This document shows positions 1 to 64,000 of a stretch of 64,000 nucleotides of DNA, one piece after another. Below the pieces are notes generated by a model. It ran no database searches and was not told the origin of the DNA. It saw only the letters and a list, made by a program, of their open reading frames with translations. Source of the DNA: Fragilariopsis cylindrus CCMP1102 (lineage: Eukaryota > Bacillariophyta > Bacillariophyceae > Bacillariales > Bacillariaceae); NCBI GenBank assembly GCA_900095095.1, contig FMBT01000291.1, forward strand, positions 930,001 to 994,000, in the 5' to 3' direction. The translations under genes were made by a program, and so were the position numbers. Position 1 is the first letter of the stretch. Each line of letters opens with the position of its first letter.

Positions 1-1083
1 AAAGCAATATTGTGCAGCAGGCATATCTTTTTTCCGGTACGGGGCCGAAATTATAAGTCAATCATATTATGTATAACTTACTATACCAGTAGATGTCTTG
101 CCTAGACCGATACCCGGAACGATTTCAGCAGTGGAAAAAGCGGCAAAGGAAGAACGGGAAATTGGTTTACTCCATTCGATGATGCCGACTGAAATGAAAC
201 TAGCCGTCTGACTGATTGTGAAGCAATTCGAGAGAACATAGTCGATATAGTGCGTTATTATTATTTTACTGTATTTGAATGCAAAACTTCTATAAGGCCC
301 ATTAATGGTTTGCGTATTGGAAAGTTCCCTTCGTCAATGATGTTCGAGCACTCTTTATTTGAACCCTCTTTATTGTTCACCTCATCAACTGCGCACTGCG
401 TTGTTTGTCGTGATTATTATTTATTGGACAGTAACATAATATTATATACTAGTATATAATAATGTACGCCAACTACGTATAAAGGACTAACTTATGCCCA
501 GCTCACATCTGTGGTTTACTGTATTATCAGCCAAGCCCAAATCATTTTTATCTCTTTTCATTTTTCACTGTTTTCCTTTTCTACATTCGACAAACCCTGA
601 AGAAGAGTAAAATTTGCAGTATTATAACACTATATTAATCGTTGCAATTTGCCGTACGCTTGCCGGTTTTTATAAAATCATCAACTGGAGTCAATGATTA
701 TATTCATTGTTGTTCTGTTAGCTACAAAAACAAATATCTCCCTATGGGGTCCTCGTCTAATTAGTGGGTGATGTGCGTTTAGTATGATATGATTTATTAG
801 ATCATCGCGTGAAGCTTTGATATTCAACAAACAACAACAACAAAAGTGATACTACCAGACATATAATGAATTACTGTCGAGAATCAATATAAAAAAATGG
901 TTGCTATGAATATTATTACATTATATAATTGTTGTTATGAATAATCTAATATGGGATAATTGCAGTTGTTGATTCCATACCATGATTGATTGATTGATTG
1001 ATTGATTGATTCTCCGATTGATCCAATCCGACCATTCGATTATAACATTCGTAAATAATTCGATGTTTCTGAACTACTTCTTT
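1..1083. other. non-coding stretch
   Basis: No convincing gene is seen. One 69-codon open frame near 250-459 has no recognisable features. A short TGAT tetranucleotide run lies at about 983-1011. The stretch is downstream of the F-box gene that ends at 1084 on the minus strand. Confidence 0.6.
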
Positions 1084-3193
1084 TTATGGCTCTACAACAA
1101 GCCCTGAACGAGAACGGGCCAACCCAGTAGAAGCAAAATTGTTGTTTAGTGTGACGCTATTTCTGTGTGCAGCCGTTCCAATGGCAGGCATTTCTAACTG
1201 AAATGTTCCATTCGAAACAAGTTCTGAGTCTTCTAACCTAAGGAAAGCGTTTTCTGGACTAATTGCACTGATACCTGTCAATGAATTTTGCGAGATATTA
1301 CAGTTGATAATATCGGCATGGCCCTGTTCTAGGTATATTCCTGAAGAAAAAATTATTTTTGAGCGATGTCGTTAGTACCTTGATATGATAAAAATCAGAT
1401 TCGCGACGTAAATAACGAGCATGTTCCCCTTTCGCTTTTCTGCCACTTACCAGAATGACCACTAGCAATCCCACGACGATAGTGAGTGTTACCTTTACCG
1501 TTATGTAATACATCCGATTGTTCGATCGTAGCTCGACTTCCAGGTCCACCTATGTAAATGCCTGTAGCCGCACAGTCATGAATGTGGCTATTGATGATCT
1601 TCACATGGCCACCATCAATGTTGACAATCCCACGTCCAGAAGAAGATGTCACGTCGACACGATCTAAAATTGCTAAAGGTTGGACCACATCGGGGAGGGG
1701 TACATCGTCTGGTCCTATCGGAGGCTGAATCTGAATACCTGCATTGCCATTCCAGATATCGGTCCCATGACTGATATGTTTCAGTTCAATATTCCGAATA
1801 GTACATGATCCCTGACGGATCCGAACCAATGGTTCGTTGTGACGACGTGACCTTAAAACCAAGGTTGCTTGTTTGGTAACGATACCATTCCTGTTCCTAC
1901 AACTTCCATTACTCTCATTATTACTCCTCGATGTAGAGTTTTCCACAAGCAAGGTTGTGGTAACTGCTGCATCCTCCTCATGCTGAAACACATGATTGTC
2001 ATCCATATGACGTTCGTCATCATCATCGCCGTCATCGTTGTCGTCGCCTACTTCAACATCAACGGTGCGACATTGGAATATATTACGAATCGTCGACTTA
2101 CGTTTACGTTTGGATTGTTCGAGCGGTTTAACTGGAGAAGAGCGATCTTCGATGTCGCTAATTTCATGAGAGGTACCAGGATAGTACTCCATCGTTTCAA
2201 CTGTAACAGCCACCGAGTCTCTGTCTTCATCTATTGTAATGGCTTCTCGCAACACGTATTGGCCGGGACGAATGAGGATCCGAATTTCACTGGGCTTAGT
2301 GGAATCCTTCTTGGCCATCTCGATCACACCAAGAGCACCATGGACAGTAGAATAGTCTACGGGGACACATGGATTGTATTGGTAATATTTCTTCCATGAT
2401 TCTGGAACCTCGTCCCCGTCTTTCCACTAACACATGATGATTGAGACAATAGGCAAGAAGATGTACAGGTAAAATAATGTAGGAACAATGTACAACAACG
2501 AACAAAGAGAATAGATGTTAATACGATACAATGCAAAATAAGATAATTCTTTCTTCCATCACACTATTGACATCGTAGACCTAGATAAGAAATGAGTGCG
2601 TACCTTGTATAGTTCTTCACACAATCGTCTCCAGGTTGATTCTTGTGCTGTGATTTGACGCCAAAAGCGATTGGTTCTCCCAATAACGGCTGTCTTTTGT
2701 GGTCCAATATAGGCTAGTATTAATGGCAAAACATCATTGGGGCAGTCGTTTTGCATAAAATGCATGATATTGAGAGGTAAAGTCGTTGCTGACGACGTAG
2801 TAGTAGCCGGTATGAAACATATTGTTGACCTTGGCAATATTCCGTCGTGTGATGGCGCTGTTTGCTGTTGACGTGATATTTATGATGATGAGGAGGATTG
2901 ACAGTGTGCAACTTATGATAGTTACTAGGAGAAGATCGGACAGTAGAAGATGACAATACCAATGATGGCGATGATGATGGAGAAGAAATGACCATGGTCG
3001 CAGTGCTAGTAGTAGTGCTAGTAGTACTACTACTACTGTGCTGCGTTTGTAAATGTTGTTGTTGTTGATTGTGTTGTTGATGGTGTTGTTGATGGTGCTG
3101 TTGATGTTGATGTTGATGACGGTTGTTGTGATGGGTGATACCCATACCCGTAAAAGCAATCCCACGAGAGGTCCATCGTTTAAATAAACTCAA
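1084..3193 (-). CDS. F-box protein with right-handed beta-helix repeats (FBXO11-like architecture)
   Basis: Probable substrate receptor of an SCF-type ubiquitin ligase. Three exons join cleanly: 2765-2604, 2426-1451 and 1340-1084, with GTACGC and GTAAGT donors, AG acceptors and a total that is a multiple of three (464 residues from the ATG at 2765). The F-box is at the start (CPNDVLPLILAYIG, then WRRLCEELYK). The middle and end have the spaced Gly/Asn/Ile pattern of parallel beta-helix (PbH1) repeats, for example GRGIVNIDGGHVKIINSHI and GIYIGGPGSRATIEQS. A long Asp/Ser-rich insert interrupts the helix. The 5' end is uncertain: a Gln/His/Ser-rich open frame upstream (to 3193 and on to about 3296) looks coding. 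It could join through a 41-base intron or be broken by an indel, so an extra N-terminal exon is likely. F-box plus beta-helix is known in FBXO10/FBXO11; the function here is inferred from that. Confidence 0.75.
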
Positions 3194-4637
3194 CTTTTTG
3201 TAATTGTTGTCTCGTGGTAACGGACGGGATTCCAGATTTGGCGATCTGCTGGCAGTGCCAGTACGTGTAGCTTGACGATCTGGAGTGACATAGTAACTAA
3301 ATAAGTGTGTATGTGTGTATGACCAATAGGGGTTTTAAAATTCAATGAGACTTGAAAATGTTTTATGTGTGTTACGTTCTGCAGAAAAATTGATGAAGAA
3401 AGGTGGGCGGCTCAACAAAAAGTCAGACGATGGACGGTGGGCAGTATATTATCTGTTTCTGTTGGTTTTTGTTTGAGACTTTCGACAGTGAAGAGAAACA
3501 AATAGAAATGTCGTATGATCGATTTTTCGGTTTTCGTGAGAAGTCAGAAATTCTTTCAAATTCAATTCTTAACCACCGTTATTTGACTTATTGTTCTTCC
3601 ACTTCTTGTCTATTCTGATAGTTGATCGATGTTTGTATATAAATATAGAGACTCACTCACCTGCTATTGGGAATTCTTTTGTAACCAAAAATATGATGGT
3701 ATATGATGGTACTTGTAATCGGCACACAACCAAACAATTTCCGAAATTCCGATTTGAAAGAAGAAATTAGTACGCATCATAATATGATTGATGTCATTTA
3801 CTGTAAATTATTACCGTGATACAATAGCGAAGAATAAAAAGTGCTGGAGGTAGGAAGGATTATTTTTTTTAAATCAACCCGTTAGTGACTGTGTATGATC
3901 GCGTTTCGAAGCAGGGGCGCGCAAATTATACGGTTGGTAAGTAAGTCTTCGTTTGTAGATCGCGCCCATAGATGTTCCCCGTGTAATGGAATTTATTTAC
4001 GGGTTTATGGCATGAAATGTCACCAGGGTAAAATACAGTAATTGAACGAGAGAAAAATTAATTATAGCGTAGTTGCTTCGACAACTTACTCATTCGCTTT
4101 TATCCTTTTATATACTAAACGTTTCTATGACGCTATACACGTGAACAGATTCCATTTTACGGAGGAAGTTATTTCGGATCGAATTAGAAAGTGAAGTTTT
4201 CGGTTAAAAGACCGTTAATAATATTCATCACGCGAAGAGTGTACGATAAAGCGGTAGAATACTACTAGCCGTAGTAATATTTCTAGTATGTGCTCGACAA
4301 AAAATAGGAGTTAAGAATGTATGGCACAAAAGGTCATCAAGATTCGAGATTCGCAGTGTGTCGTGACTGACGTTTGCAAGCAAGTTCAAAAGTCTCACAG
4401 GTGAAGATTTGTGCTTCGAATAATTTAGTTTTTTCTTTCTAAACTAAAATGTCTCTTTTTTTGTGACAGCAGAATAGATTTAGATTCATTCATTATGTTT
4501 GTTTGCAACTCTAATATAGAACAGTTTCGTCGAAGGAAATTGCTTGCATCTACAAGTGATGGAACGGAAGCAATTAATGTGAGAACTATCTGATATGGAT
4601 GAACTCTTGTAAATAAAGGCTGATGTTATGTTAGTTG
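3194..4637. other. mostly non-coding; possible 5' exon of the F-box gene
   Basis: Between 3194 and about 3296 the minus strand stays open in the frame of the Gln-rich exon and is preceded by a TTATTTAG acceptor-like site, so the upstream gene may begin further out. No other coding region is recognised; the rest is AT-rich. Confidence 0.5.
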
Positions 4638-4945
4638 TCCACTTTTATCCACTATTATAATCACTATTATCCACTATTATCTACTATTATCCATTATTAT
4701 TCACTATCAAATGCACTATCACTATGCACTACTATCAACTATCCACTATCAACTATTATCCCCTTTTATCCACTAATATTATCCACTATTATCCATGATT
4801 ATTATCCACTAAATTATCCACTATTATCCATGATTATTATCCACTAAATATTATCCACTATTATCCACTAAATATTATCCACTATTATCCACTATTATCC
4901 ATAAATATTATCCACTATTATCACTATTATCCACTACATGTGCAC
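4638..4945. repeat. tandem repeat of about 10 bp, TATCCACTAT type
   Basis: About 300 bases are built from TATCCACTAT units, with variants that insert AAATAT or CAACTATC. The open frame through it is a by-product of the repeat. No gene or mobile-element feature is associated with it. Confidence 0.9.
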
Positions 4946-5267
4946 TATCTGTGGGAGTAAGACACAAGTAACTAGGGAATGAATGACCAAGAACTGACCA
5001 TATACGTAGATATATACCACTAATGGGCAACTAAGCTTGCACTTCTAATAAACACTACTGTATTTACATACGATAATTTAGAAGTCTCAGCCAGTTATTA
5101 ACTTAGTTACCTATGATCTTTCAATCGTGCGCGAAAACCGTGTATTGATGCCACAATAGAATCGAATTTAATCTAACCCATAGCTATTTAACAGTACCGT
5201 AAAAAGTTTATGCAGTTATGAATTGTACAAAACAAATAACAACAACAAGCTAAACCACAATGTCGAA
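4946..5267. other. upstream region of the P450 gene
   Basis: No gene is seen. This is the likely promoter side of the P450-reductase gene that starts at 5268. No individual promoter motif could be called. Confidence 0.5.
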
Positions 5268-8200
5268 ATGATCGTAGAAGATAAAGAAGAAAATGTCCTA
5301 TCATCAGTATTGAAGAGGGTAAAATATGTCCCATGACCGTCGCAGATAAATACAATAATGATAAGACAAAAGCAGAAGGACGACTGGTAGTACTTGTTTT
5401 ACTTCTTTTCCCGATGATTGTTTTTTCGGGCAGCCACCCTCCGTCGTGATGCCTCCTCATCCACCAGGTTGGAATTCCTTACCTATCGTGGGTCATCTTC
5501 CAACGCTCAGGAAATATTGTGAAGCGGGAGAACCGGCGCCTGCCATGATCAAAGCCTTTAATATGTGCGATGGAGATATGATGTCACTTGATATTCCAGG
5601 TCTTAGTGAAAAAGGACTATACTTTACAGACAACGCCGAATATGCAGGTATCGTCTCCACTGACCTCGAACACTGGGGTAAAATTACACATAAAGATAGA
5701 CGAGGTCCCTTTCACATGGCGAGGCAAGTTATCGGCGATTCTCTCTTTGTTGCGAGTGACACAGAGGTAAGTTTTTCGTTGTCTTCGTTCCTATTTTTGA
5801 CCCCCTAGCACCCGTGAATACATTGTAGACTCACTTCCTCTCAATTTTGTTCCACTTCTTTTTCCAACGATCTTTTTCGGACAGCCAAACTGGGGTAAGG
5901 CACATAGAATTTTAATGCCTGGTAAGTTTGTCGTTTTCTTCATTCCTAATTTTTTGACCCCTGCTCATGAGTTTGATATAGAATAACCAATACATCGTAG
6001 ACTCACTTCCTCTCGATTTTGTTTCACTTCATTCACCGGCAACTTTTTTTCGGGTAGCATTTTCCTCATCGGGACTCAAAACACTAGTGGATATCACATT
6101 GCTTAAAGTTGATCGCCTAATAGATCGTATCGGGTCGTCTCAGGAACCATTTGAAATTGGCGAGACATTTACGTCTTTGACATTCGATATCATAGGAAAC
6201 TACATTGGAGGCTCTGGTCTCGATTTCGGAACGACTGAACATCCAGAAAGGATGGCCACTGATAAATTCTTGGTTGCTCTTGACGTAACTCTTAGGTCTC
6301 GACAGAACGCCAGCAAGATTTTCAATGGACGATTGGATCACAAGATATACAAGAAGCGAATGAGCGCTTACAAAACGCTTCATGATAGTGCGATGGAGGT
6401 TATAAATGATCGTTTAAGCGGAAAGACAATAAGCAAGGAGGGACATCCTGACGTACTTGATCGCATGCTAAACACAATCGACAAGGAAACAAACGAAAAA
6501 ATGGATATCACGCTGATTCGCAACCACCTTATTTTGTTTCTCTTGGTTGGTCACGATTCGACGAGCTCTTTGTTAACATCATTGATTTATGTGTTGACCC
6601 AACACCCGGAAGTAGAGCAGAAGATCCGCGAAGAGGTTGAAACAGTCATGGGTGAAGATGACCCAAACATGGAAAATATCAAGAAACTTTTATACACGAT
6701 GGCAGTTATTAAAGAAACCCTCAGACTGTTTCCTCCTGCACATGCATTGATTAAGACTTGTCTCAAGGATACAACTCTCGGGCCCTGGGATATTAGAGAA
6801 GGAGCCCGAATGGTTGTTCTCGTAAAAGAAGTACATAGAAACAAGAAATACTGGGGCGATAATGTCGATGATTTTGATCCATCCCGGTTCTTGCCCAATT
6901 CGCCTAATGCGCAAAAGCACGAACATGCTTGGTTGCCATTCAGTTCCGGTCCAAGAGGATGCATCGGGATGCAATTTTCATTGATTGAAGCGCGTATTAT
7001 CTTATCAAGAATGGTACAGAAGTTTACCTTTCGACTTCACAAGGATGCGGAAGTAAAGGAGAAGTTCCGCACTGTAGGTTTTTTCTATCGGATCTAGCTC
7101 TCTAGCCTGTATACGTAATCCACAAGATTCGTTCATTACTAACATATAATCTCCTATTTGTCATCCATTTCTAGTTCATGAAACTAAGCAAAGTATTTGT
7201 GACTGCGCATGATATTGACAGATGTATAAAACTTTCCATTCATTGTCCGATCGCTGAGCTGAAACCTACTACGACGGCTCCTGCTATTACAGATTTAGAT
7301 CTAGAAGTGATTGAAAATCACGATGGAAAATTGAGTATATACTATGGTTCCAGCATGGGAACCTGCGAGGATCTTGCGCAGCGACTGTACGACCAAACGA
7401 AACATATGGGGTTTGATGCATCTGTTAGGCCTCTCGACTTTGCTGCTTCAGAAGGTTTTGAAAAGGATAGACTTATATTAATTGTAGCATCTACATATAA
7501 CGGCCTCCCGCCTGACAATGCCAAGAAGTTCGCTGAATATTGCAAAAATCTTGGACCGAATTCTTTACGAGGCACCAAAGTTGCCATAATTGGCATAGGT
7601 AACTCTAATTGGAAGAGATTTCAAGCATTTCCATCATTTATCGAAACTGCTCTGCGTTCGGCTGGCGCAGAGATTCTCTGTGAAAGAGGTGTGGCTGATG
7701 AAGAGAAAGACATTCAAGGTGATATTGATAGCTGGGTCGATTCGGAATTTTTGCCTACAGTATTTGAGGCTGTTGGATTGAAACCCTACATAAGTGCCAA
7801 AAGGGTCAGTATCGATCGCTATTGCAGTGATGTCCCCGAACCTGTCATGACCAACTCGACCAAGCAAAGCCATCATCTTCTTCGTTCCGCGGGTAGTAGG
7901 CTTGCAACTGTCGTTTCTGCACGCGAATTACATAGTCCTAATTCAGACAGGAGTGCTCGACATGTCGCATTTAAGCTTCCAATTGGCATGGATTATCACG
8001 AGGGTGATCACCTTGCTATACTTCCTGAAAATGACTCTGAACTTGTTCGCCGTGTTGCGTCACTCCTCAAGGAACATGATTTGGGACGGGTTGTAATGAT
8101 GACAGCCGCTAGCAACGATGACAAAGCATTTCGTCATCTTCCGCTTGGTATTCCAATCAAGGTAACAGATCTTCTCAGTCGTTATGTGGATCTTCAAGCC

Positions 8201-9103
8201 CCAATTACTACTTCTTTTGTGAATGCAGCGGTACTTTCTGTGACTGATTTAGAACAAGCTGAAACCCTGAAAGGTATTGCCGAACTAATTTGCGATGGCG
8301 TAATTGGTGACTGGCAGCAGCTTCGCCCACTCCAGATCCTATCTGCGTTTCCTAGTGTTCAGATGACTCTAGAAAGTGCGCTTGTCACCATTGCGCCAAT
8401 GAAGAAACGATATTATTCGATTTCTTCTTCATCCGTGGCTTCAAAAACAGAACCTCGAATCGCTACTGTGACGGTGGGGTTAATTGAGGGCACATCAGTA
8501 AAAAATCCCACGATACTTGCTGCCGATCAACTCGACTCAGAAAAGTTTCGTGGTGTATCCTCCGGGTATCTTGCAGATATTCGACCGGGACATCTTGTAG
8601 AAGTAAGTGTCGTTAAAAATAATCGGTTTCGTTTACCAAAAGATACTTCAATTCCGATCATTATGATTGGTGCTGGAGTAGGACTGGCGCCATTTCGTGG
8701 ATTCATTCAAGCAATGAATGCAGAAGCGGGGGATCATCGAAAAGCAATGCTCTTCTTCGGATGTCGCAACGAAAATGACTACATATATCGATCAGAACTG
8801 GAGTCTGCACAATTAGAATTACAAGTTGCATTTTCTCGTCCAACAGATGCAACACCGAATTCTGAAAAACAATACGTACAGGATTTGTTATGGTTAGATC
8901 GTGACCGTGTTTGGAAATATCTTAAAAAAGAAAGAGCACACATTTACATTTGTGGGGACGGCCGTTACATGGCAAAATGTGTTGATCAAACGTTGCATCG
9001 AATCGCTGTAGAGAGGGGAAACATGAACAAGAATGATGCAGTTGAATTTTTTGAGCAACTGGAAAGAATTGGCGGCTATTCACAAGACATATGGTGTAAC
9101 TGA
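5268..9103 (+). CDS. self-sufficient cytochrome P450-reductase fusion (CYP102/CYP505-like)
   Basis: One polypeptide carries a haem P450 and its FMN/FAD reductase, so NADPH electrons pass internally; family members hydroxylate fatty acids near the chain end. Five exons join in frame: 5268-5318, 5434-5766, 5885-5921, 6058-7073 and 7175-9103, giving 1121 residues (Bacillus CYP102A1 is about 1050). The P450 half has the proline hinge HPPGWNSLPIVGHL, the I-helix LLVGHDSTSS, the ExxR motif KETLRLF and the haem loop FSSGPRGCIG (Cys442). The reductase from residue 480 shows the FMN loop YYGSSMGTCEDLAQRL, the FAD motif RYYSISSS, NADPH motifs GAGVGLAPFRGF and ICGDGRYM, and a terminal Trp (DIWCN). No membrane anchor or signal peptide is visible, so it is probably soluble. 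The 17-codon first exon was chosen because it is in phase and its intron ends like introns 2 and 3. The substrate is inferred from the family only. Confidence 0.93.
5767..5884 (+). repeat. P450 intron 2, related to intron 3
   Basis: This intron (118 bases) and intron 3 share an opening GTAAGTTTxTCGTTxTCTTC, the block TTTTTGACCCC, the 17-base block TAGACTCACTTCCTCTC and a TTTTTCGGxxAG-type 3' end. Only the 37-base exon 3 separates them. Unrelated introns do not normally share this much. Confidence 0.85.
5922..6057 (+). repeat. P450 intron 3, related to intron 2
   Basis: Homologous copy of intron 2, 136 bases long, with an extra AT-rich segment near the centre. Intron 1 (5319-5433) also shares the TTTTTTCGGGCAG 3' end, whereas intron 4 (7074-7174) does not resemble them. 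Confidence 0.85.
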
Positions 9104-10081
9104 AACAGAATACAAAGAAATCATTATTAAACATAGAACAATTAGATACATGCCCAAAAATGTACATTTTGTTAAAACCAACTCACTGTAGTTTCAAAGC
9201 CTTGCATTCTGTATTTATAATTCTTCGGTGTTACCTTCTCCTTTCATAAAATCAGTAGTATGTGATCTAGCGTAGAGTATGGGAGATGCAAGTGGCCTAT
9301 GAAAAGGCAGTAATAGAGAAGGTGAGGGAAAATTCGAAATGAGTATTAATTTTTGGAAGGGTTGTGTTACTACTAACTTTCTATCTATATTAATTGTTAA
9401 ACTTGTTTTAGCTGGGGCAATTCTACACATGGTGGGTATCAATGCTCTTATGCTTGATGAGCCTTAAAATTATTAAGCAAGTTTAGAGCTTTAAAGAATT
9501 GTAGTAATACATATACTACATTTATTAGAATAGGACCTACACTATAATATGACTTGTGGCTTCATAAATAAGCCTGTACTGGGATCTACATACATGTTGT
9601 CACTTTGTGGAATAAAAATCTCACAGAAGTGATATTATTGGTATTGGCATTCCTTGTTTTCTGCGTCCCAGCAGATTTCTCTACAGAAATCCATCTTCCA
9701 CCTCATTGAAAAGTGATTGTTGTTGACTGTAACACCATTATTTTGCATCTAATGATCTTGAAAAAATTTGCGTGGCATTTGGGGGTCAACAGGAGGATAT
9801 CTGTTTCAGTGGATATTGAAATATTCCCCCGAATTTTCCACGTGACTCATTCATTAATTACTCAAGGCCACCGAAACATGTACTCACAAAGGAAACATAC
9901 ATTCACACGATCTTCAATCTTCCGTAACAGTTGCTACCGTGCAAAGCCTCGAAATAAAGAGGAGAAGGGATCGTGAAATACAAGTAGTAACAAATTAAAT
10001 TAGTGACCTAATAACAATTAGACCAAGTTTGAACACAAAGCCTGTTGTTAATCAACCGAAAAAATATATTAATACCAAATC
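9104..10081. other. intergenic region before prohibitin
   Basis: No supported gene. An 87-codon frame at 9713-9976 ends about 100 bases before prohibitin but has no recognisable domain or coding character. Confidence 0.55.
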
Positions 10082-10936
10082 ATGGCTCAACAAGCTTTAA
10101 AAAGTATCGGACGCTTGGCGGGTGTTGCCACCGCTGGAACATTTACCGTCAGTAGTTGTATCTACAACGTTGATGGTGGTCAACGAGCTGTTATGTTCGA
10201 TCAGCTCCGGGGCGGAATCTTGCCTGACGTAATGGGAGAAGGGACTCATTTTTTGATTCCATTCGTCCAGCGTCCTATCATCTTCGATATTCGTACCAAA
10301 CCACGGGAAATTCCCTCTGTGACAGGAACGAAAGATCTACAGATGGTCAACATCAAATTGCGTGTATTGTGGAGGCCCGTAGCTGAAGATCTACCGAAAC
10401 TTTACCGTGAGTTAGGAACAGACTTCGATGAGCGTGTGTTGCCTTCCATCGGAAATGAAGTCCTCAAGTCAATAGTTGCTCAATACAATGCTGAAGAGCT
10501 CCTAAGTAAGCGTGCTGAAATTTCTCTACGGATCAAAACAGAAATGATGAAACGCGCCAAAACTTTCCATTTGGAGTTCGACGATGTGTCAATCACCCAC
10601 CTTACCTTCGGACGGGAGTTCATGATGGCCATTGAATCGAAACAGGTCGCATCTCAAGAGGCAGAACGTCAACAATGGGTTGTTAAGAAAGCTGAACAGG
10701 AACGACAGGCAATGGTCACTCGGGCAGAGGGAGAAGCGGAGGCTGCTACTATTATTACAAATGCCATGGAAAAGACGGGCAATGGTATTATCGAGGTCCG
10801 ACGTATCGATGCCGCGAAGGAAATTGCTGCGAAGCTTTCGAATAGTCGCAACGTCATCTACCTTCCTAATACCGGTGGAGGTGGTGGATCAGGAGGAGGT
10901 GGGTCAAATTTACTACTAGGATTAGACGCGAAGTAA
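10082..10936 (+). CDS. prohibitin (PHB1-type)
   Basis: Subunit of the ring-shaped prohibitin complex of the mitochondrial inner membrane, which scaffolds proteases and supports cristae. The 284-residue, intron-less protein has the usual family length. A short hydrophobic N-terminal segment (about residues 12-28) is followed by the SPFH/PHB domain with the signature GGQRAVMFDQLRGG, EGTHFLIPFVQRPIIFDIRT and ALKSIVAQ-like NEVLKSIVAQYNAEELL. Then comes the Ala/Glu-rich coiled coil (KQVASQEAERQQWVVKKAEQ). The C-terminus ends in a Gly-rich linker (GGGGGSGGGGS) that is longer than in animal PHB1. It resembles PHB1 more than PHB2 by the NVIYLP ending. No frame damage is seen. Confidence 0.95.
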   Translation: MAQQALKSIGRLAGVATAGTFTVSSCIYNVDGGQRAVMFDQLRGGILPDVMGEGTHFLIPFVQRPIIFDIRTKPREIPSVTGTKDLQMVNIKLRVLWRPVAEDLPKLYRELGTDFDERVLPSIGNEVLKSIVAQYNAEELLSKRAEISLRIKTEMMKRAKTFHLEFDDVSITHLTFGREFMMAIESKQVASQEAERQQWVVKKAEQERQAMVTRAEGEAEAATIITNAMEKTGNGIIEVRRIDAAKEIAAKLSNSRNVIYLPNTGGGGGSGGGGSNLLLGLDAK

Positions 10937-11242
10937 AGAATTAGACAAAAATCTGTGGAAAACTCATTACAACAACATAAAATGTATACTTGTAGTGGGA
11001 ACCTACCAAAAATGTTTTCTCTTTGCGAACTAACGCTACATTTTACCGTTAGAATCGATCATATACTCAAATTTATCTTCAAACAAACTTAAAACTTATC
11101 TACAAACAAAAATCCCCTGTGTGTGCCTTTTAGAACTATTCATAGTGTGATTTTCTTCCGCTTTACTTTATCGTTAACTTGGATGATTATCTTCTAAAAA
11201 AGAATCAATTTTACTTTAGTGATCTTCATCATGGTTTTTCCC
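10937..11242. other. short convergent intergenic region
   Basis: Holds the 3' ends of prohibitin (plus) and the ATP-grasp gene (minus). Nothing else is recognised. Confidence 0.6.
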
Positions 11243-12697
11243 CTATCCTCGTGGTTGGGCGATTGATGTGGTGATACAAAATTCCCAAATACTATGCGCC
11301 AGTTCATGCCACGGGTCGTAACTAGGGTCGTAATCATTGGACCAAAATTTTCCTCCGCCGTCTTCCTCTGTCACTTCGTCATCGTCAAATACAGGCAACG
11401 TCGAGAGCAGATTCAAGTCGAAATATAGACGAGGCCAAGATGATGATACTTCTTCCGACCCACTACTACCTTTGGAAGCAGCATTCTTCTCGTTTGATAG
11501 AGTTAAGGAAGTATATAAGAATTCTATACTCCCACTATGTGCGTCTTCCAGCAGTGGAAGCAATCGATCCTCAATTTCTTGTCGGACTTCATTTGGAACT
11601 TTCCAGGCAACCATTCGAGGAGAAGAAGAAGGAGAGGGAGACGAATGAAGTGATTCTGACGGCAACGGCGAAGTAGTAACGGTGTGATTGTTGGATAATT
11701 TTTGACTTAAACTATTAGTAGTTTCGTATTTGTTACCATGATTTTGGTCGCTGCTGCTACTGCTGCTCCCATTATTCTGCTTTATTATTTTGTTTCGGCG
11801 AGAAGAGGCGTCGGAAAGGGTACATACGCCACCACTAGCACACCCTGAGGTAAACTCAGCGGAGGATGTATCATCGTCATATTCCGTTTCTTTCCCAATT
11901 TGTCGTTCCACCGCACATTGGATTTTTCCATTGAGAAACCAAACACGATAAAGTTTTCGATCTCTTGGTTGTTCGTATTGTTGAATTAAAGCCATACAGT
12001 CCTCGTAGGATGAAGGTATCGAAATTTTCACCATGCCTTGTTTTGTATATATTGCATCATCACCCAAAGACGACGACGACGGTAAGGGTATCGAGATCTT
12101 TTTGATTCCAGCTCCGAAGCCACCGGCGTTGGGTTTGATCAGAAGTTGCGTCGTTCCTGTTATATCGTCCTGCCGGAAGATGCTAGTGTCGATATATGTG
12201 GTTTTTTCTTCAGTCATTTCTTCCTCTCTGTCATTGTCCCCGTCATCATCACCTATCCAATATGACATTGTTGTAGGCGCCGATAGATTAGCTCGTCGAA
12301 AAAGAAGATGATGCATCCATTTATTACCACATAGTGAGTAAGCTTTGGATCCATTCCACACAGGTATTCGTAGGGATTGAAAGTAATGAAGAACTGCACA
12401 ACAAGCCTTGTATAATGCCGGACTAGCAGCATCCGAAACACGGTTGACTATTCCTAATATGTCATTGTGATTAACCTGCTGATTAAGTGTATCCGAAACC
12501 AGCCATCCTGAAGCTAACCAGTCTTCCAAAGTTCTGACTTCGATCTGATAATTATTATGATCGTTGCAATTTTGTTTTGTGGCTGCTACTTGTACTTTTA
12601 TTGATTCCAACCGTTCCACGAGTTTTCTGATCCATATTCCTTCTCGGTGCTTCTTTAAAGTTAAAATGACCAATCGACCACCATCGCTGTTCTTCAT
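11243..12697 (-). CDS. ATP-grasp superfamily protein (RimK-like ligase candidate)
   Basis: ATP-grasp enzymes activate a carboxylate with ATP and join it to an amine or thiol. The protein opens with a Rossmann-like strand (GGRLVILTLKKHREGIWIRK). It then has WNGSKAYSLCGNKWMHHLLF, typical of the segment before the nucleotide site, and a glycine-rich lysine loop LLIKPNAGGFGAG. A central strand pair follows (KLYRVWFLNGKIQCAVERQ), and a C-terminal segment (SIEFLY, then LYFDLNLLSTLP) takes the place of the metal-binding D/E-x-N motif. Low-complexity Ser/Asn-rich and acidic inserts interrupt the fold, as often in this genome. I chose the ATG at 12697; the frame is open upstream with no ATG, so a further exon is possible. 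Substrate unknown. Confidence 0.72.
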   Translation of the reverse strand: MKNSDGGRLVILTLKKHREGIWIRKLVERLESIKVQVAATKQNCNDHNNYQIEVRTLEDWLASGWLVSDTLNQQVNHNDILGIVNRVSDAASPALYKACCAVLHYFQSLRIPVWNGSKAYSLCGNKWMHHLLFRRANLSAPTTMSYWIGDDDGDNDREEEMTEEKTTYIDTSIFRQDDITGTTQLLIKPNAGGFGAGIKKISIPLPSSSSLGDDAIYTKQGMVKISIPSSYEDCMALIQQYEQPRDRKLYRVWFLNGKIQCAVERQIGKETEYDDDTSSAEFTSGCASGGVCTLSDASSRRNKIIKQNNGSSSSSSDQNHGNKYETTNSLSQKLSNNHTVTTSPLPSESLHSSPSPSSSPRMVAWKVPNEVRQEIEDRLLPLLEDAHSGSIEFLYTSLTLSNEKNAASKGSSGSEEVSSSWPRLYFDLNLLSTLPVFDDDEVTEEDGGGKFWSNDYDPSYDPWHELAHSIWEFCITTSIAQPRG

Positions 12698-13054
12698 GGT
12701 GCTTGGTAAGATGTGATGGCGAATAGCTAACAAGGCATCAATACTTTTAACTTGTAATGATCCACAATGAAGATCTTGTAGTGACTATTCATCATTATTG
12801 ATTTGAAAAATATGTCTTGTATGACATAAAACGGATCTATTCAATTGTTGCTGTTGCTTGATAATTGTTAATTGTTATGTTGACATCACCTTAGTAGAAA
12901 TTATTCTTGGCGCGCGTTAAAATTGACATAATTCACGATACTTCCTAGTTTACTTCGATCGTTACTCAATGAAAATAAAGGATTTTAGAAACACTTCCTT
13001 TTGAGACCTACTTACTGGTAAATCTTTCATGTCCCATGTCCCATGAAGGAGAGA

Positions 13055-13090
<36 letters not shown>

Positions 13091-13283
13091 TGAGTGAATA
13101 TGGAGTCCTATGTATGATAGATGGTTTAAATTCGCAAAATACGGTAGCAGCACGTATTTCCCCTTCCAGTACAGTAAAGAAAGTCAGATTAATATTTTTT
13201 TAGGAAAAAAGAACGAATTAACATATTCAGCAAGTTTTCTATATACACAGTGCAACTATCTAAAGAACTGTTACTTAATTTGT
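12698..13283. other. intergenic region with a GT/GA microsatellite
   Basis: No gene. A (GT)n run followed by (GA)n lies at about 13055-13090. The rest shows no structure I can name. Confidence 0.6.
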
Positions 13284-15610
13284 TTAGCTACAAACAGCAA
13301 GTCCCATGATCTTGAACGTCTCGCCACCAATAAGCTTTGCTTCCAATTGTAGTCTCTCGCCAGCATCCACTGGTTTGCTCAAAATAATCTCTTCGGTATA
13401 TATTTCACTCGTGTTCTTATTATGAGTACCTAGCATATTTCGTTCCTCTAACAGTTGATGATTCGAGGACCAGACCTTTGCTTTCAATTCACTATCTATC
13501 CATTTCGTTCCGTATGATCTCATAAAGAAAAAAGTGATTGAACGTATCTTTTGTGAATATTGAAAGTCCAAAACCATTGATTGACTAGAATTCTTTCCAC
13601 TGGTCTTTGTTATTGCCGATGGTATAAATCCAATCTTGTCCCCATCCTCGCTGAGTTCCCATCCTTCCCATGTACTCGATTGATGCCGAAAATATTCCTG
13701 AATAAACGTTATATTATTTTGCTGGAGAGACAACCCACTTACCCAAGAAAAGGGACACTTTACTTTATGGTTTTGATGAGGTGTATTTTCATCATCACTG
13801 CATGTTGATGTACTATACGATTGCTGTTGTTGTTGGTCATTGGCTGCACTCTGTCTCCATAATGATGTAACATCCTCCAATAACAAATCCTTTGTCAACT
13901 CGGGTGGTAAACCCTTTGGTTGTGGTTGTGGCTTTCCCATGGGTTCTTTAAAATCCCCTTTTAGGTCAGGAAGTCCCCAAAAACCTGCTTCATATTCAGA
14001 AATATTGTTCATTCGATGAGGAGGAGTTGGCATACTACAATACGTTGATGCCAAGTGGACTAAGTTGTATATTGTCACCCACATAGAAGATATGTGCATT
14101 CCCATACCTGGATGGATTTGACGATCAAAGGTAAGTGTTTTCTTCCTTCTCTCTTGTACCCACCATTCAGAACTGAACCATTTTTCATATGTATCACCAT
14201 ACACAAACTCTCGAATCGTATCTGCGTAACTCATACTGACAAAGCCGTAGTAATTAGCCAAGACTTGCGCTCCCTGTGACAATTCCGTCGTGTCCCATAT
14301 TTTACGTTGCTCGTTGCCTAGATAGTCGTCCATATGAAGCAGAAGGGGTGGGATAGGTTCATTATTTGTATCTTTATTATTGCAATTTTTTGTATTCAAA
14401 ACTTGCCGTACAAATCCTTGCATCATTTCAAATGTTCGTTCACGCAACGTTGTATTTGCCGATTCGGCCTCTAAAGCGGTCAAAATATGCATATCATTAG
14501 TCGAGTATGCATTGATTACAATGTCTGGATTACGAGCTTCTTCTGGTATCAAATCATATTGCCATATAACGGATCCTGTTCCAGTATTGGTACCACCCAT
14601 AGCAACTTTAGTTACATGTACGAGTGGTTCTTCGACGTCACCCTTCTTCTTTTTACTACTATTACTGTCATTAACGAAAAATGAATTAAGGAACTGTCCT
14701 ACTCGATTACTCCATGTACATTCACGCTTGGGTAATTGGAATTGAAAGTTCAATTCTTTCATTAACATACGACAATTGGTACCGACTAAAAGACTACCAC
14801 CCATGATAAGAATTTTGAGTGGCCGTGGTGATGGTACATCGTTGCTGTTGTTGATGGTCGTTGCATGTCGTTCTTCTTGGGATAGTTGTAAGTATTTATA
14901 CCGTTCAAATCCAACGGTAAGTGCATTCTCAACAGGTCTCCAATCGTACGGTACAGTCTTAACCGATCGTTGCAATCGCGGTGAAATAATTTGTAGTAAT
15001 TGTGAGGTAAAATCGTGGAACATAAAGCGGCTATCATTGGGTACACGAGAGGCGCTCAAGATTTGTAGTATGTGTTCATTCCAAAGAGACATTGCGGTTG
15101 GTGCGGGATGCGGTAGTACCGATTGACAAAATGGATGAGTATTGGTGTTGGATAGTTTATTTAAAGATGCTAGTTGAGAAGAAGAAGATGTAGTATCATT
15201 AATTTTATCAGATTTTGTTTCGTTTCGTCCTCTTCTTGCGTACATGACACTTTTTTTAACTGATCGAGGTTACGTAATGAAGACGAATGATCATTTTTGA
15301 GTTTTTCTGCTTCTGCTTTCCAACGTTTAACTTCAGCTTGGGATTTTTCCAGCTGTTGACGTATTCGGTTACTGTCTTCGTTACCGCTACTTGTACCAGG
15401 AGCAGAATGAGGACCATGATATTCCAAAGTTGTATCGTTATGAAATAATCCAGATATATTGATGCCAATGTATAGACCAATCAACACTGCGAGAAAGAAA
15501 CGGATAGAACTAAATTTAGTTGAGACTCCCATGACAAAATTGTCTATTGACGCAGTTTTCTTCTTCTCCTTCTCCTTCTTCTTCTTTTCAAAGGTTCGTA
15601 GTTTTCCCAT
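13284..15610 (-). CDS. membrane-anchored SGNH-type hydrolase (frameshifted)
   Basis: SGNH hydrolases are esterases or acetylesterases with a Ser/Asp/His triad. The N-terminal part has a Lys-rich cytosolic tail, one transmembrane helix (SIRFFLAVLIGLYIGINI) and a short coiled coil. After a frame change, the rest shows the nucleophile block ILIMGGSLLVGTN, the YSTNDMH block and the catalytic pair DRQIHP. The C-terminal 160 residues form a beta-rich region that may bind carbohydrate. The two frames meet at an A7 run (T7 at 15251-15257). One additional A would give a single 775-residue protein, so this is probably a base missing from the assembly. The topology suggests the enzyme acts outside the membrane or in the secretory lumen. 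The substrate cannot be read from the sequence. Confidence 0.75.
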
Positions 15611-16447
15611 TTCCGACTTCAATCTACGTCCGAAACTTTAGAATAGAGATATTGAATTGTGGCTGTAGTGGTTGCGGCGATGGTCTGTACCTTGTTCTGC
15701 AGCGAGTATAAAATGATGCAAACTATGATATGTAGCCATCAATGTATGTGTAGTATGTAACATCGATAATATGTGATTACGGTGGACAAATTTCACTATT
15801 TCTGCTGATCAATGCCCTGTGTATATAATACATTGAAAATGTTTTTGCATAACGATCTACTCTATACTGAATACACCCCTGGTTGTATTTTTCATTAGGA
15901 TTTGACTTTTTCCGGAAGAGTTGTACTCACAAATCAATGTTAGTATACTGCATTTCTTGCTTGCTAAACTTGCTAAAGAAACTACACAATAATCTAGCAT
16001 TTTTAAATCAAAAATGCACCACCAAAGGCGTATTTGCGTTTGGTTTACTTCTCAATAAAAATAGAAGAACTTTAACTTTCAAACATCCATCCTATAGAGA
16101 TCAAAAGGGTACTTTGGCCAACTAGTCAGTAATCATATTGTGTGAGCAAATCAATCGCAAATCCTCTCCCACCCAGGACATTGACTTACTCTAGCCAGGC
16201 ACTAGGGGATATAGTTGTATAAGTAGATGACTCGCATCACTATACTAAATTGATTCATGTTAATAGTCATTTGGTGAGGGAGCATATGGAAGTATATCAT
16301 GTACCTAATGAAATATATTATATGAAAGTAAAAACTATTTTTAAAAAGATAGTATCTTAAATACAGTTATTTGAGTATTATTTTTCCTATTCCACACAGG
16401 AAAAATATATGTGTGATCACATCGGGTATAGTTCATAGTTAATTTTC
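15611..16447. other. intergenic region
   Basis: No convincing gene. An 80-codon frame at 15883-16125 has no recognisable features. The region separates the SGNH gene from the 3' end of the first LRR gene. Confidence 0.55.
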
Positions 16448-19387
16448 CTATAGACGAGACCCTGCACATCGGATCGGATCTGGAAATCTTCCTGCTAAGA
16501 CTTGACACTCACAAAGGCCTCCAACGCAGCAATGAGTACAACAAGGACACGCTATTTCCTGACAATCGGCATAAGCGACAGCCTCAGCCACGTCGATGCT
16601 TTGGCATAGCGCTGGGGGAACTTCGCCCGTCAAATCATTCTCATCTATACGAAAGACTCGTAGTTGGGAAAGCGCAGACAAAGAATCAGGCAAGTTTCCA
16701 GCGATCCGGTTGCCCGATATGCGGAACTGTCGCAGCTGGGTCAAGGCTCCCAACTCAAAGGGAACGGATCCAATCAATTGGTTCGTGGATACGTCAAAGC
16801 CATCGCGTAGTTTGGTTAGCTGACCTAGCTCTGAGGGGATTTGAAAACCGAACTCGTTGTTAGAAATAAAGAAACCTTCCAAATTTACCAACTGACCAAA
16901 TTCAGTGTGAACGGTACCTTGAATATTGTTGTTGCTCACGGAAAAAATCTTAAGATTGATCAAATCACCAATGGTTCGAGGAACAAATGTAAATAGATTC
17001 GAATCCAAATCTAAAACTTCCAGACTGGTCATACTACCAATGATTGATGGAACAGTTCCATTCAATTCGTTATTTGGTAAAACTAGACTCTTTAGTTGAG
17101 ACATTGATCCAAAATCTTCGGGGATAGTCCCAGAAAATTTGCAATCTCCAAGATCCAAATATTGCAGGGAAGGAATAACAGAGACAATTCCGCCAGGTAA
17201 GGGGCCCGTGTAGTCATTTCCGTTTAAGTCCAATTCTACCAAGGCCGTTAGGTCGGATAGTTGCGATGGAATGTCACCTGATAACGAGTTCCCTCGTACA
17301 ATTAATTCCTCCAGCATTGTTAATAGTCCAAGTGTAGTTGGTAATGTTCCATTGAGACCATCAGCAGAGAGACCACGAATGTTTATGGCCTGAAGACTAT
17401 CTGAAAGCAAACCAAGTTCTGGCGGAACCGTTCCCACGACGTTGTTGGCACCAAGAACCAAGTTAGCAAATAATCTTTCGGAATTGCATGCTGTGACTCC
17501 CGCAGTATACCATGTACATTCGTCGAAGTCACTCAACCAGCGACTGTTGTCAAGCCAGTCCATACCGTTGGTGGAGAAGTAAAAGACTGCCAAAGTCCAG
17601 CGGTAAAGCTGCTTTTCTGGACTATAAAATTGGAGATTCTCGTTACCCAACAGCCATGTCAAAGCTTGGTATTGAACAGAATCGGCATCTTCGAAGGCCG
17701 CTGGCAAAGTTGTCGGTGCCGATGCCCGAACAATATTGTCGGTGACAGGATTAGAATACGTAGGACCCGTCGTAATTGGAGAAGCTGTCGGAGATGCTAT
17801 CGTCGTCGGTGCCAATGTTGCTGATGGAGATAGGGGAGGAGGGGGTGGGGTTGGGAATGCTATTGGGGGTAACGGTGGAGGTGTGAAGATAGGTTGAGGA
17901 GTTGGAGCAAATGTGGTTGATTTGTCTTCTTTCTTCACATCAAAAACAAATATACCAATTGCAATACCTGCACTGATTCCAATTAATAAGAGGAGAGTTG
18001 CAATCGAAATACAACCGATCGTTCGCCTCCTACTAGTATCTGTGTCGTATACTACCTTTGGTTTTTTGGGCTTAGACGTTTCATCAGCTCGCTGTGATTC
18101 GATGTCTGCAATAGGAGCATTTGAACTTTTCACAGCACTGGCTGTTCTGATCGGTGCTGTGTTGTTAACTTCGGGTCCACTAACACCCTCGTCCGCTCTA
18201 GATACCGCAGCTGCTGCAGGTAAATTTCCTGCACGTGCAACGAGAGACTCCTCACTGGACGATGAATCCTCATCACTAGACGATGCTTCAGATTCATTTT
18301 CATCGTCAAACTCAAGCTCTCGTTTGCTATCGACGATTTCTTCTTCAATTGATTCCTCATCCAAAGTTTCCTCACCCAAAGTTTCTTCGTCATAAGATTC
18401 TTCGTCTACAGTTGCCACAGCCACAGCCGTTGCTGCTGCCGCTACCGCTGCCGCTTTTTTTCTCTTTTTTCTTGGAAAAGGATTTGCTTTCATTTGAAGA
18501 AATGGCAGAGACTGATTCATCATTTTCTGACTCGCTTGATTCTTCGATATCTCTAGTTGCGATAGCTGCAGCAGTAGTGACACCAGCAGCTGCGATTGCT
18601 GCATCTCCTTCGTCATTGTCTTCCTGCTGTTGCGCATCTCTAGCAATCGATTCTAAAACGCTCTCCGCATCAAAAGAACTATCATCATCCTGTTTGGATG
18701 ATTCATCTTCCTCGTCGGAACCATCAGACTTCCTTTGTTCACTTGAAGCTGGCGGAGATTTTAGTGCCGAGGCTTCCGCACCATCCAGCATCTCAGATAC
18801 TTTACCTCCTTGTTCTGGCGATTCAGGTGCAAGTAAATCATCAAGTTTTCGTACTGAATCTTGCGGGTCGTCTCCAAGAAGCCTCGCTGTGTCTGTGTCT
18901 CTAACGTTGTGTTATCCTCTTCGGTGGACTCGTCATCGCTGCTATCGCCATCGCTATCATCGTCATCTGACGAATCATCATCGGAGGATTCTTCTCCAGA
19001 TGATGATTCTTCTTCTTTTTCTCCTTCTTCATCTGATGATGAGTCTTCAGATTCGGAATCACCAGATTCGACCTTTGTTGGAACTAAGATCTCCGAAGAT
19101 GCATCTTTCGATTTCTCATCTGACTCCGACTCGGATTCTGACTCCGACTCGTCGTCCGATGAACTAGATTCATCGTCATCATCTGATGATTCATCTTCAG
19201 CCTTTGATTCGTCTTCATCGCTACTAGAATCCTCATCTTTTGATTCATCTTCATCCTTTGATTCGTCTTCATCGCTACTGGAATCCTCATCTTTTGATTC
19301 GTCTTCATCGCTACTGGAATCATCATCTTCGTCAGAGCTACTTTCTTTACTCTCACTAGCGGCACTAGAATCGCCTTCGCTACTACT

Positions 19388-19420
<33 letters not shown>

Positions 19421-19480
19421 GTCGTCGTCGTCGTCGTCGCTGCTATCATCGTCATCATCGTCGTCATCATCGTCGCTGCT

Positions 19481-19513
<33 letters not shown>

Positions 19514-19822
19514 GCTGCTATCATCCTCATCATCCTCATCATCATCGTCGCTGCTGCTGTCGCTCTTTTCCTCTTCTTTGCTGCTATCATCATCATCATC
19601 ATCATCGTCGTCGTCGTCGTCATCGCTACTTTCTTCCTCGCCACTGGATTCGTCTGACGCTGAGCCATCCTCACTATCACTATCGCTATTGGCGCTACTT
19701 TCTTCTTCTGATGAACCATCTGACGCTGAACCATCCTCACTTTCACTATCGCTACCACTATCACTATCGTCGCTACTTTCTTCTTCACTACTACTTTCTT
19801 CTTCTTTCTTTTTCTTCGCCAT
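16448..19822 (-). CDS. single-pass LRR protein 1, acidic N-terminus (two compensating frameshifts)
   Basis: Surface-type LRR protein of about 1124 residues. Order: MAKKKKEEE start; a very long Asp/Ser tract; a Ser/Ala-rich segment; a basic stop-transfer and TM helix (RRRTIGCISIATLLLLIGIS, around residue 600); a Pro-rich stalk; a capping segment (LYRWTLAVFYFSTNGMDWL, then CTWY); about ten LRRs of the LxxLxLxxNxLxGxIPxxx type; and a Cys cluster CPCCTHCCVGGLCEC near the end. The frame changes twice, once between about 18,760 and 18,920 and once at the A7 run (T7 at 18455-18461). Net length stays divisible by three, and the middle frame has coding character. Function is unknown; recognition or adhesion is inferred from LRRs and topology. 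Confidence 0.78.
19385..19640. repeat. coding trinucleotide run (Asp tract)
   Basis: ATC/GTC triplets on the plus strand encode long Asp runs, broken by Ser pairs, in the minus-strand LRR gene. The complementary strand stays open as a poly-Ser frame, an artefact of the triplets. Such a run is prone to length change by slippage. Confidence 0.9.
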
Positions 19823-20639
19823 GTTAACAGTATTCAATTTCCTCAAATTTTAATTTATATTCAATATATAGTTGCTTATTGATGATACCTTACGGATTAC
19901 TTCGTCTTGTAATTAATTGTGCAGGGTTTCGATTGTTACCGATGCGACTTCACTTTGAACTGAACAAAGTAAAACTTTTTTGCATGTACTTCTTACTTGG
20001 TATGATTTGTATGAGATGTTAAGCTAGCTAATTCGTCAAACGGATCGATCGCGAGTAAAACTTGGTAGTCATCAACGGTAAGAAGATAACAATTGAAACA
20101 ATCCAGTGTTGTTACGAGAATTGAATGATTTGTAAGTTGGTCTAGCAGTGTATGTATTGAGTATTGTCATCCAATAAGTTGATGAAACAACTAAAGATTT
20201 TGGCAAACTTGTAAATTAATTAGGAAAATTTATCACTCTTCGCCGTAAATCCGGAAGTGGTTCCGTCGCGAGTCCCGCAATCGCAATGAGCAAAACGCGC
20301 TTCTCAGCCAAGTTAGGAGTTACAAATCATTAGTGTTATATAAGATAGTCATTTGCACCAACATTGCAGCCCGAATTTTTTTTGTTGAATGGACAATTTT
20401 GGTTGATTACCACGTTTAAAAATACGAGAGTTTTTAATGGTAGAACAGGTAACTTTTTCAGACATGGATAAAGATATACAAAATTAAATATTAAAAATTA
20501 AAAAATCGCATACAAATTTCTGTGGCGAATTTACTGTTACTCTGTAGTAGTCTATAGTTTAGACTAACTAGTAGTTCATAGTTAGAGTGGAGTTAGAATC
20601 GGCAAATTAAATACAGCATCAATCAAGAAATGAGCTAAA
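19823..20639. other. intergenic region
   Basis: Upstream of LRR gene 1 and before the copia remnant. No gene was found. It could contain degraded 5' parts of the element, but no LTR boundary was recognisable. Confidence 0.5.
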
Positions 20640-22361
20640 GTATCCTGTATATGAATGAGCAATTCGAGCTAATACAATACGGTCAAAGAACAAGTAGATC
20701 AAAATAAGGAAAACCCAAGAATCTTAGTAGCACAGGCAACGGGTTAGTTGAAGCAAATGATAAGATTGAACTACTAGGAAAACAAATAGCACAACTGTAT
20801 GCAGCACTAATGGCAAAAGACACAACTGCAGGAACAATCACAGCACTGAATGACAAAATCAATCAACTTGAAAGTAAAAGCGGAAGAAGAGGAGGTGGTA
20901 GCAATGGACGCCAACAGTATGGGAAAGTTGGAAGCAGCAGTAGCTACCCCAGAAATAATGATGGAATCAGAACTACTCAAAGATGGGACAATGACGATTA
21001 CTGTTGGACATGCTGATATGATATCAAGCATACAAGTATGACATGAGGAATATGAGAAAGTAGAAGCATAATTCTTTCATCGGACTACAGCTAGGCTGTT
21101 GTTTGATTCTAAAAGAGCAAGACCGAACCTACAGGTTTTGGCTGCATACTTATGTACAAGAGTCAAGGCTCCTACCCAGTCTGATTACTGCAAACTAACC
21201 AGGGTAATTAAATATTTAACAGATAACTATCTTCATTCCACTAGTACTGGGGTGGGATGGTACTGGACAATTGTTATGGTCTGTCGATGCGTCGTTTGCA
21301 ATACACAAATACATGAAAAGCCATACCGGTGCAGTACCAATATTGGGACAGGGGGCTCTAATGTTGATGCCGTTGTCTCTTAAACAAAAGATTAACATGA
21401 AGAGCTCCACAGAAGCGGAATTAGTTGGTGTTGATGATGCAATGAACTTCATTGAATGGGTCCAACTATTCGTTGAACAACAAATCAAATCAATTAATGA
21501 AGATTCAGTTTTAAGAAAGATTGGACCTGATGTCGTTATACATCAAGATAACACAAGCACAATACAACTGGAGAACAATGGGCAAGCGTCTAGTACCAAG
21601 AGGACCAGACACATTAACATTCGATACTTCTATGTGACGAGTAAGACCAAGGATGGAAGCATTCTATCATCCCACAGAGAAAATGGTTTCAGACTACTTA
21701 AGTAAACCGTTACAAGGTAGCCTACATATTTAGAATCCATCGAAATTCTATCATGGGCCATTCAGAGGACTCCATCTCTAGATACAGAAAAGGGTAGTCA
21801 GATGCTAAAAGGTTGTCGTCGCCATCATAATTGAATAAGGGATCATATTCAACAGTAAAAAAATATACTATGCTATATTGAATATAAAAAATATAGGAGT
21901 GTGTTGAGGATTCAATTTATATTGAGTCCCGTGAGTGAGGTTTTTATGACATGTGTCATGTCATGATCATTGTGATATTTACACACGTCATTTCCTTACA
22001 ACAATAACCATATGTTCACTTGGTTAATGTGAGGTTGATAATTGACAAGAGATGTTATGCTGTTTACACACCATGCTAATGCAGCGTACCTCTATCGTCG
22101 CACCTCTACTGAGGTGTCATCTTAACTCTCATTATTTATTATTAATCTATGCAATAGGGAAATATAAATAACTAAGTTAACAAACATATATTATATAGTC
22201 TCTTCAAGCATTACATAGCCATAGCAAGTATTAAATCACGTAGTAAATCAATGAGTTAAATTAAATCAAATAACGTGTCTGTCTATTGTATTTCAATACT
22301 GTTGTTGAGATGAATATAGTGAGAACCTACTTTTTCTTCACATTAATATATTTTTCAATCG
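20640..22361 (+). mobile_element. decayed, internally deleted Ty1/copia retrotransposon (CoDi-like)
   Basis: A gag-like segment (20750-21040) has a coiled part, a Gly/Arg-rich linker and a nucleocapsid zinc-knuckle start DDYCWTC, followed by an in-frame stop. It passes directly into the end of reverse transcriptase/RNase H: SKRARPNLQVLAAYLCTRVK and KRVIKYL-like TRVIKYLTD, then WSVDASFAIHKYMKSHTG, KSSTEAELVGVDDAM and KRTRHINIRYFYV. After a frameshift comes the typical polyprotein end KMVSDYLSKPLQG. Protease, integrase and most of the reverse transcriptase are missing, so the copy is dead. The 3' part from TGTTGA at 21902 is a probable LTR. The outer limits are approximate. Confidence 0.85.
21902..22361 (+). 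repeat. probable 3' LTR of the copia remnant
   Basis: Begins with TGTTGA immediately after a purine stretch (ATAGGAGTG), as a copia LTR would. The expected TCAACA end is not intact; a degraded version (TTTTTCAATC) is near 22361. The end coordinate is an estimate. Confidence 0.4.
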
Positions 22362-22584
22362 TGCACGTTAGTTATCTCACGACAGTCGACGTGCGTCATA
22401 CGGTAATAAAAATATATATGCATGTTTAATGATATCCTAGGAATATTATTAATATACAGTATGTCATAAATCATAAATACTAGTACCGTCGTAGTAACCT
22501 CTTGTCACATCATACAGAGCATTCTGATTGATTCTGGCTATAGCTAGTTACAAGAACGTCCTAATTTGAAGAGGTTCTGTAATA

Positions 22585-23283
22585 ATGGATAGACTCACAT
22601 ACAATAATTTTCTAGATTTTTTGTCTTCCATTATATTTTCTTACGATACTCCGAAGGATATTCAGAAAAAAGTATCGACATGGTCATCTTCTGTCTCGAC
22701 GTACGCCAGAGACAATCCCATATTCTCCGTTAAGAAACGAACCAATGATGATGGGGGAGAAATAGACGTAAATATCCCATATTTTGGTTCTGTTTCACTC
22801 GACGTTTTCTTATTTTCAAGTTCGGCAATTTTATCTCGGGTGTACATTTTTTGGAGAAGTCGACGACGACGACAACGACAAGTATCGATAGAAGAGGAGG
22901 ACGACGACGATGATAAGATAGAACGCTCCGACAAACCACAACCAGATGCATATAAATCGCCTCCAGTCAAAGCTACAGTTGTAAAGGGCTACAAAGATGA
23001 GGGTCTATATGAGACGATAAATAGAATGCAGGATGTAAGGAAATCTTTACGTAAGGTTGTCGATCCTGAGGTGACGAGAAAGGAGAAGCAAGAACGACTC
23101 AAACAGCACAACATTATTCGATCAATCAGTGGTCAAAATAGTGGTAGTGGTAGTTGTACTAGTAGTTGTAGTGATGGATACTTGGGCATGTCTTCAAACA
23201 GTCTCCAAGAGGCTCGAAAAATTCTGAAAAAAGTCGACGTCGAACCAGCAGATCATACGGTGCCAAAAAGAGCAATGGTATGA
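22585..23283 (+). CDS. hypothetical protein sharing a block with LRR protein 2
   Basis: A 232-residue frame of unknown function. It has one moderately hydrophobic stretch (SLDVFLFSSSAILSRVYIFW) followed by an Arg cluster and an acidic run, which could be a membrane segment with a cytosolic tail. The middle is Lys/Arg/Glu-rich and probably helical. The last 38 residues (SDGYLGMSSNSLQEARKILK and onward) are almost identical to a segment in the N-terminal half of the LRR gene that converges on it. Similarity is high at DNA level, so the block was copied recently or is kept similar by conversion. The gene may be a partial duplicate or a real partner. Confidence 0.55.
   Translation: MDRLTYNNFLDFLSSIIFSYDTPKDIQKKVSTWSSSVSTYARDNPIFSVKKRTNDDGGEIDVNIPYFGSVSLDVFLFSSSAILSRVYIFWRSRRRRQRQVSIEEEDDDDDKIERSDKPQPDAYKSPPVKATVVKGYKDEGLYETINRMQDVRKSLRKVVDPEVTRKEKQERLKQHNIIRSISGQNSGSGSCTSSCSDGYLGMSSNSLQEARKILKKVDVEPADHTVPKRAMV
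23161..23265 (+). repeat. block shared with 27481-27590 in inverted orientation
   Basis: About 100 bases, from around GATGGATACTTGGGCATGTC to CAGCAGATCATACG, match the minus strand near 27481-27590 with only a few differences. The block is coding in both places and read in the same frame. Confidence 0.85.
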
Positions 23284-23457
23284 ACATGAATTGATTTCAT
23301 AATACCAAAACAAAAAACAAGATATGAACATAGTGTATAGTTCACTATTCAATACTGCTACAAGAGAGTTCTACAAGAATAATTTACTTAATTTACACCA
23401 ACATCTGGAAAATAATAGTAAGTTACTGGTACATACAAAATGATTATAATATTATCT

Positions 23458-26400
23458 TCATTGATTATAGCAAAGAAACTCTTTCGGTGTTCCCAAGTAT
23501 CGACATACACATGTATCCTCGACGCAACATGATGTACAACATGCACAATCGTCATCGAAATCGATGCAGTCGGCCTCGAATTCTGGATATGTCGTGTTGA
23601 AAGTTTCGCAAACTGAGTTCGGAATACTACCTGATAAATCATTCGAATACAAAGACAGTGAAGTTAATTTCTTCAGTCTAGAAAACTCTGACGGTACGGT
23701 TCCAGATAAGAAATTATGGTCAAGCTTCAATCCCCCTGTTTTTTTTTAAATCAATAGATTCGTTTTCGAATTCGAATCGAATTCAGCAATAGCATTAGCG
23801 AGCAGAAGAGAAGACAATATATTAGAATATAAGAAAGAAGAGAAATGAAGAAATCGAGTCTCAGTTACTAGTAGCAGTGAACTGTCTTCGTAGAAAATTG
23901 TGAATGATCTGATCTTGGAGATGTTTGTTTTTGCTAAACAATACCAACATTAATAGCAGGGTATCATACTTACTGAGTTCAACAAGCATCCCAAGCTCCG
24001 TTGGTAGTGACCCCGAAAGCTTGTTATTTGAAAGATCAAGTATATTTTGTAGTCCTAGAATACTTGCAAGTTCAGACGGGATATTACCACTTAGATCATT
24101 GTTTTGAAGTTCCAGAAATCCTGAAAGAGGAATAATAATAGAAGATAAATTGATGAAATTGAAACCAAACCCATCAACAACAACAAAAAACGCGTTTTGT
24201 GTGAGTAGACTAAATAAATCCAGATAAGCAAATGGTTGATTATACAACTACTGCACAGTATTTTACATCAAACGTACGTAATTTGCGAAGCAAGCCCAAT
24301 TGTGTAGGGATGAAGCCTGTAATCTCTGAATCCGTAAATGAAATTATATCTGCTGATGAAAGCAAACCAAGCTCAGTAGGTAGTTCAGTCAGCACATTCC
24401 CTCCTCCTCTTAATGCTTCGAGTCTTTTAAGATTTCCGATCTCAGTTGGAATCGACGAAACGAAGGCGTTGTCCTCGAAGAACATCTTACGACAATTTTT
24501 GAGATTTCCTAGCTCAGATGGTAGCGACCCTGATAAAGAATTTTTACTGACATCAAAAAACTTTAGTTCAGCAAGCAATCCAAGCTCAGTTGGAAGCGTC
24601 TTTGAAAGCTTATTATGTGAAAGATCCAACTGTTCTAAACTGCTCCAATTCGCAACCTCAGATAGAATAGTGCCACTTAAGTTATTACTTCGCACAAAGA
24701 ACACCTTAAGTCTTGTTAGGTAACCTAATTCACTTGGAATCGTCCCAATTAAATGAGTATCGGGACCCCCGCGTAAGGTCTAACATGATAATAATTAATA
24801 ATACATATGATAACGATAAAATGATGATTCGGTGAGTAGGATCTTAGAATAAATCAATTTACATATACAAGTACTAATGATTCGTGTAAATATACGACAC
24901 ACGCTGTTCATTACTTTTTATCACACTTACGATCCTTTCCAGCGACGATGACAACAGTCCAATCTCTGGAGGTAACGAACCATTAATATTGTTTGTATCA
25001 AGCTCAAGATTGACCAATTCTTGTTCCTTGTTACAAAGTCTACGAGAGCCCGTCTTGCCGTACCAATGACATTCTGTCCGGTCAGATAACCAAAAATCAT
25101 TTTTAAGCCATTGGTCACCATTAGTTGCGTAGTAAAAAGTAGCCAATGAATAACGTTGAAGTTTCTTCTTACGTGAGTATTCCATCAAATATTTGTCTTC
25201 AAGAAGCCAAGAATAGGCCATGTATTGCGGGGACGAAGTGTTATTTAGTGCCTCACCATCGTCGAATGAGTTCCTCACTAAGAGATCAAGCAACGAAAAG
25301 GAGGGTGGATTGGATGGGATTGAAGTTGGGTTGTTCAATGATGGAAAGTCACTAGGCATATCCGATGACGAAAAATCGATAGGTGCTGCTACCGTGGGAG
25401 AAGAAGCTGGTGTTGGAGCAGGAGGAGTCCAAATTGCATCAATCACTTCCACGATAGGTGCTGCTACCGTGGGAGAAGAAGCTGGTGTTGGAGCAGGAGG
25501 AGTCCAAACTGCATCAATCACTTCCACGGGAGAATCTGGATCTACACGCTGTAGATGATATTGTAATCTTCCAATTTCAATTGCAAGTTCCGTTGTATCT
25601 TTGAATTCTTGCCAAGAATCTTCCCCATCGACCAGGGAAATCTTGGAAACGATTTCTTGGCATAAACTATTCATGACATAATTTGGACATGCAGTATCAG
25701 ATACGCTAATGATTTCTGTTGGTAGAATAACAGTCGTATGTTTTCTTCTTCCACCTCTCATTCTCCTCCTTTTACTTATGTTTAAGAGTATATCAGAAGA
25801 AAGCGAGTCCATGCTCATGACTAATTCTGGAACGTATTCTGATTGAGGAACCAAGTCCACTAGACCATTTGCGACATAAATGATGTAAGGAATGGTAAAA
25901 GAGACAGTATCAATCGGTGTAGGTGCATCGCTTGTAGGTATTGTAGTCGTTGGGGTCGGCGAGGGTGTTACAGAGAAATCAGGCATCGTAGCTTGTGCAG
26001 GCATCAACGTTGGAACCGGCGAAGACGCCAAATTTTTGCTTCCAGACGTAATAAAAATAGTTCCTAGGACAAGACCCAAACCGATAACAAATGCCAAAAT
26101 TGCAACTATTAGGAATATCCTTTTACAATTCCGTGTTGGATGCACAGGTGTATTCTTTGAATATTTCTTTGCTGGCAAATCATCCGGGTTGTCGTTGCCA
26201 TCGTAGTTCTTTGGCATCTTGGACTGGTCAAATGCATAGTCCGTTTTCGAATGGTCTGGCAGGTCTGGCGGTTGTTCGTAATCAAATCCACCACCATCAG
26301 TATATTGTGGTGAGTCTTCGTCGAACATAACTTCATCATCTGAGTCGTCAGGTAGGATCGAAACAATAATGGATCGATCGTGCGATTTGATCTGCTTTAC

Positions 26401-29400
26401 GTCATTTGACTCAGGTGTATCCGTGGTTTCTGGTGTCGGCGTTGATTCTCGATCATATAGTTCTTCTGATTCAGGAACGCAATTACGTTCAGGCGACGTC
26501 TCCAAAAGTCGAGCTGATTCTAGACTGTTTCGTGATGACTGAAACTGCTCAGATGATTGACTAATGGGGGACAATCCCAAAATACTATCATTGCTACCTT
26601 CTATGACGACCTTTTCTGTTTTCGAATTATCTGTTTCAGCGCTTAACGGGGGTGATGGATCTTGATCTCGTGGTGGAGTATTGAAGACATCTTCTTCATC
26701 ACCTTGACCCTCTCCAGTAAGATCTTCAGCTAGAGACAGTACTCTACGTTCAGGCGTGATTGCAGGTAAACGTTTATCAATCTCATCTCTTGGTCGATTG
26801 TCGGGGGGTGTTAAAATCGAGTTAAGATTTTCTAAAACACGAGTAGAATGTTCGACCTGTCTCTCAGGTGTTCGATCTGAAATGCGTTCCGCAAAAGAAA
26901 CTAATGACTGAAAAACGCTTTCGTTTTTAGAAGCCAAAGGTGATCTTACGCTTTCCTCAGAACAATTACCCGGGGCAATTGACGACAATGTTGTATCTCC
27001 AGCAGAAATATTAATAGTATTTGAAGGAGATATTTCGGTAGAGGTATTTTCTATCGGACTGATAGGCAGAGAGCTTTCCGACGATCCACCACTACCAAAT
27101 CCGAAGGGGTCGAATCGAGGAGGTGATAATTCTGCTACATTTGATTGATCGAGAATCTCTGCGTCTCCCCCAGTCTTCTCGACAATTTTCAATCGCCCCG
27201 GAGGAGACTTTTGTGTTGCAGCCTTCGAGCCTTCTTCTACTTCTACTTCACCAGCAACAGACGAAATTGTGGACAAATATATGCTACCCACCGAATCATC
27301 TGTTTGAACAATATTATTTCCCTGTTTTCGGTCACCCGTGGTAACTAATTCTTTCTTCTTTTCGCCCTTTGGGGGTGTTTCGAGTAGAGTGGTAATATCT
27401 ATATTTTTTTTATTACTAGGAACTTTTCCCTCCTTCTTTTCGACAATTTTCAACCGTCCTGTGCTCTTTTTTCTTTCTGGCATCGTATGATCTGCTGGTT
27501 TGACGTCGACTTTTTTCAGAATTTTTCGAGCCTCTTGGAGACTGTTTGCAGACATGCCCAAGTATCCATCACTACTACTAGTAGTACCACTACCTGTCAA
27601 CTTTTTTCGTACTGCGGGCTTTGAGTCTTCTTTTACTTCACTTGCAATGGATGGAACCACCCCAGACGAATCTAGTTGATCATTCGTGCTAACCACAGAA
27701 TCCACTGCTTGAACCTTATTTTCCTGTTTTCGACCACCCTTCTTGCCCTTCGGAGGCGTTTTGAGTTGAGTATAATTCCTTTTTGAAGACGCTGCGGTCC
27801 CTTTCTTTCCGACAATTTTAAACCTTCCACTTGCAATAGATGATGATGATATTGCAGGAGGCGAATTTTTATTCTTTTGATTACTTTTCGTATCTAATGT
27901 TTCGGGTAATTCCCTTGGTGGAGTTAGGAGTGGATCGGAATTCTTCTTCCCTGATGTTTCAGTCTCCTTCCCTTTTATCTCAACAATTTTTAACCGCCCC
28001 GGCAATGGTGTACTACTACTGGTATTCTCTACTGGAGGATACAAGTTTTCTTCTACTTCTCCACCTGCTACAAATAAAATTGTTGGGGTCGAATTTTTAC
28101 CTTTTTGGTTACTTCCGGTAGCAAATTTATCGTCTGATTTCCCCTTCGGAGGCGTGTTGAGTGAATCGTATTTTATTTTCCTCGACGCTTTGAAAATACT
28201 TGAGGGAATCAATGGGGACGTATTACTTTGGTTTTGACGTTCTTTCTCGACAGACTCTTTTTCGACCTTTGCTTCGTCCCTTGGAGGTGTCTCAAGAGTA
28301 TTATAAAATTCCTCACCTGAAATGATTGTCGTATCTCCATCACCTGAAATGATTGTCGTTTCTTTGATCCTATTACTACTTCTATCACTACCGGGAGTTG
28401 ATTTAAGTGGTGACGAATAATCCTGATCCGATTCCGATTCCGATTGTCCTACTTGTATTGGGGAAAAGTTGGGTGGAGGGTTTTCTTCTGCTGTTAGGAG
28501 CGGCACCCAATCGTCTTCTTCGTTATCGATATTAGTTTTTCCTTTGTTCTTTGTTCTCGAATTACTTTTCCAAAAGCCAGGAGATGATCTATTTGGAGTT
28601 CCGCCATCACTACCCCCATAACCACCACCATCGTCGAGTATTGAAAAGTCTACCCGTGACAATTCATCTGCTAACGCACGTTGACTAGATTCTAGGTCTT
28701 CCATTTCAGCATCTAAATCGTCATCTTCTCCTTCGTTCTGGGTGACAGTCATTCCTAATTCTCCTAAATGCTGTGACGGTGTTGCCAATAGCTCATCGAG
28801 TCGTGATACCTGCTCCGTGAAGGGTTCCTTTACACTACCACTAGCACTACTAGCATCCGAAGCCGATGAATCAGAAGCTCCTCCTCCCGAAAATCCAAAC
28901 GGTATTGGAGAAGCTCGTGATGAAAATGAAGGAGTTTGAGGACTGAATATGTCTTGAATGCGACTTAATGGATTAAAACCTCTTCGACCTGAAGATGCTG
29001 GTAACCGTTGTTTTCGACTCGATCGAGGTGTTGCAGGAGAAAGTCCTGATAGTCCCGACAAAGCCGCCGGTGGCTGTCGACGTCCACGTGATCTACCCCC
29101 CGATGATTGCTGCCTTGCTGAAGACGATAATCTACCCATTTTGCTGCCTGGAGTTGTTGAACCGGGTGTTTTAAATTGTGTTCTAGTTTTTGGTTGTGGT
29201 GGTGTCGTGACTGATGCGGATGCTGCAGTTGAGCTCTGAGTACCCCGTGGCGGCTGAGGAGATAATGTCGTTGATGGTTGACGCTGTTGTGGTGATTTGT
29301 GTTTTGCTTTGCGACTGGAGGAGGGTGTAGAAAATAGCCTCCTCTTTTTAGGTTTGGTTGGTGTTGCATCCAATGATGTATCTGTCTGCTGTCGCGATGG

Positions 29401-29637
29401 TATATTACTAGTAGTAGTAGTTAGTTCTTCTTCTTCTTCTTCTTCTTTGGCGATTGATGACGGCATAGGCAAATCAGCTGACGGAGGTGTGGAATCGGTT
29501 GTCGAAGCTGGTTCAAGCGGCGGTGCGTCCGTCATTTCCATACCTTCGGGCGATCCACCAAATCCATGACGACGTGCGTCCGATGGCTTACGGCGCATCG
29601 GCGATGGTTGCCGTCGTTGTGATCCTCCGCCTTTCAT
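23458..29637 (-). CDS. single-pass LRR protein 2 with TPP-repeat cytoplasmic region
   Basis: Four exons join in frame: 29637-24931, 24779-24278, 24120-23974 and 23735-23458, for 1877 residues. The first 1170 residues are basic/Ser-rich. They carry repeated modules with GRLKIVEKK-like cores, each followed by a TPPK or TPPR motif, and an SDGYLGMSANSLQEARKILK block. A TM helix (RIFLIVAILAFVIGLGLVLG, about 1172-1195) is followed by a Pro/Thr stalk and a domain beginning VSFTIPYIIYVANG. A 25-residue tandem duplication comes next, then the cap (YSLATFYYATNGDQWL, then ECHWY), about eight LRRs spanning the introns, and the Cys cluster CACCTSCCVEDTCVC. The introns fall within the LRRs. No kinase domain. 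Proline-directed phosphorylation of the N-terminal half is inferred from the TPP motifs. Confidence 0.88.
25378..25528 (-). repeat. 75-bp tandem duplication in LRR protein 2
   Basis: Two adjacent 75-base units differ at few positions and encode the 25-residue stalk unit VEVIDAxWTPPAPTPASSPT plus VAAPI twice. The length is a multiple of three, so the frame is kept. High similarity implies a recent duplication. Confidence 0.95.
27481..27590 (-). repeat. inverted partner of the block at 23161-23265
   Basis: Coding segment of LRR protein 2 (around residues 680-720), nearly identical to the C-terminal coding segment of the small plus-strand gene about 4.3 kb away. Confidence 0.85.
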
Positions 29638-30949
29638 CGTTCTAAATTCACTTCGCTTCGAGTGCCCTCCCTGATTGTTGGGTCTACCGTAGGGGATTTA
29701 TATTGATTCGACGCTAACCTGCCTCGTTTTTCTATCTCCCGATGATGATTGATCATTCTTGGTTGAACATTGAACATGGAAAGAGACAACTACTTCAGCT
29801 AAGTAAAAGCATACCTGGATAGTACTGTACCTCTCGGTTGAGAAGGGTGCGATAAAATTTCAAGCCATGATTTCGTCGAGTGATAAAAAGTAATCATTGA
29901 AAAAATGAGCAAAATGCTTATGCCCTCGCTGTTATTGTCAACAAAATATTCTTCCGGCGCGCGCCGACGTTTCCTCTCGCGCCAAAAATAGGTATCTTAT
30001 AGAAGTTTAAATTTTTTTAATTTTCGCTCCTAAACACTTACGACGGCTACTTGACTTGTACATATTAGTATATTTTGTGTATAACCAGTACTGACTTTTG
30101 TGTTTGATACGCATTCTATATAAATTGCAAAATCAAAACATACTTTTCTGTCAATATAATAAAGGAAAATAGTTTATCAATAATAATAATAATGCCTACT
30201 AACCAATTAGCTACTAATCTTACTATGTGTTGACCATCATTATAGTGCTTGTGTTCCAGTCCCAAACCCTTCATTATGTATAACCTGAACTGGTTATCTT
30301 ACACAGGCAATGTGTGCACTTGTGGTAGAAAAAAGTAGGAAGATTATTAAACAACTATGTACAAACGGAGCAGTTTATGTGTGGCTTGCTGGCTAGCTGG
30401 CTAAGCATAGCAGCAGCAATTAGTTACACAAGAAAGATGCGGTGCTTTTGTCAAGTGTTGGTGCATCTGTGTTCTGTTCATATTATCTTTACTAAGCTTA
30501 CTGCCACTAAGTATACTTGATTTGTAGTGTGTATAGTACTTGGAGTATGATTTATTCGATTCTTCATTCATTCATCATTCTACACAAAAACTAAATTAGG
30601 TATCAATAATTCGCCATAATTCGGCATAATTGTTTTCTTTCGACAAAAAACAATCACAAGAATCGAGTTCAGTTATTCTTGTACGACTTGTATGATGTAC
30701 TAGTACTACTGAAGTAGTATGATGTCATGATGTCGTATATGTGAATTCAGAATGCAACAACGTACCCTTAGTTTGTGACTTGTGACACAAAACAAGAGCT
30801 TAACTCGACTACTATCACGATATGCCTCTGCGTATGCTGGAGCGGTGACAAAGACCAGATATAACAAGCAGAAGAGGAAACCGAGAAGACAACAAGATTA
30901 TTACCTACAGGAAACCGGATATTATCTGATTGATTCTCTTCGTTTTTCT
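29638..30949. other. divergent promoter region between LRR genes 2 and 3
   Basis: The two LRR genes start on either side in opposite directions, so both promoters should be here. AT-rich; no gene. The frame of LRR 3 is open from about 30782 but its first ATG is at 30950. Confidence 0.6.
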
Positions 30950-33900
30950 ATGATGGCATCTCTTTCGGGCTCATCACAGCGTAATGTTCCATTTAAGAGA
31001 CGACCGAAAAGGATGCGAGTAAAGAAGTACATCATAGATTCGAGTAGCAACATCAGTAGTATTGATATGTCGGGAAGAGTCGAACAAGATCAGCAAAATG
31101 CTGGAGTCGAACAAGTTCAGCAAAATGCTGACACAACTACTACACGTATCATGGCACATGATTCTTCGTTTTCTCGCTTTAATAGCGACAAAGACGAAGG
31201 GAAGATAGGAGAAATAGAAACATCATCAGGAGTATCAGCAATGGTAGCTATAAGAAATATCGAAAAGAGACGAGTGACTTCTGCTCACAATGTTGACAAG
31301 GGAGAACAACCAGCATCGTCTGGAGCTCAAATCCAATCCACACGGGAAATAAACGAAGTAAGGAAAGGCTTGGGGAAAGGGGAATCAAAAAGTGTAGATG
31401 ACGTCAAAAATTTCCAGTCTAATCTACCAAAAAAAACGATAAGTAATACCGACAATGATAATAGTAAAGCACTAGAAGAAAAAATGAAACCCAAAACAGT
31501 GCCTTCATTGAGATCATTTTCATCTGCAGCAAAAGTTATGCCATCTGACGGTGGTGGTGACAAAAGGAACACGAATAACAAATCCGACAATGAGCATCAA
31601 ACCAAAGAAATTGCAAGCCGGCTTAAGGCGAACCGGGCTATGCTGAGTCTTACTTTATTCGGTAAAGCGATAGAAAAGAAAGATGTAGATGTAGATGTAA
31701 ACTTGATGAATACATCCCCATTCCCATCCCCATCCCCACCACCATCCCCACCACCATCGTTATCGTCATCGTCTACTTCGTTCTCGTCAAATCATCGATA
31801 CATAAGTGAGGTCGAGGAGGAGGAGGAGAAAGAAAATGACGAAGCAGTTGTAGCAGCGGCATCTATTCTAGCTAAATATTCCTCCCCTGATAGCGCGACC
31901 ATTAATATGGTGGAGCAGGAAAAGCGACGCCATGATAACTTTAATTATCAATATCAGCACCAGAATGATGACACTTTCAAAGCGAAGGATGATGAGGAGC
32001 TCAAAGCTATTGATCGGAACAATACGACTGGTAACTTCAGCGATGATGATGACGTCTACGACGTCTACGACGACGACGACGACGACGACGATGATAATGG
32101 TGGCTTTCCTTCGACGTCAGCTACGTTATCCTTAGCCGATCCAAGTGGAAAAATTAAGGCGTCCCTGGAATGTACACAGAGCAAAAAAGAAAATGACGTA
32201 GATGAGAAGGAACGAATAAAAGCCGCCCGGGGATTGGTGGTTGCTGCAATTTTTGAACGTAATAGTCAGCATGCCCGAGTGAATAGGAAATTATCATCAG
32301 CTTCATCTGACTCCGAGTCTGAATTTGAAATTGAAATTGAATCTGAATCTGTGTCTGCGTCTGTACCAGTAGATAGAACGAGTATTTACGACAAAAACTC
32401 AAGATCAAACTGGTGGAAACGTTTGGGGGGTATCTTCAATCGACGGAAAAATAAAGGGAACAACGACGATCTAGAAATAGAACAACCCGCTCCAATTGTG
32501 GAAAAGAGGGAAAGCAAAGAAGAAGAAGAGAACGAGAAAGATAAAATTTATCAGATTCTTGGCTCTTCAGCTTTTAAGAACGATCTTTTGAGTGTCAAAC
32601 TCAAGCCAGTAGAAGATAAAAAAGAGCCAGCGAACGTAAAGGACGAGGCCACTGGACAGTCCGAAATTTCTGGATCTCTTGCATTTGCGGCAGCAGCTGA
32701 GGCAGTGAAAATGAAAAGCAAATCAGTGCCATTGACGGAAGCAGATTATGACAGACTTTATGAACCACGGAAAGAAGTGGAAGTGGCGGATGGATCCTTA
32801 GCAGCCCAAGCTGCCTCAATGGCACTTGCAATGAAAAAAAGTGGTGCTCACTTGAAAACTGCAGAATACTACGACAAGCTTTATGAACCAAAGAAAGAAG
32901 TGAAAGTGGCGGATGGATCCTTTGCAGCCCAAGCTGCCTCAATGGCACTTGCAATGAGAAAAAGTCCGGAATATTACGACAATATATATAAAAAGCCACG
33001 GCAACAGAATGATGAACCACAATTGATGGTTAACTTGAAAACTGCGGAATACCACGATACTATGTACAAAAAGCCACGGCAACATAATGATGAACCACAA
33101 TTGATGGTCCAGTTGAAGCCTGTCAGAGAGAAACTACCGTCGTCGTTGCATATAGATGCACATGAACACTCGGAGGGTAACGCGGTTGGTGATTTGGAGG
33201 AAAATCTAGAAGGACCCAACTCAGCATCCTCTGATTCTGTATCCACAACCGTTGAATCTTCCATCGATAAAGGTCATTTCAATTGTACAAAACAAGTTTG
33301 GTATCGCACTGCCGGGTGCTTTGTTATAATACTGGTCTTGGTTGCAATTGTCATTCTTGTGTATTTCCTGGTGTTTGCGAACCCTGAAGCAGACATCGAT
33401 ATTACCCTACCGTCTTCTTCTCCGATAATGAAACCAGCTACATTTATAACCCCAATTCAGTCTCAGACACCTTCTTTACGTCCAACAGGAGCTCCATTGG
33501 TTCAACCAGGAATTCCACCTATAATTATTGCCCCTACATCCCAGCCAATATTTGATACCGCCTCACCAACCCCGCCAGTAACCATTGATTCGCCCACGTC
33601 CCTTCCTACAGCAAACCCGACCGCAAGCTCTGGTGTGGCACCCTCACAAGTCCCACAATCGAAGCCCTCGGCTATTCAAAATCTACTCATTTCTCGATGG
33701 TCATCTCTAGAAGAATCAATTGCTACGCCCTCCTCACCACAGGGCGAGGCCTTCAAATGGCTAACGAATTCTACTTCCAACCTTGATGCGTATTCTGAGC
33801 AGCAGCTACTACAAAGATTCGCCATGGCGACGTTTTTTTATAGCACCAATGGCAAAGATTGGTTGAACAACGACGGTTGGTTATCTGAAGAAAATGAATG

Positions 33901-34975
33901 TTTGTGGTACCAAACAAAAAGCTTTCGAAAACCTTGCGATGCTTCTGGGAGCCTATTAATGAACCTAGAACTAGATGAAAATGGTCTCTCAGGGAGCCTC
34001 CCATCAGAACTCGCTTTGCTTTCCAACAGTTTGACTCGCCTAGAACTTGCGACAGGTAAGAAAACCGATGACAGCAATGATACTTTTATTCGTGGTAATC
34101 TGCCATCTGAGTTAGGTCTCTTGACAAAGTTAGAATACATGAGTCTAAGTAATCATCAAATTTCAGGTACTATACCGTCTGAAATTTGTGAGCTTTCACT
34201 ATTAACGGTCTTAGACTTGGAACGCAACAAGCTCGAGGGCTCTATAATGACAAACATTGGGCAACTTCAACAATTGAACAACCTATATCTCGGATTGAAT
34301 CTCTTATCAGGAGAAATTCGCTCCGAATTTGGTCGCTTGCAGTTCTTGGTCAATCTTGACCTCTACGGAAATCAGTTTTCATCGACTATTCCTAGTGAGC
34401 TTGGTAAACTAAGTTATCTTCAAACAATTTCCTTAGGATACAATAGAATCACTGGCACAATTCCTAGCTCCCTTGGAAATTTGTCAAACCTACAAGGAAG
34501 CGTGGATCTTAGTGGCAATCGCTTGACTGGTACAATTCCTAGTGACTTGGGTCAATTGAGTATGATACTAACAGTCCTAAATCTTTCTTCGAACCAACTA
34601 TACGGTCCTATTCCTACACAGCTAGGTGGATTTAGTCACTTGGGTAGTTTGCAGTTGCAAGATAACTTGTTGACTGGTTCAGTGCCGTCCTCTTTCTCCA
34701 GGCTCTCACAGCTACAAATTCTACGATTGGAATACAATAATTTGAACGGAAGCGTTCCGTCTTCAGTATGCGATGCACTTGTCATAGACAAGATTGACGA
34801 CAAAATTGCTCCGACGTATTTCGTCACCGACTGTTTCACCAAAGTTGACTGCGAATGTTGTCAATATTGCTGTGAGGAAGAAATTGGTTGCGAGTGCCAG
34901 TTCAGCGATACAGATCAAGATTTTCTTTGTCAACCAGGAAAAGTTTTCAGGCAAGGACGAATGTTCGGACCTTGA
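30950..34975 (+). CDS. single-pass LRR protein 3 with tandem cytoplasmic repeats
   Basis: An intron-less protein of 1341 residues with the same plan as its two neighbours. The N-terminal half is charged, with Pro/Ser runs and Asp-rich tracts. It contains tandem units of about 45 residues that repeat an EYYDKLYEPKKEV-like element and an ADGSxAAQAASMALAM element (around residues 560-720). A TM helix (AGCFVIILVLVAIVILVYFL, about 787-808) is followed by a Pro/Thr stalk, the cap (RFAMATFFYSTNGKDWLNND, then ECLWY), about ten LRRs (GxIPSELGxLxxLxxLxLxxN type) and the Cys cluster CECCQYCCEEEIGCEC. The ATG at 30950 is the first in frame. Unlike LRR 2 it has no introns in the LRRs. Function unknown; extracellular binding is inferred. 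Confidence 0.88.
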   Translation: MMASLSGSSQRNVPFKRRPKRMRVKKYIIDSSSNISSIDMSGRVEQDQQNAGVEQVQQNADTTTTRIMAHDSSFSRFNSDKDEGKIGEIETSSGVSAMVAIRNIEKRRVTSAHNVDKGEQPASSGAQIQSTREINEVRKGLGKGESKSVDDVKNFQSNLPKKTISNTDNDNSKALEEKMKPKTVPSLRSFSSAAKVMPSDGGGDKRNTNNKSDNEHQTKEIASRLKANRAMLSLTLFGKAIEKKDVDVDVNLMNTSPFPSPSPPPSPPPSLSSSSTSFSSNHRYISEVEEEEEKENDEAVVAAASILAKYSSPDSATINMVEQEKRRHDNFNYQYQHQNDDTFKAKDDEELKAIDRNNTTGNFSDDDDVYDVYDDDDDDDDDNGGFPSTSATLSLADPSGKIKASLECTQSKKENDVDEKERIKAARGLVVAAIFERNSQHARVNRKLSSASSDSESEFEIEIESESVSASVPVDRTSIYDKNSRSNWWKRLGGIFNRRKNKGNNDDLEIEQPAPIVEKRESKEEEENEKDKIYQILGSSAFKNDLLSVKLKPVEDKKEPANVKDEATGQSEISGSLAFAAAAEAVKMKSKSVPLTEADYDRLYEPRKEVEVADGSLAAQAASMALAMKKSGAHLKTAEYYDKLYEPKKEVKVADGSFAAQAASMALAMRKSPEYYDNIYKKPRQQNDEPQLMVNLKTAEYHDTMYKKPRQHNDEPQLMVQLKPVREKLPSSLHIDAHEHSEGNAVGDLEENLEGPNSASSDSVSTTVESSIDKGHFNCTKQVWYRTAGCFVIILVLVAIVILVYFLVFANPEADIDITLPSSSPIMKPATFITPIQSQTPSLRPTGAPLVQPGIPPIIIAPTSQPIFDTASPTPPVTIDSPTSLPTANPTASSGVAPSQVPQSKPSAIQNLLISRWSSLEESIATPSSPQGEAFKWLTNSTSNLDAYSEQQLLQRFAMATFFYSTNGKDWLNNDGWLSEENECLWYQTKSFRKPCDASGSLLMNLELDENGLSGSLPSELALLSNSLTRLELATGKKTDDSNDTFIRGNLPSELGLLTKLEYMSLSNHQISGTIPSEICELSLLTVLDLERNKLEGSIMTNIGQLQQLNNLYLGLNLLSGEIRSEFGRLQFLVNLDLYGNQFSSTIPSELGKLSYLQTISLGYNRITGTIPSSLGNLSNLQGSVDLSGNRLTGTIPSDLGQLSMILTVLNLSSNQLYGPIPTQLGGFSHLGSLQLQDNLLTGSVPSSFSRLSQLQILRLEYNNLNGSVPSSVCDALVIDKIDDKIAPTYFVTDCFTKVDCECCQYCCEEEIGCECQFSDTDQDFLCQPGKVFRQGRMFGP

Positions 34976-35459
34976 ATAGATAATTGATGCTCTTCCAGAT
35001 ACTTTGGGCGGTTTTTGTATGCTTACTGAATACCCACGCCGTATTGGTGTCAGTAATAATCAACGCTTCAGCTTCCAGCACTACTTCTGAGTTTTTAGAT
35101 TATAGAGAGAAAGCTCCTTAAAAAATCAGTCACGGAATCGTTTTACTATTACGAAACGAATAGATAGGCGCACCAAATTTATGATCCGATGGTATTTAGT
35201 ATGACCATATACCTATCATTAACTAGGAATAGTAATCTTTGAGACTGTTCGCATTTGTTTCTAAATTATAGTGAAGTGTAACGTTAGTTGGTTTTTGGTT
35301 TTCTTTCTTCCTTTCTTTCTTTCTTTGTGTATGTGTGTGTGTGAGAGAGAGAGTGCTTTCTCTCTCTCTCTTTTCTATGAGATTCGCATTTTATACTTTG
35401 ATAGGCACTCCTTTCCTTTATTCCTATATGGACCTTCAATTATTCTTGGAACGACCAAT
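34976..35459. other. convergent intergenic region with simple repeats
   Basis: Between the ends of LRR gene 3 and xylose isomerase. TTTC, GT and GA/TC short repeats lie at about 35300-35372. No gene. Confidence 0.6.
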
Positions 35460-37548
35460 TCACCCATATAAGTACTGATTGCGAACCATTTCGTACAGCT
35501 CTTGCTTTCCAGATGTCTTTTTTGGTTCACCTTTCGCCTTTGCATATTCAACACATTCCTCCAAGGAAGCTTCACCATTCTTAATCTTCGTACCTAATGG
35601 GTCTGTCTCCCAACTGAGATATCTTTCAACAACCTACAAGTTCGAAAGGAAGGAAGTATAAAATATGAGAGAAAGATCGCTTGCATCGAATCTCAGGCTT
35701 TCTTTTGGATTTTAATAATATTTATGTTATTACAGTGTAATACATCAGCAAGATATTCGTATTTATTGAACTATGTATACTACGTACCATAGATTTGAGT
35801 ACACCCTCTTCTTTCATTTTTGCTGCCTTGCGCAATCCTAAAGCATAGTTGTCCATGGCGCCAATATGGCCTATGAACAAATCAACAGGATCTACAGACT
35901 CCCGACGGACTTTACAATCAAAGTTAAGGCCACCAGTGACGAAGCCACCCTGTTCAAGTAGTATGGACATGACAGCAGTAGATTGCGCTAAATCCATAGG
36001 AAAATTGTCCGTATCCCATCCGAGGAGGATATCACCAGTATTAGAATCTATTGATCCGAGCTTACCATACAGCGATGCGACGTAAATGTCATGAACAGCC
36101 TCGTGCCCTGCCAACGTTGTATGATTAGGTTCGATATTAAGTTGAAAGTGATCGATTAGGTCATATTCATGCAGAAAAGCCAAGGTTGTTTGTGCGTCGT
36201 AATCGTATTGATGTTTTGTAGGTTCACGAGGCTTTGGCTCAATAAGGAACTGTGCAGTATATCCTTTACGTTTTTTATAGTCCACGGCCATTTTATCTGG
36301 AACATAGAAAGAAGTTTGTGTCAGTTATCATATTACTTCAATATTAATTTAAAGGTTCGAAAGATAATTCATTGATCATTTTATATAGAACTTACACATC
36401 ATTGCCATCTGGTCACATTCCGACTTGAATTCTGTATTGAGGAGAGATTGCTTTTGTGGAAGAAACAATGTAGAATACGAAGAGGCAGTAAAATAATACA
36501 GTATTTATAGCCCAGTTTTTGCAAAATTGAATAAGAGCACAGAATAATACAGTATTTTTGGTTCCGAAACTAAACACACGCACGCACACACACACATAAC
36601 ACATAACACAAATCACACACGCAATGATTCAATTACACTCACATATCCCTCTCGGCCTCCCCAGAATACATGGTTGGTTCCCCCAAGCTTATGATTAATA
36701 TCCATCACCTTTTGAATTTGTGCGCTGCATAACAAAAGACCTAATGAAGGAAAGAAAAGAGAATTTAGGGGATGCATCGATTCAACACTAAATTGCCAAG
36801 GCTTTAATCAAAAGGAACCTTCAATTTCACTTTCGATTTTAAAGATAATAATATAGATACTGACCTGCACGTCCGGATTGGTCATTCCACCATTCATATA
36901 ACGAGGATTACTAAAGAGATTCTGGGTCGCCCATAATAGATTAATATTTGTCTCCTTTTGTTTTTCTAACAAGTAATCTGTGATAACGTCCAGATTATTA
37001 TGTGATTCTTCGATGGTTTCACCTTCCGGTGCCACATCGAAATCTTGTGTGAACAGATTAGAGTAAATATGAATGAATACAAATCAACGACCAAAAGTAT
37101 GAATAAATAATGAATCGAATCAACGTACATAATATTTATTAGTTTGATATCGGGACACAAACTGAATCAAGATCAAAAATTTCAAAGAAATGAACATAAA
37201 CGAATAAATAAATAGAGCACTTCTCTTACCATGAAAGCAATAGTATTCAATTCCAAGTTTAGTAAAGAATTCAAATGCAACATCGATCCGTCGTTTGGCA
37301 AGTTCAATTCCTTCTAAATCACCTTCCCAATCACGTATGTACGTCGGTGATCCAAACGGATCAGCACCCCCTCCGCCAACAAAAGTATGCCAAAAACAAA
37401 CACTAAATTTAAGCCATTCCTTCATAGGCTTTCCTAAGATAACTTCATCAGGATTGTAATGTTTAAAACTTAATGCATCACCCTTCGATTCTGGTTTGTA
37501 TTCGATCTTACTAATGTCAGGAAAGAATTCTTTGCTACTTTCGGACAT
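35460..37548 (-). CDS. xylA: xylose isomerase (six exons, one frameshift in exon 3)
   Basis: Interconverts D-xylose and D-xylulose (also glucose and fructose) with two divalent metals. Exons: 37548-37230, 37043-36865, 36740-36643, 36450-36396, 36296-35788 and 35633-35460. Family signatures are clear: FWHTFVGGGGADPFG, YCFHDFDVAPEG (catalytic His, Asp), GGTNHVFWGGREGY, FLIEPKPREPTKHQYDYD, NIEPNHTTLAGHEAVHD and GWDTDNFP (metal ligands). In exon 3 the frame breaks at about 36722-36730: VFCYAA matches the family before the break and AQIQKVMDINHKLGG after it. One restored base makes the coding total divisible by three (444 residues), normal for class II enzymes. No signal peptide, so probably cytosolic. 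Either a missing base or an inactivated gene. Confidence 0.92.
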
Positions 37549-38195
37549 GATTTTTTTATTGTTAATGTTATTGTCGACTTATATTTGTATTCTTGGTTCG
37601 ACAATAGCAAGTGTATTTAATATTGGTGATGGCTAATTTAATAATGCATGTAATGGAAAAATTGGATCTTTTTTGACAACAATCACAACATCAAACAGCG
37701 AATCAATCCCGATTTTATCTTGCTCCCCCTTTTAGAAGGACAGGGGAGGGGGATAATAAAACCCCTTTTCAACACACGAATTAATTTCGTCACAAAGAAC
37801 TTCGGTGAGATACGAACAACAATTTACTTAAGGGTCCACCCCTAGCCGGCTAGGACCAAGAAAGTTCTTCGTACTGTACTTCCACCGTGCAACGGAAAAC
37901 GCAGATGAGGCTATGGTGTGGAATTTTTACATTATTAAAGCCTTCATAACCCTTAAAGTCTACCCAATTGACAGGAAATTAAAAAATAAAATGAGATTTT
38001 TGATAGTTTTCGAACCACTCTGTACGCTTTTTTTTCTAAGTTTTCAATGGATAGAACGATACGCGTTTTCCGTTGCACGGAGGAAGTACATCTTGTATCA
38101 AGCAAGTGCGCATTTTTTAAGTTACGCTTTTGAAGTAATTCACATAAATTGCTCATACAACACACAACATAGATAGTACAACAACTGATACAACT
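37549..38195. other. divergent intergenic region with a long inverted repeat
   Basis: Promoter side of both xylose isomerase (minus) and the Rossmann-fold gene (plus). It contains a 27-base inverted repeat described separately. No gene. Confidence 0.6.
37876..38089. repeat. 214-bp element bounded by 27-bp inverted repeats (MITE-like)
   Basis: The arms at 37876-37902 and 38063-38089 (core CCGTGCAACGGAAAACGC and its complement) are complementary except for one base. The 160 bases inside are AT-rich and non-coding. No clear target-site duplication is visible, so it may be a small non-autonomous transposon or a structured upstream element. Confidence 0.75.
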
Positions 38196-39146
38196 ATGAT
38201 GCTTCGAACCATCACACTTTCCTGCTCTTTGCTATGCCTGACAGCCTTGTCGCTTTCCAGAATAATCGGAGAGACCGAAGCCAAGACCGCGGTATTGTTC
38301 GGTGCGACCGGTGCCGTCGGGAACGAAGTCTTTCGTGCCATGCTCGCGGAAAAAAAGCCCTTTTTTACCAAGGTGATACTGGTGGGACGGCGTCCATTCC
38401 CACCCGAGGTGATCGATCCTGTGGCATTGTGGGACGAGCTTCCGTTGGAGGTAATCAAATTCGAGGACATTTCGGACCTCGGGAACGTCGACCAACACGA
38501 CGAGCTGGCGGCGATGGAAGCCGATGCCTGTTTCATTGCCGTCGGGAACGCCTTTCCCCAGCGGTCGGATCTCCACGACTGGCACTTTGTGGAAGTTACC
38601 ATGGCCAAATCCATGACAAGACTTTGTGGCAAGATGCAAGCGACGACAATCACCGTCTTTACGGCCATCGATTCGGAACAACCAGACCCGACACCCTACA
38701 GCAAGGAAGAGCTCACGGAAACAGGAACTCCCATGGGATGGTGGCCCGTATTGATGGGAACCATGCGCATGATGGGACTGAAAGAGACAGCCGTGGCGTC
38801 CGAAGTATCGAAGATGACGACGCATATTCCACTTGTTCGGATATTCCAGCCGTCCAACATCATTACGGAAGAAATCCGATACGGCTGGCTCGACTGGACC
38901 GTGTTCAAATTTCATGCGGTCTTTGATCCGTGGTTGCCGACGCGGTACCACTCGGTCACCACCGAGTTGCTGGCATACGCAATGGTGACAGATTCCATAA
39001 ATATTCTATCCGGGAGCACAGCATCCGCATCTGCATCTACGACCGTTGGTAACGTCGGCGAAGACGGAGCGACACGATTCACGTACGGGGACTTTGTGCG
39101 CATTGCTGCCGGGGAAGACGTGGGAGAGAAACACACAGAATTGTAG
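38196..39146 (+). CDS. NAD(P)-binding Rossmann-fold protein (atypical SDR, HTATIP2-like)
   Basis: A 316-residue protein with a signal-peptide-like N-terminus (residues 1-22) and then a nucleotide-binding motif VLFGATGAVGNEVF (Gly-rich loop near 36-42), typical of atypical short-chain dehydrogenases. The order VILVGRRPF, then a strand ending ACFIAVGN, then the later segment LVRIFQPSNIITE matches the TIP30/HTATIP2-like group, whose members bind NADPH and often lack a classical catalytic Tyr-Lys pair. The coding sequence is clearly richer in GC than its surroundings. The signal sequence suggests the secretory route or plastid, but no typical A-F plastid motif is seen. Reaction unknown. Confidence 0.78.
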   Translation: MMLRTITLSCSLLCLTALSLSRIIGETEAKTAVLFGATGAVGNEVFRAMLAEKKPFFTKVILVGRRPFPPEVIDPVALWDELPLEVIKFEDISDLGNVDQHDELAAMEADACFIAVGNAFPQRSDLHDWHFVEVTMAKSMTRLCGKMQATTITVFTAIDSEQPDPTPYSKEELTETGTPMGWWPVLMGTMRMMGLKETAVASEVSKMTTHIPLVRIFQPSNIITEEIRYGWLDWTVFKFHAVFDPWLPTRYHSVTTELLAYAMVTDSINILSGSTASASASTTVGNVGEDGATRFTYGDFVRIAAGEDVGEKHTEL

Positions 39147-39691
39147 CAAAAAACAACTCCATAATTCATGCAATTTTCAATCAAAAATGATTATATATTA
39201 CGCTTGTATTCAACAGAAACGGTTAGAAATGGGTCTAGAAATATATTTAAATCTAAATCTAAATTTATTATGAATAGTTTCTTGTAAGTTGCATGCCGTT
39301 GAAAGTACTATAGTTTTACTAGTAATGCGAATTGTGACTGAAAAAAATCAGCTGGGACAATTTTTAACTCACGCACATTGAACATGTGCCACGAGAATTT
39401 TTGTACTAACTTGCCACCACTGAGCAAAAAAAAAGTGAATGAACACCTAGCACGCGTGGACTGGACGACCAAAAAAAATAGAATACCGTATACAGTATGA
39501 TAAACTAAGAAAGTTATATGCGCTTGGCGTTTGCTGGCGCATCACAACTCTTTCGAACAAGAAGGAAACGAATTGAAGCCATGATGACATAAAATAAACA
39601 ATACAGTACAACCACCAAACATACGGTTACTGCACCTCCCTTTTTCCATCGCCGACGGGTCAAGAGGAACAGTGACACCGTACACTGTATT
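39147..39691. other. intergenic region
   Basis: AT-rich; no gene seen. Confidence 0.6.
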
Positions 39692-40064
39692 ATGATGTGT
39701 CCTGCCGATAATATACTTTCGAAGAAGAAGAAGAATAGGGGAAAGAAGAAGAAGGTCGATCATAGTCAATACAAAAAAGGAAAGGAACTAAGCTCCCTCC
39801 CATCAGCTAGTAGAGACGATTCTAGTTCTACTTCGAAGGAAAATTTTGATGATTCCGTTTCTACATTATTAAGTTACCAGGTAAACTCAACATTAACATT
39901 AACGTCGACGTCAATGTCAACGTTAACGTCAACACCAGGCTCAGGCGCAGACGAGAAAATGAATGAAGATGAAATAAAGGAAGAGGAAGATGTAGATGAA
40001 GAAGAAGGGAAGATATTCAACAAATCATACAAACAAATATATTATCGGGTGGTCGAGAAAGTGG

Positions 40065-40099
<35 letters not shown>

Positions 40100-40927
40100 C
40101 GAAATTCTGTTCGAAAAAAGAAAAAGGGTAGGAAAAATAAGGATAAAGTAGAATGGGAAGCTAGTGTAGCATGTGATACTTCTTCTACTACAAAAATCAA
40201 CGCTTCATGTACAGACTCCTCTGTTAATGATCAACAAAACGACTACATACAAACCTCTACCCGATCTGTCACTAGTAGTGTTATTAGTGATGTCAGTATC
40301 AGTAGTAATAGTAGAAGTAATCCAGATTTTAGTTTTCGAGTATTAAAGGAACAACGGAATTCTTACATGCATCGTTTATTGAAGAAAGACGGGGGTAACG
40401 ATGGTTCGAGTAGTTTCCAGTCAACAAGTTCTGATGAGAAGTCAGATTTTTCAAGTGTAATCAACAGCAAGAATAATGAGACTTCTTTTAATAGGCCCAT
40501 TAGTCGGTCTGAGCTTAGAGAAGATCTAAACGCTCAAGTGAGGGCACGTTTTGAAACTCAAGATGAAAGACTTGCAGAAGACGTAAGAACATCCATTCGA
40601 CGAGCAATAAGTAAAAATGGTGGATTAGGTATAGTAGACGAAGAAACAGGTGATGGTGGGGGTGATGATGATAACGATGATGGGGAAGACGGGGATGATA
40701 AGAGTACCGATAAAAACAACAAAGACGGAGACGAAGAGTCTGGTAATGGAAATAACGATAACAAGGAAGATGCTGATGACGGTGATGAGATTGTCAACAC
40801 AAAACCACTAAAACGACTAGCAGATATAATGATATCACGTAGAGGATATATTGTATTTGTGGCTATATGTGTTTGCCTTCTACTGATTGGGAATATTCTT
40901 CTGATCGTACGTCTTGTGGGCTCTTAA
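39692..40927 (+). CDS. hypothetical tail-anchored, low-complexity protein
   Basis: A 411-residue protein without a recognised domain. The N-terminus is strongly basic (KKKKNRGKKKK); the middle has Ser/Thr-rich and Glu-rich tracts and an Asn run coded by an AAT repeat. A predicted helical stretch (SRSELREDLNAQVRARFETQ) is followed by an Asp/Asn-rich region. A single hydrophobic helix (YIVFVAICVCLLLIGNILLI) lies at the extreme C-terminus, flanked by RRG. That is the design of a tail-anchored membrane protein with its bulk in the cytosol. Codon use and the clean frame support a real gene. Function unknown. Confidence 0.65.
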
Positions 40928-41127
40928 AGAGAATTGACCACGAAAAAAAAGAAAGGAATGAAATCGAAAATGATGCAAATTTGCCAATTTTACGATTACG
41001 TCCTAAATACAATATACACTTTTTAAGAGACCCATGTTAGCAATACTATTTAATTGGTTACAGTAATTTATAATTTATTCTATTCCAAGTGACAACACAC
41101 AACGAGAAGTTTTTGGTTTTGTTTTGG

Positions 41128-42806
41128 TTATATACCTAAGTCATCTATGAGATCTGGATTGATTTCCGTTATTTCATAGACTAAATAATTTTGATCTTCA
41201 TCTGAGATGGGTGATTTGGTTTGTATCAGTTGTGATAGAATATCCTCCGGTTGTTCTTGCTGCTGCTGCTGCGGTGATGGTGGTAATGGCGACGACGACG
41301 CTGCTACTGGTTCCGATGTATTTAGATCATTTAACGAAGTCGCTGACAACGACCCACCCGTGGTTAACCATCTACAAATCCCCTCAATGTGTCCTGCTCC
41401 TACGATAGCCACAAGGCGATACCGCCGAGGATTGTTGCCTTCTCGACCTATACTATTACTAACGGGATTATCACTCATCAATAAACTCCGACAGGTCTGA
41501 TACAATTTGCAAGCCATATAAGCATCTCTTTCTTTGAGAATAACCTTGGGAAGGAGGGAAGTTATTTAATGTGAGAGGTAAAAATGAATGAATAGATTTA
41601 TATATCTATTCATATAACTGCAATATAATATAATATCTTTGAAAAAGGAAAAAAATCATCTTACCGTTTCGAGTGTTGGAAAATGTTTAGCCAATTCAGC
41701 AATCGATTCGGACATAAGGTCAGTATCTCCCTTTAAAATTTTCTCCATCCATTCTTTAATCTCTTCAGGATTTGGTTTTCGGAGGGAAGAAATGAACAAT
41801 CCCACCAATAATTTGATCTTCCCCCACACTCGTAATGACTCCCACGCACGCGTTAATGTAATAGATACTGGACGATCTCCCAATATCATATGTACAACTT
41901 TTGGTCGTTGTTGTTGTTGTTGTTGCTGCTGTTTAAGATCGTTGTTATTGTGATAATTATTATGATTTTGCTCAACATAGGTTGATGGAATCGGAGTAGT
42001 ATCTTGGTTACCTATGACTGTTTTCCAATAATTGTAGGCTTGTTTGAACTCACTTCCTAATTCAACGTCCAACGAATCGGCAAAATCTTCTTGCATATTA
42101 CTCATAAGGGAGGAAGCGATTGTTGATAAGGATTGAGTATCAACAGATTTGCTATTATTTTTTTTGTTTTCTTCTTTTTTTCCCTACTATTCACATTTCT
42201 CCATTTTTTCCAAAACTTCCCAGTCGACTTCATCGGCTCTTGCTCGTCTTGTTTGATGCCGTCCTCGCTATGAATCGTATTGCTATTCTCGTCGTCATCG
42301 TCATCGTCCTCTGTCGTCGACGTCGTCTCTACTAGTAGAGGAAGACGTTGATAACAAAGTTCAACGAAAATCGCGTCCGGTTCCATCGATTCTAGTAACT
42401 GCCGAACATCGCGAGACGAATCTTTAGAAACATGTGCAGTACCAAGCAAAATCACTTCAACTCCACAGTCTCTATTGTTGTCGACGATGCCGTGGTTATC
42501 GTTCCGTCCTGGTCCTGGTCCTGGAACGAAAATTCGTTGCAGGGTCTTCGTCTTGTTGCACAGAGGAAAGGGAAGTTGTCGCTTCCACAGTGGAACATTG
42601 TTGTCAAGTCGTTTATTATCATCTACATTATCTGATAGAGCTATCGCAACGGTACTATTTTGCTCTGCATTATCTTCGTTGCACGGCGAATAAGAAGAAG
42701 CAGAAGAAGAAGAAAAACGACCTACTGGACTAGTGGCGAGGCTCGTTGAGGCGAAGAGGACAAACACCACAAGACAGATAAGCCTGCCTCCTGTCAGAAC
42801 ATTCAT
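41128..42806 (-). CDS. TraB/PrgY-domain protein with signal peptide (frameshifted)
   Basis: TraB-family proteins include bacterial pheromone-shutdown proteins and eukaryotic TRABD proteins; the fold has a conserved GTAHV motif. Here, after a signal peptide (residues 1-24), VILLGTAHVSKDSSRDVRQL and DAIFVELC appear in exon 1, followed by RPVSITLTRAWESL. Exon 2 (41544-41128) adds VILKERDAYMACKL and a glycine motif VAIVGAGHIEGI, all in family order. The intron is 41664-41545. The frame breaks at an A8 run (T8 at 42158-42165); one additional A gives a continuous protein of 519 residues. Gln repeats and acidic stretches are inserted between the conserved blocks. The location is organellar or secretory by the signal peptide, and the function is unproven. 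Confidence 0.82.
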
Positions 42807-44391
42807 AATGTACGGTTTATGTCTTGACTACCTCCGGTACGCAAGTAATGCGATATCTTATTGTATTATTTGCTTTGTAAATTGGAATTATCAATTTTAA
42901 AAAATCATTAATTTTTTTTTAAAATCAAAATTGACAACACATTTTATGGGTTCCAGGTGGAACTTCCTATGTTACCCTCACTTCTACTCTGAAGTAGGAC
43001 TACTGTACTGTAATGTACTGTATGTTGATAGTAATATACTGTAGTATGTTAAAATTACAATTGTACAAGAATAAAGTATCCAGATATATCAAGAAAAGGA
43101 ACTAGCTAACAACAACAAAATTATCAGAAGTTTGTAAACTTACTTGCAAATATGTTGTAGCATGATGTATTATCCTTATAACCACATATAATAAATACTC
43201 CTTATTATTTTGTGCTTGTGTAGTATGTGCCACCATAGTGTTCCATAATTAAATGTCCCTTTGAAGTGCCAAGATAGAACGATATTTTTGGGTCCACCTA
43301 TAGCTCTTCCTGTTGTAAGTACAACAAAAGCAGTTACTGCACAAATCAAATACCAGTCCCTTTAATCAACAACAACAACGACAACAACCCAAAATCACAG
43401 GAAAAATCCATTTTGATTTAGTTAGAAGAAGATACTTCCTTTACTTTACTAGGTTAGATCTGAAGGAAGAATGAAATGAAATAACAATGGAATTTCAGGA
43501 AGAATGAAATGAAATAACAATGGAATTTCAGACATAGTCTTTTTCTTGTTTGATTGATTTGGTAAACAAAAGATATTACTGTAGTAACCTGTAATTGGTG
43601 ATTACAAGCTCGTCTAACACCACGCAATGTCTCTGTATGTGGTAAAAAGGATAAAAATTAAAATAATAATAGTAGTATGACTTTACATTAAATAATTCAA
43701 ACAAATCAAATTACAAAAAGACTGACCAAATTAACCATGCATGATAATGGATAATATAATATGAATTCTGCAGTAATCGTTTATTGATACTAGTAGCAGG
43801 GTCTAGGTAGCTAGAGCAGAGGTTACAGTACAGTGTTGTTCAACAGTATTAGTATTAAGTTAAGGTTAATTAAAATTACGTAAAGTACGCCCAGTACGTT
43901 CAAACGTGTGCTACGTACGTGATACCACAAATAATGCATAGTAGCTAAATGTAAAAAATGCATGTCGATAATTTTTTGTCGATGTAAAAATTGAGAAAAT
44001 TCTTTACAAAAACATTTATTGCAATTAATCATTGTTCTATTTCTAGATTCACAACTTGTACTATCAAACAAACATTATTATGACGCCTCTGCTCCTGAGC
44101 ATGGAAAGTTCTTTCAGCGAACATACCAACTTTTCCTAATTGCATGCGGAAGAAAAAAACGACGTCGATGGTTGGTTGAATTCTTTGTTGTACGTTCTTC
44201 AAAGAACACTTGGTAAAGCATCGTGTGAAGAGAAATGAGAAGGATTTTTTTACAACTAAATATAACATACATATCCGTTGAAGAATTTCTCACACCAACA
44301 TAATTCTCACAAAATCAAATAATACAAACTTCAAAACAACAACAAAGAACAAGATCAAAATCAAGAAATGAACATTTGAATTAATACAACA
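42807..44391. other. long intergenic region
   Basis: No gene is supported. It contains the 33-bp tandem duplication at 43465-43530, several A/T runs, and the presumed promoters of the TraB gene (minus) and the beta-helix gene (plus). Confidence 0.55.
43465..43530. repeat. perfect 33-bp tandem duplication
   Basis: Two identical adjacent 33-base units, each starting GGAAGAATGAAATGAAATAA, at 43465-43497 and 43498-43530. Non-coding; recent by its perfect identity. Confidence 0.97.
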
Positions 44392-46516
44392 ATGGAGCTC
44401 GAACCTACAGTACCCGAATGGCCAATGAACGTTATGGTGTTTACACCCGATGACGATATTGCTGATATCAAGAAGAAGATTGCCATAACTGAAGATCCTA
44501 TTACGAATTACATAGACGCACAAGGAAATACAGCGTCTACATATAACTCGGACCACCACTTTTCTACCAAGCACTACGCCCTACTATTTGCTCCTGGCGA
44601 ATACAAGGATTGTACCTTTGAAGTTGGGTATTACGTCCAAATGCTGGGTCTAGGTAAGACTGTCAAAGGAGAAGGTGCTGTTCGATTCACTGGCGAGAAT
44701 AGTGGACCATTCGTTCCAGCGCTTAACAAGGATATGCCTGAGACTGATGGTGGATCAATTCCCTATCCTGGTTCGGGTTTATGTTTGGATACGTTCTGGC
44801 GCTCTGCGGAAAACTTCAGTGCCGAGAACATCGTGTGGGCAGTGAGCCAAGCAGCGCCACTTCGAAATGTTTATGTTAGTAGTGATTTAACATTCGGCGA
44901 CGGTGGAGCTTACTCCAGTGGCGGCTTTTTGGCTAATGCCGAGGTCGGTGGGAAATGCAACTTCGTGGCTAATCAGCAATGGTTTAGTAGAGCTGTTGAT
45001 TTCAAAGGAGCTGTCGAAGGTGGTGCCTGGTCTACTGTCTTTGCAGGCTGCACTGGCGTTAATGTCCCTAAAGAGAATATAGAAGTAGGGGATCTTGTAA
45101 GTACGGTGGAGGAAATACCTAAGGTTCGCGTGGAAAAGCCTTTCATCGTATTGAATAACGAGAATGGCGAATATGAACTCCATGTACCCAAAGGTACGAC
45201 CGACCCGAAGCTGACATCAGGTTCACACTTGGATGATAGCAACAACACCGTACGATCCTTTTCTAAAGTTAAGGTTTGTAAACCATTCCTCCCTATCGAC
45301 GATGACGGAAATTATACCGAAATCCCTGATTCTACATATAATGATATTACTGAATTTGACGAGGAACTTACCTCGGAGATTCAAAAAGCACTTGATGATG
45401 GCAAAGATATAGTACTTTGCGCAGGAATTTTCTTCCTAACCCAGCCATTAGTCGTGAAGTATACCAACCAGGTTATTCTTGGACTTGGACTAGCAACCCT
45501 TGTCGCCCCCCAAGATGGATCACCGTGTATTCGTGTACTAGCAAACACATCAGGTGTTCGTATTGCAGGTTTGGTGCTGGAGGCGTCGAAACAAAGCTTG
45601 TCGACTGACAAATCTAACAACAATTCTGATAATGTCCGATCCCTTTTAGACTTTGGAGAACCTTATCAAACTGATCGCGGGGATACTTCCAATCCTGGAG
45701 CCATCACGGACCTATTTACAAGAGTTGGAGGATCCAATTTGGATCGCTCCATCTCAACTGATGTGATGGTAAGAGTGCTTTCTGGTAATGTCGTTGGTGA
45801 CAATCTTTGGTTATGGAGAGCCGATCATGGAAAATTGAGACCGGGTGAAAAACCCAACGATGAAAACTTCCCTCGATATCATCAAGTCAGGATCTACGAA
45901 ACGGTCGACGGAATACATAACAAGGTGAACGAATGCATGGTCAACAACGCCCTTGTTGTTAATGGGGATAATGTCAATATGTACGGACTTTTTTGTGAAC
46001 ACACTGTCCAAGATCAGATGATCTGGAAGGGCGAACATGGCAGCGTCTGTTTCTATCAATGCGAACTTCCATACGATGTCAACACCGAGTATGACTACAC
46101 TGGTTATCGTAAGTAAATATAATATGTTACAGAACTGCGCCTGTCTACTATGATGATACCGTATCTTATTTTTTCACTTACCCTTGTCTTCTTTTGTTGC
46201 TGTCTCTTTGTCTTTCTTTTTCTGATACGGCACGAAAATAAAACACGTAGATGTACATGAAGACGTTGACCATCATACTGGAAAAGGCTTGGGGGTTTAC
46301 AATAACTTCACGTGCTTCGCTGTACACGCACCAAGCGGTTTGAAGTTTCCTGAGAAGGACAATATTATTATTCAGAACCCTTTTACCCGTTTTCTCAACG
46401 GAATGGGAAGTCAAGTCCATGTACTTCACGAAGGGCAAAAAAAGGTTGGCAAAGCTGTGACCGTCAGCAACGAGATTGCTCGTGCCTGGGTTGGATCAGG
46501 AAACGACCATGCTTAG
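44392..46516 (+). CDS. right-handed beta-helix protein, pectate-lyase/GH-like
   Basis: Two exons (44392-46108 and 46251-46516) encode 660 residues. The sequence resembles pectin-lyase-fold proteins that act on polysaccharides. It shows LLFAPGEYKDCTFEVGYYVQ and MLGLGKTV early on. Later come GIFFLTQPLVVKYTNQVILG and LGLATLVAPQDG, typical of the start of a second helix, then GVRIAGLVLEAS, MYGLFCEHTVQDQMIWKGE and a C-terminal HHTGKGLGVYNNF segment after the intron. No signal peptide is visible at the chosen ATG. Catalytic residues cannot be assigned with confidence. Related long beta-helix proteins in bacteria and fungi are usually secreted; whether this one is cannot be told here. Confidence 0.72.
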
Positions 46517-46851
46517 GTCATCTGCGATAGGTATATCCAGGGCTCGATTTGAAGATCCCCAACGTGTTTAGAATTCTCGATTATTTGTTGATATACGGCT
46601 TCGCGGTATCATAACAGCAGGTAGCGTCGAACAGTAAGATTCCTCTAGGAAATTATTTGTCATACTAATTCTACTATATTTTATACCGTATCAAAACATA
46701 TTCATGTATGCACAATTTCACATTCTGTTATTTCAGTCACAATTTATTGCTGAACGAAAAGTAGTTGTAAGAAGATAACCAGTACTTGAGTTGTTCTTTC
46801 GTAACCAAGTCTTGCTCTTCAAACCACCCATAACTATTATTTAATTACTAA
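46517..46851. other. convergent intergenic region
   Basis: 3' ends of the beta-helix gene and the repeat-protein gene. No gene. Confidence 0.6.
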
Positions 46852-49800
46852 CTACAGACTATCTTCCGGAGATCTAATATCATCGAAATCATTGAGCTCG
46901 TAAAAATCCTTTTCGCTATCATTCTCGTCTGAATCTTCGTCGTCACCGACGCCTTCATAAGAGCTATCACCATAGTCCTCATCATCGTTGTCAGAAACAT
47001 TGCTTTCAATCTTCTCATACTCAACGCCGTCGCCACCTTCGCCCGAATCGTCGTCCGAATCTGAGTCACTATCTTCGTCCGAATCTGAGTCATTATCTTC
47101 GTCCGCAGACGATTCTTCTTCTTCGTTGTTTTCCTTCGCAAGATTCATTTTTCGGTGGCCGATTTTTCCTTCGTTGCTTTCAGCCAGCAGACGCCTATGA
47201 ACTTCTTCCAATTCATCGAGTTTTTTCTCCAATTCATCGAGTTTATTCTCCTCATCGTCCTCTTCTTTGTCGTTCTCGTAATCTTCCACACCGAATACAT
47301 TCTCTCCTTCGGGTGTCACCTCATACGAGTCATCATCTTCGTGGCCGCGTTCTCCTTCTCCTTCTCCAGAGGTGTGCTCATACGAGTCATCATCATCGTA
47401 CGAGTCATCATTTTCATGGCCACGTGCTTCTTCCTCGCCAGATGTATGCACATACGAGTCGTTATATGAATACTCGGATCCTTCCCCTTCTTCGTCTATG
47501 GTGCCGTCGCCCGAGTCATCGATTGAAGAATTCTTTTTCTCTTCATCGCATACACGACATGCGTTCTTCTTACGCAAATCACCTTCATCTTCCACGGATA
47601 TTTCTCCTTTTGTAGCAGTTTCGATGTTCATATTTTTATTCATTACTGTAATTTCATCCTTATTGTGGCGTTTCACCGACGATTCGCCTCGAAGTGCTGC
47701 CTCCCGATCATCACTTTGATGATCCGGATATTCATCGGTTCCCTCGGCAAGCTTTATTTGATTTTTCATGGCAGGTAATTCTTCGTTCGTTTTTTTGGCT
47801 AATAGTGCCGCCGCCAAGAGCGGTTTTTTCACCGCTGGTTGAGGAGGATCGAACAAAGTATCGTCGTCAATCGACAATGCATCATGTACATGCGAGGACA
47901 GATTTATGGGCTGATGTAATAACGTTAAATGGTCTGGTACGCTTTTAGAGAAATCATTTTCCTTGTTCACAGTGGATAATTCAGTGTGGACGGATTTCGC
48001 TTCGCAATGAGAGAACGATTTTGTTAATCTTTGTTCCTGTTCCGCATTTGCTTTAAGAGCAGCTGTGAGCAACGGCTTACTAGTACACGTTGGTTGTTCG
48101 GTAGACGCGTCAAAAATTTCTTCAGACTCAATGGAATATTCATCATGTGCATGCGATGATAGTTTTATGGGCTGGTGCAAATTCGACAGATGATCTGGTA
48201 CACTTTTGGAAAGTTCTTCGTAAGTCATTGGTACTTTGGTATCGACGAATTTCGTTTCAAAATAAGAGAACGATTTTGTTAATCTTTGTTCCTGTTGCGA
48301 CTTTGCTTTGAGAGCAGCCGTGAGCAGCGGCTTACTAGTACACGTATCCTGTTCTGTAGACGCCTCGAAAATTTCTTCTGACTCAATGGAATATTCATCA
48401 TGCACATGCACAATGGCTGGTTGGTTTACCATCACCAAATGTTCTGGGACTATCTCAGCATGATGGCCGTTGACTAACTGATTAGGTACATCATCATTAC
48501 TTGGAGGAGAAGTCCTTCTTCTTGCTGCACCTTAGCCTGAAGCGCGCCTTAAGTAATGGCCTGCCTGGAGGTGGGTCTTCTGGAAGTGATTCGAACAAAT
48601 CATCGTCGTCAATTGAATGAATGTCAGATGGATGGTAAAGCCTTGGCTGACTTAGGCTCAGAAGATGCTCAGGCACAACGTTCGATTTCTCTTCACGAGA
48701 TTCGTCATTTTCCCACGAATCGCTCATTTCCGAGTTCGAGTGTATATATTTTAAGTATGATTCTGACTTGGTCTTTGCCTTTAAGGCTGCTTCAAGGAGT
48801 GGTCTCCTTGAACGTGATCTTGATGTTGGTGGATCGAAAATATCATCTTCATCCAGCGAGGCATTGTCATAGTCATAATTTAAGTGTGATTCTGACTTGG
48901 ACTTTGCCTTCAAGGCTGCTTCCAGGAGTGGTCTCCTTGAACGTGATTTCGACATTAGCGGAGTAAAAATATCGTCTTCATCCAGTGAGGCATTGTCACT
49001 GTCACAATCATACTTTAAGTGTGATTCTGATTTGGTCTTTGCCTTTAAGGCTGCTTCCAGGAGTGGTCTCCTTGAACGTGATCTTGATGTTGGTGGATCA
49101 AAATATCGTCTTCATCCAGCGAGGCATTGTCATTGTAGTCACAATTATAATTTAAGTATGATTCTGACTTGGACTTTGCCTTTAAGGCTGCTTCCAGGAG
49201 TGGTCTCCTTGAACGTGATTTCAACATTAGCGGAGTAAAAATATCGTCTTCATCCAGTGAGGCATTGTCACTGTCACAATCATACTTTAAGTGTGATTCT
49301 GATTTGGTCTTTGCCTTTAAGGCTGCTTCAAGGAGTGGTCTCCTTGAACGTGATCTTGATGTTGGTGGATCGAAAATATCGTCTTCATCCAGCGAGGCAT
49401 TGTCATTGTAGTCACAATTATAATTTAAGTATGATTCTGACTTGGACTTTGCCTTTAAGGCTGCTTCCAGGAGTGGTCTCCTTGAACGTGATTTCGACAT
49501 TAGCGGAGTAAAAATATCGTCTTCATCCAGTGAGGCATTGTCACTGTCACAATTGTACTTTAAGTGTGATTCTGATTTGGTCTTTGCCTTTAAGGCTGCT
49601 TCCAGGAGTGGTCTCCTTGAACGTGATCTTGATGCTGGTGGATCAAAAATATCGTCTTCATCCAGCGAGGCATTGTCACAGTCATACTTTAAGTGTGATT
49701 CTGACTTGGACTTTGCCTTCAAGGCTGCTTCCAGGAGTGGTCTCCTTGAATGTGATCTCGCTGTTTCGGTTTGCGAAAGAGATTCTTTAGAAGAACTGTG

Positions 49801-51180
49801 TTCTGATAGAGGAAGGTCGAAAACATCCTGTAAGTTGATAGAACTTTCATCGTTGTTTTCTTGATCCAAGTATTCACTCGTTTCTGACTCACTAACAGAA
49901 GACTGCTCCGCATGCACGTCGGTATCAGAATTTTTCTCAAACAGACTTTCTGATTTCTCTGAGAAGGACTCTTCAACCTCTTCCCTATCAACTTTATTAC
50001 TTGACGATTCGTTATTTCGAGTACAATCTTTTTCGTCATTTTCTTCCTCCAAGTATTCACTCGTTTCCGACTCACTAACAGAAGACTGCTCTGCATGCAT
50101 GCCGGTATCAGAATTTTTCTCAAAAAGATTTAATGATTCCTCCGAGACGCACTCTTCAACATCTTCCCTATCGTTATTGCTTGACGATTTCTTGTCTCTA
50201 GTATTTTCCACATTCCTTTCAAGTGATTCGATATGATTAAGACTATTATGGAGTTTACGTTCAATAGATTGAACCTTCTCGCGTAGAGATTCAAGAGTCT
50301 CGTGAAGGGACCCAATCATGACGTCCTTCTTTTCTAATTCCTCCCTGAGATTTTGAATCATTCGGTCTTTCTCATCTTCTTCTTCTTTTTCTTCCACTCC
50401 TTCGTCGATCTTATTATCTTTCTCCTCTTTCGGAGATTTCTTTCTTTTCTTCTTCTTCTTTCTGATTGTTTTCTCGGGAGAGAGGGCTTCGATACTACCG
50501 ATACTTTTTCTTGAACTTTGAAGTTTTTTTCTTTTTAATTGTTTTCTCGGGAGAAAGGACTTCGATGCTAGCGATACTTTCTTCTTGTACCTTCTTCTTC
50601 TTTTTGATTTTTTTCTCGGGAGAGAAGCTTCGATACTACCGAGCTTTCTTCTTGCACCTTCGAAGTTTTTTTCTTTTCTTGTTCGATTTCTTTTTAGCCT
50701 TTTCCTCGCGCTTTGGCGATGAATGATGAAATTCCGAGTCGTCCATATCATTATTTCCCATTCCATCCCCTATTTTGTAGTCAAGTCTGTATCATTTTGT
50801 TACTATCATTTGCCGAAGCGGCGGCGGCGGCTGTGGTGGTAAAAGATTTTTCTGAGTGTTATTGTCGCCACTATTATTATCCGTTCCTTTTTCTTTTTTC
50901 GCTTCTTTTTGACTTTTTTGTCGCCGATTGCGACATTATCGTCACTACTTTTCCTACAATCTCTTTGTTCGGAATGTGACGAGGTTTTTTGACGTCGTCA
51001 CTTTCCTTTTGGCCGATCCGGGGGTTATTGTCAACTATCTCGGGTAGGATATGTGAGCCTGTACGCATCACCAGCCTCGTTGTCGATATTATTTTCGTCA
51101 TCTTCCGACCTTTTCTTCTTCGCTTTTTTTGATAGATTCTTGAACGGACCTTTAAACGGTGAAGACCAATTTCGATTCAT
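46852..51180 (-). CDS. tandem-repeat, coiled-coil protein (multiple frameshifts)
   Basis: Three long frames and some shorter ones follow one another on the minus strand and read as one gene. The start is MNRNWSSPFKGPFKNLSKK at 51180. Next is a Lys/Arg-rich region with repeated SIEALSPEKTIxKKK units, then a coiled coil (MIQNLREELEKKDVMIGSLH), then at least eight units of about 45 residues with the core RSRRPLLEAALKAKSKSES and an acidic NASLDEDDIFDPP. Finally there are more degenerate units (CTSKPLLTAALKAK with SIESEEIF) and an acidic tail. Clear frame breaks lie near 49098 (A4 where sister repeats have A5), 48550 and 48525, with others between 50,520 and 51,080. Total span is 4329 bases. No enzyme domain. 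A scaffold with many copies of one binding module is a reasonable inference. It may be a pseudogene or suffer sequencing errors. Confidence 0.62.
48783..49754. repeat. coding tandem repeat, eight units of 126-138 bp in an A-B alternation
   Basis: Units start near 48783, 48909, 49047, 49182, 49319, 49455, 49590 and 49719. All share GGTCTCCTTGAACGTGAT on the plus strand. Units alternate between a type ending in a TTGATG-TGGTGGATC segment and one ending in TTCGACATTAGCGGAGTAAA, making a higher-order period of about 271 bases. Confidence 0.95.
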
Positions 51181-51794
51181 GGCGATGATGATGGGTGTGG
51201 TTGTGGTTGTAATCCATCTAATTTTAACAAGGTTCGTGGTGGACGATTTTAGATGTTAGATGGACGTCCAAACAATAACAAGATGTTGAACAAGTAGTTA
51301 ATAAGTTACAAGATACCGTTTTTGTGTTCTACAAGCGTCGTAGTAAAGTGATTTAAATTTATTGTATTTAATATTCTTTTAGTGGGACTTTGCTTTTTAG
51401 TACATTGTAGGCCTAATTGATGTTTTTGATAGCGATTCTAGATTCGGTTTTACCAAACGAGAAAAAAAACACACCGCCATGCTATAGTGAGAGTATTTCC
51501 GGTTGTCAACCTGAAAATTCGAGCGCGAGCCCATTTCCAGCAGCCTCTTTAAGTAAACGTGTTGATAAGTCTTAACATTATAAAAATAATTAATAATATT
51601 ATAAAAAGGCAAAAAAAGAGAACAATACCACGATTCCAACGTGGTCGTCCCCCGCCCGTTCTCTCTTTTACAGTCCGAATTTTGGCAGTACCATACTTGA
51701 TCTAACATATGTGGCGACGTAATCCCTTTTTCCTCGTCTCCACTCTGCAGTCAATCACCGCTATTTCTTACAAAATAACAAGCGCAACAAAGTC
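51181..51794. other. divergent promoter region with a nested palindrome
   Basis: Between the repeat-protein gene (minus) and the TPR-like gene (plus). At about 51613-51669 an outer stem (AAAGAGAAC with GTTCTCTCTTT) encloses an inner one (CCACG-7 nt-CGTGG). No gene. Confidence 0.55.
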
Positions 51795-53081
51795 ATGTCT
51801 GTTTCTCTTTCCACCAACAATTACAAGAACCTCAACGACGCCCTCGATTGTCTCCTCGAAGCAGGAGAAAAGAGGCAGATGCAACCCGATGATGTGCAGA
51901 GGGGAATTCTTTTACTGTGGACGAAGGTACAGAGCGAAGCTCGCAACCCGTACGGATTGTTGGTAAATGGGCGTCTCGAAATGTACCAGGGTGGGTTAGA
52001 AGAGGCATTGGTAACGCTTTGCCAAGCCATTGCGATTGATGCCAATCTCCATCCTGCCATGACCATTGCAGGATTGCTGCTGATGAAGGCGGGAAAGAAA
52101 GAAAAGGCTCTGGCTATGATGAAGCAAGCCGAACAAGCTGCTGTTGAGCAAGGAGCCAATGAGGAGACACTCACCAAATGCCTTCTCGACGTTGCGTTGG
52201 TGCAGCAGCACATACCAGCCCTCCGAGAGGCCGCGGAAGCAACCATTTGTAGTGCAGTGGCCATTCATCCCTCTGTTTTGGAAGGACACATGAGATTGGC
52301 GGGATTGTTGAGCGATCAAGGAAGAAACGAAGAAGAAATTGAGTGTCTTTCTTTGGCTTTGGCTGGTGCCACTGTTCAAGTTGCCAACGACGACGAAGGA
52401 ACAACAATGAATGGCGTGGTTGTCTCTTCCAAGCATGACAATATTCTGTTGGGGGTTGGTGTCCAGTTGGGTAAGCAACAGAAATGGGATGTTGCCCTGA
52501 AAGCGTGCACGCTGGCCAATGAGGCACACGTTGCTGGGGTTCAGGATGAAAAGGAAAGTATGGAATGGTTCTTCATCGCAAAAATTGTCCAGTGCCATCA
52601 AGCGTTGGGCAACATTGAACATAGAAACGCCAAGCTGGACGAGCTCTATTGCCTCCACCAAGAAGATAAGGTGCCATCGGATCGGTTCTGTTGCAAGCAA
52701 ATCCAGACCCAGCATGGGAATATCATGGCATTTGAGTTCTTCCGACAATCTGGAAAGTTTGGAGAATTCCTCATCAAAATGAAATGGGAAGGTGGTCCTC
52801 CCGTGGCTGGTGCGAAGGAGCTGGAACTCAATCACATTGTCACGTTGGGAAGTTATGATCAGACCACTAATATTTCCAGGGAACTCAGCAAGACCCTCTC
52901 CACACACCATATCTATCACATCGATACCTATCATGCCAATGGCGAACACAAAACACTAAAGATGTTTGACTCTGACAAGAGGCCTTCCTACAACCAGGTC
53001 CGAAATATCATGCTGGGTGGGATGGTTGGTCAGGTGAAGGGTCTGTCATCCTGTGCTCATCCTAGAGCGCTTCTGTATTGA
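51795..53081 (+). CDS. TPR-like repeat protein of unknown function
   Basis: A 428-residue, intron-less protein. Residues about 40-260 form paired amphipathic helices of the TPR type, for example LEMYQGGLEEALVTLCQAIA with NLHPAMTIAGLLLMKAGKKE, then AVAIHPSVLEGHMRLAGLLS. The last 130 residues, starting around FCCKQIQTQHGNIMAFEFFR, have beta-strand character and are not recognised. TPR proteins generally bind other proteins; no partner is suggested by context. The coding GC is higher than in the flanking AT-rich genes, as for the Rossmann-fold gene at 38196. The reading frame is intact. Confidence 0.72.
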   Translation: MSVSLSTNNYKNLNDALDCLLEAGEKRQMQPDDVQRGILLLWTKVQSEARNPYGLLVNGRLEMYQGGLEEALVTLCQAIAIDANLHPAMTIAGLLLMKAGKKEKALAMMKQAEQAAVEQGANEETLTKCLLDVALVQQHIPALREAAEATICSAVAIHPSVLEGHMRLAGLLSDQGRNEEEIECLSLALAGATVQVANDDEGTTMNGVVVSSKHDNILLGVGVQLGKQQKWDVALKACTLANEAHVAGVQDEKESMEWFFIAKIVQCHQALGNIEHRNAKLDELYCLHQEDKVPSDRFCCKQIQTQHGNIMAFEFFRQSGKFGEFLIKMKWEGGPPVAGAKELELNHIVTLGSYDQTTNISRELSKTLSTHHIYHIDTYHANGEHKTLKMFDSDKRPSYNQVRNIMLGGMVGQVKGLSSCAHPRALLY

Positions 53082-53342
53082 CGCTTTACATACAGTACTA
53101 GTAGCAGGTGAAAACGATTGAAACCAAGATCGGAAACACACGAAGTTCAAAAACAGCCAAGTCTCTGCTACGATGTTGTACAGTACGTACTGTATCAAGA
53201 GAACAAGGGAATATCCAACAACAACCAATCCAATCCACTCTGGACTTCACAGTTGGTACCGACATTCTAGCTAGACTTCACAGTTGCTTTTATCAGTGCG
53301 AAAAAGACAATAATTGTGCGCTGAGAGTTAGGACGAGCAATC

Positions 53343-53733
53343 CGTAAAATTCGACTTGAGAACAATGGAAGTCAAGTTCCAAGCGAACAAGGCACTGATG
53401 AGATGGTCACTGATTTCTTTACTAAACCGCTTCAAGGAACGAAATTCCATTCCGCAAAACTATAATGAACTTGAAGGACTAGCTCAACTTTGATCACAGG
53501 AGTGTGTTGAAAACGACTCAAAAAGTCAAGACATTATATTTGTTCCGATCAAATTCGAGTCCCATAATCAAGTCCCATATTGCAAGCACGAATGAGTTGA
53601 CTCGAACGACTGACATTTTGTTCGCCGATACCGAGTTTGATTCGTGTTGTTGGTCGTTGGTTCCTGCTTTTCTCACTTTGGACTCTTAATCTCACAAAAT
53701 TGAAAACCAAGCAAACTAAAACACAACTCAACA
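53343..53733 (+). mobile_element. 3' fragment of a copia retrotransposon with LTR
   Basis: A single frame encodes KIRLENNG (RNase H region), then after an internal deletion the polyprotein end TDEMVTDFFTKPLQGTKFHS and a stop at 53463-53465. A short spacer with CACAGGAG (polypurine-tract-like) leads to the LTR at 53505. This is a second, different copia copy in the window, truncated at its 5' side. Confidence 0.8.
53505..53733 (+). repeat. copia LTR, 229 bp, TGTTGA...TCAACA
   Basis: Starts TGTTGA and ends TCAACA, a perfect 6-base inverted terminus, placed directly after the polypurine-like stretch. The ATG of the LITAF gene is 20 bases beyond its end, so transcription and the 5' untranslated leader of that gene may come from the LTR. 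Confidence 0.7.
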
Positions 53734-53753
53734 ACCAAAGTAACAGACCAAAA

Positions 53754-54170
53754 ATGTCCGACGTCAAGACTTATCCCTATAGCCCCGCCGAGGAATCCTT
53801 CCAAGAATCTACTAGCCAACCGCACGCGATTGACGCTGTGATTATTTACGATCAAGACAACTATCCCAATGCAGCGACGCCTGTTGCCGAACCACACAAC
53901 ACCGGTGCTACAGTTACAAATCCGAAATATGTTCATTTGGGTAGCCGCAGGCCCGTTACGCTCACATACTGTCCCCAATGTGCCAATCAAAATGAAACCA
54001 CTCGCACCCAAACCAAAGTCACTGGTACCACATGGGCCTGTGTCGGAGTAGGAGTCTTCGTTTTCTGGCCGCTATGTTGGCTCCCGCTTCTCATCACACC
54101 GCTGAAACAGACGAACCACTACTGCAATAGATGTGGAACCAAAGTTGGAAGGATCAAGCCTTTTGAATGA
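53754..54170 (+). CDS. LITAF-domain membrane-associated protein
   Basis: LITAF-like zinc-ribbon proteins sit on late endosomal and lysosomal membranes through an amphipathic or hydrophobic hairpin. The 138-residue protein has a variable Pro/Ser/Thr N-terminus (about 65 residues). The domain follows: CPQC at the start of the ribbon, a hydrophobic stretch (WACVGVGVFVFWPLCWLPLL), then HYCNRCG with the second zinc ligand pair. N-terminal Pro-containing motifs (for example YPYSPAEE) resemble adaptor-binding sites in other LITAFs, but that is inference. The ATG at 53754 was chosen because upstream codons lie within a retrotransposon LTR. No introns. Confidence 0.88.
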   Translation: MSDVKTYPYSPAEESFQESTSQPHAIDAVIIYDQDNYPNAATPVAEPHNTGATVTNPKYVHLGSRRPVTLTYCPQCANQNETTRTQTKVTGTTWACVGVGVFVFWPLCWLPLLITPLKQTNHYCNRCGTKVGRIKPFE

Positions 54171-54868
54171 TAATTGTTTGTGTCGTGGAGAGTGAGTAGA
54201 GTAAAGAAAATAGAGATCCGAATAGAACCACAAAATTGAACAATGTCACGGTGTGCCGTCAACAAATCCTTCTGTCTCTATGCCATGAAGGCGGTTGCTG
54301 ACAGCATCCCCTGGAGTTACATGCTGCTCGTATCAGCGCAGGTGCTCCATAACCATAAGTCGCTGATAAGAGCACGAACTAGAATCCAGTCTTTACTGTT
54401 GTGCTCCGAAAGTTCCAATCTCTCCACAATCGAACTATCTATTTTTCTCACAATTTCTTGTTCTAAGAAGAAAGAATACTAGCAAGCTCAGCAAACATTA
54501 GTCCCCTGCGTTTCTATTTATCAATGAGAGAACCCAAAAACTTATCGGTTTGACTGCAATGCAGGTGGCATGGACGCCATGCTCGAAGGTAGAATGAATC
54601 CTATTGTGTGTTAAACCCTAATATTTCTTAATTTGGGACTAATTTATACCTTAAGTAGATTTCTAGTGAGGCTTTTTCGATTTGTTTTGACTTATTATTA
54701 TGGCTACTAACTTACGGTTTTCGTTCGTACTACTTCAAGACTCCGTCGCTTCGCTCATGTATGATGTTTGTTCAAAAGACAGAGTTTAAACTAACAACAA
54801 TCAGAAATACGGTAGAAAATGAAAACAGTGAAGGAAAGTGCTGGAAATTGAAATAGGAACCACACAAC
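54171..54868. other. intergenic region
   Basis: A 79-codon frame at 54243-54482 lies just after the LITAF gene but has no recognisable domain. Otherwise nothing is seen. Confidence 0.5.
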
Positions 54869-55382
54869 ATGTCGTCGTTGTTAAATTCGGATCCTGGAAT
54901 TCTCAAGTCGTACGGGAATTCACTTCTAGCTAAGAAGGATTACAAGGGTGCGATCGATGCGTACACAAATTTTTTAACAGAACTTGATCTTGATCTTGGT
55001 AACGATAAACGTCAACAGGATAAGAACAAGAATAAGTTTCATTTCTCATATTTCACTAATACATTTAAAAAAAATCTGCAATCCTACTATACAGGCGGAA
55101 TCGTGTCTTACAAGTCCAAACTACATCGCTTATCTGCAAAGTCAAGTAAATAGCGAGGATAAGAAAAGTGCCAAATCGAATACGAAACGAAAGAAAAAGG
55201 GAAGAAAAGCAGAAGAAAATAAAAAGAAAAGTTTACTGCATGATATATATAACTATAAAAAGTCTCGTGCAGTTTCATACTTTACACAATATCAGGGTCA
55301 AGAGTGTTACACAATATCAGGGTCAAGAGTGTTGTTGGGTTGGTTCGAATTTCTAGCACTTGAGAAATGGAGGACTAAGTAA
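54869..55382 (+). CDS. short TPR-start protein, broken or two-exon
   Basis: The first 44 codons read ILKSYGNSLLAKKDYKGAID and then AYTNFL, the first helices of a TPR protein. After about 55003 coding character is lost in that frame and reappears in another frame from about 55096 (SPNYIAYLQSQVNSEDKK, then a Lys-rich run RKKKGRKAEENKKK). A GTAACG donor and an ACAG acceptor with 93 bases between them suggest an intron, but the phases do not match, so either the junction is elsewhere or a base is lost. A 25-base tandem duplication near the end also shifts the frame. Possibly a degraded gene. Confidence 0.4.
55284..55333. repeat. 25-bp perfect tandem duplication
   Basis: Two identical 25-base units, each starting ACACAATATCAGGGTCAAGA, at 55284-55308 and 55309-55333. 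The length is not a multiple of three, so the same DNA is read in two frames in the overlapping gene. Confidence 0.95.
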
Positions 55383-55409
55383 AGTGCATGCAATAATCGG
55401 AAAGTTTTG

Positions 55410-56171
55410 TTATTCCTTCCATAGCTGGGGTAGTTGTGACCGTAGTTGCGTCATGTTGACATTTTTATGAAGAATTGCATCAAAATTTTCTTCCTCTAAT
55501 TCTTGTTTCGATTTACCTTCATTTTCCAACGTTTCTGATGTTATAAAAACTGTTCGAAAACCAAGGTTTTTTCCTGCTTTTAGATTCTTGAAAGAGTCTT
55601 CGAAATAACACACACGATGGTATTCCGATGGTGAAACATTTAAATAATTCATAACTTTTGTAAAAGCTTTTGGATCTGGTTTGCATATTGAACCATAGTC
55701 TAGAAAATCAGTTCCTAGAACATGATCGAACAGATCATCAACACCTAATAGATTTAATATTTCATTAGCTGACGATTCTGGTGCATTTGTAAACACCACC
55801 TTTTTCATTTCAGATGGGAAGGATTCTAAAAATTCTCGTAACTGGTCGTCTTTGACAAAGTACTTGTCGGCTCCCCTTCTGACAAACGTATCATAGTATT
55901 TAGAATCAAATACATAACCTTCTCCTATAAGAGCTCGTTTCGTTAAATTGTATTTATCAAACATAGGTTGCCAGACTCTTTGTGCTTCATCTACGGTAGT
56001 TATGGTATTGAATTTCCCTCCCGACATTTCTACCATGAATTTAAAAATATTAGAATGAATCTCTTCTTCATAACCACACGCATGGTCATATAGGGTACCG
56101 TCTAAATCAAACAAAAGTATTGTAGGTGCGCCATCGTCGTTCTTCTTTTCGTCTTGTCGTTGAGGATTCAT
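55410..56171 (-). CDS. HAD-superfamily hydrolase, pyrimidine 5'-nucleotidase (SDT1/PHM8-like)
   Basis: Likely removes phosphate from pyrimidine mononucleotides or related small phosphates. The 253-residue protein has all HAD motifs: LFDLDGTLYD (nucleophile Asp22 and Asp24) with a helical cap, VVFTNAPESS as motif II, a Lys in GSICKPDPKAF as motif III, and VCYFEDSFKNL as motif IV. The cap size and the CKPDP segment agree with the SSM1/Phm8 group of yeast and plants. No signal peptide, so probably cytosolic. Frame intact, no introns. Exact substrate unproven. Confidence 0.9.
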   Translation of the reverse strand: MNPQRQDEKKNDDGAPTILLFDLDGTLYDHACGYEEEIHSNIFKFMVEMSGGKFNTITTVDEAQRVWQPMFDKYNLTKRALIGEGYVFDSKYYDTFVRRGADKYFVKDDQLREFLESFPSEMKKVVFTNAPESSANEILNLLGVDDLFDHVLGTDFLDYGSICKPDPKAFTKVMNYLNVSPSEYHRVCYFEDSFKNLKAGKNLGFRTVFITSETLENEGKSKQELEEENFDAILHKNVNMTQLRSQLPQLWKE

Positions 56172-56590
56172 GGGTGTTAAAGCTGGCGTCCGATTGATTT
56201 TTCTTTTTCTGTTGGACCTCTTGCCTTACGTCGTTTGTCGTTTGTCGTTGCCGAGGACTTATCCTGCTTTATTATTTCGTTGTTGTGTGTGTGCGTGATG
56301 GATTTTAGAAAATTTTGAATGCAGGATCACCATCTTCCGTCAGACGTGGATCAATCCACGTCATGTTCCGGAAGGGAATAAAAAGTATGCGGCCATAAAA
56401 CGAACCACTCATTGATTTCACGTGCATCCAAGAAATTAACTACAGTATTCAGTATGATGTGATGTACGGTTAATGGAACATTTGAAATTGCCGAGAGCGA
56501 AGGAAGCAGATAAAACAAAGTTGTAACGTTACGACATCATAAATTTACAGACTGCAAGTCGGAGCCAAAAATTATTCTACCATCTGAAAT

Positions 56591-56628
<38 letters not shown>

Positions 56629-56700
56629 TAGATAGAAAGAAAGAGAGCACTTGTATACACACTACTTATTGACGTATCTTGAACAAACAAAAACACAATC
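56172..56700. other. divergent promoter region with GA microsatellite
   Basis: Between the HAD gene (minus) and the lipoyl-TPR gene (plus). A (GA)n run at about 56591-56624 lies roughly 75 bases before the ATG at 56701 and may be in the promoter or 5' leader. Confidence 0.65.
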
Positions 56701-58752
56701 ATGCTTTCTACCAATAAGATCGTCAGTAGACTGTCAGCAGTTCATCGTATGGGAATGATCCCATTAAATCGCATACCGAGAAAAGGAGGAGACCAGGGAG
56801 TTACATCACAGTTGTTTTTGTCATCCATTCACAGTCGCAAATTTTCCTCTGTTATTCGACGAACTATACCACTTTCAATGGCTAAGGTTGAAATCATGTC
56901 CTTTGGCAAGGACGTTGCTGATATTCAATCTGGTATTTTGAATCGAGTTCTACCTGTTGGATCGATTGTAGTTGCCGGGGATGTAGTTGCTACATGTACG
57001 ATCGAAACTACTACCGACGACACGAAAGACAACCAAGGAGTGGCAATATATGCCCCGAAAGCAGGTCGAATTAAAGAAGTATATCACCAGATAAAAGATT
57101 CGGTGAAGATCGGTGACTACCTGATGGACATTGACGATTCTATTGTGCAAGCAGATATCAATACACTGGAAGAACATTTACAAAAAATGAATAGTAGTGA
57201 ACAACAACAACAACAACAACAACGACTACCGGAAGATTATATGCAATCATTGTTGAAGATGGATGATCCTTCTCGAATACAAACGATCATACAATACATA
57301 CCACCACAATTGCAGAGTAATACTTTGCCACTATACGAACGTTTGTTGGAGCTACAACGCGACGATCCAGCGGAATTAGCTAAGACACACACCCAGCTAG
57401 CCGTACTTATGTACACATTGGGGGATATCCAAACAACTCTACAACATCTCCACCAAGCATTGGAATTACGTGAACAAAAATTGGGAAAGGATCACCAACA
57501 AGTTGCGGCTACATGCATTCATCTAGGTGCGATGTATCGAAATTCGGGTGATTTTGAAACATCCTTGAAGTATATGCTACAAGCATTAGAGATTCAGAAA
57601 AAGAATTTAGGTGAGGAGCATCCTGTTGTTGCATCAAGTTATAACAACATCGGGGCATTGCATTATCAATCGAATGACTACGCAAGAGCCATTAGAGAAT
57701 ATGAAAAGGCTCTCACAATTCATTTGAAAATCCATGGTGAAGTACATGCCGATACGTCGGGCACTTACCACAATCTTGGCACGGCGTGGAAACAGTTGGG
57801 TGATTCTAATACCGCACTAGAATACTTACAAAAGGCTTTGCATGTTCGTCAAAAACAGCAATCAATATTCGAAGAAGGTGAGGAAACGACAACCGGAAAA
57901 ACAAATAACAATGATGATCGAAACACTTCCAGTAATAATAATATGGTGTCTCCCGATATAGCAGTAAGTCATACTGCTTTGGGCCAATTGTATGCCGAAA
58001 TGGCAAATTACGAAGCATCAATGGAACAGTACGATGCTGCACTGGCTGTTCAAAAACAAATCTACGGACCCGATTCACCGATGACGGCAACTGGTTATAA
58101 CAACATAGGTGCTATTCATTACGAAAAAGGCAGTTACAACGATGCTATGAAAAGTTATCAAACAGGACTTGATATTCTGCGTACCAAAGAACCTAATCAC
58201 ACCGATACGGCAGCATCATGGAATAATGTTGGTCTGACGTATCTAAGAATGGGCGATCCAGACAAAGCTCTAGAACATCATCAAGAGGCAATTCGAATAT
58301 TGACAGATCTATTCGGACCGAAGCATCCGAATTTGGCTATAACAATTGGAAGTATAGGGAACGTGTACAAGACACAAAGATTGTGGGAGAAGGCCTTAAA
58401 TGAATACGAGGTAGCGCATGAGTTGTTGGAAACAGCTCTGGGTACCTTGAACATCCTGATATAGCGAGTTCATACAACAACATGGCCTAGTTTGAGCCAG
58501 TTACCCGACCGTCAAGGGGAAGCTTTGGAAAAATATCGCTCCGCTACCGAATCATTTGAAAAGACGTTGGGATCAGAACATCCTCATGTCGCTGCCTGTC
58601 GATTCAACATCGCTCTCATGCTACAAACTCAAGGATTAAAAGAAGATGCTAAAAAAGAATTTGAATTAGCGAGGGATATATGGGAGACATCTTATGGACG
58701 AGAACATGCACATACTGAGATGGCGCAGAAGGGTGTAGAAGAATGTAACTAG
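56701..58752 (+). CDS. mitochondrial lipoyl-like domain fused to kinesin-light-chain-type TPRs
   Basis: An unusual fusion. Residues 1-59 look like a mitochondrial presequence (Arg/Ser-rich, no acidic residues until late). Residues 60-150 match the lipoyl/biotinyl hairpin fold of 2-oxoacid dehydrogenase E2 subunits: ILNRVLPVGSIVVAGDVVA, then YAPKAGRIKEVY and VKIGDYLMDID. The ETDK turn that normally carries the lipoyl-lysine is replaced by ETTTDDTKDNQ, so the Lys is displaced. A Gln run follows, then at least eight TPRs of 42 residues of the kinesin-light-chain type (SYNNIGALHYQSNDYARAIR and similar). The frame is disturbed between about 58444 and 58490: the intermediate EHPDIASSYNNMA is readable only in another frame, and the original frame resumes. 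Intact length would be about 684 residues. No catalytic E2 domain. Confidence 0.78.
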
Positions 58753-58856
58753 CTGTATAATGTACATGAAAATGCACACAATAATTAACGAACACAAGAT
58801 ATCTAGTAAAGAATCTAAGTTGCTCACCATATATATATTAAATGTATATAATATAT

Positions 58857-58889
<33 letters not shown>

Positions 58890-59251
58890 TATATTCTAGA
58901 CAGTCGAACAATATTCCTTACTGCTGTAGTATAAACAAATTTCATCGTTCTCTTCTTATTTTTTATGGACCTGTTTTTTTTTGCGTAGCGCTTTTTTCGT
59001 ACGACTAGCTCGATTAGTTTTCATTTCAACACTTTCACTTTGATGAACTGATCTATCAAAACGTCAAAAACTATCAAAACATTAAAACATTGATCGAAGA
59101 TCGAAGGAAGAGGAATGAGGAATGGCATCAAAAGTACTAATAACAACTAATGCATGCAGTAGCTACGACTATTGGACAGCTACACTAGTTTTATAGTATA
59201 CAGCACTTGATTACAATAACAATAAAAGCCAAGGCGACATAACACTTCACT
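58753..59251. other. intergenic region with AT microsatellite
   Basis: A (TA)n run at about 58831-58893. No gene. Confidence 0.65.
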
Positions 59252-62200
59252 ATGAAGAGAAGAAAACCTTCTCGAAATTGGGATTTTGTGAGGAAATCAT
59301 TTCGGCAGTACAACTTGGCCAAGTCTATTATTTCACCTACTTCTCCTGAACAGATAATAGAGGATATAGATAAGAGCACAGAGAAAACAACCAGCAAAAG
59401 CACCGAAGGTGAGTCTTGTTCCACTTCCGCAGACGCACACGAGCAGAATGATAGATCGTCTTCGCCATTGACCGATGCGGATGGACTTTGTAAGAGTGGG
59501 AGAATGATGAAGACATTAGATAGTTCTCAATCAGAAATGAATAGTAATATAATCAACAACAAGAGCCCACTTTTGGAAGAAGATTCGAATAGACGACGGC
59601 ACCGATACCTCCAAAATGCACTCATGGAAGAAGCATTCATTTGCAAAAATTTCGGAATGGATCGTTCGGGTATGTGCATCCGTCATCCTAATCAAATAAT
59701 TTTTGATATCCCGCAACAGTCTATAGGGATGACAGAATATCATAATCATTATGTCAATACATGCCGAATTTGTAGATCAGAATCTAAGGGAGGAGGAGAT
59801 GGCAACGTTCGCCGACATCAACCTGCTATGATAAATGTGATTAATGAAGTACAGAAAATGCAATCCAATAGGAAGGAATGGAAAAAAAGGACTGGTATTC
59901 TTGGGATGAAATCAAGTCATCATGTTCTTCAAATTAGTTCAATTGATCGAATAGAAATTCACTGAAAATGAACGAGGACGATTCATTGGATGATGATGAT
60001 GATGATGACGATAGCGGAGATGAATTTGGTGGTGAGAATGACGACGACTGTTTGACCGAGAAAGAATGGGAAGAATTAGCACGATTTCGAATCATTCAAG
60101 TTCGTGTTTGGCAAGATTATTTTGGCATTAAACATCATCCTTTCTTTTGTCATTATTTCAAAATGCTACAAGTTGGAGTCCCGATTGAAGCTGTTAAGTA
60201 CGCGGTTGAAATGGATGGATACGACCCATCAATCATGGATCTAGAAATAAATCGATCTCTTGAAATACAATTAGATAAGCTTAGTCCAGAAGCACTGGAA
60301 AATCTACGGTCGATGGGTGCTCTTGCAGAAAGTAGCGATCCTAATAATGATGCAAATGGTACGGCGGAACTTACCATTCCTGATACCATTCAACGTGTAA
60401 TGTCTGCTTTTCGAACTAGACGGTCAAATCAGATATTTGCAGTTTCTGCCCTGTATAAAGAAAATAAATATTACCGGAAAATAATAAAGCAAAAGATCAA
60501 AATCCACATCAAAATCAACCTTTGTTCGACGTTGATAGAAAGAGTACAGATATAGAAGAGCAACTATATACCAAACAACAAGGTGATCATGAACACAAAT
60601 TTATGTCCGACTTGCATACGAACAATCAAGAAACACGGTCCGATTCGGATGAAATAACACCAATTAATCAGAAAGGGCACGAATCAACACCGAAGGATCA
60701 ACATAAACAAAGTAAGGGACCACCACTCCATGCATTTAATATCGGTGATTCCTTGGACGAAAGTATGGATTTCTCACATTCAAGAAGCTCGAGGACAGCG
60801 TACAAACATCGTAAGAAACGGAACGGAACGCAAACACTCCAACATTCTACGTGTAGTCTCCCACTCATAGTTATCGGGAATGAAGAGAGTCAAAGAAGTG
60901 AAAGAAGAAAGCCAGCATCATCAAAGAAGAAAACGACAAAGATATCTCTAGCCTCAACAATTACGATAGGTAACGAGAAGGAACCGTCATCAAAAATAAT
61001 AGTTAAGGACGAACAAAATCCTTAATTGGAACTGAAAAAACCAATCAGCAGGGTTCAAGCCAAAGACTACATACACGATCAAAGACAATCGATAACTCAA
61101 AAAGAGTGGAAGACGAACATCCAATCAAGGAAATTGTTCTAGTCGACAACGCTGATGACAGCTCTATTAAGTTTAAAAAATCTATTCAATCTGAATTGGA
61201 ATCGTTAATCAGGCGGAATGGGGCATTTATAGATGATTTCAAGAGATCCAAAGAAAAGTCTACAGATGAGGTTCTTGTCGGACGTGCTGATGGACCGACA
61301 TCTGTGCTTACAGATGACAATAATAGTAGTAATAACACCAAGTCCGTTAGAAACGAAAAAAATGTATCTGATAATTGTAACATTGCTCTGCGCGAACTTC
61401 AATCAGAGATCCCAACGACACAATTTAAAACAGATAACATGACGAAGGTATCTGTTCCTTTCAACGATGTTCGTCTGGAAGATTTAAAAAAACTTGAAGC
61501 CGAGCTGGCGCAAGCTAAGAAGGTTATCTCCGCAAAAAATATAAAGATACATAATCTTCAAGACGAGTTTAAAAGAAAAGTCAGTGCGATTAATTCTCTT
61601 GAACGTCGGATCCAAGATATGAATGATACGTCCAATATGAAAATACACGACCTTCAACAAGGCCTTAAAGCGAAAGACAGTGTGATCAGTTATCTTGAAC
61701 ATCAAATCCAAGAAATGATTGATAAGAATAAAGTTTCAAATATCTCAACGTATCGAGTCAATGATAGGAGTAATGCTACGGGATCTGGAAAAAATCAAGA
61801 TGTTTTGTCTGTTTCATCGCCTTCCGGAAGCCGTCAAACCACTTCTAGTAGAAGGCAACATAACAGTAAAGCAAGAGATCAGTCTATTGACAAACAAGGC
61901 GGAAGCATAGTAAATGCAAATCATGTTGTCAGTATACCCACGTCCCGAGAACACCCCAAGAACGAAAATATTGTTCCGACTCAAAAGACTAATAATGAGA
62001 GAGAGAAGGAACAAAAGTTTGTAGGGCTTATTGATCCAGATGAAAATGTAGTTTCGAATCAGAAGAGTGGAATGAGAGAGAGTAACAGTAACAAGCATAC
62101 AAACCACGATTTCCCCGCGATCGTTGCGAAAACTCAAATATTGGCGACGGAATGCTCGAAGCGAAGGATGTTAGTTCCAGTCACAATTTATACAAGATAG

Positions 62201-62678
62201 ATAAATTATATAACGAAAAAGATGAATCATCTAGGCATAGCAAGAAGCAGATACCGCTTGTTCATGAAAGAAGAACGAAATCTAGAAAACCAAAACAGGA
62301 TAATGCACGGGGTGAAAAGAGGAGTATCAAAGAAATCGACGTGGGTGGACCTTCGTTTCAAAGGGTCCCGGACAATTCTTTTCAAAATAGTGCTAGGAGG
62401 GAAAGCATTCTAGAAAGTGATCCATTAAAGAGGACAAATGCGAATAGGAAAAGTTGATTGATGTTAAGCAGACAAGCGTGGTGGTATCGTGACAGAAGAT
62501 CTTGCGATCGTTATGAAACCTCATAGAACAAATGGATCTATTGATGCTGGGGGAATTCGGGAGAGATGAAGGAAAACGAAACAAGAAGAGATCGCCATCT
62601 AAAGACAGTACATCTGATAACGGTGATACCGCTACAAAGGAAGTCATCTTGAATCTCTTCGCTAATTTGATCAGTTGA
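59252..62678 (+). CDS. coiled-coil protein with WASH-CCDC53-like motif (one gene split by indels)
   Basis: Five consecutive frames read as one gene of about 1140 codons. The N-terminal part has a CxxHP...CxxC zinc-like module (GMCIRHPNQ and later NTCRICRSE), common in diatom proteins. After an Asp run comes HYFKMLQVGVPIEAVKYAVE with DGYDPS, similar to the WASH-complex subunit CCDC53 and some formin-linked motifs. A central region has two coiled-coil stretches (LKKLEAELAQAKKVISAKNI, then KIHDLQQGLKAKDSVISYLE). The C-terminus ends FANLIS at 62678. Frame changes occur at short A runs: 59954-59957, 60478-60481, 61015-61018 and 62129-62132, probably also 62449-62452. One added A at each restores the frame; two further breaks lie after 62478. 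Actin or endosome sorting is a weak inference from one motif. Confidence 0.6.
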
Positions 62679-63084
62679 GATTCTAGATTCAAAATATAAT
62701 TATTAAGATACGTTGTAGCGTTTGTATCAAATCATAATCCGCCTCTACTACTAGTACTAATTGAATGAATCCATACAAAGTACTGCTGCGGCACTAAAAG
62801 ATGATTTTTAATAGAACCTAAATTATGGTCCCTTAGTAAGGAGCTAATTTGCCTGTATTCCTTTTAACAACCATATTTTACCATAAATGCCGATCAGATA
62901 TAATTAATCATTCAAATACGTCACATGAATATATCGTATGGATACAGCTGACACATAAATCGAAGTACGTTTGGGGTTTCTAATTTAAATTTTCGATTTT
63001 ATTAAAAATATGTATTATGCATTATTGGATGAGTTTCTATTTCTCATTTGTATTCGCCTCAAACAACATTAGATCCAAAACTTC
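62679..63084. other. convergent intergenic region
   Basis: Nothing recognised. Confidence 0.55.
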
Positions 63085-63663
63085 TTATACGCCGAAACTC
63101 GATCCACAACCACAGCTATCTTCAGCGTTCGGATTGAAAAATTTAAACCCACCACCGATAAGTTCTTCCGAAAAATCTAATTCTAAGCCATATAAGTACA
63201 ACATCGACTTCGCATCCACAACACATTTTAATTTTTCTCCAGGATATTCATCAATTGCATCGTCTTCTTGAACATCGTCCTCGGTAGCGAAATCCATAAT
63301 GTAGGATAGACCACTACAACCTCCATTTCGTACACCCATTCGTAATACTAATGAATCTGTTTTTTGCTTTTCTCGTAATTCTCTTAATCGTTTCATGGCT
63401 TTTGGTTTAATATTAATAACAGCGTCTTCAGGAATATCATAGTCGACGATTTCTTCGTCGTCCGAGTCTTCGTCATCGTTGTTTGCGGTGACTACTGCTG
63501 CGGTAGTATCGGCAGAGGAGGATCGCAACAAAAACACCATTCTCCTATTCTTTGTAGAAGTATTCAGGCGACTTTTGGCAATTGCATTAGAAAAGGAATG
63601 AGCCGACTCGAAAAATAGAGCAGTAAAGACACATATTATCTGCGGTACTAGATATGATTTCAT
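63085..63663 (-). CDS. plastid IscA/SufA-type iron-sulfur carrier
   Basis: A-type carrier that hands Fe-S clusters to target proteins. The 192-residue protein has the three conserved cysteines: VRNGGCSGLSY (Cys116) and a C-terminal SCGCG (Cys184 and Cys186). The surrounding core is complete (AVINIKPKAMKRLRELREK, LYLYGLELDFSEELIGGGFK, FFNPNAEDSCGC). The first 20 residues are a signal peptide. It is followed by SAHSF, which fits the A-x-F type cleavage motif for import into a four-membrane plastid (Phe is at the predicted +1 region), and a Ser/Arg-rich transit part. An acidic stretch precedes the domain. Plastid SUF pathway inferred from targeting. Frame intact. Confidence 0.9.
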   Translation of the reverse strand: MKSYLVPQIICVFTALFFESAHSFSNAIAKSRLNTSTKNRRMVFLLRSSSADTTAAVVTANNDDEDSDDEEIVDYDIPEDAVINIKPKAMKRLRELREKQKTDSLVLRMGVRNGGCSGLSYIMDFATEDDVQEDDAIDEYPGEKLKCVVDAKSMLYLYGLELDFSEELIGGGFKFFNPNAEDSCGCGSSFGV

Positions 63664-64000
63664 TTTTCTTCACGGTGTGTCAATTGTCGATTTCAGTAAT
63701 GGTAACGTGTCTGTAGATAAAGTTTACAAGTGTTGATGATGTTGGAGTAATTATTGTACTGAAGTTGCTACTGGTATTGTACTGTATGCGTTCACAGCAC
63801 GATTCATGCATGATGCGATGAAACAGAAGGCCATTTTTTCTTGTTTTGAGAGAAAGAACAAACATTACGCTCAACGGGGGAGATAAAAATAAAAGGAAAA
63901 TTATGTTAACTCCCCTCCCCATATTTCGCGAAAATATCTTACATCCCCTCTTTTAGTGAGTTGAATGACATTTGTAAAAGAAAGTCCCGGATTGTTGATT
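63664..64000. other. upstream region of the IscA-like gene
   Basis: Presumed promoter side of the minus-strand gene. The 80-codon frame at 63680-63922 has no recognisable features. Confidence 0.5.

Follow-up and report, generated by a model that had tools for sequence, protein, structure and literature searches.

Gene organization and shared protein plan

Three adjoining LRR genes occupy positions 16451..34975 of the window, which is the whole 64,000-nt stretch analysed here (Fragilariopsis cylindrus CCMP1102, GCA_900095095.1, FMBT01000291.1, 930,001-994,000, forward strand), with genes 1 and 2 on the minus strand and gene 3 on the plus strand (Table 1). The proteins of genes 2 and 3 start with a long polar N-half, which is followed in turn by one transmembrane (TM) helix, a stalk, a cap, plant-type LRRs and a Cys end. 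The C-half of gene 1 repeats this plan from the TM helix onwards. The order of N-half, TM, LRRs and Cys end proposed in the first-pass annotation is therefore found in full in genes 2 and 3, while in gene 1 it holds for the C-half and fails for the N-half, which lies in three frames as assembled.

Table 1. Features of the three LRR genes and of the pieces shared with gene 2, in window coordinates
Feature	Position	Strand	Description
Gene 1	16451..19822	-	acidic D/S N-part, middle acidic part, TM, stalk, cap, LRRs, Cys end
Gene 1 TM helix	17942..18022	-	N-flank 6 K/R, C-flank 3 K/R
Gene 1 cap, LRRs, Cys end	16451..17683	-	411 aa, 13 Cys
Gene 1 Cys cluster	16505..16549	-	CPCCTHCCVGGLCEC
Gene 2	23458..29637	-	exons 29637-24931, 24779-24278, 24120-23974, 23735-23458 (including stop); 1877 aa
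Gene 2 tail module A	28624..28977	-	core aa 221-338; search match aa 203-343
Gene 2 tail module B	27472..27594	-	aa 682-722
Gene 2 TM helix	26038..26118	-	
Gene 2 cap	24934..25236	-	
Gene 2 Cys cluster	23503..23547	-	CACCTSCCVEDTCVC; last exon
Module B, other copy	23149..23271	+	3' end of ORF 22585-23283, convergent neighbour
Gene 3	30950..34975	+	first in-frame ATG to stop; 1341 aa
Gene 3 tail units	32723..33121	+	four Tyr units (YDRLY, YYDKLY, YYDNIY, YHDTMY) and Ala-rich units
Gene 3 TM helix	33308..33379	+	
Gene 3 cap, LRRs, Cys end	33731..34972	+	414 aa, 13 Cys
Gene 3 Cys cluster	34850..34897	+	CECCQYCCEEEIGCEC

The outer part is uniform in detail. The cap pattern TNGxxWL plus ECxWY, already noticed at first pass, recurs as TNGMDWL/ECTWY, TNGDQWL/ECHWY and TNGKDWL/ECLWY, the three Cys ends share the form CxCCxxCC(x4-5)CxC, the part from cap to end holds 13 Cys in each protein, and all three stalks contain Pro, Ser and Thr. 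The LRRs are of the plant type with LxGxIP-type repeats (Pfam LRR_1, E 1.8e-24 for gene 1 and 1.9e-20 for gene 3), those of spliced gene 2 being assigned from reading of the sequence rather than by a Pfam scan. AlphaFold2 modelled the 411-aa part of gene 1 with a mean pLDDT of 77.2 and a pTM of 0.80, residues 53-70 and 364-411 falling below 50.

A single TM helix per protein was borne out by sequence hydropathy, as each protein has one strong hydrophobic segment (KD 2.55-3.54); gene 2 shows a further weak peak (KD 1.55) C-terminal of it. The TM precedes the cap and LRRs in all three proteins, which is not the signal peptide-LRR-TM order of plant LRR receptor kinases, and no segment above KD 1.5 follows the LRRs in any of them, so the receptor-like-protein order with the TM C-terminal of the LRRs is absent as well. 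Pfam scans covering the ORFs as well as the gene 2 and gene 3 N-halves found no kinase, nor did reading of the gene 2 LRR exons, in agreement with the original description; the three proteins thus combine TM and LRR without a kinase, as in the kinase-less TM-LRR class of diatoms.

Gene 2 consists of four exons separated by three GT-AG introns, and splicing is needed for most of its LRRs and its Cys end, as the single ORF enters an intron directly after the cap. The stretch behind its TM (25495-25929) matched no Pfam family, and its structure prediction was unusable at a mean pLDDT of 39.8. The frame of gene 3 is open from 30782, a GTG of the bacterial code, and its first in-frame ATG is at 30950.

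The arrangement is not a chance product: a second haplotype also keeps gene 3 open along its whole length and gene 2 open in its first exon, and a genome search with the cap gave 60 matches at E <= 0.001. As these frames run open through the TM in two haplotypes, separate genes for the N-halves are very unlikely in genes 2 and 3, an argument that does not extend to gene 1.

Frame breaks in gene 1

The Asp/Ser run had been placed in the same protein as the gene 1 LRRs, which the assembled frames contradict. The run (353 aa, from 19822 downward) is out of the TM-LRR frame, a third frame holds a middle stretch of 173 aa from 18911, again with many acidic residues and much Ser, and 129 residues precede the TM in the TM-LRR frame. 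A scan for single introns of 35-400 bases between 18380 and 19000 returned 44 frame-keeping joins, none of them convincing, the 40 of 44 listed having weak donors and an A+T of 0.51-0.55. Aligned to the window over 2,540 columns, a second contig carrying the gene 1 C-part shows 1 mismatch and 11 gap openings, of 1-2 bases. Because the two contigs differ almost only by gap openings, one of them contains indel errors, and such errors possibly caused the frame breaks in the N-half. The three frames could also mean that gene 1 is a decaying pseudogene or that its acidic N-part stems from another gene, but this is rather unlikely given a C-part open over ~650 codons and a near-identical contig whose differences resemble sequencing indels.

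Relatives in the genome

The cap occurs in proteins of several builds. In the paralogues C629/C372, C205 and C88a-c it is kept, and a short signal-peptide-like hydrophobic start (KD 1.3-1.9, judged by eye) replaces the N-half and TM; C205 also has a CxCCxxCC end downstream. Another relative, C89 (L072), carries a CBM6/CBM35-like domain between TM and cap, with a Pfam CBM_6 match (E 3.8e-5) that is below the family cut-off and a match to PDB 2w1w at E 7.6e-10. The pair C57/C424 follows the same plan with a weak hydrophobic segment (KD 1.76) and an acidic N-flank. Not every cap carrier follows the plan: in the distant C78 (L076) the LRRs come before the hydrophobic segment (KD 1.62), which is C-terminal. 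Taken together, the comparison shows a common outer cap-LRR module that occurs both anchored in the membrane and in secreted-looking proteins and is joined to unrelated tails.

An origin of the cluster by simple tandem triplication found no support, as the gene 3 cap groups with C360/C52/C510/C476 (0.90) and not with genes 1 and 2 in a cap tree of 31 sequences that has many weak nodes and leaves out L073. The Cys end alone is a poor probe for the family, as 3 of the 12 places hit by a C360 tail query at E <= 1 were strong matches. A DNA pattern for the Cys cluster was likewise discarded, triplet repeats swamping its 6970 forward and 6975 reverse matches (3913/3914 in the reversed control). The IMG/VR and GTDB genomes, collections not meant for diatoms, gave 35, 35 and 5 pattern matches, none confirmed, a result that does not bear on the spread of the family among diatoms.

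Membrane topology

A type II signal-anchor topology, with a probably cytosolic N-half and the C-half outside, is predicted with strong sequence support from several lines that agree with the orientation first proposed. The N-flank of the TM is more positive than the C-flank in all 10 TM members for which flanks of 12-15 residues were set by hand; fixed 20-residue windows gave this result in 10 of 11 members, with one tie. Cys residues number 0-3 before the TM (for gene 1, in its 129 in-frame residues only) and 13-15 after it. The signal-peptide-like starts of the paralogues and the carbohydrate-binding-like domain of C89 point the same way, as do the matches of the gene 1 LRRs to plant receptor ectodomains, by sequence (GSO1, E 5.8e-102) and by fold of the predicted structure (MIK2, ERL1, GSO1 and FLS2). 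A further line is module A, a piece of the gene 2 tail found near a villin headpiece in another membrane protein; the villin headpiece is a domain type that binds cytosolic actin. Sequon density is no higher behind the TM than ahead of it and lends the topology no support.

The opposite arrangement, with cytosolic LRRs and the N-half outside, is highly improbable: the reversed flank charge of C57/C424 breaks the flank rule and the LRRs of cytosolic SHOC-2 are among the sequence matches too, at a much weaker E ~6e-32, but the lines above disfavour it and the long polar N-halves have no second segment above KD 1.5 to carry them across the membrane.

Composition and evolution of the tails

As first noted, the N-halves differ while the outer plan is kept, and sequence comparison found them unrelated. 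Between haplotypes the outer part of gene 3 is under purifying selection (dN/dS 0.15) and its cap is 98% identical, whereas the tails evolve faster (dN/dS 0.44 in gene 2 and 0.64 in gene 3) with their frames open. Pooled over the N-halves of genes 2 and 3 the nonsynonymous share is below neutral (p 7e-4); the gene 3 tail alone is not significantly so (p 0.16).

The tail of gene 2 is a mosaic with pieces common to two other genes. Module A, of ~120-140 residues, is shared with an ORF on C561 that encodes a membrane protein with DUF4126 and a villin headpiece, the headpiece forming the C-terminal end with module A nearby, and is also carried by the likely haplotype partner of this ORF on C640. 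The match scores 130 bits against a maximum of 27.3 bits in 40 block shuffles. Module B, of 41 residues, is 94% identical in DNA to its copy in the neighbouring ORF. Constraint on the shared pieces finds no support, since dN (0.149) exceeds dS (0.102) between the two copies of module A and the two copies of module B, over 41 codons, show 7 nonsynonymous changes and 0 synonymous ones. No Pfam domain, villin headpiece included, was found in the gene 2 N-half, which thus lacks a recognizable actin-binding domain. Mosaicism is shown for gene 2 alone of the three, because the gene 3 tail has no relative besides its own haplotype copy. Of the 'interchangeable signalling tails' suggested at first pass, the sharing of tail segments with other genes is seen in gene 2, and the signalling or receptor role stays unsupported.

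Relation to known proteins

Many diatom LRR genes carry an annotation as plant receptor kinases, and we know of no established output for them; the present analysis gives the proteins studied here a likely orientation. The window proteins resemble plant LRR receptor kinases and receptor-like proteins (GSO1, MIK2, ERL1, FLS2, TDR) in their plant-type LRR solenoid, for which these are the best sequence and fold matches, and the cap region aligns with the N-terminal region of TDR. They differ in the TM before the LRRs, the absence of a kinase, the long polar N-part and the CxCCxxCC-type Cys end.

Kinase-less TM-LRR proteins have been reported in diatoms as MRP2 and MRM2 of Pseudo-nitzschia multistriata, which likewise have a TM region and an LRR domain, no kinase, and a similarity annotation as plant LRR receptor kinases (PMC6261938). 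The likeness covers this parts list, the TM/LRR order, a Cys end and the nature of the N-part not being stated in the passages compared (PMC6261938). The reversed plan of an N-part followed by one TM is shared with the Sro637_g179400 type of Seminavis, proposed as a receptor or adhesion protein, whose C-terminal part is a beta-propeller instead of a cap-LRR-Cys module (PMC8027222). Secreted LRR proteins are the commonest predicted secreted proteins in Nitzschia putrida and few in the photosynthetic diatoms compared (PMC9054022); the LRR module presumably outside and the signal-peptide-like paralogues recall them, whereas the proteins encoded in the window have a membrane anchor and long N-halves. 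Titles, abstract openings and passages of the literature yielded no description of this topology with this Cys end in diatom LRR proteins.

Proposed function

Genes 1-3 probably belong to a large diatom family of type II cell-surface LRR proteins with an outer contact part and fast-evolving inner scaffold tails. The internal signal-anchor helix would leave the long, polar and probably disordered N-half on the cytosolic side, and everything after the helix, from stalk and N-cap through the plant-type LRR solenoid to the Cys-rich C-terminal end, would stand outside the cell. By its fold and its relatives, the solenoid is most likely a binding surface for a ligand, a partner protein, or material of the wall or mucilage, and the inner tail may act as a scaffold coupling outer contact to differing cytosolic partners. 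Tails may be exchanged generally among family members, as the shared pieces of gene 2 suggest, and the presence of module A beside a villin headpiece would point gene 2 to the cell cortex.

A receptor or signalling role is a prediction, and adhesion appears at least as likely. That the three proteins are mainly adhesion molecules or cell-wall/mucilage linkers, the LRRs holding outside material and the tail tethering it to the cortex, is a serious possibility somewhat short of even. It agrees with the Pro/Ser/Thr-containing stalks, the carbohydrate-binding-like domain of a relative, the purifying selection on the gene 3 outer part and the tail piece in common with the villin-headpiece protein, and P. 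multistriata TM-LRRs were themselves proposed as 'pheromone receptors or adhesion molecules' (PMC6261938); against it, gene 2 has no villin headpiece and the shared piece bears no sign of constraint. Mating or partner-recognition receptors, as proposed for MRP2/MRM2, would have the same parts list (PMC6261938), and LRR genes change expression during sex in P. multistriata (PMC6261938, PMC5485032), but no strongly diverged allele was seen and the near-identical cap and conserved outer part of gene 3 make this improbable.

For the family of contact proteins favoured here, the gene 2 tail offers a concrete lead to a membrane protein with an actin-binding-type domain, by which an outside-to-inside link in diatom contact or adhesion becomes testable. 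It is a long shot that gene 2, and by extension the family, is the diatom counterpart of integrin-type linkers, with outer LRR/glycan contact and exchangeable linkers recruiting the actin cortex. The transmembrane link of secreted adhesive strands to actin-myosin in gliding or attached diatoms is described as 'yet to be identified' (PMC10547550), and under the integrin-type reading these proteins would be candidates for it.

Shared plan and fold of the outer part

Each of genes 1, 2 and 3, three neighbouring LRR protein genes, encodes one strong hydrophobic segment (TM), followed by a stalk containing stretches rich in Pro, Ser and Thr, a cap marked by TNGxxWL and ECxWY, plant-type LRRs and a CxCCxxCC(x4-5)CxC cluster (Cys end) near the C-terminus, with 13 Cys in every cap-to-end part. 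The common outer plan claimed in the first-pass annotation is thereby borne out in all three genes, in gene 2 after splicing. The claim that N-half, TM and LRRs form one protein holds for genes 2 and 3, but the acidic N-part of gene 1 is spread over three frames. Contig C286 (locus L010) is almost identical to window 14792-17330, a stretch that excludes this N-part, and departs from it nearly always by gaps of 1-2 bases (1 mismatch and 11 gap openings in 2,540 columns), suggesting uncorrected indel errors in one or other of the two contigs.

Features of the window and of related loci
Feature	Location	Strand	Description
P450 and reductase-like ORFs	6087-9103	+	Cytochrome P450 ORF, directly followed by P450 reductase-like ORF (flavodoxin, FAD-, NAD-binding domains)
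Gene 1	16451-19822	-	C-part open from TM to Cys end
Neighbour ORF	22585-23283		Convergent with gene 2; second copy of module B
Gene 2	23458-29637	-	Four exons, three GT-AG introns; splicing restores continuous LRRs and Cys end
Gene 2 stalk repeat	25377-25528	-	75-bp unit twice, 98% identical, VEVIDA[VI]WTPPAPTPASSPTVAAPI; in-frame duplication
Gene 3	30950-34975	+	Single unbroken frame with its first ATG at 30950; open from 30782
Gene 3 tail units	32723-33121	+	Four Tyr-rich units near TM
C561 frame	L089 796-1500 and L088 1-1305		670 aa; DUF4126 region with several hydrophobic stretches, polar stretch with module A, villin headpiece
C52 frame	C52:42016-43353 (end in L057)		Open frame of 3019 aa that closes with LRR cap and Cys end; only the end read

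No kinase came up in Pfam scans of the ORFs of the three genes; genes 1 and 3 matched LRR families, the gene 2 ORF, which ends ahead of most LRRs, gave zero matches, and neither the gene 2 nor the gene 3 N-half showed a family above cut-off, in agreement with the proposed absence of a kinase. A sequence search of solved structures with the gene 1 outer part placed plant receptor ectodomains on top (GSO1, E 5.8e-102; FLS2, 1.8e-89; best 60 of 272 matches). The AlphaFold2 model of this part, for which four window sequences, including two fragments, were used, reached a mean pLDDT of 77.2 and a pTM of 0.80, with pLDDT <50 in cap residues 53-70 and the last 48 residues including the Cys end, and its predicted fold resembles the MIK2, ERL1, GSO1 and FLS2 ectodomains.

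The family across the genome

Searching the genome (67.9 Mb, 818 contigs) with the gene 3 cap gave 90 candidates, all scored, and 60 places at E <= 0.001, many of them likely haplotype pairs; 30 of the 60 were surveyed as loci of ~3.2 kb. TM-anchored members with the cap in one frame are genes 1-3, C360, C52/C510, C265, C773b/C80b, C337a/C680a, C337b/C680b, C89 and C324 (C numbers denote contigs). A short, signal-peptide-like hydrophobic start (hydrophobicity score KD 1.3-1.9) occurs in C629/C372, C205 and C88a-c, and a weak segment in C57/C424, while C476, C773a/C80a and C707 (L073) were left unassigned. The distant cap carrier on C78 (L076), with several cap-LRR blocks, has the opposite order, LRRs and then a C-terminal hydrophobic segment. 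The CxCCxxCC-type end was seen in genes 1-3, C360, C52/C510, C337a/C680a, C337b/C680b and C205/C707, and is reduced or different in C476, C57/C424, C117/C464 and C629/C372; the remaining loci had none in the stretch read.

A cap tree of 31 sequences united the window genes with C360, C52/C510, C476 and C57/C424 in one clade (0.97), within which gene 3 sits nearer C360, C52/C510 and C476 than either of its window neighbours, genes 1 and 2, which speaks against a simple triplication. The C52 frame implies a very long N-part, and the N-part of C57/C424 (L055/L056) consists of near-identical 43-residue units, DEDDVYDRPGDVKSVPRDGKPKNEDHPESIWQRTPNSNIPGIP. The genome, in which the window occupies C90:930001-994000, has 27 matches to the silicon transporter family PF03842, all above cut-off, and is therefore that of a diatom.

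Membrane topology

The annotated orientation, LRRs outside and N-half inside, is favoured by several sequence features. Positive charge was higher on the N-flank of the TM than on the C-flank in 10/10 members when flanks of 12-15 residues were set by hand, and in 10/11 with fixed 20-residue windows (C265 tied), counting one member per haplotype pair and leaving out C57/C424, whose segment is weak (1.76) and whose flank charge is reversed. The cap is shared by relatives that look secreted, and C89 (L072) runs from a poly-Asp N-half through TM and PTP stalk to a CBM6/35-like domain and the LRR cap (Pfam CBM_6 24.4 bits, E 3.8e-5, below the cut-off of 28.9 bits; PDB 2w1w E 7.6e-10). Almost all Cys follow the TM; sequons did not discriminate between the two sides.

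Coding status and selection of the N-halves

The second haplotype, on contig C255, keeps the whole of gene 3 and of gene 2 exon 1 as open frames; the haplotype alignment was built on proteins, so that gaps are whole codons by construction. For gene 3, dN/dS between haplotypes was 0.64 in the N-half (834 codons), 0.74 in the stalk and 0.15 in the outer part (428 codons), N-half and outer part being different (Fisher p 0.010, rounded counts). The gene 2 values were 0.44 (N-half, 1171 codons) and 0.36 (stalk), and its cap showed 1 synonymous and 0 nonsynonymous changes in 98 codons. The pooled N-halves were below neutral (p 7e-4; singly, gene 2 p 0.001, gene 3 p 0.16). Together these results indicate that the tails are translated and fast-evolving, and that the outer part is conserved between the two compared haplotypes. 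The Tyr-rich units of the gene 3 tail are candidate sites of sorting or phosphorylation.

A mosaic tail in gene 2

Besides itself and its own haplotype, the whole gene 2 N-half retrieved four sequences, namely C561, C640 and the neighbouring ORF in two haplotypes. Module A (aa 203-343) is 69 and 68% identical to C561 and C640 (E 2.5e-35 and 7.5e-32), and 79% identical in DNA over 352 aligned columns; 40 block-shuffled tails reached at most 27.3 bits vs 130 for the real one. The C561 frame matches PF13548 (DUF4126; E 1.3e-8) and, C-terminally, PF02209 (villin headpiece; E 4.8e-10), the latter found at 4 places in the genome, probably two haplotype pairs. Module B (41 aa, 123 bp, DNA 94% identical) is inverted relative to its other copy, lies in the same frame in both genes and is present in both haplotypes.

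Sharing of both modules looks recent, since synonymous divergence is 0.10 in A and none in 26.5 sites in B, vs 0.037-0.038 between haplotypes. Nonsynonymous divergence exceeds synonymous in both (A, dN 0.149 and dS 0.102; B, 7 changes and 0), so that no constraint on them is demonstrated. The idea of interchangeable tails is supported for gene 2 by its recurring pieces, but the gene 3 N-half found nothing outside its own haplotype; the gene 1 N-part was compared within the window only.

Proposed working and relation to known diatom LRR proteins

The outer LRR part probably touches material or a ligand, and this contact would be passed on to the cytosol by the tail. In this picture the outer part is retained and the tail remade, which in gene 2 would have drawn in part on sequence shared with a membrane protein that carries a villin headpiece. 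Four features tip the balance slightly towards contact or adhesion rather than signalling: stalks are present, one relative has a carbohydrate-binding-like domain, the outer part is conserved, and there is the link to a villin-headpiece protein.

This kinase-less TM-LRR kind is already known. MRP2 and MRM2 of P. multistriata likewise combine a TM region and LRRs without a kinase, and a role as either pheromone receptors or adhesion molecules was suggested for them (PMC6261938). In Seminavis, LRR genes belong to the chief tandem duplicates (PMC7335047), and LRR proteins are the commonest predicted secreted class in Nitzschia putrida, while the photosynthetic diatoms of the same comparison have few (PMC9054022). 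Diatom LRR genes alter in sex, two being among 11 sex-regulated genes with Ka:Ks >1 (PMC5485032), and respond to grazing (PMC6390554) and quorum-sensing molecules (PMC7296067). A plan of unknown N-part, TM and beta-propeller is recorded (PMC8027222), and the transmembrane link in gliding is drawn as a hypothesis (PMC11962607, PMC13056149) and termed unidentified (PMC10547550). What is added here, relative to the openly accessible literature, is evidence on topology, a common Cys end, the presence side by side of anchored and secreted-looking forms, and the mosaic tail.

Elsewhere in the window, the P450 and reductase-like ORFs could belong together, as a pair or as one fused unit.
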